From Bacteroidaceae bacterium (GTDB lineage: Bacteria > Bacteroidota > Bacteroidia > Bacteroidales > Bacteroidaceae): DNA of 64,000 nucleotides. The DNA lies in contig JAFSAT010000014.1 in NCBI GenBank assembly GCA_017442185.1, positions 1 to 64,000 of the forward strand. Reading direction: 5' to 3'. The notes under the pieces were generated by a model. The model searched no databases. It worked only from the letters and a program-made list of their open reading frames with translations, and was not told the origin of the DNA. Positions 1-64,000 of the stretch are shown in pieces; position 1 is the first letter of the stretch; each line of letters begins with the position of its first letter. Both the position numbers and the translations under genes were made by a program.

Positions 1-34
1 GGCGCACCCCGATTTATCTATATGGGGATTGTTG

Positions 35-2137
35 TTATAGTCTGTCCTCGGGAATGTATGAGTTTACAATGCCGGTGGGTACCATTTCTATATAATCGTG
101 CATACCTTCCATCTTATCATTTTCGTCTACCTGCTTCATGCGGAGCCAATTGTCGTTGCCGCTGAATTTTTGTGTGGTGATGATGTAGCGTATTGCACCG
201 TTGTATGAGCGTGCTGTTTTCTTGGACGAGCCGTCGGTACTTTGGAAATATGCCGTGAAAGTCTCGGGGGCTTTCATATAGCCGTGGTTACGCATTGTCT
301 TGTCGTTTTCCACTCCGTTGTCTTCTGTCTCATCGTCGGCTATATATCCTATACGGGGGTTTGTCGCTGCTATCTTCAAATCAACGGGGATTCCGCATAT
401 TTTGTTGTTTACATAGAATTGTGTGATTGCACGTATGGTTGTTGCTGTGTATCCTATGCGCAATTCGTATGTGCCCTCGGGTACGGGCGGCAGGCGGTAT
501 GAGAAGTCGTATATGTTGTTTGCAATAAACTCGTCACCGAAATATGTGCATCCCCAATAAAAAGGTGCAAGGTAGTGAACGGCACTTGTTGCAGAGTGGT
601 TGATTAGGTTCTCGCAATATCCGTTGGGGATGTTTACGTTGCCGGCTCCGTCAACAGTACTTCCCGATTCCTCTTTTGAACAGTATCGAACATTGTTTGT
701 CATAAGCTCGGGCAGCAGTGCTCCAAAGTCGAATCGCATACGTTCGTTCAATACGTTACCTACCATCTCGTCCTCGTTGTAGATTAAGAGTCCGTCAATC
801 GGGTGTATAGTTCCGTTTAGTGAATTTTGGTCAAAGTCTTTCTGGTCGGGGATGCCGTCTCCGTCATAATCCGCCGGGTTTTGTGTAAATTCGTTTGAGG
901 GTATGATGCGTACATCAAGGTGCTGACGCATGTTGATGTCGCCGGGGATTTGACGGTTTGATGCGTTGAGCCACACGTTGTCTCTCTTGTTCTTATCGTT
1001 GCTGCTAAGGGGCTTTATGGCCTTAATCAGTTGTTTTGTGTGTGATATGTAGTAGTCGGAACGATCCATGTTGTCCATGAATGCCCACTCGCTGTTGTAG
1101 TATGGGCTTTCGCTGTTGCCGTATGAGACATTTTGGAGTACAATCTTGGAGTAGGGAACGTCGCAGTCGAGGAAGTGGTAGCTCAACAGTCTGTTGAGGG
1201 CGTTGTTGGGGTCTTTATAATCATCGCTTGTGCAGTCCTTGTACCAATATTTTGCATATTCTTCAAGATCTTCAACACTCTCAATTCCGTGACCCAAAAT
1301 GTTGTGACCTATTTTCTTGAGTGTTTCGTCTGTCGGAACGAATGCGGTGTATTTATAGTATTTGAATTTTGGATAGCGAGCCTTTTTGGTTCCTTTATAG
1401 TCGAGTGCATCTTCGAGTCCAAGGTCGTAATCAAGGTCTTTGTATTTTTGGAATTGATCAATGAGACCTGTCTTTTTTATGGCGTCGCTGAATATGCTGA
1501 AGTAGTTGTATTTTGCAATAAGCTCGCATATCATGTCGGTCGACTGGTTTACCACCTGATCAACGATATGAATAACTCCGTTCTCTGCCATCTCGTCGCC
1601 TTGTGTGATAAGTGCCTGGTTGTTTACGAGTATTTGGAAGTCTCCGGTAATGCTGTCGTTTTTAAATATTACGCCAAGGTAGCGATTGTTGAAGTTCTGT
1701 GAGGGCAATACTTCGTTGTTGATATTTACAAGTTCGTATTTTGCCGGCAGAAGGTGGGTCTTGGCAATCTCTTGTGCCATTGAGTCGGATAGCTCCTCAA
1801 GGTAGGGAGATCTTATTGCGTGTACTCCCACTTTAACGGAGTCTGCTTCTCCCAAAAGACTGTCATTCAGTTCATACTGCTCTTTCAGGTATCTCTGAAC
1901 GGCTTCGTTGGTGGGGGCAAACAGGGTATATGTACCGTATGTTTCCAATGTACCCATCATTTCGGCCTGTTCATAAATCTTGATGATACTCGAGAACATC
2001 TCTGAACGATTTTCAAGATAGTCGGCAATGGTTTCGTTTGTGAATGTGTAACGATTGCTCTTGTCTATGTCCTCTTCGCAGGCTGCAAGACAAAATGCGC
2101 ATGCTAAAAGCGCACCTTTAAAAACGGATTTTAACAT
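35..2137 (-). CDS. Fasciclin (FAS1) domain surface lipoprotein
   Basis: A 700-residue secreted lipoprotein. The first 20 residues form a signal peptide with lipobox LAAC, and the Cys is followed by EED, an acidic stretch like the export signal of Bacteroides surface lipoproteins. Two FAS1 domains are visible: one at about residues 32-200 (YTLFAPTNEAV near its start, NGVIHIVDQV at its end) and one at about 205-460 (YTAFVPTDETL, closing with NGTIHPIDGLLIY and interrupted by a calcium-type DGDGIPDQKD insert). Residues 460-700 are beta-rich and unassigned. FAS1 domains mediate adhesion or protein contacts. In Bacteroidales such proteins often accompany SusC/SusD-type loci, so partner genes may lie left of the window. 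It has its own promoter and is probably the first gene of a leftward operon. Family assignment is firm; the ligand is unknown. Confidence 0.85.
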   Translation of the reverse strand: MLKSVFKGALLACAFCLAACEEDIDKSNRYTFTNETIADYLENRSEMFSSIIKIYEQAEMMGTLETYGTYTLFAPTNEAVQRYLKEQYELNDSLLGEADSVKVGVHAIRSPYLEELSDSMAQEIAKTHLLPAKYELVNINNEVLPSQNFNNRYLGVIFKNDSITGDFQILVNNQALITQGDEMAENGVIHIVDQVVNQSTDMICELIAKYNYFSIFSDAIKKTGLIDQFQKYKDLDYDLGLEDALDYKGTKKARYPKFKYYKYTAFVPTDETLKKIGHNILGHGIESVEDLEEYAKYWYKDCTSDDYKDPNNALNRLLSYHFLDCDVPYSKIVLQNVSYGNSESPYYNSEWAFMDNMDRSDYYISHTKQLIKAIKPLSSNDKNKRDNVWLNASNRQIPGDINMRQHLDVRIIPSNEFTQNPADYDGDGIPDQKDFDQNSLNGTIHPIDGLLIYNEDEMVGNVLNERMRFDFGALLPELMTNNVRYCSKEESGSTVDGAGNVNIPNGYCENLINHSATSAVHYLAPFYWGCTYFGDEFIANNIYDFSYRLPPVPEGTYELRIGYTATTIRAITQFYVNNKICGIPVDLKIAATNPRIGYIADDETEDNGVENDKTMRNHGYMKAPETFTAYFQSTDGSSKKTARSYNGAIRYIITTQKFSGNDNWLRMKQVDENDKMEGMHDYIEMVPTGIVNSYIPEDRL

Positions 2138-2177
2138 GATTTATTTGTTTTTTATTAAGTTTCTGTTATTTAACCTA

Positions 2178-2210
2178 CAAATGTAATGAGTATTTTTCTT
2201 ATTATGCAAA
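2178..2210 (-). promoter_or_regulatory. Bacteroidetes-type promoter for the fasciclin lipoprotein
   Basis: On the minus strand a TTTG (2210-2207) is followed after 21 bases by TACATTTG (2185-2178), matching the primary sigma factor consensus of Bacteroidetes (-33 TTTG, -7 TAnnTTTG). Transcription would start about 35 bases before the ATG at 2137. Confidence 0.7.
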
Positions 2211-2323
2211 TAAATGTGATTTTTTTTTTGGCTCCATTGGTTAAATCTGTCGTCGATTCCGATTTTGGTGTTTGCGGATGGGTTTGCGGAATGTGTGGTT
2301 ATACAATCTTTAACAATGTATAA

Positions 2324-2355
2324 TTTGTGTAATAATGTCATTTTGGCTATCTTCG
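2324..2355 (+). promoter_or_regulatory. Bacteroidetes-type promoter for the TonB-dependent receptor operon
   Basis: TTTG at 2324-2327, a 20-base spacer, and TATCTTCG at 2348-2355 fit the -33/-7 consensus. It is divergent from the fasciclin gene promoter, so the two units share the 2138-2385 intergenic region. The predicted start of transcription leaves a leader of only about 25 bases before the chosen GTG start. Confidence 0.65.
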
Positions 2356-2385
2356 CGCTTACATTTGAAAAAGTAATAATTAGAC

Positions 2386-4608
2386 GTGTCTTTTTTTTCA
2401 TTGTTTTTATTAATGTTCACTCCCGTACCCGAGCAGTTAGACACGGTGGTGTTGCAGGGGGTTGATATTGTCGCATCCATAAAATCGGATGGCGATGATA
2501 ACAGGAGTGCATATTCTTCAACCAAAATAGGGCGTGTGCAGATTGAAGAACGTCATCTGCAAACCATGAAAGAACTTTCGTCAATAGCACCTAATTTTTA
2601 TCAACCCGATTATGGGTCGCGAATGACCTCCTCCATTTATGTCAGAGGTTTCGGCTCGCGTATCGACCAGCCGGTTGTGGGTCTTAATGTCGACGAAATT
2701 CCGGTGCTCAATAAAAATAACTACGATTTTGATTTTTTTGATATTCAGAGTGTTCAGATAATACGCGGTGCGCAGAGCACGCTATACGGGCGAAACACCG
2801 CAGGTGGCACAATGAACATAACAACAATGTCGCCGCTCACGTTTCAGGGCAAGCGCTTGATGTTGGGTTATGCAAATGGTAACGCATTGCGTCTTAAAGC
2901 ATCGCACTACGAAGCATTGAACGAGCGTTTCGGCTGGTCGGCAAGTGTTAACTATGCACACTCCGACGGCTTCTTCAAAAATAAGGAATTGGGAGATTAT
3001 TGTGACGGAAGCGACAATGTGACAGCGCGTTTGCGTATGCAATATATATCATCGGGTCATTTGAGCTTGGATAATATCCTCACAATAAGCTATGTGGATG
3101 AGGGTGGTTACGCCTATCGTGCATACGATGCTTCTGACGGCACTCTTGCTCCTGTGGCTTATAACGACCCATGCTCGTATCGTCGGCTGAATGTGAGCGA
3201 CGGTTTTGTGGTTAAGCGTTTTTTTGAGGGTTTTACATTATCATCTGTTACGGGCTACAGTTTCACTAACGACCGTATGCGATTAGACAATGACTTTCTT
3301 CCCTTAGACTATTTTATATTGGGGCAGTACCAAAAGGAACATTCTCTTTCGCAGGAATTGGTGATAAAATCATCGGAGGATAAAAAAATCAAATGGCTCG
3401 CAGGGTCTTTCCTATTTTATAAAAACTTAGACCTTGATGCTCCTGTACGTTTCAAAAGGTATGGCATCGACAATTTGATACTCAAGCATGTAAATGACTA
3501 TTACAAAGGCTATCGAATGGAATTTCGCGACGATGTTTTTCCCATTGAAAGTAAGTTTGAAATACCGACATTTGGTGCGGCGCTCTATGCGCAGGCAAAA
3601 TATTCATTAGGTGTTTTTGAACTTTCGGCGGGAATGCGTGTCGATTATGAGCGTTCCATAATGAATTATGACAGCCGTGCAACAATGCACTACAACGTCA
3701 GGGCCGATGCTGTCGATGAGGAGCAATCCGCAGGCGCTATATCCTACAAGGAACATACAACTATATTTGAGGGGCGCGACGATATTGATGCGTTGGAGAT
3801 TCTGCCGCGCTTCTCTATAACCTGCAATCATGAAAGAGGCAATCTCTATGCCACCATCAGCAAAGGATTCAAGGCCGGCGGGTTTAATACTCAAATCTTT
3901 TCCGATATACTGCAGAAGAAACTTACCGACGAGATAACAAACGCATCAAACAATGCCGATGCCTCGGCAACAGTATATAATCCCGAAACAAGTTGGAACT
4001 ACGAGATAGGCACCCATTGGTCGCCACTCGATGATGAGAGCCTTAATATCTCGGCTGCAATATTTTTCATAGATTGCCGCAACCAACAGCTGACGGTGTT
4101 CCCAAAAGGAGAGTCCACCGGACGCATGATGTCGAATGCCGGCAGGTCGCACAGTTACGGCGGCGAACTTTCAGTAAGATACTCCGGCCGACGTTTGGCT
4201 GTTGATGCTTCATACGGATATACGCATGCCACGTTCAGAGAGTATATGAGTGGCGACGATGATTACTCGGGTAATTTCCTGCCGTTTGCTCCGCGCGAGA
4301 CGCTATCGGCTAATATCGCCTACACCCTGCCCGTGCCGGATACTTTTGCCCGTTCACTTGTGTTGAACGTCGGTTGGAATGGTATAGGACGAATATATTG
4401 GAACGAAGAGAATTCCCTCGCACAATCTTTTTACGGTCTTTGGTCGGCCTCGCTCACATGGCAATATTGCAATTTAGGCCTCTCTTTGTGGGGTAAGAAT
4501 CTGCTGAACGAGGATTATGGGACATTCTATTTTAAATCCATCGGCAACCACTTTTTTGCACAAGGAAAACCTTTGCAGGTGGGGTTGTCACTGTATCTTA
4601 ATATGTAA
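2386..4608 (+). CDS. TonB-dependent outer-membrane receptor (not SusC type)
   Basis: A 740-residue TonB-dependent receptor that would import a substrate across the outer membrane using ExbB/ExbD/TonB energy. A TonB-box-like segment (DTVVLQGVD) is near residue 20. The plug domain covers about residues 30-160, with the typical VQIIRGAQSTLYGRNTAGG stretch, and the rest is a beta-barrel with alternating aromatic strands. It lacks the carboxypeptidase-like N-terminal extension of SusC proteins, so it looks more like siderophore, haem, cobalamin or metal receptors. The only in-frame starts are GTG 2386 and ATG 2413, because a stop lies at 2377. GTG gives the short hydrophobic N-terminus MSFFSLFLLMF, an unusually weak signal peptide with no basic residue. 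It is probably co-transcribed with the lipoprotein 21 bases downstream. The substrate cannot be read from the sequence. Confidence 0.88.
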   Translation: MSFFSLFLLMFTPVPEQLDTVVLQGVDIVASIKSDGDDNRSAYSSTKIGRVQIEERHLQTMKELSSIAPNFYQPDYGSRMTSSIYVRGFGSRIDQPVVGLNVDEIPVLNKNNYDFDFFDIQSVQIIRGAQSTLYGRNTAGGTMNITTMSPLTFQGKRLMLGYANGNALRLKASHYEALNERFGWSASVNYAHSDGFFKNKELGDYCDGSDNVTARLRMQYISSGHLSLDNILTISYVDEGGYAYRAYDASDGTLAPVAYNDPCSYRRLNVSDGFVVKRFFEGFTLSSVTGYSFTNDRMRLDNDFLPLDYFILGQYQKEHSLSQELVIKSSEDKKIKWLAGSFLFYKNLDLDAPVRFKRYGIDNLILKHVNDYYKGYRMEFRDDVFPIESKFEIPTFGAALYAQAKYSLGVFELSAGMRVDYERSIMNYDSRATMHYNVRADAVDEEQSAGAISYKEHTTIFEGRDDIDALEILPRFSITCNHERGNLYATISKGFKAGGFNTQIFSDILQKKLTDEITNASNNADASATVYNPETSWNYEIGTHWSPLDDESLNISAAIFFIDCRNQQLTVFPKGESTGRMMSNAGRSHSYGGELSVRYSGRRLAVDASYGYTHATFREYMSGDDDYSGNFLPFAPRETLSANIAYTLPVPDTFARSLVLNVGWNGIGRIYWNEENSLAQSFYGLWSASLTWQYCNLGLSLWGKNLLNEDYGTFYFKSIGNHFFAQGKPLQVGLSLYLNM

Positions 4609-4629
4609 CAATAAGTAAAACTAAAAATC

Positions 4630-5373
4630 ATGAAAAAACTTTTTTTATTGACACTCATGGCAATGCTTGCCTTGCTTCCTTCATGTTCAAGTGATGATGA
4701 CAATAATGTAACCCCTCCCGAGGTAAAAGAACTGCAATGCAATGTTAACGGAATGTTGCCGTTGAGCTTCAATGCTTTTGACAGTTGGGAATTGAAATCC
4801 GATGCTTCGTGGTGTCTTTTATCGGCAGACAGCATAAACTTCTCGCAGAGCGTGAGCGGAGTTGCCGGCAGCGTTGATATAATTATAAAGGTGGCCGACA
4901 ATGTTCCCGACGGTGATTGTGCCGAGCTTACACTCTCAATGGGTGGTGACAGCTTTGTGATTGTAAGAGTGTATGCTGTAAATAAGTCTGCTGTGTTCGC
5001 AGGCTCAATGGATGTGTTGGCAACAGGTTCCACAACCTCATTCTTGTGCGAGAATGTAGAGTGTAAAGTGGCTCTTAATGCCTCCGCTTCGGCACTCGAC
5101 CTTTATATAAGCGGCGCAAAATTTGCTCCTCAAATGCCTACCACCATAAACATACAGCTTCAGGCACTCCCCTGTGCCGTAACAGACGGAGGAGTCTCTT
5201 TCTTTAGCAACGACAGCATCGTTCCCCTGGTACAAATGTTTCAAGATTATTTACCTATGCCGGAATTTATGTTCAGCATGATAGAAGGCTCTGTTGCCGA
5301 CGGAAAATTAAACTTTAATGCCAACATGACACGCGGAATATTTAAATACGAGGGTGATATCATTACCGAGTAA
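4630..5373 (+). CDS. Surface lipoprotein, possibly calycin-like
   Basis: A 247-residue lipoprotein. The signal peptide ends in LLPSC and the Cys is followed by SSDDDNN, which fits the acidic export signal that sends Bacteroides lipoproteins to the cell surface. Residues 30-120 look like a small beta-sandwich of the kind found after the lipobox in BACON-type proteins. Residues 120-247 are beta-rich and end in GIFKYEGDIITE, reminiscent of Bacteroidales calycin-like barrels. It lies 21 bases after the TonB-dependent receptor and 30 bases before the esterase gene, so it is likely in the same operon and may capture ligand for the receptor. The fold is a guess; lipoprotein status is clear. Confidence 0.7.
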   Translation: MKKLFLLTLMAMLALLPSCSSDDDNNVTPPEVKELQCNVNGMLPLSFNAFDSWELKSDASWCLLSADSINFSQSVSGVAGSVDIIIKVADNVPDGDCAELTLSMGGDSFVIVRVYAVNKSAVFAGSMDVLATGSTTSFLCENVECKVALNASASALDLYISGAKFAPQMPTTINIQLQALPCAVTDGGVSFFSNDSIVPLVQMFQDYLPMPEFMFSMIEGSVADGKLNFNANMTRGIFKYEGDIITE

Positions 5374-5403
5374 TTTACAAACATCTTCTTAAATATAAAT
5401 ACT

Positions 5404-7584
5404 ATGGCAAGAAAGATTTTTATTGCTCTGCTTCTTGCTTTTGCAAGTTCGCTGCTTTTTGCGCAGACAAACGGCAAAATACGTGTTGCCTGTATCGGTA
5501 ACAGTGTAACCTATGGCTATACGCATAAGAATCCCGCAGAAACTTCATACCCCTCGCGTCTGCAAGTGCTGCTGGGCGACAATTACGAGGTGCGTAATTT
5601 CGGACATTCAGGCTCCACGTTGCTCAATAAAGGGCACCGTCCATACACCAAGCAAAAAGTCTATTCCGATGCTTTGGCCTTTGCTCCCGATCTTGCCATA
5701 ATACATTTGGGATTGAACGATACCGATCCACGTAACTGGCCAAATTATCGCGATGAATTTGTTACAGACTATCTGGCTCTTATAGATACGCTGCGTGCAA
5801 TAAATCCCGATGTCAAAATATGGATTTGTCGTATGACACCTATTTTCAATCATCACCATCGTTTTAAATCGGGAACAAGAGATTGGTATTGGCAGATACA
5901 GGATGCCATAGAGCATCAGGTGTTGCCGTTGGCGGCGCCGCAATTGCAGGATGCAGCCGACAGTCGCGATAAACTACCACAGGTTCAGTTGATTGATCTT
6001 CAGGCGCCGCTTTATAATCGTCCCGACCTGCTTCACGATTTTCTACACCCCAATCCTCAGGGTGCGCAGATTATTGCGAACACTGTATATTCGGCAATAA
6101 CAGGTGACCATGGAGGGTTGTCGATGCCGGCTATATATACCGATAATATGGTGATACAGCGTGATAAAGGGTTCACCGTATGTGGAAAAGCCAATGCCTG
6201 TGCAAAGGTCAAGGTGCGTCTGGGCAAACAGAAACGTACCGAATATGCCTCTGCCGATGGCTCATGGAGCTGCAAATTTAACCCTTTGAAGGCAGATGGC
6301 AAAGAGTATACACTCACTGTGGAGAGTGATGGCAAGGTGCTCGAATTTAAGAATATCGTGGTGGGCGAGGTGTGGCTTTGCTCGGGACAATCGAATATGG
6401 CATGGATGCTCAAACAAGCCAAAGATGCCGCAGTGCACATAAAAGCCGCCCCCTCAAAATCGGTACGTGTCTACGACATGAAGCCGCGTGTATACACCGA
6501 CAACTACGCTTGGCCCGAGGAAGAACTTGTGAATGTCAATGAACACAATTATTACAAACCGGCTTCGTGGCAGCAGCTGACAGCCGAAAATGCAGCAGAC
6601 TTCTCGGCTGTGGCTTATCACTTCGGAGCTATGCTTGCCGACTCTTTGCAGATTCCCATAGGTCTTATATGCAATGCCGTCGGGGGCACAACCACCGAGG
6701 CTTTCATAGATAGAAAGACATTGGAATTCGACCCGGTGCTTGTGGATATTCTCTATCATTGGCGCGAGAATGACATGGTGCAGGATTGGGTTCGAGGTCG
6801 CGCCTCAAAAAATGTTGAATTAAGCAAGAATCCTTTGCAGCGTCACCCATACGAACCTGCCTATCTCTTTGAAACAGCGATAGAACCGCTCACCTGCTAC
6901 CCCTTAAGAGGTTTCATCTGGTACCAAGGTGAGTCCAATGCACACAATGTAGAACTTTACGACTATATGTTTCCTGTGTTGGTGGATAGCTGGCGCCGTG
7001 CTTGGAATGATAAACAACGCACAGATGGGGATTTGCCATTCTGCTATGTGCAATTGTCGAGCATAAACCGTCCGTCGTGGCCGCACTTCCGCGATATGCA
7101 ACGCCTGCACTCTCTTGATATAGCCGATTGTTATATGGCAGTGTCGAGCGACAAAGGACATCCGACCGATGTGCATCCGACTGATAAACAGCCTGTCGGA
7201 GAGCGTTTGGCCCGTCAGGCTCTGCATAATGTCTATGGCTTTGAACACGTAGTACCCTGTGGCCCTGTGCCTGTGAGCGCCAAGAGCAGCAAAGGGGCAA
7301 TTACCATTACATTTGAGAATGCCGATGGAATGTGTGCCGCCGACGGCTCCGAGATAAGACTTTTTGAAGTTGCATCGGAGGTGGGGGTATACTATCCTGC
7401 CGACGAGGTGAGGATTGACGGCAATAGAGTTGTGGTAAGTTCAAAGAATGTGAAAAATCCCCTTCGTGTACGTTACGCATGGCAGCCGTATACAACAGCC
7501 AATCTTGTAAATGGCGAGGGATTGCCGGCAAGCACATTCTCCTTGGAACTGAATGTCGAGACAGGAGAGTTAAACAGCTTCTAA
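5404..7584 (+). CDS. Secreted double esterase: GDSL-like SGNH plus sialate O-acetylesterase domains
   Basis: A 726-residue exported protein with a signal peptide ending near residue 20 (LLFAQ). It carries two SGNH-fold hydrolase domains. The first, about residues 25-235, has the block I nucleophile in IGNSVTYG (Ser34), the Asn block in HLGLNDTDP and the catalytic Asp/His in DFLHPNPQGAQ. The second, about 245-720, matches the sialate 9-O-acetylesterase family, with nucleophile motif CSGQSNMAW near residue 330, WYQGESN, and a distal HPTDKQPVGE carrying Asp/His. Both domains look catalytically complete. Such enzymes remove acetyl groups from sialic acid or plant polysaccharides; pairing two in one chain suggests different acetyl positions. 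It is 27 bases upstream of a GH123-like gene, which points to host-type glycans. The last codons coincide with a copy of the R1 repeat arm. Confidence 0.85.
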   Translation: MARKIFIALLLAFASSLLFAQTNGKIRVACIGNSVTYGYTHKNPAETSYPSRLQVLLGDNYEVRNFGHSGSTLLNKGHRPYTKQKVYSDALAFAPDLAIIHLGLNDTDPRNWPNYRDEFVTDYLALIDTLRAINPDVKIWICRMTPIFNHHHRFKSGTRDWYWQIQDAIEHQVLPLAAPQLQDAADSRDKLPQVQLIDLQAPLYNRPDLLHDFLHPNPQGAQIIANTVYSAITGDHGGLSMPAIYTDNMVIQRDKGFTVCGKANACAKVKVRLGKQKRTEYASADGSWSCKFNPLKADGKEYTLTVESDGKVLEFKNIVVGEVWLCSGQSNMAWMLKQAKDAAVHIKAAPSKSVRVYDMKPRVYTDNYAWPEEELVNVNEHNYYKPASWQQLTAENAADFSAVAYHFGAMLADSLQIPIGLICNAVGGTTTEAFIDRKTLEFDPVLVDILYHWRENDMVQDWVRGRASKNVELSKNPLQRHPYEPAYLFETAIEPLTCYPLRGFIWYQGESNAHNVELYDYMFPVLVDSWRRAWNDKQRTDGDLPFCYVQLSSINRPSWPHFRDMQRLHSLDIADCYMAVSSDKGHPTDVHPTDKQPVGERLARQALHNVYGFEHVVPCGPVPVSAKSSKGAITITFENADGMCAADGSEIRLFEVASEVGVYYPADEVRIDGNRVVVSSKNVKNPLRVRYAWQPYTTANLVNGEGLPASTFSLELNVETGELNSF

Positions 7585-7611
7585 ACATAAACCTAAATAA
7601 AAAGTATTATT

Positions 7612-9267
7612 ATGAAAACTTTTCTTATTGCCATTGTTGCAGCTATGTGTGCTGCACCTGCTTATGCTCAGGTATCAGCAAAATGGGGAACAACAGACGT
7701 ACGTTACCCCGTAGAGGCAGGCGTGGAGATTAAAAGCGCATCTGTAAACAGTGCGGCAGCCTGGCGCGGAGAGCGTGTCAATTTTCAATTGTTGGTGAGC
7801 AACGGTGCAGCAGATACCGAGGCGCGATACACTTTCGGCAGTCTTAGATGTGGTAACAGTGTCATCCCTGCAACCAATGTAACAGGTGGCTTTGTGCAAC
7901 CTGTGATTACCGATAAATTCACAGGCTGCGGACGTCATGCTGTGGATGCTTATGGCGAGAACCTCTCGACCGACCGTATTACAGGCGACAGCGTCACACT
8001 CTTGTCTGCTAACACCTCACGCGGCTTGTGGCTCACCGTGCAGATTCCGCAAGATGCTGCACCGGGTACATATAAAGGCAGCGTCACGGTAACAACGGCC
8101 GACAAGACCATCAAGCGCAACTACACTGTAAAGGTGCTTAATCGTACGCTCCCCACACCGTCGGAGTGGCGCTTCCATCTCGACTTTTGGCAGAATCCCT
8201 ATGCGGTGGCTCGTGTGCATAATGTGGAACTATGGTCGCCCGAGCACTTCAACCTGTTGCGTCCTTATATGAAAAAGCTGGCAGCAGCAGGGCAAAAAGT
8301 GATAACAGCAACGCTCACACACAAGCCTTGGAACGGACAAACATACGACCCCTTCGGCAGCATGGTCACATGGGTGCGCAAGGCCGACGGCAGTTGGTGG
8401 TACGACTTTACAATATTTGACCGTTGGGTGGAATTCATGATGGACTGTGGTATAACAAAGGAGATAACCTGCTTCTCGATGATTCCTTGGAATCTGTCGT
8501 TCCGCTACTATGATCAGGCATCCGACAGTCACAAAGAGATGAAGTGTGCCCCCGGAGAAGCAAAATATGCAGAATTTTGGGGAGGAATGTTAAAGGCATT
8601 CTCGGCACATCTTAAAGAGAAGGGATGGTTCGATAAAACCTTTATCTCAATGGACGAGCGCAGTCTCTCACAGATGCAGGCTGCCATAAAGGTTATAAAA
8701 GAGTATGCTCCCGGAATGAAGATTTCAATGGCCGGAAACTATCACCCCGAGATTGAATCTGATATATTCGATTATTGCCTTGATATAGAGGCTTATAAGC
8801 ACTACACTCCCGAGCTTTTGGCACGCCGCAGGGCCGAGGGTAAAGTTTCGACATATTACACCTGCTGCTCGGCTGAATATCCCAACCTATTTACATTTAC
8901 CAACCCCGCCGATGGAGAATTTATAGCCCTTGAAGCACTTGTGCGCAATCTCGACGGTTATCTGCGCTGGGCATACAACAGTTGGACGGTGGAGCCTGAA
9001 AAAGACTCACGCTTCACTGCATGGCCGGCCGGTGATACATACGTTGTTTATCCCTTCAGCCTAAGCTCGGTACGTTGGGAACGTCTTGTGCAGGGTATTC
9101 AACAGTTCGAGAAGTATAAGATTTTGATGGATGAGGCTCAAAAGAGTGGTAACAAGAGTCGCGTTGCCCGTCTGGAAAAACTTCTTAAAGGCATCGACAT
9201 TACCAAAATTGCAGAGGAGAGTGAACGCATGGTGAACGACTTCCGCAACGGACTTAATAAATTATAA
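7612..9267 (+). CDS. DUF4091 / GH123-like glycoside hydrolase
   Basis: A 551-residue secreted protein with a signal peptide ending in AYAQ. Residues 25-185 form an N-terminal beta-sandwich ending in KVLNRTLPTPSEW. Residues 190-480 form a barrel with the DUF4091 hallmarks, including HLDFWQNPYAVAR and the paired acidic residues in FISMDERSL near residue 347. GH123 enzymes are beta-N-acetylgalactosaminidases that act by substrate assistance with such an Asp-Glu pair, so an exo-hexosaminidase role is plausible, but many DUF4091 proteins have no known substrate. The C-terminal 60 residues are helical. It is the last gene of the likely operon 2386-9267. Its product could trim amino sugars exposed by the upstream deacetylase. 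Confidence 0.8.
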   Translation: MKTFLIAIVAAMCAAPAYAQVSAKWGTTDVRYPVEAGVEIKSASVNSAAAWRGERVNFQLLVSNGAADTEARYTFGSLRCGNSVIPATNVTGGFVQPVITDKFTGCGRHAVDAYGENLSTDRITGDSVTLLSANTSRGLWLTVQIPQDAAPGTYKGSVTVTTADKTIKRNYTVKVLNRTLPTPSEWRFHLDFWQNPYAVARVHNVELWSPEHFNLLRPYMKKLAAAGQKVITATLTHKPWNGQTYDPFGSMVTWVRKADGSWWYDFTIFDRWVEFMMDCGITKEITCFSMIPWNLSFRYYDQASDSHKEMKCAPGEAKYAEFWGGMLKAFSAHLKEKGWFDKTFISMDERSLSQMQAAIKVIKEYAPGMKISMAGNYHPEIESDIFDYCLDIEAYKHYTPELLARRRAEGKVSTYYTCCSAEYPNLFTFTNPADGEFIALEALVRNLDGYLRWAYNSWTVEPEKDSRFTAWPAGDTYVVYPFSLSSVRWERLVQGIQQFEKYKILMDEAQKSGNKSRVARLEKLLKGIDITKIAEESERMVNDFRNGLNKL

Positions 9268-9424
9268 TAAAAAATGATTGTATAATTTTGAGTAAGAAGA
9301 TGACTGAAAAGTGTGTTTCAGCGTTACGCTTGCTTTCAAAATCCTCATTTACGGTAAGTGTGCTCCGATTTTTCAGGCTTCGCAAGCCTTGAACTACATC
9401 TTTTTATTAATCTTTTACAAGTAT

Positions 9425-9457
9425 GAGGCTGCTAAAAAATGATTTTTAGTCAGCCTC
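9425..9457 (+). terminator. Intrinsic terminator after the GH123-like gene
   Basis: GAGGCTG plus CTAAAAA pairs with TTTTTAG plus CAGCCTC around an ATGA loop, with a single bulged T, followed by a T-rich tail. It closes the operon that ends at 9267. The rest of the 9268-9580 gap holds only AT-rich sequence and the next promoter. Confidence 0.65.
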
Positions 9458-9496
9458 TGTTTATTTCTACTAAAAGTTATAAATTTAAGCAACTTA

Positions 9497-9528
9497 TTGG
9501 TTCGTGCTGTTTTTTTTCAGTATTTTTG
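9497..9528 (+). promoter_or_regulatory. Promoter of the flavodiiron protein gene
   Basis: TTGG at 9497-9500 and TATTTTTG at 9521-9528 with a 20-base spacer fit the Bacteroidetes -33/-7 pattern. The start codon lies about 50 bases downstream. Confidence 0.6.
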
Positions 9529-9580
9529 CGTCTCGCAATGAGAATCTTGAATTTGTAAAATGCTATAAATGTTCTATAAT

Positions 9581-10729
9581 ATGAAAATCTCAACAGCAAT
9601 AAAGTATATAGGGGTATACGATAGGGATATAGATCTTTTCGAGGGACAATACAGAGTGCCACAAGGTATTTCGTATAATTCATATATGATTATAGACGAG
9701 AAGATTGCTATCATCGACACAGCCGATGCACGTAAGGGAACAGAGTGGTGGAAGAACCTTCTTGATGCGCTCGACGGGCGAACACCCGATTATCTTGTGT
9801 CGCTTCACATGGAACCCGACCACTCCTCGCTCATAGCAGAGGTTATGGAGCGATTCCCAATGTTGCAAGTTGTGGCAACGCCAAAGGCCTTGCAGATGAT
9901 GCCTCGCTTTTTCGAGGGAGTGGATTTTGCAGAGCGCGGTATTCCTGTTAAAGAGGGTGACACCTTGTCGCTTGGCAGCCATGAACTTACTTTTGTGCAT
10001 GCTCCCATGGTGCATTGGCCCGAGGTTATGGTGTGTTACGAGAGTAGCGAGAAAGTGCTATTCTCGGCCGACGCTTTTGGTTACTTTGGTGCGCCGTCGC
10101 TCGATGAGCCTTGGGACGATGAGGCTCGTCGCTACTATATAAATATTTGCGGAAAATATGGTGCTCAGGTACAGACACTGCTTAAAAAAGCATCTCAGCT
10201 TGATATTGATACAATATGCCCGTTGCACGGCCCTGCGCTCAAAGAGAATCTTTCACACTATCTCTCTCTTTATGATACTTGGAGCAGCTACCGTCCCGAG
10301 TGCGATGGAGTATTTATACCCTATGCTTCGATATACGGTGGAACGGCTGCGGCTGCACATCGCATTGCCGATTTATTGCGTGAGCGCGGGGTGCAGGTTA
10401 TTATAACCGACCTTGCTCGTTGCGATATGTCGAAGGCTGTGAGCGATGCTTTTCGCATGAGTAGGATGATTGTGTGTGCCGCGTCTTATGACGCAGGGGT
10501 TTTTACTCCGATGCACGATTTTCTTTATCGTCTGAAGATTAAGGGTTTCAGAAACCGTCGTGTAGGTATTGTCGAGAATGGTTCTTGGGCTCCCACCGCC
10601 GGACGTGTGATGCGTGGTCTTCTTGAAGAGATGAAGAATATTGATATTATACCTACTACGGTTACAATAAATTCGCGTATGAAAGCCGAGAACTCGGATG
10701 CAGTTGCTGCACTCGTAGAATCTATTTGA
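9581..10729 (+). CDS. Flavodiiron protein (FprA family A-type flavoprotein)
   Basis: A cytoplasmic flavodiiron protein of about 382 residues that reduces oxygen to water or nitric oxide to nitrous oxide, protecting anaerobes from either gas. The N-terminal metallo-beta-lactamase-like domain (1-245) keeps all diiron ligands: HMEPDH, the His of MVHWPE, the Asp of FSADAFG and the His of CPLHGP. The C-terminal flavodoxin domain begins with PYASIYGGTAAAAH for FMN binding. Length is normal for the stand-alone two-domain form. ATG 9581 (MKISTAI) is preferred over ATG 9569, which would add only MFYN. It is a single-gene unit between its own promoter and a strong convergent terminator, and needs a rubredoxin-type donor encoded elsewhere. 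Confidence 0.93.
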   Translation: MKISTAIKYIGVYDRDIDLFEGQYRVPQGISYNSYMIIDEKIAIIDTADARKGTEWWKNLLDALDGRTPDYLVSLHMEPDHSSLIAEVMERFPMLQVVATPKALQMMPRFFEGVDFAERGIPVKEGDTLSLGSHELTFVHAPMVHWPEVMVCYESSEKVLFSADAFGYFGAPSLDEPWDDEARRYYINICGKYGAQVQTLLKKASQLDIDTICPLHGPALKENLSHYLSLYDTWSSYRPECDGVFIPYASIYGGTAAAAHRIADLLRERGVQVIITDLARCDMSKAVSDAFRMSRMIVCAASYDAGVFTPMHDFLYRLKIKGFRNRRVGIVENGSWAPTAGRVMRGLLEEMKNIDIIPTTVTINSRMKAENSDAVAALVESI

Positions 10730-10764
10730 CAAAGATAGCCTCTTCTCAGGCTTTTTTCTATTAA

Positions 10765-10817
10765 AAAATCATCGGGGCTTCGTCAATATTAAAATCTGAC
10801 GAAGCCCCGATGATTTT
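10765..10817. terminator. Bidirectional terminator between convergent genes
   Basis: A perfect 21-base inverted repeat (10765-10785 and 10797-10817) with an 11-base loop, AAAA at one edge and TTTT at the other. It can terminate both the flavodiiron gene from the left and the GH95 gene from the right. Confidence 0.9.
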
Positions 10818-10841
10818 ATCCTTTAGTAATCATTATGCTGC

Positions 10842-13800
10842 TTACTTTGCCAATTTCTTCACTCCATCCTGAATGTATATTCCTGTTGCAGGAACTGTTG
10901 AAATTCTTCGGCCGTTTATGTCGTAAAGCTTGCCGCCTTTTGCATTATCTGTAATCACGGGAGCTATAGCTGTCTCTGTTGTAAAATCAATGTCCACAAC
11001 AGAACCTTTTTCGCATGGAATAGTAACAATGCCATGCTCGTCTACTGTTACGCCAACCTCAACGTTGTCAACCTTGATGCTTGCTTTTGACAGCTCTATT
11101 GCACCAAGAGTGCAACGTACTTTCAGCTCGGCACCGGCATTGCTTACGATGCGTGCGCTTTTGCACTGTCCCTCTGTCCAGCTGAAGTCTACTGTGAAGT
11201 TGCCGATAGCTTTCATGCCTGTTACGTTACCTTGTTTCTTCCATACGGTAGGTAATGCAGGAAGTATGTTAATATATCCGTGTGCACTTTGCAAGAGCAT
11301 CTCGGCCATTCCCGAACATACTCCGAAGTTTCCGTCAATCTGGAAAGGTGCGTGGCTGTCGAACAGATTGTAGTATATTCCACCTTGGCTCTGGTCGGTT
11401 CCGTATGTGGTTGAGTGTTTGAGGGCATTCTTAATGATTATGTGAGCGTGGTCGCCATCCTGAGCGCGTGCCCACAGGTTCACTTTCCAACCCATAGACC
11501 ATCCTGTTGCTGCATCACCACGATGTTTAAGGGCGTTTACGGCAGGAATGAAATATTCACTCTCCGGGGTAATCTGATCCATTGGGAAGAGGGCCATCAT
11601 GTGTGACATGTGACGGTGGTTTCTCTCACCTGCGCTGTATGTGGAGTATTTCCACTCACGCAACATCACGTCGCCTTTCTTAACACCATTGAATGGGTTG
11701 CCCCATGCTCCGTTGTATACCTCTGTGTGCAATCCTTTGTCGGTGTTCTCAAGATAGTGGTTGAGCTTTTCGATATCCGATTGTGTAAGCCCTGTTTCTC
11801 CTACTCCGAGTATCTCTATTGCCTCGCTGATATTTTGGAACAGGTAGCTTATCATCTGCTGTGCATGGGCTGTTCCATCCTCGCTTTGCAGAGGTTGCTC
11901 GGCGCTATATTCGTTGGGTGCAACGTAGGTGCCATCGTTCTTTTTGCGGTCTTTTATCAGTCTGTGGAACCAGAATTCTGCTGCGCTCCACATTACAGGG
12001 AATGCTTTTTTAAGGAACTCTTTGTCTTGTGTATAGCGATAGTGTGTCCACAGGTGACTTGTGTACCATACATTGGCTACAAGGTAGTTGTTGCCCCATG
12101 TGCTCATGCTGTTGTAGAGTGACGACTCGGTGAGTACGCTCCAACCGTGACCACCGTTGTATTGTTGGCCTACTTTCTTCCAACCCTCGCTTTGTGCACC
12201 GCGGATAATGAAGTTTACAAAGGGTTTGTGAAGGTCGGATAGGTTGGTGATTTCTGTGGGCCAATAGTTCATCTGGATGTTGATGTTGGTGTGAATGTCG
12301 GAGTTCCACGGTGAGTCGGCGCCGCGGTCGTTCCATATTCCTTGCAGGTTGTTTGGAGCTGCTATGGGCTTGCGGTTTGAGCTTATTGCCAAATAGCGTC
12401 CGTAGTGGAAATATAGTTGCTCAAGGAACAGATGGTCGTTCTCTGTGCTTTTTCCTGCGGTGTTGTTGGGGTAGTAGTTGTCTACAAGTTCTTTGGTGTC
12501 TGACGCGGGTGTTTGCAATCCAAGGTCTAATGTCATGCGCTTTGTGATTGCTGTGAAGTCTTCGATGTGTGCTGTTTCAACAGCTGTGTAGCCTTTTGCT
12601 GCGGCAGCCTCTATTTCGCTCTTTATTCTGCTGTCTACCTCGGCAGGTGTTTCATTTGTGAAGTAGTTGTTAAAGACATCCATGTCTCCATTGAAGTTTG
12701 TGCCGCCTTTCAGGTAGAATGTAACTTCGTCGGCATTGCTTACTGTGATACCCTTTGCCGATGATACGATGGTGGCTCCTTCGTTGGCTGTGACATGCAG
12801 ACGTGCTGCGTGGTTCACTGATGTCATTGCACCTGTGAACGATGCTGTTGCACCATCGTAGGTGACATCGTTTGCTCCAATGCCGTTGCCCGGCTCTAAT
12901 TTGAACAGTAGGTTTATTTTCTCGTCGCCCTCTACGGTGTAGCGGCCTACGATTACTTGGTCGGGTGCCGAACTGAAGAATTTGCGAATTTGCTTTGTTC
13001 CGTTGGCATTTTTGAATTCTACGCCTGCAATTCCCTCTTCGATGTCAAGGTAGCGTACATAATCGGTTACACCTTCCCAAATGGCCTTGTCGAGGTTGGT
13101 GATTATGAGCGAACCGAAGTTCATGAATGTGCGGTTTCCGCTTCCTGCACCAACTGTGTTTGCCGGGCCGCTCCACAGTGTCTTTTCGTTGAACTGAAGC
13201 TCTTCGTTGTGAACACCGCCGAATACCATGCAGCCAAGCTCGCCGTTACCCAAAGGCAGTGCATACTCCATCCAAGGATAGCTTACGCCTGAAGCCTCGG
13301 CCGATGTTCTGTACCACAGGGTGTTGGGGTTTTTGGGTGAATAGGCCTCTATTCCCGCAATTTCTGATACTTCATAGAAATATTCATCGGGGAAATCGGC
13401 ATAATCTACCTCTTCCAAAAAGAATTTACTTCCTGTGTCGCCTATTGCGCCCGAGCTGTTCCAAAGAGCAAGGTAGCTTCCGCGGTCGTTCCAATAGTTG
13501 CTTGATGAACCTTTGAGCTTTATGTATGATGGTTCTCCATTTCCGAAATTGAATGTTCCGTCGAACTCTGTTGTGTATGATGACCCCTCAAGCTCTACCA
13601 TTTTTGCGCGAGCGCCTGCTTCGCTGCCGGCCATTCCCAGAACTTTTGAGAGTCCGGTTGAGTAGTTGTATACTTTATATACGTTATTGCTCTGTTCTAC
13701 AAAGGCCCAAATACCTTGATTGTCTTGTGGGGTATTTTGGTTGGATAGTCTGAGGTTTTCTCCGCTCATGTATGTGGGATTGAGACTTACGTAGCCGCCT

Positions 13801-14534
13801 TTGCCGTTTTGTATTGTATAGAATTTGGTATCTTTGTCGAAGTAGCTTACATATACTGTTTTTGCGTCGATGCTCACTACTGCAAATTTTCCATCAACGG
13901 CTGTTGCTGCAAAGTCTGCTTTTTTAAGAACGGCATCTGTTGTGAATGTCTCTCCATTCTTATATTCAGTTTCGTTGTAGGTTACACCGGCTGTTGCCTC
14001 CTCTGTTCCTAAAATATATATTGTGTATTCTACGGGGTCGAGGCTCACAGGTTCTATGCAGTAGCAGTTTCCTTCATCGGTGGTTGTCCAGCTGTTTACA
14101 ACTATTCCGGCTGCCATCTGACCTTGTATCTGTGAATTCATTCCGTTGCTGCCTAATATGAGCTTCCAAGGGTAGCTGCCACCTACGTTTGTAAGGGTAA
14201 GGGGGGTAGCTGCGCTTGTCTCATAGTTGCCGCTTGAATTTACATACTTTTGTGCACCTACACTGAAGAGGTAGTATTTGTCTCCGTTTTTCTCTATCTT
14301 AAACTGTTGGTTGGGGTCAAGAGGATTCTGAGTAACATTGCCCACTGCACTTCCTGTACTTGAACAAATTTGTCCGGATACTCCCTCAGCCGAGCTATAC
14401 AAAAGGAATGCACGCTCGCTGCGCAAGGTATATACCTTGTCGTTGCTCAATTCCGATAAATCTGTTACACCTTGTGCCTGCATTGATAGAATCATGCACA
14501 GCATTGAGGTGAACATTAAAACTGTTTTTTTCAT
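10842..14534 (-). CDS. Large secreted GH95-type alpha-L-fucosidase with N-terminal lectin-like modules
   Basis: A 1230-residue secreted protein with a signal peptide ending in MQAQG. Residues 25-380 hold repeats resembling beta-trefoil or ricin-type carbohydrate-binding modules. The GH95 catalytic region starts at about residue 400 (NTLWYRTSAE, LPLGNGELGCMVFGG). It keeps family landmarks: NINIQMNYWP near residue 750 with the paired Asn, NEYSAEQ near 875 where the general acid is expected, and QIDGNFG near 1068 with the base-assisting Asp. GH95 enzymes are inverting 1,2-alpha-L-fucosidases acting on H-antigen-type glycans. The C-terminus (LYDINGRRIS...TGIYIQDGVKK) looks like a secretion or anchoring tail. 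It is a paralogue of the next gene, with both the extra modules and the tail added. Confidence 0.88.
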   Translation of the reverse strand: MKKTVLMFTSMLCMILSMQAQGVTDLSELSNDKVYTLRSERAFLLYSSAEGVSGQICSSTGSAVGNVTQNPLDPNQQFKIEKNGDKYYLFSVGAQKYVNSSGNYETSAATPLTLTNVGGSYPWKLILGSNGMNSQIQGQMAAGIVVNSWTTTDEGNCYCIEPVSLDPVEYTIYILGTEEATAGVTYNETEYKNGETFTTDAVLKKADFAATAVDGKFAVVSIDAKTVYVSYFDKDTKFYTIQNGKGGYVSLNPTYMSGENLRLSNQNTPQDNQGIWAFVEQSNNVYKVYNYSTGLSKVLGMAGSEAGARAKMVELEGSSYTTEFDGTFNFGNGEPSYIKLKGSSSNYWNDRGSYLALWNSSGAIGDTGSKFFLEEVDYADFPDEYFYEVSEIAGIEAYSPKNPNTLWYRTSAEASGVSYPWMEYALPLGNGELGCMVFGGVHNEELQFNEKTLWSGPANTVGAGSGNRTFMNFGSLIITNLDKAIWEGVTDYVRYLDIEEGIAGVEFKNANGTKQIRKFFSSAPDQVIVGRYTVEGDEKINLLFKLEPGNGIGANDVTYDGATASFTGAMTSVNHAARLHVTANEGATIVSSAKGITVSNADEVTFYLKGGTNFNGDMDVFNNYFTNETPAEVDSRIKSEIEAAAAKGYTAVETAHIEDFTAITKRMTLDLGLQTPASDTKELVDNYYPNNTAGKSTENDHLFLEQLYFHYGRYLAISSNRKPIAAPNNLQGIWNDRGADSPWNSDIHTNINIQMNYWPTEITNLSDLHKPFVNFIIRGAQSEGWKKVGQQYNGGHGWSVLTESSLYNSMSTWGNNYLVANVWYTSHLWTHYRYTQDKEFLKKAFPVMWSAAEFWFHRLIKDRKKNDGTYVAPNEYSAEQPLQSEDGTAHAQQMISYLFQNISEAIEILGVGETGLTQSDIEKLNHYLENTDKGLHTEVYNGAWGNPFNGVKKGDVMLREWKYSTYSAGERNHRHMSHMMALFPMDQITPESEYFIPAVNALKHRGDAATGWSMGWKVNLWARAQDGDHAHIIIKNALKHSTTYGTDQSQGGIYYNLFDSHAPFQIDGNFGVCSGMAEMLLQSAHGYINILPALPTVWKKQGNVTGMKAIGNFTVDFSWTEGQCKSARIVSNAGAELKVRCTLGAIELSKASIKVDNVEVGVTVDEHGIVTIPCEKGSVVDIDFTTETAIAPVITDNAKGGKLYDINGRRISTVPATGIYIQDGVKKLAK

Positions 14535-14565
14535 GATAATTTATTTTAAAGGTTAATTATATTGC

Positions 14566-14740
14566 TTTTAAGAAGCTGTTTAAATTTATGTCCTTGGGAT
14601 TTTTAAGTTCTTTTTTAGACTGTTTTTTCATTTTTTAAGGTCGCATAGCGGGTTATGTAACCGCAAAAAGTAGCATAAAAAGCAAGTAAAATCCGCTTAT
14701 ACATAAACATAAAATTTGAAAGAAATTTAAACAGCGTTTA
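14566..14740 (-). repeat. R1 inverted-repeat element in the leader of the large GH95 gene
   Basis: In the sense of the downstream minus-strand gene, an arm GCTGTTTAAATTT (14735-14723) lies immediately after the stop codon of the upstream fucosidase. Its complement AAATTTAAACAGC, extended to AAACAGCTTCTTAAAA (to 14566), lies about 32 bases before the ATG at 14534. The arms are 13-base perfect complements enclosing about 135 bases, which contain a small hairpin near GCGGGTTATGTAACCGC. The element fills almost the whole gap between the two fucosidase genes. Same family as 23123-23260. Confidence 0.65.
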
Positions 14741-17197
14741 AAATTCCATGATTATTTTATCGCCTTTTTTGGAGGGGATTGTGTAGGTGTCGTTGCCGCA
14801 TTTTTTTATGCTTTTCTTTTTTCCGGCAACAGTGACTGTGGCGTTGTCAAGACCGGGGTAGCGCACTTTCAGTCGGCTGCCCTTGTTGTTTATTATTTCG
14901 GCCTTTGCTGCTTTGCCGTTTTTCCAAGTTATGGAGACGGTGAAGTCTCCTACGGCTTTAAGTCCGCTGATGCTTCCGTTTTTCCATACGGCCGGCAGGG
15001 CGGGCAGCAGGTGTATGGTGCCACTTTGGCTTTGCATGAGCATCTCTGATATTCCTGCGCACACTCCGAAATTTCCGTCTATCTGGAAGGGTGCATGCGA
15101 GTCCCACAGATTATAGTATATTCCGCCGGCATATTGGTTCACTCCGTATGAGGTGGAGTGTTTAAGGGCGTTGCGTATTATGCGGTGGGCGTGGTTGCCG
15201 TCGAGGGCGCGTGCCCACAGATTTACTTTCCATCCCATCGACCAACCGGTGGCTTCGTCGCCGCGCAATTTAAGGGCATTGACTGCGGGGATGAAGTATT
15301 TGCTCTCGGGGGTTATTTGGTTCAATGGATAAAGGCACATGAGGTGCGACATGTGGCGATGTGCCTTGTCGTTGCTGACATCGTAGCTTGCGTATTTCCA
15401 TTCACGAAGCAGGGTGTCGCCGGGATGTATGTCGTTTTGTGCACCCCATGCTTCCCAACTTTCGCCCTTGAATGTTTCGGTGTGCAGGCCTTGGTCGGTT
15501 TTTGCAAGGTATTCATCCAGTTGTGCAACCTGTTGTTTGCTCAGGCCGCAGGCTTTGCGTCCTAATATATCTATGGCCTCTTTTACGCTTAGGAGGTGTG
15601 TGTATACCATTTGCTGTGCATGTGCGGTGGCATCTTCTTTGGGGTGGTCGTTTTGCTCGGCCGAGTATTCATCGGGGCACACATATGTTCCATCTTTTGC
15701 TACTCGGTCGGGTATCATGCGCTCGAACCAAAATTCGGCGCAGCTCCACATTACGGGGAAGGCCTTAGCCAGAAACTCTTTGTCGAGGGTGTAGCGGTAG
15801 TGTTGCCACAGGTGTGAGCAGTACCATACGTTGGCAACAAAGTAGTTGTCGCCCCATGTGCTCATTCCGCCGAATATGTTATTTTCGGTGAAGCAGGTCC
15901 AGCCTTTTGTCTGTCCGCCACGTTTGGCGGCGCGTTTCCAATTGTCGCCATTGGCCATGGTGATGATATAGTGTAGGAACGGGTTGTGCAGTTCGCTGAG
16001 ATTGGTTGGCTCTGCCGGCCAGTAGTTCATTTGTATGTTTATGTTGGAGTGTATGTCGGAGTTCCATGGGGCGTTGGCTTGGTCGTTCCAAATGCCTTGC
16101 AGGTTGTTGGGGACATTTATACCGCGTGAACTTGATATTAGCAGGTAGCGACCGTAGGCAAAATAGAGCTGTTCAAGAAACAGTGTTTCAGGCTCTATGC
16201 CTGTTACATTCTTGTTTTTGTCGTTGTAGTTGTCTATCAGTTGCTTGGTGTTTACATGGCTTGCCGCTCCATCGAAATTCAGTTTTACACGGCTCATGTA
16301 GCCTGTGAATTCTTTTGTGTGGTTGTTGCGCAGTGTGGTGTAGCCTTTTGCGGCTGCTTCATCCACTGTTTTTTGTATTTGTTTCGCAAGTGTCGACGTT
16401 CCCGATGTGAAAGTGGGCGACGATGAGTCGTAGTCGGTGCCGGCGGCGAGCAGCAGCACTATTTCGTCGGCATTTTTTACGGTGATGCCGTTGGCATCGG
16501 CTGTCATTGTTGCATTGCTGCCCGAGGGTAGCACTCTCAGGCGGGCATTGTAGCTTACGGTGGTTAGTTTTCCGCCAAATGTGGCATTGCCGTCGGTGTA
16601 TTGCACTGTTGAGGCGTTTATGCCTTTACCGGGGATGAGCGCAAATTGCATGCTTAGCTTTCCACCGTCGGCTGTGTAGCGTATTGCTATCACATTATCG
16701 GGGGCAGATGCAAAGTATTCGCGTGAGTATACTGTGCCGCCGCTGTAATACTTAACGCCTGCGATTGCTTCCTCTATGTCAAGATAGCGTACATAGTCGG
16801 TTGCTGCGTTATAATCTTCGTATCCGATTGCACCGCTTATGTCGCGTGCTTTAATCCATCCGAAATTTTTATAACCGCCATAGTTGCCCATGTCGTTGGG
16901 GCTTCCTTCCCACAGGGTTTTTTCGTTGAATTGTATTTCGTCCTCGGCTACGCCGCCCAGAAGGCAGGCACCCAACCTGCCGTTACCAATCGGCAGTGAA
17001 TATTCCATCCACTTGTAACCGGCGTCGGTGAGTGTGGCGGGTGTGTCATACCACAGGGTCAGGGCGTTCTTTGGCGTGAAACTGTCGGCACCCGACACCT
17101 TGAAGTCTTTTGGTGCGGTATCTGCATTGTTGTTTGCCGTTAATGATAATGTCACTGTAAATAGCACAATGAATAGTGAATGGAGCCTTTTGAACAT
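14738..17197 (-). CDS. GH95-type alpha-L-fucosidase, compact form
   Basis: An 819-residue secreted GH95 enzyme with a signal peptide ending near LTANN. It lacks the N-terminal binding modules and C-terminal tail of its neighbour, so the catalytic architecture fills the chain: N-terminal beta domain (40-290), then an (alpha/alpha)6 barrel and C-terminal beta domain. Key motifs are NINIQMNYWP near residue 385, DEYSAEQ near 509 and QIDGNFGVC near 709, so the active site looks intact. It has a clear minus-strand promoter, and the R1 element separates it from the downstream paralogue. The pair probably arose by tandem duplication and may differ in location (periplasmic versus surface) or in substrate linkage. 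Confidence 0.9.
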   Translation of the reverse strand: MFKRLHSLFIVLFTVTLSLTANNNADTAPKDFKVSGADSFTPKNALTLWYDTPATLTDAGYKWMEYSLPIGNGRLGACLLGGVAEDEIQFNEKTLWEGSPNDMGNYGGYKNFGWIKARDISGAIGYEDYNAATDYVRYLDIEEAIAGVKYYSGGTVYSREYFASAPDNVIAIRYTADGGKLSMQFALIPGKGINASTVQYTDGNATFGGKLTTVSYNARLRVLPSGSNATMTADANGITVKNADEIVLLLAAGTDYDSSSPTFTSGTSTLAKQIQKTVDEAAAKGYTTLRNNHTKEFTGYMSRVKLNFDGAASHVNTKQLIDNYNDKNKNVTGIEPETLFLEQLYFAYGRYLLISSSRGINVPNNLQGIWNDQANAPWNSDIHSNINIQMNYWPAEPTNLSELHNPFLHYIITMANGDNWKRAAKRGGQTKGWTCFTENNIFGGMSTWGDNYFVANVWYCSHLWQHYRYTLDKEFLAKAFPVMWSCAEFWFERMIPDRVAKDGTYVCPDEYSAEQNDHPKEDATAHAQQMVYTHLLSVKEAIDILGRKACGLSKQQVAQLDEYLAKTDQGLHTETFKGESWEAWGAQNDIHPGDTLLREWKYASYDVSNDKAHRHMSHLMCLYPLNQITPESKYFIPAVNALKLRGDEATGWSMGWKVNLWARALDGNHAHRIIRNALKHSTSYGVNQYAGGIYYNLWDSHAPFQIDGNFGVCAGISEMLMQSQSGTIHLLPALPAVWKNGSISGLKAVGDFTVSITWKNGKAAKAEIINNKGSRLKVRYPGLDNATVTVAGKKKSIKKCGNDTYTIPSKKGDKIIMEF

Positions 17198-17234
17198 AGT
17201 GTATTTGTTTTATATTTTTAACTATAAAGTTTGG

Positions 17235-17266
17235 CAAATGTATTTAAATTAAGTGATATTTACAAA
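17235..17266 (-). promoter_or_regulatory. Promoter of the fucosidase genes
   Basis: On the minus strand TTTG (17266-17263), a 20-base spacer and TACATTTG (17242-17235) are an exact match to the Bacteroidetes consensus, with a leader of about 30 bases before the ATG at 17197. Confidence 0.75.
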
Positions 17267-17378
17267 TTATTCTGTGCTAATATTGTGAAGCGTCATCGGC
17301 TTCTTTGTGATGCTTCTTTGCAGATGTAGAGGCTCGGCCGTTTATCTTTTTTATTTTGCTGTTATCTTGTGTGTCGAA

Positions 17379-17423
17379 AAAAGAGCGGTTGAACCATGAT
17401 GCAAATGGTTCAACCGCTCTTTT
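17379..17423 (-). terminator. Strong intrinsic terminator
   Basis: A perfect 19-base inverted repeat (17379-17397 and 17405-17423) with a 7-base loop and T-runs on both sides. It ends the minus-strand gene 17447-18739, whose stop lies 23 bases before it. Confidence 0.9.
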
Positions 17424-17446
17424 GTTTATCTGTTGCGTTTGTGGCA

Positions 17447-18739
17447 TTAATGTTTCATCACTTTGCTGCTTTCAATTGCTTTGCCTTTTTCGAGCAGTGA
17501 GATGTTGTAGACGCCGCGTGGCATGTTTCGCATGTCTATCTGTACGTTTTTTGTGCCGGCTGCTATGTGCTTGCGTTTATACACTTTCCCTGCTGCCGAG
17601 GTCAGCACAAGTTCGCTGTCGCTGTTGCTTGCCTGTTGCAGTTCTATGTTCACGATATTGTCGTTCATGTTTACCTTTGAGCGCGATGTGTATTCGTGTA
17701 TAGCCTCGGCCGAGGTTGTGGCGGGGTTGTAACGGTAGACGGTGTATTTGGGGCTCTTATAAGTTACTAAATATGTTTTATTGTTTACGAGCATTACTTC
17801 GTCTAATACTCCTTGGATGGTAAAGAACTTCTCGCCATCGGAATAGATGTGAGTGTTCTTTACAACGGTTTTGTAATATGTTTTTATGCTACGTTGTGGA
17901 GCTCTCCAATGAAAATCATTATATATCGTGTCAATATCCTCTTCTATGGCATACTCCTTAATTGCATATTCGTATGTTTTAGGATTGTTGTCGAAAATAT
18001 CGTTGCTTAAATAATCATCTGTGTAAAGATAATGAATAGGGTGATTGTAGTCTGCTATACTAAAATACGGAAAATTATAGTAAGATGAATAGGTGGTGTC
18101 TATATCAACAGTGCACCACTCGCCGTTGTATTCGGGTAGCTCTTCGTAATATCTTTCAACATGGTGTAAACGATAACGGTCTGATTCTTTTACTGCTAAC
18201 CAATATAGCATTGGGTATTTTGTTCCATATGTATCATATTTGAAATAGTAAGCATCGTCAACGGGTGTAGAACTTGCCGTGTGATTTTTGAAATAGAAAA
18301 AAATGCTATCTCCTTTTTCTACGGTGGTTGTCTCTACAAGACCTATCAATCGGATACTTTCTCGGACGTCATTTATTGAATTGAATTTCTCGATATAATA
18401 ATTATCGTAACAATCCCAGATATAATCAGTGTAGGCTACAGAAACTTTTGTACCTGATTGCTCGCGTTCTTGAAATATAGTTATTCCTGATAAATAGTTT
18501 GTATAGTATGCCGGTGCTTCTGTTTTCTTAATCTCTTGGAAATCGTCGTCGTAAATTGTGAAAACAGTATTTTCATCATTTCTCTCTTCAATGTAGAATT
18601 CAATGTTGTTTTTGTCTTTTGAAATAACTTTTGAGAGAAGACCTTCTCCCTCTTTTTCAAATTCAAAAACAGGCTCTTGCGCCACGGTTGTGTCCGTCAT
18701 CGAAATAAGGCAGGCTGCAAATAGTAAAATCTTTTTCAT
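17447..18739 (-). CDS. Secreted protein of unknown function with C-terminal sorting domain
   Basis: About 430 residues from MKKILLFAACLIS, a signal peptide ending in TVAQE. This start (18739) is chosen because the upstream in-frame extension is a low-quality leader with no signal character. The body (25-350) is rich in Tyr, Asp and Glu and has no motif I recognise. The last 75 residues (from about IVNIELQQ to SSKVMKH, including VLTSAAGKVYKR and MPRGVYNISLLEKGKAIESSK) match the beta-sandwich sorting domain of type IX secretion cargo, so it is probably delivered to the cell surface. It lies downstream of a long structured leader or small RNA (18805-19105). No function is proposed. Confidence 0.7.
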   Translation of the reverse strand: MKKILLFAACLISMTDTTVAQEPVFEFEKEGEGLLSKVISKDKNNIEFYIEERNDENTVFTIYDDDFQEIKKTEAPAYYTNYLSGITIFQEREQSGTKVSVAYTDYIWDCYDNYYIEKFNSINDVRESIRLIGLVETTTVEKGDSIFFYFKNHTASSTPVDDAYYFKYDTYGTKYPMLYWLAVKESDRYRLHHVERYYEELPEYNGEWCTVDIDTTYSSYYNFPYFSIADYNHPIHYLYTDDYLSNDIFDNNPKTYEYAIKEYAIEEDIDTIYNDFHWRAPQRSIKTYYKTVVKNTHIYSDGEKFFTIQGVLDEVMLVNNKTYLVTYKSPKYTVYRYNPATTSAEAIHEYTSRSKVNMNDNIVNIELQQASNSDSELVLTSAAGKVYKRKHIAAGTKNVQIDMRNMPRGVYNISLLEKGKAIESSKVMKH

Positions 18740-18804
18740 GATAATAATGTGTTTGTGTTGCCTGCAAATCCCAAAAATCAGGCTGTTAATAATGTGAGTT
18801 AAAA

Positions 18805-19105
18805 GAAAAAGACGTGGGATTTCAACTTTGCTTATCCCAGTCTTTAGGCTCTCGCATTGCCCTATCCGAAAGATAAGCAACGCTGCCTGCCCACGTCGTG
18901 ATATATTATACTAACAACTGCACCGGTCGAACTGTTTCCATAGTTCGACGGCTGAAGATATAATACACACTTTGTGGACGTTGCGTTGCCGTATCTTCTC
19001 GGATTAAACTTGCGAGATTTAAAGACTTGAAGATAACGACGGTGAACGTCCTTTCCAAAAAAACAGAATCAATCGACCACCACCGATGGTGTGTTTCGAT
19101 GTACT
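18805..19105 (-). ncRNA. Probable structured RNA of about 300 nt (small RNA or leader with attenuator)
   Basis: The minus strand from a TATATTTG promoter box (19119-19112) to a T-run at 18810-18805 has no good reading frame but extensive pairing. The 3' end is an intrinsic-terminator-like hairpin: 18897-18890 (GACGTGGG) pairs with 18818-18811 (CCCACGTC), extended inside by TTGCTTATC (18880-18872, 18836-18828), then TTTTTC. The same segment (18896-18868) can instead pair with 18998-18974 through GAAGATA, GCAACGC and GTCCAC, a mutually exclusive long hairpin. A further hairpin is GTCGAACT...AGTTCGAC (about 18950-18927). It could be a stand-alone RNA such as a 6S-type RNA, or the leader of 17447-18739, whose start is only 65 bases beyond the terminator. 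It has no recognisable tmRNA or RNase P signature. Confidence 0.5.
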
Positions 19106-19121
19106 CTGATGCAAATATAAT

Positions 19122-19375
19122 AACAAACGAGCGAAATAAAATAAAACTTGCTTTATTATTTTGCAGCGAGTGAAGAAAATATTCGAGGTTTACCTCAAAT
19201 ATAATAACAAATGAGCGAAATAAAATAAATCTTGCTTTATTATTTTGCAGCGAGTGCCGACTAATATTCGAGATTTATCTCAAATAAAGCAACAAACGAG
19301 CTAAATAAAATAAAGTTTACTCTTTTTTTACATCGAATCCTGAAAAATCGAGAATAGTGGAGATTCACCTTAAAT
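19122..19375 (-). repeat. Tandem R2 repeats, period about 84 bases, promoter-bearing on the minus strand
   Basis: Two clear units begin at 19122 and 19206 and a degraded third at 19291. Each reads AACAAACGAGCGAAATAAAA...TTTTGCAGCGAGTG on the plus strand. On the minus strand the block is CACTCGCTGCAAAATAATAAAGCAAG...TTTCGCTCGTTTGTTATTATATTTG, ending in a -7-like TATATTTG at the first two unit boundaries. Single copies of the same block occur at 54406-54467 and 56131-56188. There are no distinct spacers or constant-length repeats, so it is not CRISPR. It lies directly upstream of the putative RNA 18805-19105. The remaining 19376-19446 stretch is AT-rich with nothing evident. Confidence 0.75.
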
Positions 19376-19446
19376 TATGATTATATGTTTTTAACACTGC
19401 AAACATATTGCTTTTATCCGGGTTCTTTTTATTTATGCTTCTCTTC

Positions 19447-19477
19447 TTGATTTTTTGATATAATTAACCTATCTTCG
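19447..19477 (+). promoter_or_regulatory. Promoter of the thioesterase operon
   Basis: CTTG at 19446-19449 and TATCTTCG at 19470-19477 with a 20-base spacer fit the Bacteroidetes pattern. It is followed by a leader containing AACAGCTTG and TTCTAAG just before the ATG at 19510, resembling a degraded R1 arm. Confidence 0.6.
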
Positions 19478-19509
19478 CTGCCGATAACAGCTTGTAAACG
19501 GTTTCTAAG

Positions 19510-19917
19510 ATGGAGAGAGAACTTTTTCGCCACAGAATGAAAGTGCGTGACTATGAGTGTGATGTGCAGGGTGTTGTGAATAATGCCAATTATCAGCACT
19601 ATATGGAGCATGCGCGACACGAATTTCTACTTTCGTGCGGTGTCAGTTTTTCTAAACTTCACGCCGAGGGTGTCGACTTTATGGTCTCTAAAGCCACCAT
19701 CGAATATAAAAATCCCCTAAGGGGCGACGACTTCTTCGACGTGGTGATAGATATGAAGCGCGAGGGGGCAAAACTTGTCTGCCTTCAGAATATTCACCGT
19801 TGCTCCGATGATAAGTTGTGTGCAAAAGGGCGAATAGAAATTGTGTCGGTGGTGAACGGAATGTTGAGCCGAGGAGAAAAGTTCGACGAACTGTTTGCAA
19901 ATTTTTTTAACAAATAA
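19510..19917 (+). CDS. Hotdog-fold acyl-CoA thioesterase (YbgC/4HBT family)
   Basis: A 135-residue cytoplasmic protein of the 4-hydroxybenzoyl-CoA thioesterase family. Members hydrolyse acyl-CoA or acyl-ACP thioesters. The signature VRDYECDVQGVVNNANYQHY (residues 11-30) contains the Asp that is catalytic in the family, followed by the helix MEHARHEFL and the strand segment ATIEYKNPLRGDD. Length is normal. It begins a rightward run with a small membrane protein and a CoA-transferase, which suggests a role in acyl-CoA turnover or fermentation, but the physiological substrate is not evident. Confidence 0.88.
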   Translation: MERELFRHRMKVRDYECDVQGVVNNANYQHYMEHARHEFLLSCGVSFSKLHAEGVDFMVSKATIEYKNPLRGDDFFDVVIDMKREGAKLVCLQNIHRCSDDKLCAKGRIEIVSVVNGMLSRGEKFDELFANFFNK

Positions 19918-19934
19918 ATTAAAATATCGCGCCT

Positions 19935-20312
19935 ATGAGTTCTATTTTAACATGGATAATTCTTGCACTGTTCGCATGGGGATTCTCTCGCATGAAAAAG
20001 GTTGCAGAAGAAGCAGCAAAAGAGGAAAAAGGGCCTGCAACGCCAATGCCATCCTCATTGGGCGAGGCATTTCCGAGTATAGAGGTATATAATCCGAATT
20101 TCGTCGATGATACTCAGAGCAATAAGAAAAAAAGCACCGACAGGCCTATCGACAAACGAAGCGCAGTAAATGTGAAAGCGCCTGCACCGCAGGTCGCCCA
20201 TAAGCCCTCGGTATCCACAAAAACATCAGGGCGCGAACATATCGCATTTCGCACAAAATCGGAGGCCAAACGCGCGTTCATCTATTCAGAGATATTCAAT
20301 AGAAAATATTGA
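19935..20312 (+). CDS. Small single-pass membrane protein, unknown function
   Basis: 125 residues. An N-terminal membrane helix (ILTWIILALFAWGF, residues 4-17) is followed by a basic residue stretch and a hydrophilic, Pro/Lys/Ser-rich, probably disordered region with a short conserved-looking end (FRTKSEAKRAFIYSEIFNR). The positively charged flank after the helix suggests the tail is cytoplasmic. It sits 17 bases after the thioesterase and 37 before the CoA-transferase, so co-transcription is likely. I recognise no domain. Confidence 0.65.
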   Translation: MSSILTWIILALFAWGFSRMKKVAEEAAKEEKGPATPMPSSLGEAFPSIEVYNPNFVDDTQSNKKKSTDRPIDKRSAVNVKAPAPQVAHKPSVSTKTSGREHIAFRTKSEAKRAFIYSEIFNRKY

Positions 20313-20349
20313 GATAATATAATATAAACAGCAAACACAATCAACATTT

Positions 20350-21834
20350 ATGGCATACCGTATAATATCCGCTCAAGAAGCGGCAACATATATTCACGAT
20401 GGCGATGGAGTAGGCATAAGCGGATTTACCCTCTCGGGAACACCAAAGACAGTGCTCCCCGAGGTGGCACGAATGGCCGAAGAGGCACATGCCGCAGGAA
20501 AATCTTTCAAAATAGACCTCTATTCGGGAGCATCCACAGGAGACGCAATCGACGGAGCACTCACCAAGGCGCAGGCAATACGATTCCGCGCTCCGTTCAT
20601 CTCGAATCCTACGGTGCGCACTGCCATAAATAACAGCGAAATGACATACACCGACCTCCACCTCTCCATGATGGCACAAGACTTGCGATATGGATTCATG
20701 GGCAAGGTCGACGTGGCAATCCTCGAAGCAGTGGATATTACCGACGACGGAAAAGTGTATCTAACCACAGCAGGAGGCATAGGACAAACAGTGGCGAATC
20801 TGGCCGAGCGTATCATCATCGAACGCAATGTGTATCATCATACAATAGGACTGCACGATGTCTATGAACCCGAAACCCCGCCCTATCGCAAAGAGATACC
20901 AATCTATCGCGCCGACGACAGAATAGGTCGCCCCTATGTTCAGGTCGACCCGAAGAAGGTTGTGGGCATCGTCGAGGTGAATATGCCTAACGAAGTGGTG
21001 GTGTTCAAAGAACTTGACGAAGTTACACGCAAGATTGGCGAAAATGTGGTGGATTTTATCGTTTCGGATATGAAGCGCGGCATAATTCCGGCCGAGGGGC
21101 TGCCTATACAGAGCGGAATAGGCAATGTGGCAAACGCTGTGCTCAAAGGGCTCGAGAATTGCAACGAGATACCCCCACTGTACCTCTATTCCGAAGTGTT
21201 GCAGGATTCTGTGATAAAACTGATGGAGCTTGGTCGTGTGAAAGCCGGCAGCACCTGCTCACTCTCGCTCAGCCGCGAGTGTCTCGACCATGTATATGAG
21301 AACCTCGACTTTTTCCGCGATAAACTTGTGTTGCGTCCATCGGAGATATCCAATCATCCCGAGGTTATACGCCGCTTGGGCATCATTGCCATGAATACAG
21401 CCATAGAGGTTGATTTGTATGGATGCGTAAATTCGTCGCACATTTGCGGCACACGTCTTATGAACGGCATAGGCGGTTCGGGCGACTTTGCACGTAACGC
21501 ATATATCTCTATTTTCACATGTCCTTCTACTCAAAAAGGGGGCATGATAAGCTCCATTGTGCCAATGGTGACACATCCCGACCACACAGAGCACGATGTT
21601 AACATTGTGGCAACCGAGTATGGCGTTGCCGACCTGCGCGGCAAGGGACCGGATGAACGTGCCCGCCTGCTTATCGAAAAGTGTGCCCACCCCGATTACA
21701 AGCAACTTCTTTGGGACTATCTGAAAATTGCCAAGAAAGGACACGTCTGTCACAATGTGGCTGCGGCATTGGGAATGCATGCAACATTTGAACGCGAGGG
21801 GGATATGCGCAAGACCGATTGGAACCGATTCTGA
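20350..21834 (+). CDS. Acetyl-CoA hydrolase/transferase family, probable succinate:acetate CoA-transferase
   Basis: A 494-residue class I CoA-transferase of the acetyl-CoA hydrolase group. Such enzymes move CoA between succinate, acetate or propionate and supply fermentative energy steps in Bacteroidales that excrete succinate, acetate and propionate. Visible landmarks are an N-terminal GDGVGISGFTLSG loop, the active-site Glu in LYSEVLQDS (Glu282) and the oxyanion or CoA-binding region GIGGSGDFARNAYIS. Length matches the family. The gene is 3 bases upstream of the SpoU methyltransferase and probably co-transcribed. The exact donor/acceptor pair is inferred from family usage only. Confidence 0.9.
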   Translation: MAYRIISAQEAATYIHDGDGVGISGFTLSGTPKTVLPEVARMAEEAHAAGKSFKIDLYSGASTGDAIDGALTKAQAIRFRAPFISNPTVRTAINNSEMTYTDLHLSMMAQDLRYGFMGKVDVAILEAVDITDDGKVYLTTAGGIGQTVANLAERIIIERNVYHHTIGLHDVYEPETPPYRKEIPIYRADDRIGRPYVQVDPKKVVGIVEVNMPNEVVVFKELDEVTRKIGENVVDFIVSDMKRGIIPAEGLPIQSGIGNVANAVLKGLENCNEIPPLYLYSEVLQDSVIKLMELGRVKAGSTCSLSLSRECLDHVYENLDFFRDKLVLRPSEISNHPEVIRRLGIIAMNTAIEVDLYGCVNSSHICGTRLMNGIGGSGDFARNAYISIFTCPSTQKGGMISSIVPMVTHPDHTEHDVNIVATEYGVADLRGKGPDERARLLIEKCAHPDYKQLLWDYLKIAKKGHVCHNVAAALGMHATFEREGDMRKTDWNRF

Positions 21835-21837
21835 GAG

Positions 21838-22374
21838 ATGAGGAAAAAACCTATTACGGAAATGGGGCGCATGGGGCGCGAAGAGTTTGCCCTATCGGAA
21901 AAACTGCCTCTAACGGTGATACTCGATAATGTTCGCAGTCTGCACAATGTAGGCTCTGTGTTTCGTACATCGGATGCTTTTCGTGTGGAGCGTCTGCTGC
22001 TGTGCGGAATTACTGCCACTCCTCCGCAGGCCGAGATACACAAAACGGCGTTGGGAGCCGAGGATGTGGTGGAGTGGGACTATTTTGCCGACACCATGCA
22101 GGCCGTAGATATGTTGCGCAAGCAGGGATATGATATTTATGCCATCGAGCAGGTTGAGGAGAGTATACCGTTGCAACACTTTACGGTAGAAGAGGGTCGA
22201 CGCTATGCCGTAATCTTGGGTAACGAAGTAAAAGGGGTGCAACAACAGGTGGTGGATGCTTGTGACGGCTCTATCGAGATTCCTCAGTTCGGCACCAAAC
22301 ACTCGTTGAATGTGTCGGTGACGGCGGGCATGGTCATTTGGGCTTTTGCATGCAAGGCCGGATGGGTTGTTTAG
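21838..22374 (+). CDS. TrmH/SpoU-family RNA 2'-O-methyltransferase
   Basis: A 178-residue SPOUT methyltransferase that transfers a methyl group from S-adenosylmethionine to a ribose 2'-OH of tRNA or rRNA. The three SpoU motifs are intact: LDNVRSLHNVGSVFRTSDAF (30-49, catalytic Arg/Asn), VILGNEVKGV (121-130) and IEIPQFGTKHSLNVSVTAG, which completes the trefoil knot. It has no N-terminal substrate-binding extension, like the short TrmH/TrmL-type enzymes. It lies 3 bases after the CoA-transferase and ends 3 bases from the convergent DUF4294 gene. The target nucleotide is not determinable here. Confidence 0.9.
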   Translation: MRKKPITEMGRMGREEFALSEKLPLTVILDNVRSLHNVGSVFRTSDAFRVERLLLCGITATPPQAEIHKTALGAEDVVEWDYFADTMQAVDMLRKQGYDIYAIEQVEESIPLQHFTVEEGRRYAVILGNEVKGVQQQVVDACDGSIEIPQFGTKHSLNVSVTAGMVIWAFACKAGWVV

Positions 22375-22377
22375 AGC

Positions 22378-22986
22378 CTATATCTGTCCGGTGAGCACTT
22401 GTGTCACAACGCGCTCAATCAAAATGTCATCGCCTGTGGGGTCATACTCTTTCTTAAGGCTTGCGCCGAACAGCGATGCAAAGGTGTTGTAAAATGCAGC
22501 CTTGAAACTGCCCATGAACAGTTGTATCAGTTGATAGGCATTCTGGTTGCACTCTCTGTCTATAAGTTTTATCAGCAGTTTCCCCTGCCGTAGGGTCAGT
22601 TTTTTCATCTTTGGAGTGTATTGCTCTTTAAGCCCTTTTTCAAGCACCTTAAGGTGCTTCTCGCGTGTCGCATCGTCGGGCATCTTTTGCATAAGTTCGT
22701 AGGTCTCTATGATTATAGTGCGTATTTCGGCTGCCAACGGTAACACCTTTTTTACATCGCGCACAAGACGGTCGTAATTCCTGCGTTGACGTTTGCTCTT
22801 GAAATTTATCGGTGCATAGGCATAGTGCATCGGCAGTTTTATGTGCGGAATAGTTTCGCCTTTGTGAATGGTTACGCCCACGATATATGCCTTTAAGGGA
22901 TGCCGGGGTATGGTATCCTGCGCACGACACTCTGTGGCAATGGCAATTAAGAGCATCGTTAGTATGTATACCGTATGTTTTTTCAT
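22378..22986 (-). CDS. DUF4294 secreted protein
   Basis: About 202 residues from MKKHTVYILTM, with a signal peptide ending in CRAQD. This ATG (22986) follows a promoter at 23012-23005, so the upstream in-frame ATG at 23034 would be untranscribed. The body matches DUF4294, a Bacteroidetes-specific family of unknown function: the segment KRQRRNYDRLVRDVKKVLP (about 66-84), a helical middle and LIDRECNQNAYQLIQLF. It is mostly helical and basic, likely periplasmic. It converges with the SpoU methyltransferase and shares an intergenic region with the divergent ABC exporter. Confidence 0.82.
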   Translation of the reverse strand: MKKHTVYILTMLLIAIATECRAQDTIPRHPLKAYIVGVTIHKGETIPHIKLPMHYAYAPINFKSKRQRRNYDRLVRDVKKVLPLAAEIRTIIIETYELMQKMPDDATREKHLKVLEKGLKEQYTPKMKKLTLRQGKLLIKLIDRECNQNAYQLIQLFMGSFKAAFYNTFASLFGASLKKEYDPTGDDILIERVVTQVLTGQI

Positions 22987-23004
22987 GCCGGCGATAATTT
23001 TCGG

Positions 23005-23036
23005 CAAAAGTAGTTCAAATATCGCTTTTTGCACAA
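23005..23036 (-). promoter_or_regulatory. Promoter of the DUF4294 gene
   Basis: On the minus strand TTG (23036-23034) is followed after about 21 bases by TACTTTTG (23012-23005), about 20 bases before the ATG at 22986. This placement supports the shorter start. Confidence 0.6.
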
Positions 23037-23077
23037 CTTGTATCGTTAAAAATAGTGTGTAAACAAATAAAAAGCAC

Positions 23078-23085
23078 TATCTTCG
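23078..23085 (+). promoter_or_regulatory. -7 box upstream of the ABC exporter
   Basis: TATCTTCG followed by C matches the -7 consensus. No clear TTG lies 20 bases upstream, so the -33 element is weak. It is followed about 38 bases later by the R1 element, which would therefore be transcribed in the leader. Confidence 0.5.
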
Positions 23086-23122
23086 CACATTGTTTGCAGT
23101 GTTCGTTGTGCGCTGTGTAATG

Positions 23123-23260
23123 TTTAAGAAGCTGTTTAGTTTATATCGTTTGCTTCTATATAGGGCAAAAACCGACTGTTTTTTGAATATAAGACAGTCG
23201 CAAAAAAGATGAAACAGCCTCATGAATAAAGTTTTAATGGAAATATAAACAGCTTCTAAT
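23123..23260 (+). repeat. R1 inverted-repeat leader element (type example)
   Basis: The left arm TTTAAGAAGCTGTTTAGTTTATAT begins at 23123; the right arm ATATAAACAGCTTCTAAT ends at 23260, four bases before the ATG of the ABC exporter. The arms share a 12-base perfect complement. Between them is an inner hairpin, CGACTGT...ACAGTCG. The element lies wholly between a TATCTTCG promoter box and the start codon, so the transcript could fold into a closed stem that presents or hides the start site. Confidence 0.7.
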
Positions 23261-23264
23261 ATCT

Positions 23265-25106
23265 ATGAAAGAATTTTTCAAAGTCCTCAAAAGGTACATT
23301 CCTCCTTACAAGAAGTATTTGGTGATGTCGTTCATTTTTACATTCGTGTCGGCAGTGCTGAATGTATTTTCATTTGTAATAATAATTCCTATTCTTGAGA
23401 TTCTCTTCAAGATGCGTGAGAGTGTGAAGGCTGAATTTATTCCCTGGGGACAGATGAGCATCGAGAATATGCAAGAGGTGGTGATGAACAACTGTAACTA
23501 TTATCTGAACACTCTTATCGAGACGAGCGGTGCATCGACCACATTGTTGCTTTTAGGTATCTTCCTTATTGTGATGACTTTGCTCAAGACTGCTGCCTAT
23601 TTTGCATCGTCGGCCGCGATAATACCGTTGCGAACCGGCGTGGTGCGCGATATTAGAACACAGCTCTACGATAAGGTGCTGTCGTTGCCTTTAGGCTTCT
23701 TTACCAACGAGAGAAAGGGCGATATAATTGCGCGTATGAGTGGCGATGTCATTGAGGTCGAAAATTCCATTGCAAGTTCTCTTGACATGCTGATAAAGAA
23801 TCCGATACTCATAGTCATATATTTCGGTACAATGCTTTATGTAAGTTGGGAACTTACACTGTTCACAATTTCGGTGATTCCGGTGCTGGGCTGGATAATG
23901 GGACTTGTGGGGCGCAAGCTTAAACAAAAATCGCTGTTGGCACAAGGTAAGTTGAGCGAGACAATGTCGCAAATGGAAGAGACGCTGGGGGGATTACGCA
24001 TAGTAAAGGCTTTTCTTGCCGAGCATAAAATGTCGACACGCTTCCTTAAAGTGAGCAACGAACTTCGCAATGCCACAATGCGTGTCACCATGCGTCAGGC
24101 GATGGCTCATCCTGTGAGCGAATTTTTAGGTACATGTGTGATAGTTATTGTGCTATGGTTCGGTGGAACACTTATTCTGGGTAACAATTCTCCAATCTCG
24201 GCTCCGGAATTTATATACTATATGACAATTCTTTACAGTATAATAAACCCGTTGAAAGAATTTTCCAAGGCATCGTACAGTATTCCGCGCGGTCTTGCAT
24301 CGGTGGAGCGTATTGATAAAATACTGAAAACCGAGAATCCTATAACCGACAAAGAGGGGGCTGTTGCCATAAACGGAATGAACAAGGGTATAGAGTACCG
24401 AGGATTGACATTCTCATACGATGGCGAGAGAAATATTCTTACCGATATTAACCTTACCATAGAAAAAGGCAAGACGGTGGCAATTGTAGGACAATCCGGC
24501 TCGGGAAAATCCACAATGGTCGACCTTATTCCCCGATATTATGATGCAACGGGCGGGCAGATTCTTATAGATGGCAGGGATGTAAGGGATATGACAGTAA
24601 AGTCGTTGCGTACACTCATAGGAAATGTTAATCAGGAAGCAATACTCTTTAACGATACATTCTACAATAATATAACATTCGGCGTAGAGAATGCTACAAT
24701 GGAGCAGGTGATAGAGGCAGCCAAAATTGCCAATGCCCACGACTTTATAATGGCCTCGGAGAATGGCTATGATACAACTGTGGGCGACCGCGGATGCCGT
24801 CTCTCGGGCGGACAGCGTCAGCGCATCAGCATTGCACGTGCAATCTTGAAAAATCCGCCGATACTTATCCTTGATGAGGCTACATCGGCACTCGATACAG
24901 AGAGTGAGCGTCTTGTGCAAGAGGCTTTGGAACGTTTGATGAAGACGCGCACAACAATTGCCATTGCGCACCGTCTGTCCACAATAAAGAATGCCGACGA
25001 GATATGTGTTCTAAAAGACGGACGCATTGTGGAGCGCGGCACGCACGAAGAACTGTTGGCCCTCGACGGGGTGTATAAACGTTTGAACGATATGCAGACT
25101 CTGTAA
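23265..25106 (+). CDS. ABC exporter, fused permease/ATPase (MsbA-like)
   Basis: A 613-residue half-transporter that would homodimerise in the inner membrane. The six-helix exporter transmembrane domain spans about residues 18-325. The nucleotide-binding domain (370-613) has Walker A GQSGSGKSTMVDL near 408, Q-loop NVNQEAILF, signature LSGGQRQRIS near 516, Walker B ILILDEATSALD and the switch His in AIAHRLS. The MsbA-like family exports lipid A, other lipids or drugs. A lipid role is plausible but not shown by context. The gene has an R1 element in its leader and is followed 18 bases later by the LOG gene. Confidence 0.9.
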   Translation: MKEFFKVLKRYIPPYKKYLVMSFIFTFVSAVLNVFSFVIIIPILEILFKMRESVKAEFIPWGQMSIENMQEVVMNNCNYYLNTLIETSGASTTLLLLGIFLIVMTLLKTAAYFASSAAIIPLRTGVVRDIRTQLYDKVLSLPLGFFTNERKGDIIARMSGDVIEVENSIASSLDMLIKNPILIVIYFGTMLYVSWELTLFTISVIPVLGWIMGLVGRKLKQKSLLAQGKLSETMSQMEETLGGLRIVKAFLAEHKMSTRFLKVSNELRNATMRVTMRQAMAHPVSEFLGTCVIVIVLWFGGTLILGNNSPISAPEFIYYMTILYSIINPLKEFSKASYSIPRGLASVERIDKILKTENPITDKEGAVAINGMNKGIEYRGLTFSYDGERNILTDINLTIEKGKTVAIVGQSGSGKSTMVDLIPRYYDATGGQILIDGRDVRDMTVKSLRTLIGNVNQEAILFNDTFYNNITFGVENATMEQVIEAAKIANAHDFIMASENGYDTTVGDRGCRLSGGQRQRISIARAILKNPPILILDEATSALDTESERLVQEALERLMKTRTTIAIAHRLSTIKNADEICVLKDGRIVERGTHEELLALDGVYKRLNDMQTL

Positions 25107-25124
25107 AACACACTTCTTGAAATT

Positions 25125-25670
25125 ATGTCAATAAACAGTGTGGGAATATTCTGTGCGGCGTCGGAAAGTATTGCATCTGAATATGCGGCGCAAGCACAAG
25201 AGGTTGGGACATTGATAGGTCGAATGAGACTTACGATGGTTTACGGCGGGGCGGCAGCAGGTCTTATGGAACAGACAGCGCAAGCCGCACGCAATGCAGG
25301 AGCACACATTATAGGTGTGGTACCGAAAATTTTGGAACAAAGGAATCGTGTGAGTTGTTTATTGGATGAGCGTGTGGTGACGGATAATCTGAGCGACCGC
25401 AAGGATAACATTCTGTCTCGCAGCGATTTGCTTGTGGCACTTCCCGGAGGCATCGGCACTCTTGACGAGATTTTTCATGTGCTTGCCGCTGCAACAATAG
25501 GCTATCATTGCAAGCCTGTGGTGCTGTATGCAACCGATGGCTTCTGGGATGATGTAATTGCAATGATTCGACGTTTGAAGCTGAATGGTTTTGTGCGCTG
25601 CAATGTTGAAGAATTGCTTTTGGTGGCACGCAATATTTATGAACTTGAGAATATTTTAAAAGAGAGATAA
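25125..25670 (+). CDS. LOG-family protein (TIGR00730), probable nucleotide 5'-monophosphate phosphoribohydrolase
   Basis: A 181-residue Rossmann-fold protein of the LOG (lysine decarboxylase-like) family. Characterised members hydrolyse cytokinin riboside 5'-monophosphates or other nucleoside monophosphates to base and ribose 5-phosphate. The motif PGGIGTLDEIF near residue 107 carries the catalytic Glu and phosphate loop, and VYGGAAAGLM near 40 is the nucleotide-binding loop. The family Arg is present in the segment following SDRKDNILSRSD. It is close behind the ABC exporter and probably co-transcribed, though the functions are not obviously linked. Confidence 0.88.
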   Translation: MSINSVGIFCAASESIASEYAAQAQEVGTLIGRMRLTMVYGGAAAGLMEQTAQAARNAGAHIIGVVPKILEQRNRVSCLLDERVVTDNLSDRKDNILSRSDLLVALPGGIGTLDEIFHVLAAATIGYHCKPVVLYATDGFWDDVIAMIRRLKLNGFVRCNVEELLLVARNIYELENILKER

Positions 25671-25814
25671 CAGTGCGCCCGGCGGCTTTTTACAGATATA
25701 TCGGAGTGTTTGCAGGTTGCAGAATAAAGAATAGATAAACGAAAAAAACAAGAAGCCCTCAAAGAAGCTGTTATAGAAGAATATTCGTCAATTAAACATA
25801 AGCAACTTCGGAAT

Positions 25815-26753
25815 ATGAAAAGAGTAATAGGAATAGGCGAGACAATACTTGATGTTCTCTTTAAGGATGATGTGCCTGTGAAGGCTGTGCCCGGCGGCAG
25901 CACCTTTAACAGCATGATTTCTTTAGGAAGAATGGGACTGAACGCTGCTTTTATAAGTGAGGTAGGTAATGACAGGGTGGGGCGAATGATACTCGACGCT
26001 CTGCGTGACAGCGGTGTGGATGCTTCATCGGTGTGCAGTTTTGCAGATGGAAAATCACCGCTCTCGTTGGCTTTTTTGAATAGTGACAATGATGCCGAAT
26101 ATCTTTTCTATAAGGATTATCCAAACAATCGTCTTGATGTGGAATATCCTCAAATAAATCCCGATGATATTGTGATTTATGGCTCCTATTTTGTTCTTAA
26201 CCCGGTGTTGCGCAGTAAGACCAAAGCCTTTTTGGAATATGCCCACGAGCGTGGAGCAATACTCTATTATGATATAAATTTCCGAAAAAACCATATAAGC
26301 GAGCGTGTTAAGTTGGGCGAAGCGTTGCTCGAAAATTTAGAATATGCAGATATTGTACGTGGCTCCTGCGAGGATTTTGAAAATCTGTATAATATGACTG
26401 ATGCTTCGCGCATCTATCAAGAGAAAATAAAATTCTACTGTCCGAATTTTATATTTACCCGAGGCGGTGGCAGTGTCTCGCTCTTTACAAATGCCGGTAC
26501 AAAAGAGTATGCAGCAGCCAAGGTAGAGGTGCGAAGCACCGTCGGAGCTGGTGATAATTTTAACGCAGGGGTGGTGTATGGCCTTGCAACAGACAATGTT
26601 TCGTTGGGCGAACTTGGTTCATTGAGCCAATCGGAGTGGGACAGAATAATTGCTTGTGCTCTTGATTTCAGTTCTCATGCCTGTACGCTGCTCGATAATT
26701 ATGTGGATAAGGAGTGGGCTGCCGACTACGCTGCCAAACATTGTTGCAATTGA
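25815..26753 (+). CDS. PfkB-family carbohydrate kinase
   Basis: A 312-residue ribokinase-fold sugar kinase. The N-terminal signature GGSTFNSMISLGRMG (about 26-40) binds the sugar, and the C-terminal VGAGDNFNAGVVYG near residue 245 holds the anion hole and catalytic Asp. Family substrates include fructose, ribose, 2-keto-3-deoxygluconate and nucleosides. Fructokinase is a common annotation for this branch in Bacteroidales, but the specificity cannot be read here. The leader contains a partial R1 arm (AAGAAGCTGTT at 25763) and the gene is followed by a strong terminator, so it is probably monocistronic. Confidence 0.87.
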   Translation: MKRVIGIGETILDVLFKDDVPVKAVPGGSTFNSMISLGRMGLNAAFISEVGNDRVGRMILDALRDSGVDASSVCSFADGKSPLSLAFLNSDNDAEYLFYKDYPNNRLDVEYPQINPDDIVIYGSYFVLNPVLRSKTKAFLEYAHERGAILYYDINFRKNHISERVKLGEALLENLEYADIVRGSCEDFENLYNMTDASRIYQEKIKFYCPNFIFTRGGGSVSLFTNAGTKEYAAAKVEVRSTVGAGDNFNAGVVYGLATDNVSLGELGSLSQSEWDRIIACALDFSSHACTLLDNYVDKEWAADYAAKHCCN

Positions 26754-26788
26754 TTCTTGCAGGCTTGACATAAAAGCATTTTGTAATA

Positions 26789-26823
26789 CCAATCTTTTTG
26801 AAACACAGTTTCAAAAAGATTGG
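26789..26823 (+). terminator. Terminator after the PfkB kinase
   Basis: CCAATCTTTTTGAAAC and its exact complement GTTTCAAAAAGATTGG enclose a 3-base loop, followed by ACTATTTTTG. The stem is A/T-rich but perfect over 16 bases. Confidence 0.8.
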
Positions 26824-26825
26824 AC

Positions 26826-26833
26826 TATTTTTG
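26826..26833 (+). promoter_or_regulatory. -7 box of the RND efflux operon
   Basis: TATTTTTG fits the -7 consensus and starts three bases after the preceding terminator stem; no -33 element is evident. The leader to the ATG at 26899 is about 60 bases. The terminator T-run and this box overlap functionally. Confidence 0.45.
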
Positions 26834-26898
26834 TAAAATGAAAAAATAAGAAGTAGCCTTCTTTTGATTTATTTGAAAAACGTAAACACAAATATAAA

Positions 26899-28146
26899 AT
26901 GAAAAAGATTCTATACTATGTATTTGTGGCTTTTGCCGCAGCATCCGTGGCTTCATGCGGACATACACACAGTCATGACCATGAGCACGACCATGCACAC
27001 AATCATGAGCACGAAAAGGAGCATACACAAGAGGTACATTCGCACTCTCATAATCACGAAGAACATTCGCATGCAGAGCCTTCTCGCAAAGAGCATTCAC
27101 ACTCTCATCCCGAAGGGTGCATTACCTTTGGCAAAGAACAGCAGAGTAAGATTGATTTTGAGGTGACAGAGGTTAAAGGCAGCAATTTCAACGGAGCAGT
27201 GAAGGTTGCCGCACGAGTGGTTGCCGCACCCGATAATCTTACAACTGTGGTTGCTGCTGTTGCAGGGCGGTTGCGCTATGCGGGAAACATAGTAGAGGGA
27301 AAGGAGCTGCGTCAAGGCGATGCCCTTTTTATAATAGAGGGTGGGAACGTAACGGAAAATGATGCCGCAGTTAAGTTTGCCCGTGCCGAAAGTGATTATA
27401 ATCTTGCTCGTGCCGATTATGAACGTAAAGTGGCACTGCATAAAGAGAATGTTGTGTCGCAAAAGGAACTTCAAACAGCAGAGGCGGCACTGCAGAGTGC
27501 CGAAGCTCATTACAACAGCATGAAGCGCAGTTTCAGCAACGGCAAGACTGTGCTTGCGGCACCTATGAGCGGATATATATCGTCGCTGCTTGCAGACAAT
27601 GGCGCCTATGTGCAGGCCGGCACTCCGCTTGCCTGTGTGCAGCGCGACGGCGAGGTTAACATCGAGGCCGAACTTCCGGTGCGCTTCGCATCGCAATTGG
27701 CCGAAATATCGGGCGTGAACATTGAACTTGCCACAGGTGCTGTTTTTTCGCTCGACGAGGTGCAAGGCACTATCGTGGGGCTGGGACGGTCGGCCAACAG
27801 TTGTAATATGATTCCTGTCACTGTGTCGGCAAAAAAGCTCGCCGGTGTTGTGCCGGGCAGCATCGTCACGCTGCATCTTGCTTCGTCGCTCCCCCAAGGT
27901 GCTGTGTGTCCGGTTATTCCGCGAAGCGCTCTTATTGAAGAGATGGGCAATTATTTTGTTTTTGTGCAGCATTGCAGCGATGCTTTTGAGAAACGCGAAG
28001 TAAAGATAGGTTCCACAGACGGAATGTATACGCAGATTTTAAAAGGCCTGAAGAGTGGCGAGCGTGTAGTGTCTAAAGGAGCTGTGTCGCTTAAATTATC
28101 ACAGGCTGCGGGTGCACTCGACCCTCACGCAGGACATGTTCATTGA
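26899..28146 (+). CDS. RND efflux periplasmic adaptor (CzcB/CusB-like) with His-rich N-terminus
   Basis: A 415-residue membrane-fusion lipoprotein that bridges an inner-membrane RND pump to an outer-membrane channel. The signal peptide ends in lipobox VASC. Residues 21-75 are a remarkable His-rich segment in which HSH, HDH and HEH repeats alternate with Glu and Asp, a likely metal-chelating region. The lipoyl/hairpin core follows: residues 100-130 with AAVAGRLRYAGNIVEG, a helical hairpin (about 155-215) and the second lipoyl half with AAPMSGYISSLLADNGAYV. The C-terminal beta-barrel ends near SGERVVSKGAV. It lies 15 bases upstream of the pump gene. The metal is probably Zn, Co, Ni or Cu. Confidence 0.9.
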   Translation: MKKILYYVFVAFAAASVASCGHTHSHDHEHDHAHNHEHEKEHTQEVHSHSHNHEEHSHAEPSRKEHSHSHPEGCITFGKEQQSKIDFEVTEVKGSNFNGAVKVAARVVAAPDNLTTVVAAVAGRLRYAGNIVEGKELRQGDALFIIEGGNVTENDAAVKFARAESDYNLARADYERKVALHKENVVSQKELQTAEAALQSAEAHYNSMKRSFSNGKTVLAAPMSGYISSLLADNGAYVQAGTPLACVQRDGEVNIEAELPVRFASQLAEISGVNIELATGAVFSLDEVQGTIVGLGRSANSCNMIPVTVSAKKLAGVVPGSIVTLHLASSLPQGAVCPVIPRSALIEEMGNYFVFVQHCSDAFEKREVKIGSTDGMYTQILKGLKSGERVVSKGAVSLKLSQAAGALDPHAGHVH

Positions 28147-28161
28147 TAAACTTCTATTGCT

Positions 28162-31100
28162 ATGCTTAACAGAATAATAAAATTCTCGCTCGACAACAGA
28201 CTGTTGGTGCTGTTAGGAGTGGTATTGGTGACAATAGGCGGAATATATTCTGCACGTAACATAGAGGTAGATGTGTTCCCCGACCTTACAATGCCTACCG
28301 TGGTTGTACTCACCGATGCCGCAGACATGGCACCCGAGGAGATTGAACGCCTTGTCACATTCCCTATCGAAACGGCTGTGAACGGAGCCACAAATGTTCG
28401 CCGAGTGCGCTCTACATCATCACAAGGCTTCTCCTTTGTGTGGGTGGAATTTGATTGGGGTATGGATATTTATAAAGCCCGGCAGGTGATAAGCGAGAAA
28501 CTTGTCTCTATCACCGGCGAGCTTCCCGAGGGTATTGTTCCCATGCTTGCTCCACAGTCGAGCGTGATGGGCGAAATTCTCTTCATAGGCATGCAGTCTG
28601 ACACCACCTCGATGATGGAACTGCGTACACTTGCCGAGTGGGTGGTGAAACCTGTGATTCTTGCAACCGGAGGTGTGTCGCAAGTGACCATTATAGGCGG
28701 AGACTATAAACAGTATCAAGTGCTTGCCGATGTTCACAAGATGGATATGTATGGAGTGAGCATGGATGAACTTGAGAGTGCCGTGCGTGCCATGAGCGTG
28801 AATGTAGGTGGCGGTGTTGTACGCGACTATGGTAACGAATACAATCTGCGAGGAATGGGTCGCACCAACAATATCGAAGAGCTTGGGCGCACACTTGTCA
28901 AGATGAATGGTGATGCCCCTGTGCGTGTGGCCGATGTTGCGCGTGTGGTAACTGCGGGTGCGGTACGTCAGGGCTACGCATCGTTGAGCGGAAAGCCTTC
29001 GGTCATACTATCTATATCTAAGCAGCCTAATATAAACACGCTTAATGTGACAGAAAACATAGAACGCAATCTTAGGAGCGTGGCAAAGTCGCTTCCGCCT
29101 GATGTTACGTTGGATACTGAAATTTTCCGTCAGGCAGATTATATACAATCTTCTGTTAACAATGTCGGCAGAGCGCTTGTCGAGGGTGCTGTGTGTGTGA
29201 TACTTGTGCTATTCCTGTTTCTCACAAGTTTCCGCACTACGGTAATTTCAATTGTGGCTATACCTTTGTCGCTGCTGGGTACGATGATAGTGCTCTATCT
29301 GCTGGATATGGACATAAATACAATGACCTTGGGAGGAATGTGTATAGCGATAGGCTCTTTGGTGGATGATGCCATCATTGATGTAGAGAATGTGTATAAA
29401 CGTTTACGACAGAATCATGAGCTGCCACCTGCCGAACGACGTTCTACTTATCGGGTGGTGTTTGAAGCCTCGTCGGAGATACGTGCTTCCATAATACATG
29501 CCACGCTTATCATAATGGTAACTTTCATGCCGCTCTTCTTTTTGAGCGGTCTTGAGGGGCGTATGCTCAAGCCACTCGGTGTTGCCTATTTGATAGCGTT
29601 GGTTATGTCACTTATAGTGGCAATGACGGTGACACCGCTGATGTGCAGCATGATGTTGTCGGGCGACAAATATCTCACACGCAATGAACGCAAAAATTGG
29701 GTCGACCGCAAACTGCTGACCCTTTATGCCCGCTCGCTCGATGGGGCGATGAGGTATTCGCAATATATCTTGGGTGCTGTTGTGCTGTTGTTGGCAGTCT
29801 CCCTTGTGCTGTTCGTTAATATGGGGCGCAGTTTCTTGCCCGAATTTAATGAGAAGGCTCTCACTATTGCCGCTGTGTCGCGTCCGGGTGTCTCTCTGGA
29901 AGAGTCGCATCGCATAGGTCTTGCGATAGAGAAAGAGCTGCTTGAAATTCCCGAGGTTACAAGCACCGCCAGACGTACAGGGCGCGGTGAACTTGATGAA
30001 CATTCGCAAACAGCCAACGGCGCCGAAATTGATGTTAACTTTGTGCTTGGTGAACGTGGCAAAGAGGATTTTCTGAAAGAGGTTCGTTCGCGTCTGGCTG
30101 CAGTTCCGGGAGTGGTTACATCAGTGGGTCAGCCTTTGGAACATCGTATCGACCACATGGTGTCGGGAACACAGGCCGACCTTGCCATAAAAGTCTTCGG
30201 CCCCGACCTTAATCGTCTGTTTACAACGGGAAATCTTATAAAAGCGCTCCTTGGTGAATTTTCCAATGTGGTGGATGTTAACGTGGAGCAACAGGTTGAG
30301 ACACCGCAGTTGCAAATACGTGCCGACCGCGAGAAACTTGCTTTGCATGGTATTACAATGGAGCAGTTTAATGCTTTTGTGGCAGCGGCATTTCCGGGAA
30401 AAAAGCTGGGCGAGGTGTATGAACAGGAGCGCAGTTTCGACCTTATCCTGCGTCTTGACACTGCATACACCGAGAGTATCGACGGGGTGCGTCGCGCCCT
30501 AATAGATACGGAGCTGGGCAAGGTACCTCTTGAAGAGGTTGCAAGCATCGTCTCGGCAGGAGGCCCCGGAAGCATCAGCCGCGAGAATGTTCAGCGCAAG
30601 GTGGTGGTGTCGGCAAATATTACAGGTGGCGATGTGGCCGGTACAGTTGAACGTATAGCCGAGTATCTCGACAAAGAATTGAAATTGGACGAGGGTTACC
30701 GCCTTGAGTATGGCGGACAGTTCGAGAGTGCAGCAAGTGCATCGCGAACATTGTGGCTCACGTCGTTGGTGGCGATAGGTGTGGTGTTTGTATTGCTGTA
30801 TGGCGAATTTAAAAGCTCCTTACTATCTCTTGTGGTGTTGTTGAATCTGCCGTTGGCACTCATAGGAGGTGTGATTGCCACGTATATATCTTCAGGGGTG
30901 GTCAGCATACCTGCCATTATAGGTCTTATAACGCTCTTTGGCATTGCCACACGTAACGGTATACTTTTAGTGTCGCGTTACAGGCATTTGCGTGCCGAGG
31001 GGGTGTCTCTCGATGAGGCTGTTCGTGCAGGGTCGTGCGACCGTCTCACTCCCATTCTTATGACAGCATTTACGTCGGCACTTGCGCTTGTCCCCATGAT

Positions 31101-31257
31101 TATAGGCGGAGGCGAGTCGGGCAACGAGATTCAAAGTCCTATGGCTGTGGTTGTGTTGGGAGGATTGCTCACCTCGACACTGTTGAATGTGTATGTGATT
31201 CCGATAGTCTATCGTCGATTGCAAATGAGCCGATTCGGTGATAGAGACAATAAATAA
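28162..31257 (+). CDS. Heavy-metal RND efflux pump (CzcA/CusA family)
   Basis: A 1031-residue inner-membrane proton-driven pump. It has the standard RND layout: helix 1 (residues 10-30), a large periplasmic loop, helices 2-6 (about 335-530), a second periplasmic loop and helices 8-12 (about 855-1020). The helix-4 proton relay of heavy-metal pumps is present as VDDAIIDVENV near residue 400, with Asp, Asp and Glu spaced as in CzcA. Opening residues MLNRIIKFSLDNRL and VDVFPDLTMPTV are typical of this branch. It is translationally close to the adaptor gene. No outer-membrane channel gene follows, so a TolC-like partner must be elsewhere. Confidence 0.92.
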   Translation: MLNRIIKFSLDNRLLVLLGVVLVTIGGIYSARNIEVDVFPDLTMPTVVVLTDAADMAPEEIERLVTFPIETAVNGATNVRRVRSTSSQGFSFVWVEFDWGMDIYKARQVISEKLVSITGELPEGIVPMLAPQSSVMGEILFIGMQSDTTSMMELRTLAEWVVKPVILATGGVSQVTIIGGDYKQYQVLADVHKMDMYGVSMDELESAVRAMSVNVGGGVVRDYGNEYNLRGMGRTNNIEELGRTLVKMNGDAPVRVADVARVVTAGAVRQGYASLSGKPSVILSISKQPNINTLNVTENIERNLRSVAKSLPPDVTLDTEIFRQADYIQSSVNNVGRALVEGAVCVILVLFLFLTSFRTTVISIVAIPLSLLGTMIVLYLLDMDINTMTLGGMCIAIGSLVDDAIIDVENVYKRLRQNHELPPAERRSTYRVVFEASSEIRASIIHATLIIMVTFMPLFFLSGLEGRMLKPLGVAYLIALVMSLIVAMTVTPLMCSMMLSGDKYLTRNERKNWVDRKLLTLYARSLDGAMRYSQYILGAVVLLLAVSLVLFVNMGRSFLPEFNEKALTIAAVSRPGVSLEESHRIGLAIEKELLEIPEVTSTARRTGRGELDEHSQTANGAEIDVNFVLGERGKEDFLKEVRSRLAAVPGVVTSVGQPLEHRIDHMVSGTQADLAIKVFGPDLNRLFTTGNLIKALLGEFSNVVDVNVEQQVETPQLQIRADREKLALHGITMEQFNAFVAAAFPGKKLGEVYEQERSFDLILRLDTAYTESIDGVRRALIDTELGKVPLEEVASIVSAGGPGSISRENVQRKVVVSANITGGDVAGTVERIAEYLDKELKLDEGYRLEYGGQFESAASASRTLWLTSLVAIGVVFVLLYGEFKSSLLSLVVLLNLPLALIGGVIATYISSGVVSIPAIIGLITLFGIATRNGILLVSRYRHLRAEGVSLDEAVRAGSCDRLTPILMTAFTSALALVPMIIGGGESGNEIQSPMAVVVLGGLLTSTLLNVYVIPIVYRRLQMSRFGDRDNK

Positions 31258-31274
31258 ACAGCTTAAAAGTAGTT

Positions 31275-31454
31275 ATGAATGATTTACCAAAAGATCCGAT
31301 GATGCTTGTCGGTGTAATAAACATGAAATTGCGCGATGAATATGATTCGCTCGATGAATTGTGTGCTTCAATGGGAATAGAACGTACACTTCTTGAACAG
31401 AAGTTGGCATCGGTGGGTTTTGAGTATAGCGAACAGAATAATAAATTCTGGTGA
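31275..31454 (+). CDS. DUF4250 small protein
   Basis: A 59-residue reading frame, MNDLPKDPMMLVGVINMKL to SEQNNKFW. It matches the DUF4250 family from memory: a short protein with the LPxDPxMLxSxVNxKLRD start and the YxSLDELCxSM centre, here YDSLDELCASMG. Function is unknown; the middle resembles a small helix-turn-helix. It starts 17 bases after the RND pump, probably by read-through, and its stop is 24 bases from the convergent nadK stop. Confidence 0.8.
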   Translation: MNDLPKDPMMLVGVINMKLRDEYDSLDELCASMGIERTLLEQKLASVGFEYSEQNNKFW

Positions 31455-31478
31455 CAAGAAAAAGAGATGGGGCTGACG

Positions 31479-32351
31479 TTATCTTGTGTCGGCTCCCCAC
31501 ATCATCTTGTCGCGCAGATTCTTTATGAAAGAGCTTCCTGCACTGCGTATTATATGCAGTCGGTAGGGGGCTTTTTTTATTGTGATTATTGTGTTTTCTG
31601 CACAGCTCTCGTTGCGTCCGTCAATGGCAATCAGAAAGTTGCGGCTGCGGCTGTTTACTTTTATGCGCACTTCTGTGTCGTCGTTCACCACAATGGGACG
31701 CACATTTAAACTGTGTGATGCTATCGGAGTGAGTACAAATACGTTTGCATCGGGTGCTATAATCGGACCGCCTACACTCAACGAATATCCTGTGGAACCC
31801 GATGGCGCCGCTACTATAAGACCGTCTGCTTGATAAACAATTGTATCTGTATTGTTGAGTGTTGTCTCCAGAGTCATCATCGACGAACTGTCGTGCTTCA
31901 TTACTGCAATCTCATTCAAGGCATACGGGTAGCTCTTCAAACAGCAGTGGGAGTCGGTCTCAGCCTGTATCATGCCACGCTGTTCTATTATGTAATTGTT
32001 GTTGTGCAGTTGCTCGATTGTCTTTTCAATCTCGTCGTGTGAGATAGCTGTCAGGAATCCTAAACGACCTCCGTTTATGCCGAGGATGGGGATTCCTTTG
32101 TCTCCTACGCGGCTTGCTGTGCGTAACAGAGTACCGTCGCCTCCGTAGCTTATTACAATGTCTGCTGTAAAATTGTTTCCATCTATTACAGCGGCATCAT
32201 TTGTTATGCCCGGATATTCGCGGTTGAGAAACTCAAGGAAAGGGCGGTCTATGGCGTAGTTGTCGCCATGTTTGCGCAGTGTCTCGAAAAGGGTTGCAAT
32301 CTTTTCGCACTTCTTTGTTTGGTAGCTGTTTCCGAATATGGCAAATCTCAT
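31479..32351 (-). CDS. nadK: NAD kinase
   Basis: A 290-residue cytoplasmic enzyme that phosphorylates NAD to NADP. The diagnostic GGDGT motif is in ISYGGDGTLL near residue 70, followed by the NAD-binding NE motif in ALNEIAVMK and the glycine-rich loop DGLIVAAPSGSTGYSLSVGG (about 174-193). Length is normal. A TACCTTTG promoter box (32388-32381, minus strand) lies 30 bases upstream. The gene is divergent from pdxJ, an arrangement familiar in Bacteroidales. Confidence 0.96.
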   Translation of the reverse strand: MRFAIFGNSYQTKKCEKIATLFETLRKHGDNYAIDRPFLEFLNREYPGITNDAAVIDGNNFTADIVISYGGDGTLLRTASRVGDKGIPILGINGGRLGFLTAISHDEIEKTIEQLHNNNYIIEQRGMIQAETDSHCCLKSYPYALNEIAVMKHDSSSMMTLETTLNNTDTIVYQADGLIVAAPSGSTGYSLSVGGPIIAPDANVFVLTPIASHSLNVRPIVVNDDTEVRIKVNSRSRNFLIAIDGRNESCAENTIITIKKAPYRLHIIRSAGSSFIKNLRDKMMWGADTR

Positions 32352-32380
32352 ATCTGTTTCTTTCTGTTATCGCTTTGTGA

Positions 32381-32388
32381 CAAAGGTA
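32381..32388 (-). promoter_or_regulatory. -7 box of nadK
   Basis: TACCTTTG on the minus strand, 30 bases before the nadK start. No convincing -33 TTG is at the expected distance. Confidence 0.5.
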
Positions 32389-32462
32389 CGCATTTGAAAC
32401 ACATTTGCACAGCTTTTGCCTTTTTTTTGGTAAAAATATTCCCATATTCTTTTATTTTGTAC

Positions 32463-32500
32463 TAATTTTGCATCCGAATGTGTAAGAAGCTGTTTGATTT
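32463..32500 (+). promoter_or_regulatory. -7 box and R1 half-element in the pdxJ leader
   Basis: TAATTTTG at 32463-32470 is the likely -7 box. It is followed 13 bases later by an R1 left arm, AAGAAGCTGTTTGATTTTT, from 32484. No matching right arm occurs before the ATG at 32545, so this is a solo arm. Confidence 0.5.
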
Positions 32501-32544
32501 TTATTGTAAATTAAAACCGCATTACTTAAATACATCTATGAATT

Positions 32545-33267
32545 ATGACTAAACTAAGCGTTAATATTAACAAAGTGGCAACCATACGAAATGCCCGTGG
32601 CGGTAATATGCCTGACCTCCTGCAGGTGGCAAGAGACTGTGAGGCGTTCGGAGCCGATGGTATTACGGTTCATCCTCGTCCCGATGAGCGACATATACGT
32701 CGTGCCGATGTGCCTGCGTTGCGTGCCGTTCTTAATACGGAATTTAATATAGAGGGATATCCGTCAAAGGAATTTATAGATATGGTGCTAAGGGTTAAGC
32801 CTCATCAGGTTACGTTGGTGCCTGATAAGCCCGACCAATTGACCTCCAATCATGGATGGGATACTGTGGCCGAGCAGGATTTTCTGCGCGATGTGCTCAA
32901 CGATGTGCGAGCAGCCGGCATACGCAGCTCAATCTTTATTGATGCCGACATGCGTATGGCCGAGTATGCAGCCAAGGCCGGTGCCGACCGTGTGGAACTT
33001 TACACCGGGCCGTATGCCGAGCTTTATGAGAAAAACAGAGAAAAGGCGATAGCTCCTTTTGTGGAAACGGCTGCACAGGTGCGTAAATTGGGTATTGGGC
33101 TTAATGCAGGGCACGACCTTAATCTTAAAAACCTCAGATATTTCAAAGAGAATATCCCTTGGCTCGATGAGGTTTCCATCGGGCATGCCCTCATTTGCGA
33201 TGCGCTATATATGGGCTTGAAAGATACTATTGAGGCTTATAAAAATTGTTTGGTAATTTTAAAATAA
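32545..33267 (+). CDS. pdxJ: Pyridoxine 5'-phosphate synthase
   Basis: A 240-residue TIM-barrel enzyme that condenses 1-deoxyxylulose 5-phosphate with 3-amino-2-oxopropyl phosphate to form pyridoxine phosphate. Family landmarks are LSVNINKVATIRNARGG at the N-terminus, ITVHPRPDERHIR near residue 40, FIDADMRMAEYAAKAGADRVELYTG (about 130-155) and LNAGHDLNLKN near 192. Length is normal. It is the first gene of a run with exbB, exbD and a tonB-like gene, an order commonly seen in Bacteroidetes, although vitamin B6 synthesis and TonB energy are not functionally tied. Confidence 0.96.
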   Translation: MTKLSVNINKVATIRNARGGNMPDLLQVARDCEAFGADGITVHPRPDERHIRRADVPALRAVLNTEFNIEGYPSKEFIDMVLRVKPHQVTLVPDKPDQLTSNHGWDTVAEQDFLRDVLNDVRAAGIRSSIFIDADMRMAEYAAKAGADRVELYTGPYAELYEKNREKAIAPFVETAAQVRKLGIGLNAGHDLNLKNLRYFKENIPWLDEVSIGHALICDALYMGLKDTIEAYKNCLVILK

Positions 33268-33273
33268 GATAAT

Positions 33274-33981
33274 ATGATTTTTAAAATACAGTTTGCACAG
33301 GTAGCTGCCGTTGCGCAGGATTCCATAATGAACCTTACGGAGCCTGTTGCCGAGGGTATGAATGTGTGGGAACTTGCAGTGAAGGGCGGATGGATTATGG
33401 TTGTTCTGGCACTGCTGTCGGTGCTTGGCGTTTACATCTTTTTCGAGCGTTTCTCGACATTGCGCAAAGCCGCCCAGCGTAACCCGTTGTTTATGCAGCG
33501 TATACACGATAATATAAAGGACGATGATGTAAAGTCGGCAGCCAACTATTGTCGCAACGAAAATACTCCCGTGTCGCGAGTGGTTGAAAAAGGTCTTAAA
33601 AATTTCCATCTGTCGGTTGAGGCTATACGTGAGACTGTGGACAACAGCGCCAATCTCGAGATTGCGCAGCTCGAAAAAGGATTGCCCATCCTCTCCACAA
33701 TTGCTGCCATAGGGCCCATGATAGGCTTTTTGGGTACAGTGACAGGTATGGTGCAGGCATTTTGGGAGATGGCCAATGCAGGAAACAATATAGATGTTTC
33801 GCTTCTGTCGGGAGGTATTTACGAGGCTATGGTGACTACGGTCGGAGGTTTGATAGTGGGTATCGTGGCCACATTCTCATACAACTATCTTGTGACGCTT
33901 GTCGACAAGGTGCAAAACGACCTTGAAGCACAGATGATAGCTTTCATGGAAATAGTACACGAGAAAAAAGAGAATCTTTGA
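33274..33981 (+). CDS. exbB: MotA/TolQ/ExbB proton channel protein
   Basis: A 235-residue inner-membrane protein, the pentameric channel component of a TonB-type energy transducer. Three membrane helices are visible: about residues 34-54 (WIMVVLALLSVLGVYIFF), 138-165 (ILSTIAAIGPMIGFLGTVTG, the conserved family core) and 185-210. The cytoplasmic loop between helices 1 and 2 carries the family-typical charged stretch. It follows pdxJ by 6 bases and precedes exbD, so it probably powers TonB-dependent receptors such as the one at 2386. A Tol-type role is possible. Confidence 0.9.
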   Translation: MIFKIQFAQVAAVAQDSIMNLTEPVAEGMNVWELAVKGGWIMVVLALLSVLGVYIFFERFSTLRKAAQRNPLFMQRIHDNIKDDDVKSAANYCRNENTPVSRVVEKGLKNFHLSVEAIRETVDNSANLEIAQLEKGLPILSTIAAIGPMIGFLGTVTGMVQAFWEMANAGNNIDVSLLSGGIYEAMVTTVGGLIVGIVATFSYNYLVTLVDKVQNDLEAQMIAFMEIVHEKKENL

Positions 33982-34005
33982 TTACTCCCACAAATCTTTT
34001 TGCTT

Positions 34006-34422
34006 ATGCTTAAAAGAAAAACAAGGACAATTGAGGTGTTTTCAATGTCGTCGATGACAGATATAATTTTTCTGTTATTGATATTCTTTATGATAACATC
34101 TACAATGGTAACTCCTAATGCCATAAAAGTGCTCTTGCCGCAAGGTGCCAGGCAAACATCGGCCAAACCGTTGGCACGCATCATAATAGATAAAGGGTTG
34201 AACTATTATTCGGCTTTTGGAAATGAAGATGAGATGCCGATAGCTCCCGATAATATAGCAGCCTTCTTGCTCGATTGTGCAGCCAAAGAGCCCGAAATGT
34301 ATGTGGCACTGTATGCCGATGAGAGCGTCCCCTACCGCGAGATTGTAAAAGTTTTGAATATAGCCAACGAGAATAATTTTAAGATGGTGTTGGCAACGCG
34401 CCGTCCCGACAAGAAAAGGTAA
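34006..34422 (+). CDS. exbD: ExbD/TolR-family biopolymer transport protein
   Basis: A 138-residue protein with one N-terminal helix and a periplasmic domain. The proton-carrying Asp is in SSMTDIIFLLLIFFM near residue 18, the invariant feature of ExbD/TolR. The domain continues with KVLLPQGARQTSAK and ends in VLATRRPDKKR. ATG 34006 (MLKRKTRTIEV) is chosen over an in-frame TTG two codons earlier. The stop codon abuts the ATG of the next gene, implying coupled translation with the TonB-like partner. Confidence 0.9.
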   Translation: MLKRKTRTIEVFSMSSMTDIIFLLLIFFMITSTMVTPNAIKVLLPQGARQTSAKPLARIIIDKGLNYYSAFGNEDEMPIAPDNIAAFLLDCAAKEPEMYVALYADESVPYREIVKVLNIANENNFKMVLATRRPDKKR

Positions 34423-35247
34423 ATGAAAAAACCTGATAAAGAGCAGCTGCACGGAATCTTAGGTACAATGGTTGTTCACGTCATCGTACTTATAATATTG
34501 CTGTCGGTGGTGATGAAAAGGCCGCCACAGCAACAGGAATCGGGTGTGTCGGTACTTATGGGCAACGTCTTGTCGGCAGCAGGTGATGCCTTTGATTACA
34601 CCGAAGTGACTGCAGTGCAACAACAATCCGAAGTGAGTACCACTGTGCCGGATTCACCCCTTAGCGCCGAAGAGCCGCTTATTACACAGACCGAAGAAGC
34701 AACAGTCTCTCTCCCCGATGCCGAAAAAGAGACCGAAGAGAGCAAAAAACCGGAGAAGACACCCGAAGAGCTTGAACAAGAGCGGCTTGCACGCGAAGCA
34801 GAGCGCAAACGTCAAGAGGCTGAGCGTATAGCTCGTGAGGCCGATGCTAAAATAGCAGGGGCATTCGGCAAAGGTACAACCATGAAAAACAGCGGCGATG
34901 CCGAGGAGGGCAGTGGCAATCAGGGTTCGGTAGAGAGCAACGAAACATCGGGCGTCTCAATAGGAATAGGCGGATACGGAACCTTCGACCTCAACGGGCG
35001 CTCGTTGGGCAAAAGCGGTCTTCCGCGTCCCGAATATAATGTGCAGGACGAAGGACGTGTGGTGGTAAACATCACCGTAAACCCCGAAGGAGAGGTAATA
35101 GCAGCAACCATAAACCGTCGCACAAACACCACAAATGCACAGATGCGCAAAGCTGCCATAGATGCAGCGCGTAAGGCTGTTTTTAACAAAGTGGGCACAG
35201 TGGATAACCAAATGGGTACTATAACCTACTACTTTAAACTGAGATAG
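34423..35247 (+). CDS. tonB: TonB-family energy transducer
   Basis: A 274-residue protein: a short cytoplasmic start, one membrane helix (HGILGTMVVHVIVLIILLSV, about 10-29), a Glu/Lys/Arg-rich, partly coiled-coil periplasmic linker (residues 60-150) and a TonB C-terminal domain. The latter is seen in QDEGRVVVNITVNPEGEVI and continues to the terminal MGTITYYFKLR. It would contact TonB boxes of outer-membrane receptors. The long charged coil is somewhat TolA-like, so a Tol role is an alternative. It is the last gene of the set and is followed by a terminator. Confidence 0.85.
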   Translation: MKKPDKEQLHGILGTMVVHVIVLIILLSVVMKRPPQQQESGVSVLMGNVLSAAGDAFDYTEVTAVQQQSEVSTTVPDSPLSAEEPLITQTEEATVSLPDAEKETEESKKPEKTPEELEQERLAREAERKRQEAERIAREADAKIAGAFGKGTTMKNSGDAEEGSGNQGSVESNETSGVSIGIGGYGTFDLNGRSLGKSGLPRPEYNVQDEGRVVVNITVNPEGEVIAATINRRTNTTNAQMRKAAIDAARKAVFNKVGTVDNQMGTITYYFKLR

Positions 35248-35251
35248 TTTC

Positions 35252-35295
35252 ATTTCGGCAATAATGTTTTTATTTAGAAGCATTATTGCCGAAAT
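35252..35295 (+). terminator. Terminator after the TonB-family gene
   Basis: ATTTCGGCAATAATG (35252-35266) pairs perfectly with CATTATTGCCGAAAT (35281-35295) around a 14-base loop, followed by TTTG. It separates the energy-transduction operon from the DJ-1 gene. Confidence 0.8.
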
Positions 35296-35321
35296 TTTGT
35301 TTATATATTATATTAGCAGTG

Positions 35322-35870
35322 ATGAAAGCATATCTTTTTTTGGCTGACGGATTCGAGACAGTAGAGGCATTGGCTCCGCTGGATGTAATGCGTCGCGCAG
35401 GTATAAATGTGGTGACAGTCTCCATAATGAAAAATTTACAAGTACGTTCGGCACAAAATGTGCCGGTGCTCGCCGATGCCATGTATGGTGAGTGCTCCTT
35501 TGCCGATGCCGATGCGCTCATTTTGCCCGGCGGTAGTGAAGGGACAGAGAATCTCTCGGCGTTTGAATCTTTGCATGCCGAACTTATGCGCATGAACAGC
35601 GAGGGCAGGCTGATTGCGGCAATATGTGCGGCGCCTATGGTGCTCGGACGTATAGGACTGTTGCAAGAGCGTGTGGCAACGTGTTACCCCGGATGCGAGG
35701 GCGACCTAAGGGGCGCACAATACACTGCAAAAGCCGTGGAAGAGGATGGTAATATAATAACAGCCTGCGGCCCCGGAGCCTCGTTCGACTTTGGCTTTGC
35801 CATAGTAGAACGCCTATGCGGAGCTGATGTTGTTGCCACGTTGCGCAGTCAGATGCAATTTAACAAATAA
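35322..35870 (+). CDS. DJ-1/PfpI family protein
   Basis: A 182-residue class I glutamine amidotransferase-like protein. The DJ-1 core is clear: LFLADGFETVEALAP with the conserved Glu near residue 14, the nucleophile elbow in IAAICAAPMVLG (Cys near 105) and a later HAT-like region (ACGPGASFDFGFA). Relatives act as glyoxalases, deglycases or chaperones against carbonyl stress. ATG 35322 gives the family-typical MKAYLFLADGFE start, and the in-frame upstream ATG lies inside the terminator. It precedes ispD by 9 bases. Confidence 0.9.
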   Translation: MKAYLFLADGFETVEALAPLDVMRRAGINVVTVSIMKNLQVRSAQNVPVLADAMYGECSFADADALILPGGSEGTENLSAFESLHAELMRMNSEGRLIAAICAAPMVLGRIGLLQERVATCYPGCEGDLRGAQYTAKAVEEDGNIITACGPGASFDFGFAIVERLCGADVVATLRSQMQFNK

Positions 35871-35879
35871 GCATTAGCG

Positions 35880-36590
35880 ATGAAAAGATACATGATAGTG
35901 GTGGCCGGCGGTAAAGGGCAACGCATGGGAGGGGAGCTGCCTAAGCAGTTTCAACTTTTAGGCGAGCGCCCTGTACTGATGGTTACATTGGAGCGCCTTT
36001 ACACTCTCGATAACACTCTTAAGATAGTTCTGGTGTTGCCGCATGAGCATCTTGGCTTGTGGGACGAACTTTGCATTAAGCATACATTTTCGGTGCCTCT
36101 TGTTGTGACAGTGGGTGGAAATACACGTTTCCATTCTGTGCAGAACGGTCTTGCCGCAATAAAAGAAGAAGAGACAGATGTTGATGATGCGCTTGTGGGA
36201 GTACACGATGCGGTGCGCCCGTTTGTGTCACTCAGAGTGCTGGATGAGGCATATCGCGAGGCTTGGAATAATGGAGCAGCAATTCCCATGATTGAAATTC
36301 AAGACAGCCTGCGCCACATTATAGGAGGTGAGGGTGCAAGCGAGGTTGTTCCTCGCGACCGCTACCGCTTGGTGCAGACGCCGCAGGTCTTTCGTCTGTC
36401 GTTGCTGCGCAGAGCCTATGGGCAGCGCTACGTTGAGGCGTTCACCGACGATGCGTCGGTTGTAGAGGCCTTGGGCGAGCGTGTCTTTTCGGTAGAGGGT
36501 AATCGCGAGAATATAAAACTTACAACACCGTTCGATATGATGGTGGCAAAGACCATACTCGAATGCTCGACCTTGCATCCCGTAACATAA
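35880..36590 (+). CDS. ispD: 2-C-methyl-D-erythritol 4-phosphate cytidylyltransferase
   Basis: A 236-residue enzyme of the MEP isoprenoid pathway that makes CDP-methylerythritol from CTP and methylerythritol phosphate. The nucleotide-binding start VVAGGKGQRMGGELPKQF (7-24) contains the conserved Gly-rich loop and Lys, and VHDAVRPFVS near residue 105 is the second signature. The segment QTPQVFR is also typical. Length is normal. Its 3' end overlaps recG by 28 bases, so the two are probably translationally coupled. Confidence 0.95.
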   Translation: MKRYMIVVAGGKGQRMGGELPKQFQLLGERPVLMVTLERLYTLDNTLKIVLVLPHEHLGLWDELCIKHTFSVPLVVTVGGNTRFHSVQNGLAAIKEEETDVDDALVGVHDAVRPFVSLRVLDEAYREAWNNGAAIPMIEIQDSLRHIIGGEGASEVVPRDRYRLVQTPQVFRLSLLRRAYGQRYVEAFTDDASVVEALGERVFSVEGNRENIKLTTPFDMMVAKTILECSTLHPVT

Positions 36591-38665
36591 AATATCTGCC
36601 GGGGGTGGGCGAACAGCGTGCCTCTCTTCTTGAGAGGGAACTTAATATACGTTCCCTCTACGATTTGTTATATTATTTCCCTTATCGTTACGTCGACCGC
36701 AGTCGCATATTCACTGTGGCCGAGCTTACAGGCAATATGCCGCATGTTCAATTGTGCGGCGAGATACGCAGCTTCGAGGAGATGGGCGAGGGAGCATCGC
36801 ATCGTCTGGTTGCACATTTTACCGATGGCACAGGGTTTGTCGACCTCGTCTGGTTCCGCGGTCTTAAATATCTGAAGAGCCGTTACAAAGTGGGCACAAA
36901 GTATGTCATTTTCGGTAAGCCGGCGGTTTTTAACGGCAGGGTGAATATAGCGCATCCCGATATTGACGATGCCGAAACGCTGCAGTTGAGCAGTATGGGG
37001 TTGCAACCCTATTATAACACCACCGAAAAGATGAAGCGCTCGGGGCTTAATTCTCAGGCAATGGCCAAGCTGCTTGCCAATCTCTTTAATATGATTGGTA
37101 ACAGTGGCATAAATGAGACACTTACCGCTGAAATTTTACATAAACACAGGTTGATGCCTTTGAACGATGCGCTGCGTATAATACATCTTCCAAAGAATAC
37201 AAGGGAATTGCGCGAGGCTGAGTATCGCTTGAAGTTCGACGAGCTTTTTTATATACAGTTGAGCATTCTCCATTATGCTAAAGACCGTATGCAAAAATAT
37301 GTGGGTCATCGCTTTGCAAAGGTTGGTGAAATGTTCAACAGGTTTTATAACGAGAAACTGCCTTTTGAGCTTACGGGTGCGCAAAAGCGTGTCGTCAAAG
37401 AGATACGGCGCGATGTCGGCAGCAATCATCAGATGAACCGTTTGTTGCAGGGCGATGTTGGCAGCGGTAAGACACTTGTGGCACTGCTGTCGATGCTTCT
37501 TGCAGTGGATAATGGTTATCAGGCCTGTTTGATGGCTCCCACTGAAATTCTTGCCGAACAGCATGCAGCTACGTTGCGTCGTATGTTGGACGGTCTTCCT
37601 GTGCGCGTGGAGCTTCTCACAGGCAGCACCGGTAAAAAAGCCCGCGTTCCCATTCTCGAGGGGCTTGCCGATGGGAGTGTGAACATTCTTGTGGGCACGC
37701 ATGCGGTTCTTGAGGATAATGTGCAGTTTTGCACGCTTGGTTTTGTTGTGATAGATGAGCAGCATCGTTTCGGAGTGGTGCAGAGGGCGAGAATGTGGGC
37801 AAAGAACAATATTCCCCCACATATTCTTGTGATGACGGCTACGCCCATCCCGCGTACATTGGCAATGACGCTATATGGCGACCTTGATGTCTCTGTGATT
37901 GACGAACTTCCACCCGGGAGGAAACCCATAAGCACACAACATGTTTTTCGCAATCGCGCCGACGAAATGTACTCTTTTATTCTTTGTCAATTGCAGCAGG
38001 GGCGTCAGGTTTATGTTGTATACCCTCTGATAAGCGAGAGTGAAAAGCTCGACCTTAAGAATCTCGAAGAGGGGTACGCTATGCTGTGTAATAAATTTTG
38101 TGATTACAGCATCGGCAAATTACATGGCAGAATGAAACCCAAGGAGAAGGACGAGGAGATGCGACGCTTCGCATCGGGCGAGACGCAGATGCTTGTCTCT
38201 ACCACAGTTATCGAAGTGGGGGTAGACGTGCCTAATGCTACTGTGATGGTTATAGAGAATGCCGAGCGATTCGGCCTTTCGCAACTGCATCAGCTAAGGG
38301 GGCGTGTGGGGCGTGGTGGCAATCAGTCTTATTGTCTGCTTGTGACAGATTATAAAATGAGTGACGATACGCGTAAACGCATGGAGATAATGACGTCGAG
38401 CAACGATGGCTTTGAAATTGCCGAAGCCGACCTTAAACTGCGCGGCCCGGGAGATATGGAGGGTACTCAGCAAAGTGGCATTGCATTTGACCTTAAAATA
38501 GCTAATCTTGCTCGCGATGAGCAACTTCTGCAATATGTGCGCGATATTGCCCGAGAAATTGTAGAGGCCGACCCACAGTGCAATAATCCCGCTTATCGTG
38601 TAATTTGGGAGCGTCTGCGTGCAATCAAAAAAAATAATAATTGGAATTGGGGCGCAATATCTTGA
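36563..38665 (+). CDS. recG: ATP-dependent DNA helicase RecG
   Basis: A 700-residue branch-migration helicase that remodels stalled forks and Holliday junctions. The N-terminal wedge/OB region (residues 1-270) starts with NIKYLPGVGEQRA. The helicase motor has Walker A LLQGDVGSGKTLVAL near 295, a DEQHRFGV (DExH-type) box near 400, MTATPIPRTLA, and the RecG-specific Arg-rich motif VI LRGRVGRGG near 575. The C-terminal LRGPGDMEGTQQSG stretch is family-typical. The start ATG 36563 lies inside ispD, and the first 30 residues still match family sequence, which supports it. Confidence 0.95.
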   Translation: MLDLASRNIKYLPGVGEQRASLLERELNIRSLYDLLYYFPYRYVDRSRIFTVAELTGNMPHVQLCGEIRSFEEMGEGASHRLVAHFTDGTGFVDLVWFRGLKYLKSRYKVGTKYVIFGKPAVFNGRVNIAHPDIDDAETLQLSSMGLQPYYNTTEKMKRSGLNSQAMAKLLANLFNMIGNSGINETLTAEILHKHRLMPLNDALRIIHLPKNTRELREAEYRLKFDELFYIQLSILHYAKDRMQKYVGHRFAKVGEMFNRFYNEKLPFELTGAQKRVVKEIRRDVGSNHQMNRLLQGDVGSGKTLVALLSMLLAVDNGYQACLMAPTEILAEQHAATLRRMLDGLPVRVELLTGSTGKKARVPILEGLADGSVNILVGTHAVLEDNVQFCTLGFVVIDEQHRFGVVQRARMWAKNNIPPHILVMTATPIPRTLAMTLYGDLDVSVIDELPPGRKPISTQHVFRNRADEMYSFILCQLQQGRQVYVVYPLISESEKLDLKNLEEGYAMLCNKFCDYSIGKLHGRMKPKEKDEEMRRFASGETQMLVSTTVIEVGVDVPNATVMVIENAERFGLSQLHQLRGRVGRGGNQSYCLLVTDYKMSDDTRKRMEIMTSSNDGFEIAEADLKLRGPGDMEGTQQSGIAFDLKIANLARDEQLLQYVRDIAREIVEADPQCNNPAYRVIWERLRAIKKNNNWNWGAIS

Positions 38666-38701
38666 TAATTTATACTTTGTTTTACGAGCTTCTTAGAATG
38701 A

Positions 38702-38740
38702 CACCCCGTATCTCTTACTAAGAGATATTGGTTTTTGTAT
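38702..38740 (+). repeat. 39-base direct repeat, copy 1 (contains a palindrome)
   Basis: CACCCCGTATCTCTTACTAA... through GGTTTTTGTAT; identical to copy 2 at 38894-38932 except for one base. The centre ATCTCTTACTAAGAGAT is a near-perfect 17-base palindrome followed by a T-run. This copy lies 37 bases after recG and could act as its terminator. The AT-rich DNA between the copies (38741-38893) has no gene. Confidence 0.8.
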
Positions 38741-38862
38741 ATCACTGATAAACAACAGATTACAAAGCAATAAGTTTTAAAAAAATATTTGTTTAAACAA
38801 TTTGCCTTTTTATATAATTATCAATGAATGTTGATTTTTTTATAATTATTTCTAAATAAACA

Positions 38863-38893
38863 TTGTGTATTTGGATAATAGTTTGTAAATTTG
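38863..38893 (+). promoter_or_regulatory. Promoter of the leucine-rich-repeat protein gene
   Basis: TTG at 38863-38865, a 20-base spacer, and TAAATTTG at 38886-38893. Copy 2 of the 39-base repeat begins on the next base, so the transcript would begin within the repeat. Confidence 0.65.
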
Positions 38894-38932
38894 CACCCCG
38901 TATCTCTTAGTAAGAGATATTGGTTTTTGTAT
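38894..38932 (+). repeat. 39-base direct repeat, copy 2 (start of a 5' leader)
   Basis: Differs from copy 1 by a single base in the palindrome centre (ATCTCTTAGTAAGAGAT). It begins immediately after the -7 box and ends 46 bases before the ATG at 38979. In the transcript the palindrome followed by GGTTTTTG could be an attenuator or a protein-binding hairpin. Confidence 0.75.
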
Positions 38933-38978
38933 GATGTCACAATCTTCTTTTTGATTAGTATCAGTTAACATTATAGGT

Positions 38979-41027
38979 ATGAGAAAATTTACAATTTTTT
39001 TGATGCTTGTTGTATTCAGTATATGGCAGGCAAATGCACAGACTGTGGGTGATTGCGGAAATCTAAAGTGGAATTTCGAGGATGGTGTGCTCACTATCAG
39101 TGGCGAGGGTGAAATACCCGATTGTTCATCGGTGGTAAATCAGCCTTGGGGCTCTTTGGCTGTTAAAAGCGTTGTTGTTGAAGAGGGTGTAACTTATATA
39201 GGTAAATATGCGTTTGCATCTTTGGAGCAGTTGGAGAGTGTCACTATTGCAGCAACAGTAGAGCGTATCGCAAATTATGCGTTCCGCGACCTTTCGTCGT
39301 TGCGCGAGGTGCGATTCGCAGGTAAAGAGGCATTACCCACGATGAACGCTTCCAACGTGTTTCGCGGAACATCGCGTGGTGATATAACTGCCTATTGCGA
39401 TTATAAGATGTATGAACAATACGATGCCTCATCTTTTGGGTTCGGAACTTATATCCTCACAGGTGAGCACACAGTATGGAGTGTAACTTCTTATTATGAA
39501 TATAACACCTCTGATGCAACCCTTGTTGTGAACGCAGAGGGTTCATTGGATAGCCAATATCTGCAAAAAGTAATTTTTGCCGCAACAGGAGTAGATTCTA
39601 ACGAGTCGGAATTATATAATGTTGAAACATTGATAATAGGTGAAGGTGTTACAGATATTAAATCCAGTGCATTTATATATTGCGAGTATCTGATGCACAT
39701 TCAGTTGCCGTCGACATTGACGCAAATCGGAGAATACGTTTTTGCAGGAGCCAAAGATTTACATTCCGTAAGTTTTGCTTCGGCAGTGGCGCCCTATTTT
39801 TATCCTACTGCTTTTGTTGAGGGCCTGTCGATAGGCATAGCAGTTCCGGCAGGCAGCGAAGCATCTTACAATAATGAGAATTACGGAAAATATTTCGACC
39901 TTTCGTCTCTCTCAACCGAATGTGGTGCTCAAGGTGATAATCTCACATACTCATATTCTAATGGTACACTTACCATTGCAGGTACAGGCGACATGAAGAA
40001 TTTTGAATATGGAAAAGCTCCTTGGAATGCCTACGCAGCAGACATCGTTACCGTTAATCTGCCCGAGGGGCTTACCGGCATCGGCGACTATGCCTTTTGC
40101 AATTGTAACAATCTCAGCAGTATAAATATAGCTGAAACAGAGGTCGGAGTAATCGGAACGTATGCGTTTTATCACTGCTCGGCGTTAAAGGAGATTGAAC
40201 TGCCCGCTACACTTCACCAGATCAATGAAAATGCTTTTCGCAGCTCTTATATTGTGACAAATGAGGGTAGAATGATTTTAAATTCTCTGCCTGAGAATGT
40301 TCCCGATGGTGCTTACACTGTGCTTAACATTGTAGATGGCGGTGATGCAAATGCGTCGCTTCCCGAGAGTGCATACGGCCTTGAATTTGACGAAGCTAAT
40401 TATAAGCGCACATTTGCCGCCGGAGGCATGGGCACAATTGTTATTCCGTTTAACTACAATGTGACACCGGTGAACGGTCTCTATTTTTATGAACTTTCGG
40501 CAATCGAGGGGTCGTATATCGTGTTCAACCAGACATATAACCCCGAGCCTAACAAGCCTTATCTGTGGCAGAACAACACAGAGCATACGTTTACCGAGCT
40601 TACATCTTATGGCAACGTAAGCATAGCAGCTCCTTCGACAGATGCACAGGCAGGAGAGTGGAGCCTTGTGGGCAGCTATCAAGAAAAGGTAATCACGGGC
40701 GATGAACTTGAGAGCAGCTATGCTCTTACGGCCGACGGAAAATTGATGAATTCTACCACAAGCCTCAGAGTAAAGCCCTATCGTGCTTATTTCAGCGGCC
40801 CTGCATACGGTAATCTCTCTGCATCTCACATACAGTCGGCAGGTCGCACCATAGGTGTGCGCCTTGTGGATGTAGATGGCGAGACTACCACCATCGAAAA
40901 TGTCATCATCGAAAATGATGGCTCCCTTAACTTTGATAATGCGGTGTACGACCTGAGCGGTCGTCGCGTGGAGAATCCATCCAACGGCATTTTCATTGTT
41001 AACGGTAAAAAAAACTATATAAAGTAA
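38979..41027 (+). CDS. BspA-like leucine-rich-repeat surface protein
   Basis: A 682-residue secreted protein with a signal peptide ending in ANAQT. Two blocks of LRR_5-type repeats of the BspA kind are visible at about residues 55-130 and 205-290, and again at 320-420, with motifs such as VTYIGKYAFASLEQLESVTI and GDYAFCNCNNLSSINI. Each block is preceded by a short WNFEDGVLTISGEGEIP-like unit. The remainder (430-640) is beta-rich and unassigned. The C-terminus (YDLSGRRVENPSNGIFIVNG) is the Bacteroidales sorting-type tail. BspA-like proteins mediate adhesion to host proteins or other bacteria. It has its own promoter and repeat-containing leader and is followed by a 53-residue peptide gene. Confidence 0.85.
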   Translation: MRKFTIFLMLVVFSIWQANAQTVGDCGNLKWNFEDGVLTISGEGEIPDCSSVVNQPWGSLAVKSVVVEEGVTYIGKYAFASLEQLESVTIAATVERIANYAFRDLSSLREVRFAGKEALPTMNASNVFRGTSRGDITAYCDYKMYEQYDASSFGFGTYILTGEHTVWSVTSYYEYNTSDATLVVNAEGSLDSQYLQKVIFAATGVDSNESELYNVETLIIGEGVTDIKSSAFIYCEYLMHIQLPSTLTQIGEYVFAGAKDLHSVSFASAVAPYFYPTAFVEGLSIGIAVPAGSEASYNNENYGKYFDLSSLSTECGAQGDNLTYSYSNGTLTIAGTGDMKNFEYGKAPWNAYAADIVTVNLPEGLTGIGDYAFCNCNNLSSINIAETEVGVIGTYAFYHCSALKEIELPATLHQINENAFRSSYIVTNEGRMILNSLPENVPDGAYTVLNIVDGGDANASLPESAYGLEFDEANYKRTFAAGGMGTIVIPFNYNVTPVNGLYFYELSAIEGSYIVFNQTYNPEPNKPYLWQNNTEHTFTELTSYGNVSIAAPSTDAQAGEWSLVGSYQEKVITGDELESSYALTADGKLMNSTTSLRVKPYRAYFSGPAYGNLSASHIQSAGRTIGVRLVDVDGETTTIENVIIENDGSLNFDNAVYDLSGRRVENPSNGIFIVNGKKNYIK

Positions 41028-41063
41028 TATTCCCGATTAGTTTATTTTAAATCAAATATAAAT

Positions 41064-41225
41064 ATGAAAAAAACTTATTTGAAGCCGCAGATTTCTGAAG
41101 TTAAAATGGTATCGATGAGCGTTGTTGCCGCATCATTTGACACCGGCGACATAGGGCAGACCGATGATGAAATTGTGACAAACTCCCGTCGTAACAGAAA
41201 CGATTGGGATAATATCTGGCAATAA
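41064..41225 (+). CDS. Small peptide of the MKKTYxKP type
   Basis: A 53-residue frame starting MKKTYLKPQISEV and ending RNDWDNIWQ. The opening K-x-Y-x-x-P pattern with a hydrophobic middle ending in Ala/Ser (VVAAS) and a polar, Asn/Asp/Arg-rich tail is a form I recognise among short Bacteroidales peptides found near surface-protein genes; no function is established to my knowledge. The LSVVAAS-like break followed by a polar core resembles a precursor peptide with a leader and core. It lies 36 bases after the leucine-rich-repeat gene and before a terminator, so the two are probably co-transcribed. No modifying enzyme is adjacent. Confidence 0.6.
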   Translation: MKKTYLKPQISEVKMVSMSVVAASFDTGDIGQTDDEIVTNSRRNRNDWDNIWQ

Positions 41226-41252
41226 AGATTCTTGTAAAGATAAATGTTGGGG

Positions 41253-41287
41253 AAATAGGGCGTATTGAAGAATATGCGTCCTATTTT
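41253..41287 (+). terminator. Terminator after the small peptide gene
   Basis: AAATAGGGCGTATT and AATATGCGTCCTATTTT form an imperfect stem with an A/G-rich loop and a T-rich tail ending in TTTTCTTTC. Confidence 0.6.
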
Positions 41288-41355
41288 CTTTCTTATAGCC
41301 TAAATAACTTCTAAATATGTAAACCATAAATAACAGTTATTTGTAAAATAAATCG

Positions 41356-41363
41356 TATCTTTG
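41356..41363 (+). promoter_or_regulatory. -7 box of the outer-membrane protein operon
   Basis: TATCTTTG lies 71 bases before the chosen ATG at 41434; the -33 element is not clear. A 12-codon frame (41388-41426, MKIRLREAVEYL then stop) lies between the box and the gene. Confidence 0.5.
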
Positions 41364-41433
41364 TTCTCTCAAAAAGTTGTATAGGTAATGAAAATCAGAC
41401 TGCGTGAGGCAGTTGAATATTTATAGAATAATA

Positions 41434-43098
41434 ATGCAGAAGTACTGTTTTTTGTTTCTCCTGTTTTTTTGTGTGCCTTATAGCGCTCTGTGCTATTCTT
41501 CTAACGGTAAAGAAAACAGTGATAGTATAACATTCAAAGATCGTATAGGTATTCATACAAACACGTTGGGTTGGTTGTCTATGACCCCGAATTTTGCTCT
41601 TGAATATGATTTGCTCCGGAATGACAGGCGAAAAGTATCACTCTATCTCTCCGGTAAATATAATTGGGATACCAAACAGAAATATGATTCGCGCTACGTG
41701 TATGATATTCTTGGTATGAAGGCCGAGGTGCGCTGGTACTTTCGCACAAGAAAACGCGAAAGTTGGGAAAAGCCAATGGTAAGTTCCACAAGAGGCTTTT
41801 TTAATCGTATGTTAAAGAGTCGTCGTTTGCTAACTGCAAAAAACAATCCTCGTCTTCATCGAGCCTATTACATGGCACCTTATGTAAGCTACGACAAATA
41901 TAGAATAAAACCGGGAAGTACAGGATACGACGGAACGATGCTCAGTGCAGGTGTGTCGTTTGGATATACCGCACCACTGTATATTTATAATTCAGGCGCT
42001 GCGATAGATTTTGAAATAGGAGCATCCGTAGGTGCAGCAAAAGTCTCATACGATAAATTTGAATATGATAGTGACGAGAGAACCTATGTGGCAAAGAGTG
42101 GAGGGAAAGATGCCTTTTTGCCCTATCCGATACTCTCGGATTTGCGACTGTCATTAGTATATCGCTTCAAACCTATCAGAGAACAGATTACAGCGGTAAA
42201 TTCCGAGGAGCTTGAATACAGTGCACGCATGTATGAACTAAGAACTTTGTACGAAGAGAATAATGCACGCTTTGTTCCAAATGATACATTGTCGGTTCTG
42301 AATAAAAAAGTACATAACAAGAATACACTCATAAATCGCCTGAACGATGCAATCATGAAGCATCCCGGCGCCGACTCTACAATGCTTCTCGAACAGTTGC
42401 GCCCTGCATACAGATATGTCAAATTACCAAGGCGAATGCTCGCAAACGGCTCTAACATAATGTTGCCGAACAAAGAAATCAAATCGGTTAGAGAATTGAA
42501 CGTACCATATATCGACCACTTGATAGAGGCGCATCCCTACATTGTATCGGGTAGTGGCGTGCTGTCGGTTGAGGAACGCATGTTGCAAAACTACAATATG
42601 TTGCGCACTATGCTGTTGAATAATAACGACACAGTGTCGGGAATATCATTCTTTGAATTTATAACAGCGTCAATTCCCGATATTAACGAATTTTGTGTAG
42701 ATGCACATAATAAAGTGTATCTGCTTGGCCAAAAGTCGACAGATGACGAGACATCCTTGGTCGTGCGCACATATAGAAGCGGTGAGGCCGACAAAACAGG
42801 AAAAGTGACGGTTAATCCGATGCCCTTTATGGAAAGCCGCGATACGCTATGGTTGAACAATGCTCAATCGTTTAACCGAATGTGCGTGAACGACGAAATA
42901 GAGGCTCGCAATCTTGTGAAAATAGCAAAGATAGAGGCTGCTCTCGATATTATTATAGACAAAGAGCATTTTAAAATCATAAAAGCAGACAAAGCCGCGA
43001 AAAATCACGATAGATTAAAAAAAGAAAAACAAGAACTTGTATGGTATGTCGATGTAAAGAATAAAGAGGAACTTGTATACTCTTATGTGGATGACTGA
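41434..43098 (+). CDS. DUF3575-type outer-membrane protein with long C-terminal extension
   Basis: About 554 residues from MQKYCFLFLLFFC, a signal peptide ending near SALCY; ATG 41434 is preferred over the in-frame GTG at 41404 because it starts the signal peptide. Residues 30-240 match the DUF3575 barrel (RIGIHTNTLGWLSMTPNFAL, KAEVRWYFR, APYVSYDKYR). Residues 250-554 are mixed helical and beta with no domain I recognise, and end in a Lys-rich, probably helical stretch followed by WYVDVKNKEEL. In Bacteroidales DUF3575 proteins commonly sit beside fimbrial genes. It is first in a five-gene co-oriented set of exported proteins. Confidence 0.75.
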   Translation: MQKYCFLFLLFFCVPYSALCYSSNGKENSDSITFKDRIGIHTNTLGWLSMTPNFALEYDLLRNDRRKVSLYLSGKYNWDTKQKYDSRYVYDILGMKAEVRWYFRTRKRESWEKPMVSSTRGFFNRMLKSRRLLTAKNNPRLHRAYYMAPYVSYDKYRIKPGSTGYDGTMLSAGVSFGYTAPLYIYNSGAAIDFEIGASVGAAKVSYDKFEYDSDERTYVAKSGGKDAFLPYPILSDLRLSLVYRFKPIREQITAVNSEELEYSARMYELRTLYEENNARFVPNDTLSVLNKKVHNKNTLINRLNDAIMKHPGADSTMLLEQLRPAYRYVKLPRRMLANGSNIMLPNKEIKSVRELNVPYIDHLIEAHPYIVSGSGVLSVEERMLQNYNMLRTMLLNNNDTVSGISFFEFITASIPDINEFCVDAHNKVYLLGQKSTDDETSLVVRTYRSGEADKTGKVTVNPMPFMESRDTLWLNNAQSFNRMCVNDEIEARNLVKIAKIEAALDIIIDKEHFKIIKADKAAKNHDRLKKEKQELVWYVDVKNKEELVYSYVDD

Positions 43099-43157
43099 TA
43101 TTAAAGTGAAGTCCAAAATTTCAGATACTTATCCACTTCTTAAACCATTGAATTTCT

Positions 43158-43703
43158 ATGAACCTGACAAAGAAAATAACAACTATAATATTATTTCTTA
43201 TGCTGACCATTTGTGCCCGGGCACAAATGGTGGCTGTGAAGAGCGATCTTGTGAAAGATGCTTTGATGATTCCCGATGCCGGTGTAGAACTTGTTGTAGG
43301 TGGCAGGCACACATTGGGTCTGAGCGTTTTTGCTGCAACAAAGCCTTGGGGACATAATGCCGAGATTTTAGGGTTGTCCCCTCGTTTCCGATATTGGTTA
43401 AGCGGGCGACCTTTTTCGCGTCTCTTCTTGGGATGTGCCACACAAATAGCAAACTACAATATAGAGTGGGGTAAAGAAAAATACAACGGAAACTCCATTT
43501 CGGCTGGATTGCTCATGGGCTATGCCTTTAATCTGTCAAAAAGGTTTAATATAGAACTTGCATGGGGTACCGACATAATGTATTACAGCCATAAAGACCA
43601 CTATTTAGGTGATAAATTTTATGAAGCAGGGCAGAGAGCCGAGTCCTACGGCACAATATTCACTCCCCGTTTAGAGGTGTCGTTGCTATATATCATCAGA
43701 TAA
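43158..43703 (+). CDS. DUF3575 outer-membrane barrel protein, short form
   Basis: A 181-residue exported protein with a signal peptide ending in ICARAQ. The rest is a small beta-barrel of the DUF3575 type: KSDLVKDALMIPDAGVEL, SPRFRYWLSGRPFSRLFLG, GLLMGYAFNLSKRFNIELA and a final strand LEVSLLYIIR. This is the usual length for the domain alone. It lies 59 bases after the long DUF3575 gene and 31 before the OmpA-like gene. It probably forms an outer-membrane anchor for the products around it. Confidence 0.8.
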   Translation: MNLTKKITTIILFLMLTICARAQMVAVKSDLVKDALMIPDAGVELVVGGRHTLGLSVFAATKPWGHNAEILGLSPRFRYWLSGRPFSRLFLGCATQIANYNIEWGKEKYNGNSISAGLLMGYAFNLSKRFNIELAWGTDIMYYSHKDHYLGDKFYEAGQRAESYGTIFTPRLEVSLLYIIR

Positions 43704-43734
43704 TAACATATCGCTGAATCTAAAGTTTTAACGA

Positions 43735-46422
43735 ATGAACATACGTATATTATATATAACATTATTGCTTGTAATGTTGCCCTTTATGTGTGTAAAATCA
43801 CAGGAGGACAGGGTAGTTACAGGAAGCGTGAGCATAGATACCGCCGACCCGGGTTTGGAGGTAGAGGTTATGAAAGACATTGTCATATATACATTCATAG
43901 AGAAAAAAGATGTCGATGAGGCGATAGAAATACTTAAGACAAAGCCCGAAGAAAAGATTAATTTTTATTTTGACATTGCCAAGCCCGACCCTCGCATAAT
44001 GACAATAGGAGAATTTAAACTGACAATGCCACCCTCGGGAGGGTATCTGCTTGTGTGGTGTCCCGAGTATACAAAATGTCCGTATGCTCGGTATGAGCAT
44101 AGAACTGTTTCATCAGGTATGAATATAGTCTTAAAATACGATGATGAAAAATTTGAACGTACGATAACCAAGGAAGGCGACACAGTGAGGCAAGTAAAAA
44201 ACGTAACCATCACAGCCGAGAGAATAGGTGCGAAAGAAAGCGTATCGGCAAGTGCCGAAGAGGGTGGAGTGATGGAGAGTGAGATGATACTTAAAATACC
44301 ATACAGGGTGAAACCTAATATGAGAGTGGCTGTTCAGCCTATGTGGTACGACAGAGTGGATATTGGCAATGAGAACAGCGACACGTTGTTTTCTTACGGA
44401 AAAATAGTATATCGCGACAGAAACGAGTATAAAACAACATTGACACGTCTGATGGACTTTGACCTTATGCGCGATACTATCTACTCCATGGCAAGTGACA
44501 GCACCACACGCTATGTAAAAGAAGTTGATGGGCATAAAATATTCTCCAACATACAATTCTCGCCAAAGAACGATACAATATTTGTGCATGTGATAGATAC
44601 AATGTCGGGCTACGACCCCGACTATTCACACCCTTATCCCTTTGGCGTGATTGTGGCAGTTGGCGATTATAATACAATCATATACAAAGAGACTGATAAA
44701 GATGACGGTGAAAGGCGTAACCCTCTGAAATTTCTTGACTTTACATTTAAAGAATTCCTTCCCGACAAAAATAAGTTTAAAGAAAAGATGGAAGCCCGCA
44801 GGTATGAAGCGCCCGGCGAACTTAAACTGAATTTCCAGCAAGGAAGGGCTGTTATTGTCCCCAACGATTCATCGAGCAGGGCGCAGTTGGATAATCTGCG
44901 TGCTACGTTTGCAGGTATAAAGGCCGACAGCCGCAGTTCGTTGGTGCGTGTCACAGTCTATGGAATGGCGTCTCCCGAAGGTAATCTCTCGCACAATAAG
45001 GAGCTTGCTCGCAAGCGTGCGCAATATGCAATGGAGCAGATAAAGACATTCACAGAGCGCAGTGTGCAGATGTATGAGCCTCAGGTTGCACCATGGAGCG
45101 CAGTGGTAGAGCTTTTGATTGCCGACGGACTTACCGAAGAGGCCGACGAAATTAACGCGATAATAGCCGCACATCCCGGTGATATAATGGCACAAGGTCG
45201 ACGAATTGCCGCGCTCGGATGCTACGAAACTATTAAAGAGCGCTATCTGCCCATGCTCAGAACCGTAAGATACAACTACAGGGTGAATATCGAAGCGCAG
45301 CTACCTCCCGACATAGTGTTGCAACGATACAGAGAGGGTAACTTTGACTCTTTTAAGCGAGGCGAATATTGGACGCTCTTTAACTTTATTGAAGATAAAA
45401 ACGAACTTGAAGGAGTGGTTAAGCATGCGCATGATGTAACAAGAAACACATATAACTCCGATTCGGTATATTGCAAGGGGTATTGGCCTTATGCCGCCTG
45501 TCTTTTGGCATGCTGTTATATTGCAAGAGACACAGTAGACCTTGATGTGCTCTCTCCTTTCCTCGACCTTAATGTTGTAAACGACACAGTATCACGTTTG
45601 CGTTTCCAAAGAAACAGCTCCATAACTACAAACCGCATAGTTGAATATATCAATTATCCCGAGGTTGCTGCCAACCAGCTGATTATGGTGCTGAAACAGC
45701 CAAATTCGCCCTTGCGCCGGAAAATACCTGTTCTTGAAGCTATAATGAAAGGGCAAGGGCTTGAGTATGACACGCTTGCCGCCATATCCAAATGTATGCG
45801 CGGAGGGTATAAACCCGGAAGCGTCTCAAATGAAGATGAGGCTCAGAGAATACGCAATATAGTATCGTCAACTTCGGTGACAAACGATGTTATAATAAAC
45901 TTGGCGATGGACGAGCCGGGTGACACCGACACAAAATATCTTGATGCGGCTGAGGTAAAATCGGCCATGCTGCCCGATAATGCCGTCTCCGATTATCTGA
46001 AGGCTGTAATAAAATTCCGGAAGAATGATAATTTAGCCGCCGACAGCCTTCTTGCCGAGAGCTTTGTAAAAGACCCAAAGATGATTGCAATTGCATACAA
46101 CGACAAAGACCTTATCTCTGCCGATGGCAGCTACAAAGTGGTGGCAGGTGGATTGCGTTTTTGGAATACAATAATGTCCGGCAAGGTTGAAGGAAAAGAC
46201 GACCATCCATATACTTGGTGGGCAAAAGCCTTTGCCGAACTGAATAAGGGCAGCTACGCCGATGTTGAACTTGCAAAAGAGTATATGTATCGCTGCTTCG
46301 AGCTTGATAAACGTTATTTGAGAATATTAAGTGTCTCAATCAAGAGCGATAAGGAAATAGTAAATAATGCATTATTAACTGAAAGGTTGAGAGAAATCAG
46401 AAGTGAATATGACAGAGAATAA
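43735..46422 (+). CDS. Large OmpA-like protein related to DUF3868 fimbria-locus proteins
   Basis: An 895-residue exported protein with a signal peptide ending in VKSQE. Residues 25-370 are beta-rich with two Cys near residue 110 (WCPEYTKCPY). Residues about 375-480 form an OmpA C-terminal-like domain, with VRVTVYGMASPEGNLSHNKE and LARKRAQYAMEQIK, which in true OmpA binds peptidoglycan. Residues 480-895 are helical with repeat character (AVIKFRKNDNLAADSLLAES, WWAKAFAELNKGSYADVELA), resembling TPR-type scaffolds. This order of beta domain, OmpA-like domain and helical repeats recalls DUF3868 proteins that accompany fimbriae, but the chain is nearly twice as long. Its end overlaps the next gene by 14 bases. 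Confidence 0.7.
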   Translation: MNIRILYITLLLVMLPFMCVKSQEDRVVTGSVSIDTADPGLEVEVMKDIVIYTFIEKKDVDEAIEILKTKPEEKINFYFDIAKPDPRIMTIGEFKLTMPPSGGYLLVWCPEYTKCPYARYEHRTVSSGMNIVLKYDDEKFERTITKEGDTVRQVKNVTITAERIGAKESVSASAEEGGVMESEMILKIPYRVKPNMRVAVQPMWYDRVDIGNENSDTLFSYGKIVYRDRNEYKTTLTRLMDFDLMRDTIYSMASDSTTRYVKEVDGHKIFSNIQFSPKNDTIFVHVIDTMSGYDPDYSHPYPFGVIVAVGDYNTIIYKETDKDDGERRNPLKFLDFTFKEFLPDKNKFKEKMEARRYEAPGELKLNFQQGRAVIVPNDSSSRAQLDNLRATFAGIKADSRSSLVRVTVYGMASPEGNLSHNKELARKRAQYAMEQIKTFTERSVQMYEPQVAPWSAVVELLIADGLTEEADEINAIIAAHPGDIMAQGRRIAALGCYETIKERYLPMLRTVRYNYRVNIEAQLPPDIVLQRYREGNFDSFKRGEYWTLFNFIEDKNELEGVVKHAHDVTRNTYNSDSVYCKGYWPYAACLLACCYIARDTVDLDVLSPFLDLNVVNDTVSRLRFQRNSSITTNRIVEYINYPEVAANQLIMVLKQPNSPLRRKIPVLEAIMKGQGLEYDTLAAISKCMRGGYKPGSVSNEDEAQRIRNIVSSTSVTNDVIINLAMDEPGDTDTKYLDAAEVKSAMLPDNAVSDYLKAVIKFRKNDNLAADSLLAESFVKDPKMIAIAYNDKDLISADGSYKVVAGGLRFWNTIMSGKVEGKDDHPYTWWAKAFAELNKGSYADVELAKEYMYRCFELDKRYLRILSVSIKSDKEIVNNALLTERLREIRSEYDRE

Positions 46423-49400
46423 CATGACAATATATAAAAATCTGATAATAAGGGTGCTGCTTGTCTGTGGGTTTATATTCTGTATGAATGTGAATACTGC
46501 AGTCGCTGCTGCTTGGGCCGATAAAGATACCACTGCAACAAATATTTCCAAGGATGCTGCAAATGGAATTTTTGTTGCCGGCAGCTATGGTAAAAATGCC
46601 ATAGATTATATAATGTCCAAGCGCTACCGTCACCCATCTGCAGTGGAACATTCAAGCAGAGGATTTTTGTCGCATCTGTTTTTAGGCGGCTCATTCTCTT
46701 TCGACTTTCTTGCGCCTCGCGGAGATTATACATATCACCCGGGAATAAGCTGGGGCATCAACGTGGGCAAAGAACTTAGTGCAACACACTCTCTTGCTCT
46801 CCAATATTTTTATGGTGGTAACAATGATAAGGACGACCGTGCAAAATTCAAGCGACAGGCCTTGCAATTGAGCCATTATTTCAATTTCACAAGATATTAT
46901 CTGGGATATGACCCCTCGCGTTTGTTTGAATTGTCATCTATGTTGGGTGTGGGAGTGCAGCGAGGCGAAATTTGGGACAAAAGGTCTGATTCTCCTTATC
47001 TCTCATTAGGTATGAAAGCCTCATTCAGAATGGGCAATAATGTTCACCTTGTGGTTGAACCTCATGTTGCATTGGCAGGAGAGGGGTACAGCGGAGAGGA
47101 AGAGGGGTATTGGTATTCCGGCTATAATGCTTCGTATGGAGTAGGAACATCAATAAACTATACCTTTGAAAATGAGCTGTCTAAGGCCGGGCATGTCGAA
47201 AAAATGCCTTTCTCTCGCAACTATATGTTCCTGACAACCGGGTTGCAAAGTCTGAAGTCCGATATATCTTTTTCTCGAACATTAGGGCCTATGCTCTCTA
47301 TCGGCTATGGATATTGGCTTTCTCCTCTTGTTGGGGTGCAGGTTTCCGGCGGTTACTCCTCAGGTGGCTGGACTTCGTATGCGGTAGATGCAGCGGATGC
47401 TGCTGCATACACATTGTATCCTAAGACTCAATATGTGTTCGGACGCATTGAGCCTGTTTTCAATATTTTCTCCTCTTTTGATGGTATTAACAAAAGCGGA
47501 AGAGGGGTTTCGTTGAGCTTGATGGGTGGTTATGAATTTGGTCGCCTGTGGAAATACAGACTCTCTCTTGATAATCAGACGGTTGATAGTTATAATGGTT
47601 TTACCGGTGCATTGCGTTTAAAATATCATAGCGTCGAAGGAAAGACCTTATTTATTGAGCCGCGCATAACGTTTGCTGAATATGGAGCATTGTATGGAGA
47701 AGAGTATGTAAGCACCGAAAAATCCCGTATCGACTCCCGTTGGAGCCTTGCATTAGGAATGGAGTATGGTCTTCAGCGCCCCCGCGGTTCTTCCGATAAG
47801 TCCTCAGTACCCTCGGACGAATTTACGCCCCGTTTCGCCGTCTCCCTCTCCGGCGGCCCCGTTTACATCTTCAACCGCGACATATATTCCGGCGGAGGTT
47901 ACCTGGACGGCGGTCTCAGCCTCGGCTTGGAGTACCAACCCTTCCGTCTCTTCGGTGTTCGCGGTCTCTTCGACTACTCCCTTTACAGCTTCAGCAGCAT
48001 AGAAAACTACCGTCTTACCGGCGTCGACGGCCTCTCCACAGTGCATAAAGGGCTTTGGCACAAGCAGTATCACACGCTCAGCGGTATATTCGATTTGAAG
48101 TTCGACTTAAGCAACGCCCTCTTCGGCTACGACGCCTCCCGTCGTTGGCACAGCTCCCTCTACATGGGTTTGGTTGTCAGCCGTCACCGCCGCATAAGCT
48201 CCGAGATAGACGAAAGCGAGGTCGTTCCCTCGGGCAGCCGTTTGAAGCTGCTTCGTGAGCCCTCGGAGGAGAACTTCCCCGGCTTCCACACCTCATTCTC
48301 CACCCGTTACAACCTCAGCCGCCGTTTGAGCCTGTTCGGCGAGGTCGACCTCCGCATGTACGGCAACGAATACATCAGCGAACAGAGTGTCGACTATCGT
48401 CCTGTCCGCACCATGGCTTTCCGCGGCGGAATCGACTACGACCTAAATTTCCCCTACATAGTAAAATCGTTCCGCAGCCCCCTTCCTTTCTCTCGCGACT
48501 ACCTTTTCATCTCCACCGGTTTTCAAAGTCTGAATTCCGACATCCGCTTCTCTCGCACCCTTGGCCCTTCCGTAAATATCGGTTACGGCCATTGGTTCAC
48601 CCGACGTTTCGGTGTTCAGCTTAGCGGCGGCTACTCCTCCGGCGGTTGGATATCCTACTCCGTAGCTTCAGGTAAAGAAGATGTTCCCCCCTACACCCTC
48701 TATCCCAAGTCCCAATACGGGTACGGTCGCATCGAAGGCGTCGTTAACGTATACAGCAGCCGCAGCGTCTCCGACGGTTTTAGCGGCGGCTTGTCACTGA
48801 ATGTTATGGGCGGTTACGAGATTGGCAGTCTGTGGAAATACCGCACCGACATAAGCAACCAGATAAACGCCGATTATGCCGGCTTCACCGGCGGCTTGCG
48901 TTTGCGTTACCATGGCACCGAGGGCAAGAACCTCTTCTTTGAGCCACGTGTGACGTTTGCCAATTACTCCGGCGCCCGCAGTGCCTCCAGACAAGACCCC
49001 TCCCGAATCGACTCCCGTTGGAGCCTTGCATTAGGAATGGAGTATGGTCTTCAGCGTCCCCGCGGTTCTTCCGATAAGTCTTCAGTACCATCGGATGAGT
49101 TTGTTCCCCGTTTCGCCGTCTCCCTCTCCGGCGGCCCCGTTTACATCTTCAACCGCGACATATATTCCGGCGGAGGTTACCTGGACGGCGGTCTCAGCCT
49201 CGGCGTCGAGTACCAACCCTTCCGTCTCTTCGGTGTTCGCGGTCTCTTCGACTACTCCCTTTACAGCTTCAGCAGCATAGATAACTACCGTCTTACCGGC
49301 GTCGACGGCCTCTCCACAGTTCATAAAGGCCTTTGGCACAAGCAATATCACACCCTCAGCGGTATATTCGATTTGAAGTTCGACTTAAGCAACGCCCTCT

Positions 49401-49729
49401 TCGGCTACGACGCCTCCCGTCGTTGGCACAGCTCCCTCTACATGGGTTTGGTTGTCAGCCGTCACCGCCGGATAAGCTCCGAGATAGACGAAAGCGAGGT
49501 AGTTCCCTCGGGCAGCCGTTTGAAGCTGCTTCGTGAACCCTCCGAGGAGAACTTCCCCGGCTTTCACACCTCATTCTCCACCCGTTACAACCTCAGCCGC
49601 CGTTTGAGCCTGTTCGGCGAGGTCGACCTCCGCATGTACGGCAACGAATACATCAGCGAACTGAGTGTCGACTATCGTCCCGTTCGCACCATGGCTTTCC
49701 GCGGCGGAATATCTTTTGACTTAAAGTAA
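46409..49729 (+). CDS. Giant outer-membrane multi-barrel protein with internal duplication
   Basis: About 1106 residues; ATG 46409 overlaps the previous gene by 14 bases, and ATG 46424 is an alternative that also leaves a signal peptide ending near TAVAAAW. An N-terminal OmpA-type beta-barrel covers about residues 85-265. Two tandem units of 426 residues follow, starting with RNYMFLTTGLQSLKSDISF and RDYLFISTGFQSLNSDIRF. Each unit reads as a pair of small barrels (LGPMLSIGYGYW..., then FTPRFAVSLSGGPVYIFNRD...). In the DNA, 47731-48432 and 49009-49710 are near-identical. From about 47,760 on, codons are strongly C-ending, unlike the AT-rich first third. It looks like a mosaic product of duplication or gene conversion. 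Function unknown. Confidence 0.7.
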   Translation: MTENNMTIYKNLIIRVLLVCGFIFCMNVNTAVAAAWADKDTTATNISKDAANGIFVAGSYGKNAIDYIMSKRYRHPSAVEHSSRGFLSHLFLGGSFSFDFLAPRGDYTYHPGISWGINVGKELSATHSLALQYFYGGNNDKDDRAKFKRQALQLSHYFNFTRYYLGYDPSRLFELSSMLGVGVQRGEIWDKRSDSPYLSLGMKASFRMGNNVHLVVEPHVALAGEGYSGEEEGYWYSGYNASYGVGTSINYTFENELSKAGHVEKMPFSRNYMFLTTGLQSLKSDISFSRTLGPMLSIGYGYWLSPLVGVQVSGGYSSGGWTSYAVDAADAAAYTLYPKTQYVFGRIEPVFNIFSSFDGINKSGRGVSLSLMGGYEFGRLWKYRLSLDNQTVDSYNGFTGALRLKYHSVEGKTLFIEPRITFAEYGALYGEEYVSTEKSRIDSRWSLALGMEYGLQRPRGSSDKSSVPSDEFTPRFAVSLSGGPVYIFNRDIYSGGGYLDGGLSLGLEYQPFRLFGVRGLFDYSLYSFSSIENYRLTGVDGLSTVHKGLWHKQYHTLSGIFDLKFDLSNALFGYDASRRWHSSLYMGLVVSRHRRISSEIDESEVVPSGSRLKLLREPSEENFPGFHTSFSTRYNLSRRLSLFGEVDLRMYGNEYISEQSVDYRPVRTMAFRGGIDYDLNFPYIVKSFRSPLPFSRDYLFISTGFQSLNSDIRFSRTLGPSVNIGYGHWFTRRFGVQLSGGYSSGGWISYSVASGKEDVPPYTLYPKSQYGYGRIEGVVNVYSSRSVSDGFSGGLSLNVMGGYEIGSLWKYRTDISNQINADYAGFTGGLRLRYHGTEGKNLFFEPRVTFANYSGARSASRQDPSRIDSRWSLALGMEYGLQRPRGSSDKSSVPSDEFVPRFAVSLSGGPVYIFNRDIYSGGGYLDGGLSLGVEYQPFRLFGVRGLFDYSLYSFSSIDNYRLTGVDGLSTVHKGLWHKQYHTLSGIFDLKFDLSNALFGYDASRRWHSSLYMGLVVSRHRRISSEIDESEVVPSGSRLKLLREPSEENFPGFHTSFSTRYNLSRRLSLFGEVDLRMYGNEYISELSVDYRPVRTMAFRGGISFDLK
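47731..48432 (+). repeat. Intragenic 702-base duplication, copy A
   Basis: Aligned by hand to 49009-49710 at an exact offset of 1278 bases (426 codons) without gaps; I count about 23 differences. The copies end where the coding sequences diverge into CGACTACGAC versus ATCTTTTGAC. Both encode the barrel beginning RFAVSLSGGPVYIFNRD. Confidence 0.9.
49009..49710 (+). repeat. Intragenic 702-base duplication, copy B
   Basis: Second copy of 47731-48432, at the 3' end of the gene. The preceding 500 bases of the unit (48490-49008) align to 47212-47730 only at protein level, so identity is confined to the last 234 codons, as expected after gene conversion. Confidence 0.9.
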
Positions 49730-49735
49730 TTGATA

Positions 49736-51478
49736 ATGAACATGAAAAATAGCAAAGCGTATATAATGACTTTCTTGTTGACACTGTTGACTAATTCTGT
49801 TGTTTATGGATATGTTAATCCCGACAGTGTCAGTTTGCAAAAAGTCGATTCGGTATCTTATGTGCAGGATTCTTCGGACAGCACGTCTATCTTTATTTCT
49901 TTGGAGGATACTATATTCGTACCTAAACACTTTGTTGTCAACGAACTGTCGCCATCCAATCGTGCATTGCTTATTTCATATTATAAGAGTCTGATAAACC
50001 ATGATAATTCGGGAAAAGCCTACTCCGAAGCATATATACCTTGGAAAGAGGCTTTCAATGCAAGTTATCAGCGAAGCATAGATTTATATGCCGATGGTGT
50101 TGCAGTGATTGTGGGCACGCTTAAAAATGATACTGCGCAACATCGTTACGATAGAATATCATTCTTTACCGAGCAATTAATGGAATTGTATGAACTTGCA
50201 GTCAGGGATGTTCCCTCGCTTAACAGTATGATAGACATTTCCAAGAGCAAAGACACTGTTTCTGTTGCTCAATTGCGTGCCCGTCAAATTCGTTACTATC
50301 GTGAATTATGGGCGTTGGATTCTATTTTCAATGCTTCGCATCATAATGACTATAATGAAAATAATTTAGAATATTGGAACGATGTGATATTCAAGGATAG
50401 TGTGCAGATACTGAAAATGTATCCGTGGTATCGAGATATAGCGCTCTCCGACGTCGGCAGCGTGGATCTTGTTCACATGTCACATTTTGCAAAATTGCTC
50501 TATTTTAAAATAGGTGATGATAAGAATGTAAGTTCCGAATATGCAAGAACAAATTTCTTTTCAGACAAAGAGGTTGTAGAGATAAAGTCAAAGGCTCTTT
50601 TTGACACCGCCGACCCTGATTTGATAATAGATGCAAAGAGAAAGATAACGCAGGATAAGTATTATGCCAGCCAATTGGGAGATATAGAAAAAACTTTGAA
50701 GATGGGCGAGGGAGCGTTTATCCCGGCTGATGATTATGTGCGACTGGAAAAACATTATAGAGAGCGGTGGGAGAAAGAGGGTGATAAAGTGTTAGCCGAG
50801 GTGCTTACAAGTAATTTGGCAAAGAGCGATTCTTCTGTAATGTATTGGACTGCACTAAGGCATAAATATGAGAGTGAGCCATCATACCGCCTTGCATTGG
50901 AGATTGCACAAAAATCGTGCGGCAAGCTCAAAAAATATGATGATGGAATATCCTATTTCAACAAGGCAATGGAATATCCCGAATTTCGCAATGAAACGCC
51001 TTATACACAAGCGCGAATAAATTACAATGTGTATATAGTGTACGGGGTCCGTGATAGTGATAGAACCAGGACTAAAAAAAGTACTGTGCGACAGCGCTAT
51101 CCCTATGTGAAAGCGGCGATGCTTGCTTGTCCCGAGTATCCCGAACCATATTTTGGACTTGCTGAAATAATGGCTGAACATTATAGTTTGAGCAAAAAAG
51201 GGATAGATGAGGTAAAAAAGAGGGTCTACTACTGCATTGCTTATGACCAACTTGAAATTGCAAAGAGTAGGCTCAAGGCTTTGAATGAATCGGGAAGCGG
51301 AGATGTAAAATCCAATCTTACAATGAAAAAAATAACGGATAGGCAGAGTGATTATTCAAAAAACTTTCCTACAAGAGAGGACTTGTTTATGCGTCCGGAT
51401 CTTAACGAAGGTCAGGAGTATACACTGCCGGATTTTTCTGGTGTAACATATACAACAAAAGTAAGAGCTTCTGATTAG
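49736..51478 (+). CDS. Exported helical-repeat protein, last gene of the outer-membrane operon
   Basis: About 580 residues from MNMKNSKAYIM with a signal peptide ending in VVYGY. ATG 49736 (or 49742) is preferred over the in-frame TTG at 49730. The body is largely helical. Residues 370-540 have TPR-like features (YDDGISYFNKAMEYPEFRN, YVKAAMLACPEYPEPYFGLA, YDQLEIAKSRLKALNESG). No catalytic motif is seen. It starts 7 bases after the multi-barrel gene and shares its direction and A/T-rich codon use with the first three genes of the set. It could be a periplasmic scaffold or chaperone for the barrels; this is a guess. Confidence 0.6.
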   Translation: MNMKNSKAYIMTFLLTLLTNSVVYGYVNPDSVSLQKVDSVSYVQDSSDSTSIFISLEDTIFVPKHFVVNELSPSNRALLISYYKSLINHDNSGKAYSEAYIPWKEAFNASYQRSIDLYADGVAVIVGTLKNDTAQHRYDRISFFTEQLMELYELAVRDVPSLNSMIDISKSKDTVSVAQLRARQIRYYRELWALDSIFNASHHNDYNENNLEYWNDVIFKDSVQILKMYPWYRDIALSDVGSVDLVHMSHFAKLLYFKIGDDKNVSSEYARTNFFSDKEVVEIKSKALFDTADPDLIIDAKRKITQDKYYASQLGDIEKTLKMGEGAFIPADDYVRLEKHYRERWEKEGDKVLAEVLTSNLAKSDSSVMYWTALRHKYESEPSYRLALEIAQKSCGKLKKYDDGISYFNKAMEYPEFRNETPYTQARINYNVYIVYGVRDSDRTRTKKSTVRQRYPYVKAAMLACPEYPEPYFGLAEIMAEHYSLSKKGIDEVKKRVYYCIAYDQLEIAKSRLKALNESGSGDVKSNLTMKKITDRQSDYSKNFPTREDLFMRPDLNEGQEYTLPDFSGVTYTTKVRASD

Positions 51479-51559
51479 TTTTTAAATTTTATCTATTAAG
51501 AAAATATTTATTAGAGATTTAAAGAGCTTCTTAATATCAACATTAAACAATTTGCAAAT

Positions 51560-51593
51560 GGAAACTGCTTCAAAAAAAACGGAAGCAGTTTCC
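51560..51593. terminator. Hairpin after the outer-membrane operon
   Basis: GGAAACTGCTTC (51560-51571) and GAAGCAGTTTCC (51582-51593) are perfect 12-base complements around an A-rich loop. The flanks are AT-rich rather than a T-run, so termination is likely but not certain. The arms themselves resemble the R1 core (GAAGCAGTTT). The rest of 51479-51775 holds a degraded R1-like pair near 51500-51535 and the ndk promoter. Confidence 0.55.
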
Positions 51594-51700
51594 AATATTA
51601 TAATCATAAATGTTCTGCGTCAATAGTTAAAGTTCGATATTTTTTCATATTTAACTAAAACTTAGGCTATTGATATATGTTACATTAGAGAAAAAATTCT

Positions 51701-51708
51701 TACCTTTG
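51701..51708 (+). promoter_or_regulatory. -7 box of ndk
   Basis: TACCTTTG followed by C, 67 bases before the ATG at 51776. The -33 element is not clear. Confidence 0.5.
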
Positions 51709-51775
51709 CAAAAGTATGTGTATAACATACTCAACAAAAAACTCAAGAACTAACTTTTACCTTTTAACTATTATT

Positions 51776-52249
51776 ATGGAGAGAACTCTTATCCTTATCA
51801 AGCCTAACGCTATACAGCGTGGAATAATGGGTGATATTGTAACACGTTTTGAACGCAAAGGTTTGCGTATCGCAGGTATAAAAATGATGTATCTCACAGA
51901 TGAGATTTTGGCAGAGCATTATGCGCATCTTGTTGAACGTCCTTTTTATCCTTTCTTGAAGGCTTCGATGCAGGCTGCACCTGTTGTAGCATGCTGTCTC
52001 GAAGGTGCCGAAGCTGTTGAGACTGTGCGTTTGATGGTTGGTGTTACAAATTCACGTAAGGCACTTCCCGGCACAATACGCGGAGACTTCTCGATGAGCG
52101 GCGAACAGAATGTTGTTCATGCGTCAGACTCGGTAGAGAATGCCATTATCGAGATTAAGCGCTTCTTTAAGGAAGAGGAACTCTTCGATTATGAGTCGGC
52201 AGTAACGCGCTTTGAATATGGAGGTGAGGAGACTGCCAAGTTTATGTAA
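51776..52249 (+). CDS. ndk: Nucleoside diphosphate kinase
   Basis: A 157-residue enzyme that moves the terminal phosphate between nucleoside triphosphates and diphosphates via a phosphohistidine. The N-terminus ERTLILIKPNAIQRG and the active-site His115 in EQNVVHASDS are canonical, as is the Kpn-loop region MVGVTNSRKALPGTIRGDF. ATG 51776 gives the family-normal length; the in-frame upstream extension (from 51716) is not plausible. It is 7 bases before the M23 peptidase gene. Confidence 0.96.
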   Translation: MERTLILIKPNAIQRGIMGDIVTRFERKGLRIAGIKMMYLTDEILAEHYAHLVERPFYPFLKASMQAAPVVACCLEGAEAVETVRLMVGVTNSRKALPGTIRGDFSMSGEQNVVHASDSVENAIIEIKRFFKEEELFDYESAVTRFEYGGEETAKFM

Positions 52250-52256
52250 TTAAAGA

Positions 52257-53147
52257 ATGATTATCAGATTGAAGACACCTTTTAAGAAATTATTGCTATC
52301 TGTGGGGCTGCTCTCGTCGGCCGTGTTTGGTGTGCAGGCACAGGATATGCTTGCTGCGCAGTCGCCACTCGACAAGCAGATGGAACTTATAGACTCAATA
52401 GCACTTAGAGATATTTTGCTGAATGAGGCAAATATGTTCCCTGCCGAGGATTTATATGACACATGGTCGAACGACAGAGTGCGCTTCGAAAGTGCTATGC
52501 CCGACTCTTTCAGAGTAGACCTGCGTGGCTTTGCAATGCCCACCACAAATACCAAGATAACCGATGTTTATGGCTATCGTCCGCGCCGCAGACGCGTACA
52601 TCAAGGGCTTGATATAAAAGTGCAGATAGGTGACACAATTCGTTCGGCATTTGATGGCAAGGTGAGGATTGTTAAGAACCAAGGTCGTCGCCGAGGATAT
52701 GGCAGATATGTGGTTATACGTCATAACAACGGTCTTGAAACTCTTTACGGACACCTCTCGAAGTGGCTCGTGACTGAGGGACAGGTGGTGAAAGCCGGAC
52801 AGCCTATTGCCTTGGGTGGCAACACCGGACGAAGCACCGGCGCTCATCTTCATTTTGAGACACTGCTTGCCGGAAAGAATATAAACCCTGAACTGATGTT
52901 TGATTTTGAAAGTCAGGATGTCACCGGCGACTTTTATACCTACCGCAAAGGGGTATATCAGACGATAGATAAAAAGAGCGGCAAGATAGTTGAGAGTGCC
53001 GAACCTCTTTATCACAAGGTGCGCAAGGGTGAGAGCCTTTCGGTGATAGCACGCAAGTGCGGCGTCTCCGTAAACACACTTTACAGATTGAATAAAATGA
53101 ATTCACGCACAGTGTTGCGTATAGGGCAAAGAATAAGATACAGATGA
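52257..53147 (+). CDS. M23 peptidoglycan endopeptidase with C-terminal LysM
   Basis: A 296-residue exported protein with a signal peptide ending in VQAQD. The LytM/M23 domain (about 95-215) has the zinc ligands in RVHQGLDIKV (His, Asp) and GAHLHFETLL (HxH), plus the ETLYGHLSKW strand. A LysM domain closes the chain (VRKGESLSVIARKCGV, about 249-294) and would hold it on peptidoglycan. It probably cleaves peptide cross-links in cell division or growth. The downstream convergent gene is a lytic transglycosylase, so two murein hydrolases are neighbours here. Confidence 0.92.
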   Translation: MIIRLKTPFKKLLLSVGLLSSAVFGVQAQDMLAAQSPLDKQMELIDSIALRDILLNEANMFPAEDLYDTWSNDRVRFESAMPDSFRVDLRGFAMPTTNTKITDVYGYRPRRRRVHQGLDIKVQIGDTIRSAFDGKVRIVKNQGRRRGYGRYVVIRHNNGLETLYGHLSKWLVTEGQVVKAGQPIALGGNTGRSTGAHLHFETLLAGKNINPELMFDFESQDVTGDFYTYRKGVYQTIDKKSGKIVESAEPLYHKVRKGESLSVIARKCGVSVNTLYRLNKMNSRTVLRIGQRIRYR

Positions 53148-53182
53148 TGGCGCAGTGAATTGTGCCGATATTATGTAATTGC

Positions 53183-53222
53183 AAAATAAGAGCAACCAAT
53201 TTTTAAAGGTTGCTCTTATTTT
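53183..53222 (+). terminator. Terminator between convergent murein hydrolase genes
   Basis: AAAATAAGAGCAACC (53183-53197) pairs perfectly with GGTTGCTCTTATTTT (53208-53222), then TTTATA. The A-run on the left makes it potentially bidirectional. Confidence 0.88.
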
Positions 53223-53265
53223 TTATATATATGACTAAACTGTGTCGCCAAATTAAAACGGCTTC

Positions 53266-54255
53266 TTATTTTAACACCCATTTGGGATTATGAGGCTTTG
53301 TATTTGAGGGATTATAATGCAGGGCTTTAGCATCGGGAATATCCACTGTGTAGCTTTTTCCGGCGGTGTTGGGCATCTTGCTGCTGCGCATCCAAGGATT
53401 TGCTTCGCGCAGCTGCAGAAACGTCAGGTTGTGCTTCTTTGCAATATCAGCCCAACTCTCTACCGCACTGTTTATGGTGATTTTACTCTTGATGGGAAGC
53501 GGTGGGTATAGGTCGTGCTTTTTCAGCAGAAAACCGTAGCCGACGGGGTCGGAGAAGATACATTTTACAGCAAGCAGACGAAAAAGGTAGCGCGAGGTCT
53601 CGGGAACCAGCACAAGGTCGATGGCGTTCTGCTGTTTTTGTGAATTTACTCGTTTGGATATGCTGTTCATCCCCGCATTGTAGCTCGCTGCCACTGTCAT
53701 CCAATTGCCAAAGTCGGTGTACGACTTCTTTAAATAGCGACAGGCTGCGCGAGTGGCCTTTTCAATGTGGTAGCGCTCATCTACATAACTGTTTACCTCT
53801 AAGCCATACTCCTTTCCGGTTTTTTCCATGAATTGCCACAGTCCGGCTGCACCTACTCCCGAACGGGCGTTTATGTCGCCGTTGCTCTCTATTATCATAA
53901 GGTATTTGAAATCGTCGGGAACACCGCACTCTCTCAGTATCGGCTCTACAATGGGAAAGAGACGGTTGGCGCGTTTAATCTGCAGCATGGTATTAATGTG
54001 TGAGTATGTGAATGCGAGAATTTCGCGGTCGAGACGCTCGCGTCTGTCTTGTTGGGTGAGGGTGTATCTCTCTCCTGCAAAAATTATCTCTTCGGGCAGG
54101 TTGGGCGAAACGGCGCAATAGGGTATCTGTGATTGTGGCACATTTCCGGTGCTCGTGGATTGTCCTGCTGTTAAAATATGTGACACTGCTGCTGTGGATG
54201 TTATAATACATAATGTCACTGCTGCTTTGCCTGCTTTTTTGATATATTTGTTCAT
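53266..54255 (-). CDS. Lytic murein transglycosylase (MltD-like) with LysM-like end
   Basis: About 329 residues from MNKYIKKAGKAAV with a signal or membrane segment (TLCIITSTAAVSHIL). The start at 54255 follows a TATCTTCG promoter box at 54293-54286; the long upstream in-frame extension is excluded as leader. The SLT domain (about 110-230) has the catalytic Glu in MIIESNGDINARSGVGAAGL, then WQFMEKTGKEYGL and ASYNAGMNSISKR. The C-terminal 60 residues (SWADIAKKHNLTFLQLREAN) are LysM-like. Such enzymes cut glycan strands to form anhydromuropeptides. Confidence 0.9.
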   Translation of the reverse strand: MNKYIKKAGKAAVTLCIITSTAAVSHILTAGQSTSTGNVPQSQIPYCAVSPNLPEEIIFAGERYTLTQQDRRERLDREILAFTYSHINTMLQIKRANRLFPIVEPILRECGVPDDFKYLMIIESNGDINARSGVGAAGLWQFMEKTGKEYGLEVNSYVDERYHIEKATRAACRYLKKSYTDFGNWMTVAASYNAGMNSISKRVNSQKQQNAIDLVLVPETSRYLFRLLAVKCIFSDPVGYGFLLKKHDLYPPLPIKSKITINSAVESWADIAKKHNLTFLQLREANPWMRSSKMPNTAGKSYTVDIPDAKALHYNPSNTKPHNPKWVLK

Positions 54256-54285
54256 AAATCTGTTTTTTTTATTCTTAATGGAACG

Positions 54286-54293
54286 CGAAGATA
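54286..54293 (-). promoter_or_regulatory. -7 box of the lytic transglycosylase gene
   Basis: TATCTTCG on the minus strand, about 30 bases before the ATG at 54255; this supports the shorter start. Confidence 0.5.
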
Positions 54294-54405
54294 ATATTTT
54301 TTTAATAAAACCCGTATTGTTTGTTTCTCCATTTTTGAATATAAAAAATTGGCGATATAAATTCAAACTGCTTCTAAATAATCGGCTGCTTGTTGAAGAT
54401 AGTCC

Positions 54406-54467
54406 TTCACTCGCTGCAAAATAATAAAGCAAGCTTTATTTTATTTCGCTCGTTTGTTGTATCTTTG
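54406..54467 (+). repeat. R2 repeat copy ending in a promoter box
   Basis: TTCACTCGCTGCAAAATAAT... through TTTCGCTCGTTTGTTG and TATCTTTG (54460-54467). This is the same block, in the same orientation relative to the -7 box, as the minus-strand copies at 19122-19290. It lies 29 bases before the methyltransferase ATG. A solo R1 right arm (AAACTGCTTCTAAAT, about 54366-54380) precedes it. Confidence 0.7.
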
Positions 54468-54496
54468 CAGTAAGATTTGTTCTTTTGACGGTATTT

Positions 54497-56062
54497 ATGG
54501 AGGAATTTGAACTTATTGCCAAGACGTTCCAAGGACTTGAAGAGGTTTTGGCACAGGAATTGACTGATTTGGGTGCGAATAACGTGCAGATTGGGCGTCG
54601 CATGGTCTCTTTTACAGGCGACAAGGCACTGATGTATAAGGCTAACTTTTGCCTTAGAACCGCGGTACGCATACTAAAACCCATACTTCATTTTAAGGCT
54701 TCTGACGCCGATGAGGTGTATAATGTGATAAAGAGTATAGAGTGGGAAGAGTACTTGGGTTGCGATTCTACATTCTCGGTGGATGCAGTTGTGTATAGCG
54801 ATGTTTTTCGTCACTCCAAATTTGTGGCTTATCGAGTGAAGGATGCAATTGCCGATTATTTCAACGAAAAGATGGGCCGACGTCCGTCGGTGCGTCTGAA
54901 TAACCCCGATTTGATGTTTCATATACATATAGCGCACGAAGAGTGTACGCTGGCTTTTGATAGTTCGGGTGAGTCGTTGCATCGTCGCGGTTATCGTGTA
55001 GAGACAGGTGCTGCCCCGATAAATGAGGTGCTTGCTGCCGGAATGATACTATTGACAGGATGGAGAGGCGAGTGTGATTTTATCGACCCTATGTGCGGCT
55101 CGGGAACATTGCCCATTGAGGCTGCTCTTATAGCACGTAACATCGCGCCCGGAGTGTTCCGTCAGAATTTTGCCTTTGAAAAATGGAAAGATTTTGATGC
55201 AGAGCTTTTCCGCTCGATATACGAAGATGATTCTGCCGAGCGCGAATTTAATCATAAGATTTACGGATACGATGTGGACGGACGTATGGTGGCATGTGCT
55301 CGCCGTAATGCAAAGTCGGCAATGATGGGCGATGTAATCACTTTTGAATGTCGCGATATAAAAGACTTTGAGGAGCCTAAGGAACCGGCTATAATGGTGG
55401 TGAATCCTCCCTATGGCGAACGTCTCAACATGGATAATCTGTTAGAGGTATACAAAAATCTTGGCGAGCGTCTCAAACATGCTTTCCAAGGCAATGTAGC
55501 ATGGATAATAAGCAGCAGTTACGATTGCTTCGACCAGATAAGTTTGAAGGCGTCCGACCGCCTGCCGCTCTATAATGGCGATTTAAACTGCGAATTTAGA
55601 AAGTATGAACTTTTCTACGGTAAATATAAGGGCTTCCGCGATGAGGGTAAATCATTGAAAAGGGATTTTGAGCCTTTGAGACGCAGTTCTCGTCTGACCG
55701 GCCTTGATGGTGAACCGCGTAACAATAATCGTCAGCAGCGAGGTGACGAGGGTGCAGATGTCGACCCATCGATGCGTCGTCGTCGTGAACTTGAGTCGTA
55801 TCTGCGCACACGCACAGCGCGTAAGATGCAAGCCGAAAGGCAGGCTGGTGAGGCGACGGGAAAACCGGTGCGCGGTTGGAACGGTGGAGACAAGCCCTAT
55901 GAACGTGACGACAGACCTCAGCGTCGCGACGACAGGCGCAGTGACAAACGCAGCGACAGGCCGGCCGGCAAACGAGGAGCATCGCAACATAAATCCGGCG
56001 ACAAACCCTTTTTGAAAGGCGGTAAACGTCGTTCATTCGGAGGTAAGAAAAATGAAAACTAA
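54497..56062 (+). CDS. THUMP-domain rRNA/RNA methyltransferase (RlmL-like) with charged C-terminal tail
   Basis: About 521 residues from MEEFELIAKTFQGLEEVL; this ATG is preferred over an in-frame TTG four codons earlier. The THUMP RNA-binding region covers about residues 45-160. The Rossmann methyltransferase domain (165-385) has FIDPMCGSGTLPIEAALIA for S-adenosylmethionine and the MVVNPPYGERL motif used by N2-guanine methyltransferases. By family it resembles the N-terminal half of RlmKL, which modifies 23S rRNA G2445. The last 130 residues are unlike the family core: Arg/Asp/Gly/Lys-rich and disordered, with RDDRRSDKRSDRPAGKRG. They probably add RNA affinity. Confidence 0.88.
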   Translation: MEEFELIAKTFQGLEEVLAQELTDLGANNVQIGRRMVSFTGDKALMYKANFCLRTAVRILKPILHFKASDADEVYNVIKSIEWEEYLGCDSTFSVDAVVYSDVFRHSKFVAYRVKDAIADYFNEKMGRRPSVRLNNPDLMFHIHIAHEECTLAFDSSGESLHRRGYRVETGAAPINEVLAAGMILLTGWRGECDFIDPMCGSGTLPIEAALIARNIAPGVFRQNFAFEKWKDFDAELFRSIYEDDSAEREFNHKIYGYDVDGRMVACARRNAKSAMMGDVITFECRDIKDFEEPKEPAIMVVNPPYGERLNMDNLLEVYKNLGERLKHAFQGNVAWIISSSYDCFDQISLKASDRLPLYNGDLNCEFRKYELFYGKYKGFRDEGKSLKRDFEPLRRSSRLTGLDGEPRNNNRQQRGDEGADVDPSMRRRRELESYLRTRTARKMQAERQAGEATGKPVRGWNGGDKPYERDDRPQRRDDRRSDKRSDRPAGKRGASQHKSGDKPFLKGGKRRSFGGKKNEN

Positions 56063-56340
56063 TTAAGAAACTGTTTGAATTTTACAGGAAAAGTTTTTTA
56101 TATTTGAAATATATCTCGAATATAAGCCTGCACTCGCTGAAAATAATAAAGCAAGTTTTATTTATTTCGCTCGTTTGCATTATATTTGTGACTTAGTTTC
56201 GGCTTCTTTGAGTAAGTTTCGGCATCTTTTCTTTGTTATTTTTTGACAATGGCCCGCTATTCCTTGCAATATAACAAAGGGAATCTACTCTGAAAAGCTC
56301 TCAAATAATTCCGAAATAAAATTTAAACAGCATCTAAGAA
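56061..56340 (+). repeat. R1 inverted-repeat pair enclosing an R2 copy upstream of purD
   Basis: The left arm AATTAAGAAACTGTTTGAAT starts directly after the methyltransferase stop. The right arm AAAATTTAAACAGCATCTAAG ends about 27 bases before the purD ATG. The arms are imperfect complements 240 bases apart. Between them lies the R2 block (56131-56188). The 56189-56317 stretch is otherwise featureless AT-rich DNA. This locus shows the two families nested. Confidence 0.6.
56131..56188 (+). repeat. R2 repeat copy ending in a promoter box, upstream of purD
   Basis: CACTCGCTGAAAATAATAAA... TTTCGCTCGTTTGCAT and TATATTTG (56181-56188). Probably supplies the purD promoter, giving a leader of about 170 bases. 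Confidence 0.65.
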
Positions 56341-56364
56341 AACCAAAAAGAGATAAGATATATT

Positions 56365-57633
56365 ATGAAGATATTGCTTTTAGGCAGCGGTGGACGCGAG
56401 CATGCTCTTGCATGGAAAATAGCGCAGAGCACAAAAGTGGAGAAACTGTTTATTGCCCCCGGAAATGCAGGAACGGCAGCAGTGGGTGAAAATGTACCCC
56501 TCTCAGCATCCGATTTTGACGCAATAGCCGAATTTGTGCTTGAAAATGGTGTCTCAATGGTGGTTGTTGGCCCGGAAGATCCATTGGTGAAGGGTATATA
56601 CGACTATTTCAAGAACGACGAGCGTTTGTCAAACGTGGCAGTGATTGGCCCTTCGCGAGATGCAGCACAGCTCGAAGGCAGCAAAAATTTTGCCAAGGAA
56701 TTTATGCAGCGTCATAATATACCGACGGCTGCTTACCGCTCCTTCAATGCGGCACAAATAGAAGAGGCTTATGCGTTTTTGGAGAGTCTGAAGGCTCCGT
56801 ATGTGTTGAAAGCCGATGGACTGTGCGCCGGCAAAGGAGTGCTTATTGTTCCCACACTCGATGAGGCAAAGATGCAGCTCAAAGATATGTTAAGCGGAAT
56901 GTTCGGCAATGCCTCGGCTACTGTGGTAATTGAGGAATTTCTCGATGGAATAGAGTGCTCGGTTTTTGTGCTTACCGATGGTAAGGATTATGTTATTCTT
57001 CCCGAGGCAAAGGATTATAAACGTATCGGCGAGGGTAACACAGGGCTTAATACCGGAGGAATGGGCTCAATATCGCCGGTTCCGTTTGCCGATGCAACGT
57101 GGATGAAGAAGGTTGAGGAGCGTATAATACAGCCAACCGTAAATGGCCTTTCGGCCGACGGATTGCTCTATAAAGGATTTATTTTCTTCGGCCTGATAAA
57201 CGTGGATGGAGAGCCAAAGGTTATAGAGTATAATGTACGCATGGGTGATCCCGAGACAGAATCGGTGATGCTCCGCTTGAAAGATGATATTGTGGAGCTT
57301 TTCGAGAAAGTTGACGCCGGAACGCTTGCCGGTACAAACATAACTTTCGACGAGCGCACTGCGGTGTGTGTGATGTTAGTCTCGGGCGGATATCCGGGCG
57401 ATTATGGCAAGGGCTACGAAATTACAGGTACAGAGAGTGTGCAAGAGAGTATACTCTTCCACGCAGGCACTGCTGTTAAGGATGGTAAGGTTGTTACAGC
57501 CGGCGGTCGTGTGATTGCTGTATGCTCATACGGAAAAGACCGTGCCGAGGCGCTTGAAAAATCTTTCCGTTCGGCAAATACAATAGATTTTGAGAAGAAA
57601 TACTTCAGAGGAGATATAGGCTTTGATTTATAG
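56365..57633 (+). CDS. purD: Phosphoribosylamine-glycine ligase
   Basis: A 422-residue ATP-grasp enzyme of purine synthesis that joins glycine to phosphoribosylamine. The N-domain starts [18 protein letters not shown], typical of PurD. The ATP-grasp domain (about 105-330) has [15 protein letters not shown], the family signature [11 protein letters not shown] near 292 and [12 protein letters not shown]. Length is normal. The end overlaps the next reading frame by 11 bases. R1 and R2 repeats fill its upstream region. Confidence 0.96.
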
Positions 57634-58585
57634 TGGCAATTCGCTGCGCAAGCGGTTCGTTTCGGGCAGGTATACTCTTGTATTTCTCTTGGGTGGCGCA
57701 ACGCTCTTGTGGTTGGCCGGAGTTTTAACAGGGCTGAGTGCCGCTGTTGTCCGGCCTATTCTTCTTGCGAATTATGCTTGGATGGATAGCGTTGTGTCGC
57801 TGTTGCTGTTTGCCGGAGCCGCGCTTGTGCTTAATTCTTTTGTTATTATCGAGGGTCGCAATTCATGGCTGGGTGGTCTTGTTGTGTGGCTTGCGGGGCT
57901 GTTCTGCAATGTGCAGGAGGTGTCTGTCTCATTGAGCACTCTGTTGTTGATGCTGTTGTTGACTGTACTTTTCAATTGCTATCCTCGTGGTGGTGTGCAA
58001 CGATGGCTGTATGCGGCATTTGCTCTTTTGGGATTTTGTTCGTTATTGCAACCGCAATTGCTATATTTCATTCCTCTGTTTTTTGTATATATATCCCTTG
58101 TATCGGTGCTCAATATCCGAAGCGTGGCTGCTTCGCTGTTGGGGCTTGCAACCCCCTTTTGGCTGCTGTGGGTAATGGTATATGTGTTTCCACAAAGCTG
58201 TGTTATTGCCAATCCTCTGCAATCGGGCTTGGAGCGGATGTCGCAATTTGAATTTTTGCTTCCTGTTCTATCCGATATAATACTTTTATCTGCCGAAGTG
58301 TTGGTGATGCTTCCTGCGGTTGTAGTGTTTGCAGGGAGTGCAAGCCCGGCCAAGCCGCTTATGCGCAAGGTGTTCTCTTTCTTCATGGTAATGAATTTTT
58401 ATTTGTGGGTATTATCGTGGTTGAGAGGTAGCGATTTTGATATGTTGCTTGCATGGCGTCTGCCGGGAACAGCCTTGATGATGGGGTATCTTTTTACTGT
58501 TGGAAAAAATAAACTATCCAACATCTATTTTGTTTTTATTAATATAATTTGGATTATTGTTGCTCTGTTGGGAATATGGAGATGA
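57623..58585 (+). CDS. Polytopic membrane protein, unknown function (DUF6427-like)
   Basis: About 320 residues with some nine or ten hydrophobic helices (for example [20 protein letters not shown] near 20-38 and a last helix near 300-318). It has no catalytic motif I recognise and resembles Bacteroidetes membrane proteins annotated only as DUF6427. The proposed start is TTG 57623, overlapping purD by 11 bases, because no ATG occurs until about residue 54, after the first helix. The overlap suggests translational coupling to purD. The end overlaps the following gene by ATGA. Confidence 0.65.
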
Positions 58586-59037
58586 TAATGGATTTTTGCA
58601 GGGAATACGGCTACTTTGGTATGTGGCTTATCTCATTTCTTTCGGGTACGGTGTTTCCTTTCTCCAGCGATGTGCTGTTGCTTTTTTTCTTGGGTGTGGG
58701 GCTCGACCCTGTTTGGTTGCTTTTTGCTGCTACATTTGGTAATACGGTGGGAGGAATGAGCTGTTATTATGTAGGTGGTCTTGCACGTGAAGGATGGTTC
58801 ACACGTCTGTTTAATGTCTCTCCCGATAAAGCACGGCGTGCCGATGTTTATATACAAAAATATGGCTATTGGGCCGCTTTTTTTTCGTTTCTTGCCGTTG
58901 TGGGTGAGGCCATTGTTATAGTGTTGGGAAATATGCGTGTATGTTGGTGGAAAGTGCTGTTGACAATGACACTTGGAAAATTATTGCGCTATGCTGTGAT
59001 AATACTCACCTATGAGGGCGTAGCTACTGTGATATAG
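58582..59037 (+). CDS. YqaA/DedA-type (SNARE-associated) membrane protein
   Basis: About 151 residues with four or five membrane helices. The segment FLSGTVFPFSSDVLLLFFLG and the GNTVGGMSCYYVGGLAREG loop match the short YqaA branch of the DedA/VTT superfamily, thought to move lipids or maintain membrane potential. Start ATG 58582 overlaps the previous stop as ATGA; ATG 58576 or 58588 are alternatives. It is followed 5 bases later by the zinc-binding lipoprotein gene, so this run appears to be a single operon from purD. Confidence 0.8.
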   Translation: MIMDFCREYGYFGMWLISFLSGTVFPFSSDVLLLFFLGVGLDPVWLLFAATFGNTVGGMSCYYVGGLAREGWFTRLFNVSPDKARRADVYIQKYGYWAAFFSFLAVVGEAIVIVLGNMRVCWWKVLLTMTLGKLLRYAVIILTYEGVATVI

Positions 59038-59042
59038 TATTT

Positions 59043-59855
59043 ATGAATAGGTTTTTTATTTTTTTGTTTATAATATTTATAACATCGTGCTCATCGAAAG
59101 AGGAGGCGTCGAAAAATGTGCTCTCTGTGACCATGGAGCCTTATCGCTATGTGGTAGAAGCTGTGGCCGGTGACGATTGGGAGGTGCGTTCTATTGTGCC
59201 TAAGGGGGGAAACCCCGAGACATTCGACCCCACTCCGGGTGATATTATGTTACTCTCTGAGAGCAGAGCCTGTTTCTTGGTGGGAGGATTGGGCTTTGAG
59301 CGTGAGTGGAAAGATAAGGTGGCCGTATTATATCCCAAAATGACTCTTGTGGATACATCGCGGGGTATTGAGCGCGATGCAGGCGACCCACATTTGTGGA
59401 CATCTCCGGATAATATGATAAAGATTGCCGATAATGTGTGCAATGCCCTATGTAAAATAGACAGCACTCGCAGCACCGGTTATCATGAACGTTTGGTGAA
59501 GCTCAAAGATAGTATATACGCTACACATGCTATTCTGAAGCGGAAATTGGAAAAAGCGAAAGGTAAAAGTTTTCTGATTTTTCATCCGTCACTCACATAT
59601 TTCTCGTCTCTTTATGGATTACGTCAGATTTCCATCGAGTGTGAAGGAAAAGAGCCGTCGGTAGCACATCTTCAAACTGTGATAGATGCCGCGCGTGCAC
59701 AAGGTGTCAATTGTGTATTGGTGCAGGCTGAATTTGACAGGCGCAGTGCCATTGCAATAGCCGATGAGATTGGCGCCCGTGTCGAAGAGATTAATCCGCT
59801 CAGTTACTATTGGCACGAGCAGATGCTTCATATAGCCGATGTGCTTTCAAAATAA
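59043..59855 (+). CDS. Zinc/manganese-type ABC substrate-binding lipoprotein (ZnuA/TroA family)
   Basis: A 270-residue lipoprotein with lipobox ITSC. It belongs to the cluster A-I metal-binding proteins: two lobes joined by a rigid helix (about 140-165). Metal ligands expected are the His of DPHLWTSP near residue 119 and the His of IFHPSLTYF near 182, with an acidic residue in QAEFDRRSA near 235. The first usual His (NPHxFxP) is replaced by Glu in GGNPETFDPTP, which may alter metal choice. Family function is capture of Zn or Mn for uptake. The ATPase gene follows 87 bases later. No permease gene is seen. Confidence 0.87.
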   Translation: MNRFFIFLFIIFITSCSSKEEASKNVLSVTMEPYRYVVEAVAGDDWEVRSIVPKGGNPETFDPTPGDIMLLSESRACFLVGGLGFEREWKDKVAVLYPKMTLVDTSRGIERDAGDPHLWTSPDNMIKIADNVCNALCKIDSTRSTGYHERLVKLKDSIYATHAILKRKLEKAKGKSFLIFHPSLTYFSSLYGLRQISIECEGKEPSVAHLQTVIDAARAQGVNCVLVQAEFDRRSAIAIADEIGARVEEINPLSYYWHEQMLHIADVLSK

Positions 59856-59942
59856 CATATATAAAGCAGCTTGTTATAAGCTATTATAGAGCACAGGACA
59901 GCCTTGAAATATACAAACAATCGAACAAAATAGTTTCTAAAT

Positions 59943-60590
59943 ATGATTGAGCTGCAAAATATAGCCTTCTCTTATGACAATAGGCCACTGCTATGCAATG
60001 TTAATATGGTGGTGCACGATTGTGATTTTGTGGGAATAATTGGTTCCAACGGCAGTGGAAAAACTACACTTGTTAGACTGATTCTGGGGCTTCTTAAACC
60101 AACGTCAGGCAAAATTATATTCTCAAAAAACGGAAAAGAGGTTGCCTCACTCTCTATGGGATATGTTCCACAATGCTCTCAGATAGACCGCTATTTCCCG
60201 ATAAGCGTGCGCGAGGTTGTGAGGATGGGATTGATAGATGGTAAACACATTTGCTCATATATATTTAATCGACAAGAAGAGGCTGTAAGCAGAGCCGTTT
60301 CGCGCATGAATATTTCCGCAATTGCCGATAAGCCCATAAGTATGCTCAGCGGCGGAGAACTGCAACGCACCATGCTTGCACGTGCAATAGTTTCCCATCC
60401 CGATGTCCTTGTACTTGACGAACCATCTACCTATCTCGATGCTGCGTCGGGCGATAATTTGTATGCTCTGTTGCAAGAACTAAATAAGGAGTGCAGCATA
60501 ATACTTGTAGGGCACGATGTCGAAAATATTAAAAAGAACGCAAAGCAGGTAATATCTCTTGACGGAGCAGCCAACAGCTATTATTTGTGA
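59943..60590 (+). CDS. Metal-type ABC transporter ATPase (ZnuC-like)
   Basis: A 215-residue ATPase subunit: Walker A GSNGSGKTTLVRLI near residue 37, Q-loop GYVPQCSQI, signature MLSGGELQRTMLARAIV near 133 and Walker B VLVLDEPSTYLD near 157, with a switch His in ILVGHDVE. Close to metal/zinc transport ATPases in length and the YVPQ loop. It lies downstream of the metal-binding lipoprotein. Its own leader has a partial R1 arm (ATAGTTTCTAAATATG). The expected membrane permease is missing from this locus; the next gene is unrelated. Confidence 0.87.
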   Translation: MIELQNIAFSYDNRPLLCNVNMVVHDCDFVGIIGSNGSGKTTLVRLILGLLKPTSGKIIFSKNGKEVASLSMGYVPQCSQIDRYFPISVREVVRMGLIDGKHICSYIFNRQEEAVSRAVSRMNISAIADKPISMLSGGELQRTMLARAIVSHPDVLVLDEPSTYLDAASGDNLYALLQELNKECSIILVGHDVENIKKNAKQVISLDGAANSYYL

Positions 60591-60694
60591 TAATTGGACA
60601 GCTTCTTTGTTTCTTTATCTCTTTCTTTCTCTTTCTTTTAATGTTTTTTTTGAATTAATTTCATCAATATCTGTCTGTTATTGTTAATTCTTCT

Positions 60695-60702
60695 TATATT
60701 TG
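60695..60702 (+). promoter_or_regulatory. -7 box of the CotH-domain gene
   Basis: TATATTTG followed by C, with no clear -33 element. The leader is about 205 bases and carries an R1 element. Confidence 0.5.
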
Positions 60703-60722
60703 CCGTAATAGATGGTATGAAC

Positions 60723-60817
60723 TTTAAGAAGTTGTTTGCAATTCTGTTAAATTTGTTTTTGTGAGGAAGTTTTATGTTTCTCATCCGTTTTTATATCCAA
60801 AAATAACAGTTTCTAAA
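60723..60817 (+). repeat. R1 inverted-repeat leader element upstream of the CotH-domain gene
   Basis: Left arm TTTAAGAAGTTGTTTGC from 60723 and right arm AAATAACAGTTTCTAAA ending at 60817, imperfect complements about 65 bases apart. It begins about 20 bases after the TATATTTG box and lies 100 bases before the ATG at 60917. The remaining 60591-60722 and 60818-60916 stretches are AT-rich with no gene; a pyrimidine-rich TTTCTTTATCTCTTTCTTTC run (about 60610) follows the ATPase gene. Confidence 0.6.
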
Positions 60818-60916
60818 AAAACTTCAAAAAGTCTATTATTATCGCATTTTATATTTTATGGAACAATGTATGAGGTGTGATAATCGGCATCTTTTACGTA
60901 AGAAAAAATAGCAGTT

Positions 60917-63900
60917 ATGAAGAAATTTTTTACACTATTAGTAGCACTGCTTACTGCTTTTACAACAGTAGGCGCACAGTCGTCTTTCAACGGCACGTTC
61001 CCGATTGAAATATCAAACGGACTCACAGATGGCTATATCATTGGGCAATACTATTGGGATTCTCCTATGTATAGCATGAGTGAACCAATAGATGGTGTCC
61101 GCATAACATTCAAGGAGACAACCAATGGTGAGTATAATGGCTTTCCTCTTGTTGCGATAGCCGAACTTACCTTCTATGACCGAAATATGAATGTCATAGA
61201 GTATTCCATTGATGATGTGGAATGTAATTCCCTTGAAGGCAGCGAAGGCTCGTTGAATGCCATTAATGATGGAAATTGGGATACATATTACCACTCGGCA
61301 TGGAAGAATGCTATAATATCTCCTGATGATTATGTCTATATAGATGTGAAATTTATGGCACCCGTATCGAATTTCGGAATAACTATGGTGAGCCGTAACA
61401 CAAAGACAGCTCCTACCACGATAGTAATTACACGTACAGGAGAACATTACAGTGGCTCGGCCGGTGAGGACGACGATGATACGGGAGGCGCTGATACAGG
61501 TGGTGACACCGAAATAGAATGGGAACCGGTGGATGTCCTAAATGACAGCATCTGTTTTGTTTATCTATCCAATGGAGGTGTGGATGCTTATCAAAAATCT
61601 TTTATGGAACAAGATGCGTATATCGAAGAGGGTATACTCTCTCTCCCCCTGAAAGACGGAAGCACAGTCACTTATGCGCAAACAGACTATGACAGCTGCA
61701 CATTCACAGTTCCCCAACTGCCCACAATGATAAGCTACAAGTTCAATAATAAATATAATCCAAACTTAAATACAGACATCGAGGCAGATACTGTCAAATC
61801 GGAAATGCAATTCCGGGTAAATGCCATAGGCAAGAGCCTTACCGCAAGTTTCAATCTGAGCGACGATAGAGCGGTAGCATACGTTGATACCACACTGCAA
61901 ACAAGCAAAGAGAGCCGTTTGCGCTATGATGCCCCTGTGCACTATATAGTTACGTATCCGGGCTACAATATTGTGCAGAATGTAAGAGTGAAAGACGAAA
62001 TTTGGGATTATGGAGAGGAAAATGTAGAAGAGATTAAAATCACAGCCTCGATGCTATACACCAACAAACCCTCTGAAGTAGGAGATGCTCTATCTAATAT
62101 GCTCGATGGAGACGCAGCCACTGTGTTCCACTCTGTGTATGGCGCGAATTACGATGCTTCGGTGCTTCCCTATATAACAATAACACTCGATGAAGCGGTA
62201 GAAAATATTCGATTCTATTATATGACACGTACTTTCGGAAACTATAATCCGAAAGCCATCAACATATATGTCAGCGACAACGGAGAGCATTGGACGTTAG
62301 TTGACGATTTTACCTCAGATAAAGACGGCCTGCCGCTTGACCCTCCCGGAGCCGAATATACATCGCCGACGGTAAATCTTGGAGGAAACTACCGACATAT
62401 AAAAATAGAACAAACAGCATCGGAGTATCATAACAACCACATGGTTTTTGCCGAATTTCGTCTTTATAACGTTACGCCAGGTTCAGGAGAACCGACAAAA
62501 GTCCAAGATGCCGAGTATAAGACAATACGCATCCCATTCGGACGTATTTATACCATAAACACAACGTGGCCGGCAGATGACGGAATAGTACCACGCATAG
62601 ATATAAACGTAGAGGATAACAGACCTATAACAAGCAAGGACTACTACCTGCGTGCACAAATTACAATAACAGGAAACGGAATGTACGACGACTTCCGGGA
62701 TTCTGTGAATGTAAAAGGACGCGGAAACTCAACTTGGGGCTATCCCAAAAAACCCTACCGTCTGAAGTTCGACGAAAAATGCAAGCCTTTCGGTCTTACA
62801 AAAGGAAAAAGTTGGGTGTTGCTTGCAAACTATCAGCGTGGCTCAATGATGGCAAATGCCATTGCCATGAAGGTAGGCCAGCTTATAGAGTCTCCTTATG
62901 CCAATCATATAATTCCTGTCGACCTATATGTGAATGGTGAATATAAGGGAAGCTATATGTTTACCGAACATGTGGGCTTCAGCAATAACAGTGTGGATAT
63001 AGACGAAGACCTTGGTACAGGCTATATGCTTGAGCTTGACGATTATTACGACGAAGACTATAAGTTCAGGTCAGAGAATTACAGTCTTCCGGTTAATGTA
63101 AAAGAGCCCGACCTTACAGAGCTGCCTGATGATAAGGCTATGGAATATTTCTATAATATTCAGGGAGACTTTAACCGCTTTGAAAGTTCGGTGTATGAGA
63201 ATGGCTCTTTAAGTCTCCTTGATGTAGATGCTGCGGCTCGTTTCATGCTCACTAACGACCTTGTGCTTAATCAAGAATTAGGGCATCCCAAGAGCACATT
63301 CCTGTGGCGAGAGGATATGACTTCCGCAGACTCGAAGATAACATTCGGCCCAATATGGGATTTCGATTGGGCATTTGGCTACGAGAGTACAAGCGGCTAC
63401 TGTCATACAGGAGCTACTTCCAGCATTTTTCATCACAATATGTCTACAAAGGCCGGTTCTCTCTTCTTCCAAGACTTGATGAACAACGAAAAATTCAAGC
63501 GTCACTACTATAAAGTGTGGAAAGAATTTATAGAAAAAGGACATTTGCAAGAACTTGTGGACTACCTCGACGACTATTATAATTTTGCGAAAAATTCATT
63601 CATGAATAATTACATGGAATGGTACGATAATATCACGGCAGATGATATTGTGCGTATGCAAAATTGGCTCAGTCAGCGTCACGATCATATAGCACGTAAT
63701 ATAGAAGAATATGATATTACCGACCTTATACATACTCTTCATGGAGATGTCGATTGCAACGATGTTCTTACTGTGCACGATGTTGCAATCACCGTCAGTC
63801 ATATTTTGGGTGATGTTGTCCCCGATTTAAGCGTTCAAAAGGCCGATGCCGATGGTAATGGCAAAGTGAACACCGCCGATGTCGAGAATATAGCATCGCA

Positions 63901-64000
63901 GGTGGCGGCGGCAGAGCCTGTACCTTCGGTATATTGGTATTATACGCCGATGGCAGCATCAATGCTTTCTGCCGATGAGTGTGTTTTATCAGTAGATGAA
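60917..64000 (+). CDS. Large CotH-domain secreted protein with discoidin-like and dockerin-like modules (3' truncated by window)
   Basis: An open frame of 1028 codons with no stop before the window edge. The signal peptide ends in TVGAQ. Residues about 30-180 form a discoidin (F5/8 type C)-like beta-sandwich (NDGNWDTYYHSAW), then an acidic Gly/Asp linker. A second discoidin-like unit is at about 375-520 (MLDGDAATVFHSVYG, EFRLYNVT). The CotH region (about 540-930) has VKGRGNSTWGYPKKPYRLKF near 600 and GPIWDFDWAFG near 814, the kinase-like metal/nucleotide site of CotH proteins. Two dockerin-like calcium repeats follow (GDVDCNDVLTVHDV near 942, ADADGNGKVNTADV near 975). CotH proteins in Firmicutes phosphorylate spore-coat proteins; Bacteroidales members are surface or secreted proteins of unknown role. 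Confidence 0.85.
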   Translation, partial: MKKFFTLLVALLTAFTTVGAQSSFNGTFPIEISNGLTDGYIIGQYYWDSPMYSMSEPIDGVRITFKETTNGEYNGFPLVAIAELTFYDRNMNVIEYSIDDVECNSLEGSEGSLNAINDGNWDTYYHSAWKNAIISPDDYVYIDVKFMAPVSNFGITMVSRNTKTAPTTIVITRTGEHYSGSAGEDDDDTGGADTGGDTEIEWEPVDVLNDSICFVYLSNGGVDAYQKSFMEQDAYIEEGILSLPLKDGSTVTYAQTDYDSCTFTVPQLPTMISYKFNNKYNPNLNTDIEADTVKSEMQFRVNAIGKSLTASFNLSDDRAVAYVDTTLQTSKESRLRYDAPVHYIVTYPGYNIVQNVRVKDEIWDYGEENVEEIKITASMLYTNKPSEVGDALSNMLDGDAATVFHSVYGANYDASVLPYITITLDEAVENIRFYYMTRTFGNYNPKAINIYVSDNGEHWTLVDDFTSDKDGLPLDPPGAEYTSPTVNLGGNYRHIKIEQTASEYHNNHMVFAEFRLYNVTPGSGEPTKVQDAEYKTIRIPFGRIYTINTTWPADDGIVPRIDINVEDNRPITSKDYYLRAQITITGNGMYDDFRDSVNVKGRGNSTWGYPKKPYRLKFDEKCKPFGLTKGKSWVLLANYQRGSMMANAIAMKVGQLIESPYANHIIPVDLYVNGEYKGSYMFTEHVGFSNNSVDIDEDLGTGYMLELDDYYDEDYKFRSENYSLPVNVKEPDLTELPDDKAMEYFYNIQGDFNRFESSVYENGSLSLLDVDAAARFMLTNDLVLNQELGHPKSTFLWREDMTSADSKITFGPIWDFDWAFGYESTSGYCHTGATSSIFHHNMSTKAGSLFFQDLMNNEKFKRHYYKVWKEFIEKGHLQELVDYLDDYYNFAKNSFMNNYMEWYDNITADDIVRMQNWLSQRHDHIARNIEEYDITDLIHTLHGDVDCNDVLTVHDVAITVSHILGDVVPDLSVQKADADGNGKVNTADVENIASQVAAAEPVPSVYWYYTPMAASMLSADECVLSVDE

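What the first reader, a model, noticed from the sequence alone, without database searches (positions are those of the whole stretch)
23123..23260. R1: a dispersed inverted-repeat family sitting in 5' leaders
An inverted pair AAGAAGCTGTTT ... AAACAGCTTCTT recurs with enclosed lengths of about 65 to 240 bases at 14566-14740, 23123-23260, 56061-56340 and 60723-60817. Solo or partial arms occur near 5379 (AAACATCTTCTTAAAT), 7570, 19486, 25763, 31256, 32484, 38687, 41304, 53248, 54366 and 59930. Where a promoter box can be placed the left arm follows it by about 13-40 bases, and the right arm often ends just before ATG. This is a shared leader architecture more than scattered debris. It could be a miniature element, a conserved leader fold controlling translation, or a binding site for an RNA-binding protein. 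I know of no named family that matches.
Basis: partly seen in the sequence, partly recalled or inferred. Interest (0 to 1): 0.78.

Follow-up and report, generated by a model that had tools for sequence, protein, structure and literature searches.

The report
IS5-type miniature transposon family (MITE)
The repeated mirror-image arms are the two ends of a small non-coding transposon that a larger IS5-type jumping gene probably moves; it is scattered between genes in an uncultured gut bacterium and its relatives, and is not a special gene-leader switch.

Summary
The repeat is real, but it is a mobile element rather than a leader architecture. The arms are terminal inverted repeats (GAAGCTGTTTAAATTT) of a miniature element, 179-192 bp in 58 of 60 intact copies, flanked by a 3-bp TAA/TTA target duplication. 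Evidence: 78 exact arms genome-wide against 3 for the reversed pattern; equal target triplets in 47 of 57 intact copies, against 25.5 by shuffling; an exact empty site in close relatives; 0 to 128 exact ends per genome within one genus. An IS5-family transposase gene in a sister species starts behind the identical terminal repeat. Copies sit between genes without preference for leaders: in tandem gaps 33 arms lie nearer the 5' end and 34 nearer the 3' end. At 23123-23260, eight relatives have a promoter-like box and the gene but no arm. The interior folds into a hairpin with compensatory changes, but an unbiased wobble count shows no RNA-strand selection in the genus. Of 11 solo arms, 4 are clear, 2 borderline, 5 noise.

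The parts
23128..23256 (+). focal MITE copy, 129 bp, decayed; left part matches the subfamily A profile
   Evidence: TIR scores 18.4/24.3; target triplets TAA/TAA at 23125-23127 and 23257-23259; nhmmer A model 1-58, E 1.2e-5
23078..23085 (+). promoter-like -7 box TATCTTCG upstream of the element
   Evidence: the same box lies 34-68 nt before the orthologous start codon in 6 relatives, and TAACTTTG/TAACTTCG in 2 more, none with an arm; that such a box is a -7 element is recalled knowledge of Bacteroidota promoters
14572..14738 (+). MITE copy, subfamily B, 167 bp
   Evidence: nhmmer B model 1-187, E 1.1e-28; target triplets TAA/TAA at 14569-14571 and 14739-14741
56067..56334 (-). MITE copy, subfamily C, interrupted by a second repeat (56123-56195)
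   Evidence: nhmmer C model 1-155 over 56334-56181, E 5.5e-36; TIR 25.6/24.1; flanks TAA/TAA read; second repeat
60728..60745 (+). left TIR of a decayed copy; right end not found
   Evidence: score 16.6, right side 8.0 at most
7564..7581 (-). solo TIR next to the stop codon of the ORF 5404-7584
   Evidence: score 21.1
   Evidence: score 19.0
32486..32503 (+). solo TIR
   Evidence: score 25.2
   Evidence: score 19.3
53248..53265 (-). solo TIR in a convergent gap
   Evidence: score 22.9, context
54329..54374 (-). end fragment of a subfamily A copy
   Evidence: nhmmer A model 1-48, E 0.001; score 22.3

Best explanation
The arms are the terminal inverted repeats of a non-autonomous miniature transposon (MITE). 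An IS5-family DDE transposase supplied in trans, or formerly present, recognises the ends (GAAGCTGTTTAAATTT), cuts the element out and inserts it at a TNA site (TAA or TTA), duplicating those 3 bp. Insertions that survive lie almost only between genes, upstream or downstream alike; old copies decay to partial pairs and solo ends. Shown: ends, target duplication, empty site, copy-number variation, and ends shared with an IS5-family transposase gene. Inferred: that this transposase moves the MITE, the cut-and-insert steps, and that most copies are neutral to the host.
For: Exact empty site: in G029 the element and one TAA interrupt a site that is continuous in G019, G035 and G030 (86-90% identity across the joined junction); 5 further relatives show no element there either. 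Equal target triplets in 47 of 57 intact copies; shuffled mean 25.5, maximum 39 in 1000 shuffles. Exact 16-bp end in 28 of 37 genus genomes, 0 to 128 copies each, and in 0 of 24 genomes of other families. End-to-end elements in 19 of 44 genus genomes. 99 of 102 arms intergenic, where 15.5% of bases are. Partner: in same-genus G020 an IS5-type transposase ORF (183 aa, 3' truncated) starts 115 bp inside an exact terminal repeat preceded by TTA. The first 35 bp of that end match one end of subfamily C copies at 34 of 35 (two copies in G357, another family) and 26-32 of 35 (six copies in the genus). A 551-bp TIR-flanked element in another family holds a remnant of an IS5 transposase (NF033580, E 4.7e-10, under the curated cut-off). 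IS5 elements of 899 and 915 bp in two other families have related ends (GARRYTGTTT...) and TAA/TAA triplets.
Against: No partner transposase was found in this genome: 0 matches to the IS5 query, and the single DDE_Tnp_1 hit is another element without these ends. Only 2 of 44 genus genomes match, both broken. Subfamilies A and B share with the G020 end little beyond the 16-bp repeat (22-26 of 35 in the five copies compared), so the link of the partner to them is weaker. Ten of 57 intact copies have unequal triplets; one of them has flanks lying in two different places in a relative, which points to recombination between copies. In this genome's own, mostly decayed pairs only 9 of 20 have equal triplets. 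The 551-bp element has unequal triplets, and the 915-bp element could instead start at a further copy of its left end.
Confidence: 0.95

Rival explanations
1. A conserved 5' leader fold that controls translation of the downstream gene.
For: At 23123-23260, 32484 and 56326 an arm lies in the gap before a start codon. Arms can pair in RNA. The interior hairpin has compensatory changes: 43 cells against 11.0 in shuffles.
Against: No 5' preference (33 near 5', 34 near 3' in tandem gaps), convergent gaps used as expected (9 against 10.6), no orientation bias (9 against 7). Relatives have a promoter-like box and the gene without an arm. In the alignment used for covariation the arms never vary (its members were picked for exact ends).
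Confidence: 0.03
2. A transposon-borne RNA or single-strand hairpin with its own selected function (for example processing of the transcripts it lands in, or a step in its mobility), of which the transposon ends are only the carrier.
For: The two interior helices keep 97.3% and 98.7% of cells paired while their sequence changes; subfamilies A, B, C and an element from another family (L238) fold into a similar bulged hairpin; one strand folds more stably in 62 of 65 elements (for D and E that strand was named after the fold was seen). The four D elements lean to G.T over A.C (28:12).
Against: In the genus G.T and A.C mismatches show no G.T excess (A 121:177, B 30:35, C 19:24), so no RNA-strand selection is visible. 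Templated repair between palindrome arms gives compensatory changes without selection (recalled knowledge). No orientation bias relative to genes. The shuffles do not correct for relatedness.
Confidence: 0.12
3. Binding sites of a regulator or RNA-binding protein (a regulon).
For: Conserved 16-bp arm with solo copies.
Against: Pairs bound a shared interior of 179-192 bp, carry target duplications and have an empty site; copy number ranges from 0 to 128 within the genus; also in 3' and convergent gaps.
Confidence: 0.02

Closest known systems
IS5-family insertion sequences (NCBIfam NF033580; Pfam DUF4096 + DDE_Tnp_1)
   Same: Related ends (GARRYTGTTT...) and a 3-bp TAA duplication in L251 and L257; the exact 16-bp end lies in front of the transposase gene in G020.
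   Different: The window elements are far too short for a transposase gene; the nearest complete insertion sequences found are in other families.
Porphyromonas gingivalis MITEs with IS5-like ends (BrickBuilt, MITE464/PgRS; PMC4596501, passages read)
   Same: Intergenic miniature elements in Bacteroidales whose ends resemble those of IS5 elements (GAGACTGTTGCA and similar in that paper's table).
   Different: Different end sequence, internal tandem repeats, another host; BrickBuilt duplications are reported there to differ in length, against a fixed 3 bp here.
Tourist / PIF-Harbinger MITEs of eukaryotes (search listing with abstract starts, otherwise recalled)
   Same: 3-bp target duplication (TWA, recalled) and foldback interior; kinship with bacterial IS5 is recalled knowledge.
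   Different: Eukaryotic hosts; not a member.
Cardinium MITECca01 (PMC9769881, passages read)
   Same: Short non-autonomous element sharing ends with a parental IS; Cardinium is a Bacteroidota endosymbiont (recalled).
   Different: Derived from an IS982 element, about 240 bp.

Membership tests
MITE (non-autonomous DNA element) | short, with terminal inverted repeats | tested here: met
   60 distinct intact elements with exact 16-bp ends (selected by that pattern); 58 of 60 are 179-192 bp
MITE (non-autonomous DNA element) | target-site duplication | tested here: met
   equal 3-bp triplets in 47 of 57 intact copies; 25.5 by shuffle; 9 of 20 in this genome's own pairs
MITE (non-autonomous DNA element) | many copies, presence/absence variation, empty site | tested here: met
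MITE (non-autonomous DNA element) | no transposase gene inside | tested here: inconclusive
   elements of about 190 bp cannot hold one; no dedicated ORF or family search of the elements was run
IS5-family MITE | ends shared with an IS5 element of the same host group | tested here: met
   G020 contig C110: exact 16-bp end with IS5 transposase ORF 115 bp inside; 34 of 35 bp shared with two subfamily C copies of G357, 26-32 of 35 with six in the genus, 22-26 of 35 with five A and B copies; only one, 3'-truncated, such IS copy in 44 genus genomes
IS5-family MITE | mobilised by that transposase | not testable with these tools
   needs a transposition assay
structured RNA / riboregulator | match to a described RNA family | tested here: not met
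   no Rfam 15 match at gathering score in the window; the intact elements of relatives were not scanned
structured RNA / riboregulator | strand-specific pairing (G.U kept, A.C not) | tested here: not met
   A 121:177, B 30:35, C 19:24; only the 4 D elements (28:12) and the single E element (3:1) lean the other way
5' leader element | located between promoters and start codons | tested here: not met
   33 nearer 5' against 34 nearer 3' in tandem gaps; 9 of 99 intergenic arms in convergent gaps, 10.6 expected

The most novel reading that the evidence does not exclude
The interior of this MITE is a selected hairpin kept by compensatory change across several Bacteroidales families, with a constant apical plan (GGC[AG]C-stem-loop-stem-GTAAC[CT]G in most A and B copies and in element L238, read by eye). 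It would act as RNA or single-stranded DNA in the element's own spread or in processing of the transcripts that carry it.
Probability: 0.12. Interest if true: 0.6.

Novelty: new member of a known kind. Interest (0 to 1): 0.3.

Why it matters
It names a conspicuous repeat in the genomes of an uncultured Bacteroidales genus, mostly sampled from ruminant hindguts, and removes a false lead (a leader riboregulator). It supplies ends, target rule and a candidate transposase, so mobility can be tested. The copies also mark insertions at stop codons and at least one rearrangement joint, which is useful for strain comparison.

Tried and rejected
Leader or riboregulator reading: rejected on placement, orientation and empty sites. 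RNA-strand selection of the interior: suggested by a biased count from the table (41 G.U against 3 A.C, outside the small last helix) and by strand energies, but not borne out by the unbiased mismatch count in subfamilies A-C. DDE_Tnp_1 transposases in 37 genus genomes (24 hits): two loci carried these ends; L077 held a separate 189-bp MITE, and L088 proved to be the partner only after the IS5 protein search. Viral contigs: no intact element. Literature, open papers only: neither the 12-mer arm nor four 11-15-mer pieces of the end gave a paper whose title concerns such a repeat (listings only); topic searches gave no family with these ends in their listings; in the 2024 review of prokaryotic MITEs the terms 'Bacteroid' and 'Prevotella' do not occur, 'Porphyromonas' does (passages). 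Subscription papers and ISfinder were not searched. A first attempt at an exact empty site with L187 failed, because its two flanks lie in different places in a relative. Target triplets of this genome's own pairs (9 of 20 equal) were too decayed to decide alone.

Rows dropped: 3 of 60 intact elements at contig edges were left out of the duplication count; elements over 205 bp and those over 93% identical to one kept were left out of alignment A1. The genes used come from my own hexamer gene finder, not from an annotation; starts were extended upstream by rule. The automatic pairing mis-paired the copy at 56067-56334.

Full report
What was checked. The inverted arms exist and exceed chance: 11 matches to AAGAAGCTGTTT within one mismatch in the window, 0.32 expected, and 78 exact copies in the 2.36-Mb genome against 3 for the reversed pattern. 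A weight matrix refined from the exact copies puts 102 arms in 462,241 bp (9 in a reversed control) and 14 in the window (1 in the control). From this I extrapolate roughly 470 arms in the genome. Three of four named pairs and four of eleven named solo arms are clear; two solos are borderline and five are not above noise; the fourth pair has only a left arm.

Anatomy. The consensus of the arms is T[A/T]A followed by GAAGCTGTTTAAATTT. This is what a direct TAA duplication on both sides of a GAAGC...GCTTC element gives. In sister genomes, 58 of 60 distinct intact elements (picked for exact 16-bp ends) are 179-192 bp; the other two, 256 and 268 bp, carry inserts. Of the 60, 57 have both flanks readable and 47 of those carry equal 3-bp triplets, nearly always TAA or TTA; shuffling right flanks gives 25.5 on average and never more than 39 in 1000 shuffles. 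In this genome's own pairs, mostly decayed, 9 of 20 are equal. Three interior subfamilies (A, B, C) occur in the genus. In the window, 14572-14738 is subfamily B, 23128-23256 is A-like and decayed, 56067-56334 is C with a second repeat inside it.

Mobility. For the G029 copy in L056, three close relatives (G019, G035, G030) show the continuous site with a single TAA where G029 has the element between two TAAs; five further relatives, this genome among them, show no element there, though their sequence beyond the TAA/TGA differs. That TAA is the stop codon of the open frame upstream, as read from the alignment. At the focal locus, eight relatives (L095-L101, L111) share the upstream region by eye and have a promoter-like box (TATCTTCG in six, TAACTTTG or TAACTTCG in two) 34-68 nt before the start codon, and the best arm score in the 330 nt upstream is 7.6 or less against 24.3 in the window; the other ten loci printed score 6.9 or less. 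Copy number varies from 0 to 128 exact ends per genome, present in 28 of 37 genus genomes and in 0 of 24 genomes of other families in that sample. In a wider sample the end with its TWA is found in 9 of 392 other genomes of the order, and several of these hold elements of about 160-190 bp with such ends.

Partner transposase. A 551-bp element with these ends, but unequal triplets, in G380 contains a remnant of an IS5-family transposase (NCBIfam NF033580, E 4.7e-10, below its cut-off). A protein search found related transposases in 11 of 247 genomes. Two of these, 899 bp in G233 and 915 bp in G172, look like complete insertion sequences with related ends and TAA/TAA triplets (in G172 a second left end lies further out), and their transposases pass the NF033580, DUF4096 and DDE_Tnp_1 cut-offs. 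In the genus itself 2 of 44 genomes match. One, G020, has the ORF 115 bp inside an exact GAAGCTGTTTAAATTT end. The first 35 bp of that end match one end of subfamily C at 34 of 35 in two copies of G357, which belongs to another family, and at 26-32 of 35 in six genus copies; the five A and B copies compared share 22-26, hardly more than the 16-bp repeat. The 3' part of the G020 gene is missing. No partner is found in the window's own genome, so its copies may be fossils or depend on a gene missing from the assembly.

Placement. With genes predicted by a simple hexamer model, 99 of 102 arms are intergenic although intergenic DNA is 15.5% of the sample. Within it, tandem, divergent and convergent gaps hold 67, 23 and 9 arms against 63.3, 25.1 and 10.6 expected; in tandem gaps 33 arms are nearer the 5' end and 34 nearer the 3' end. 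Copies with interior sequence in tandem gaps point with the genes 9 times and against them 7 times. Whether promoter boxes precede left arms at a fixed distance was not tested as a statistic.

Interior fold. The elements folded form a long bulged hairpin. On 19 A and B elements the pairs hold in 98.4% of cells, with 43 cells changed on both sides against 11.0 in shuffles, a control that does not correct for relatedness. The arms themselves never vary in that set, which is expected because exact ends were required. If the fold were kept as RNA of one strand, G.U should exceed A.C; over pairs from both strands the counts are 121:177, 30:35 and 19:24 for A, B and C, so this is not seen; four elements from another family give 28:12 and one element gives 3:1. 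One strand is nevertheless more stable in 62 of 65 elements. I read the fold as a palindromic transposon interior, with a selected hairpin as the bolder alternative.

Verdict. A new family of IS5-type MITEs: a known kind of element, with no match in Rfam at gathering score in the window and none seen in the open papers searched. The host is an uncultured Bacteroidales genus; the nearest named relatives of the focal gene are 'Bacteroidaceae bacterium' assemblies, mostly from ruminant hindguts.

Noticed in passing
19104-19343 (three tandem units, - strand), 54399-54474, 56123-56195: A second repeat family: about 85-bp units (TCTCGAAGATAAG..CACTCGCTGCAAAATAATAAAGCAAG..CGCTCGTTTGTT..TATCTTTG) ending in a Bacteroidota-type -7 box (recalled), single or in tandem at 84-85 bp. 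27 hits in 462 kb, 0 in the reversed control; 13 of 17 arrays point at a same-strand gene; 23 exact cores in this genome and none in the other 43 genus genomes held. It looks like a lineage-specific multiplying promoter.
   Followed up: partly
56067-56334: The second repeat sits inside a subfamily C MITE copy; two longer MITE copies of relatives (L068, L069) carry inserts that look similar by eye.
   Followed up: partly
L187 (G066:C2), element 1501-1689: A MITE copy with unequal target triplets whose left and right flanks match different contigs in a close relative, as expected of recombination between copies.
   Followed up: partly
L056 603-791; window 7564-7584: The TAA target coincides with a gene's stop codon, so an insertion there leaves a stop codon intact.
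   Followed up: no
38702-38740 and 38894-38932: Direct repeat of 39 nt, 97% identical, starts 192 bp apart, before the ORF 38979-41027.
   Followed up: no
47723-48022 and 49001-49300: 300-nt direct repeat, 96% identical, within one large ORF (46403-49729).
   Followed up: no
10765-10817: 21-bp inverted repeat, 100% complementary, 11-nt loop, between two convergent ORFs; probably a terminator.
   Followed up: no
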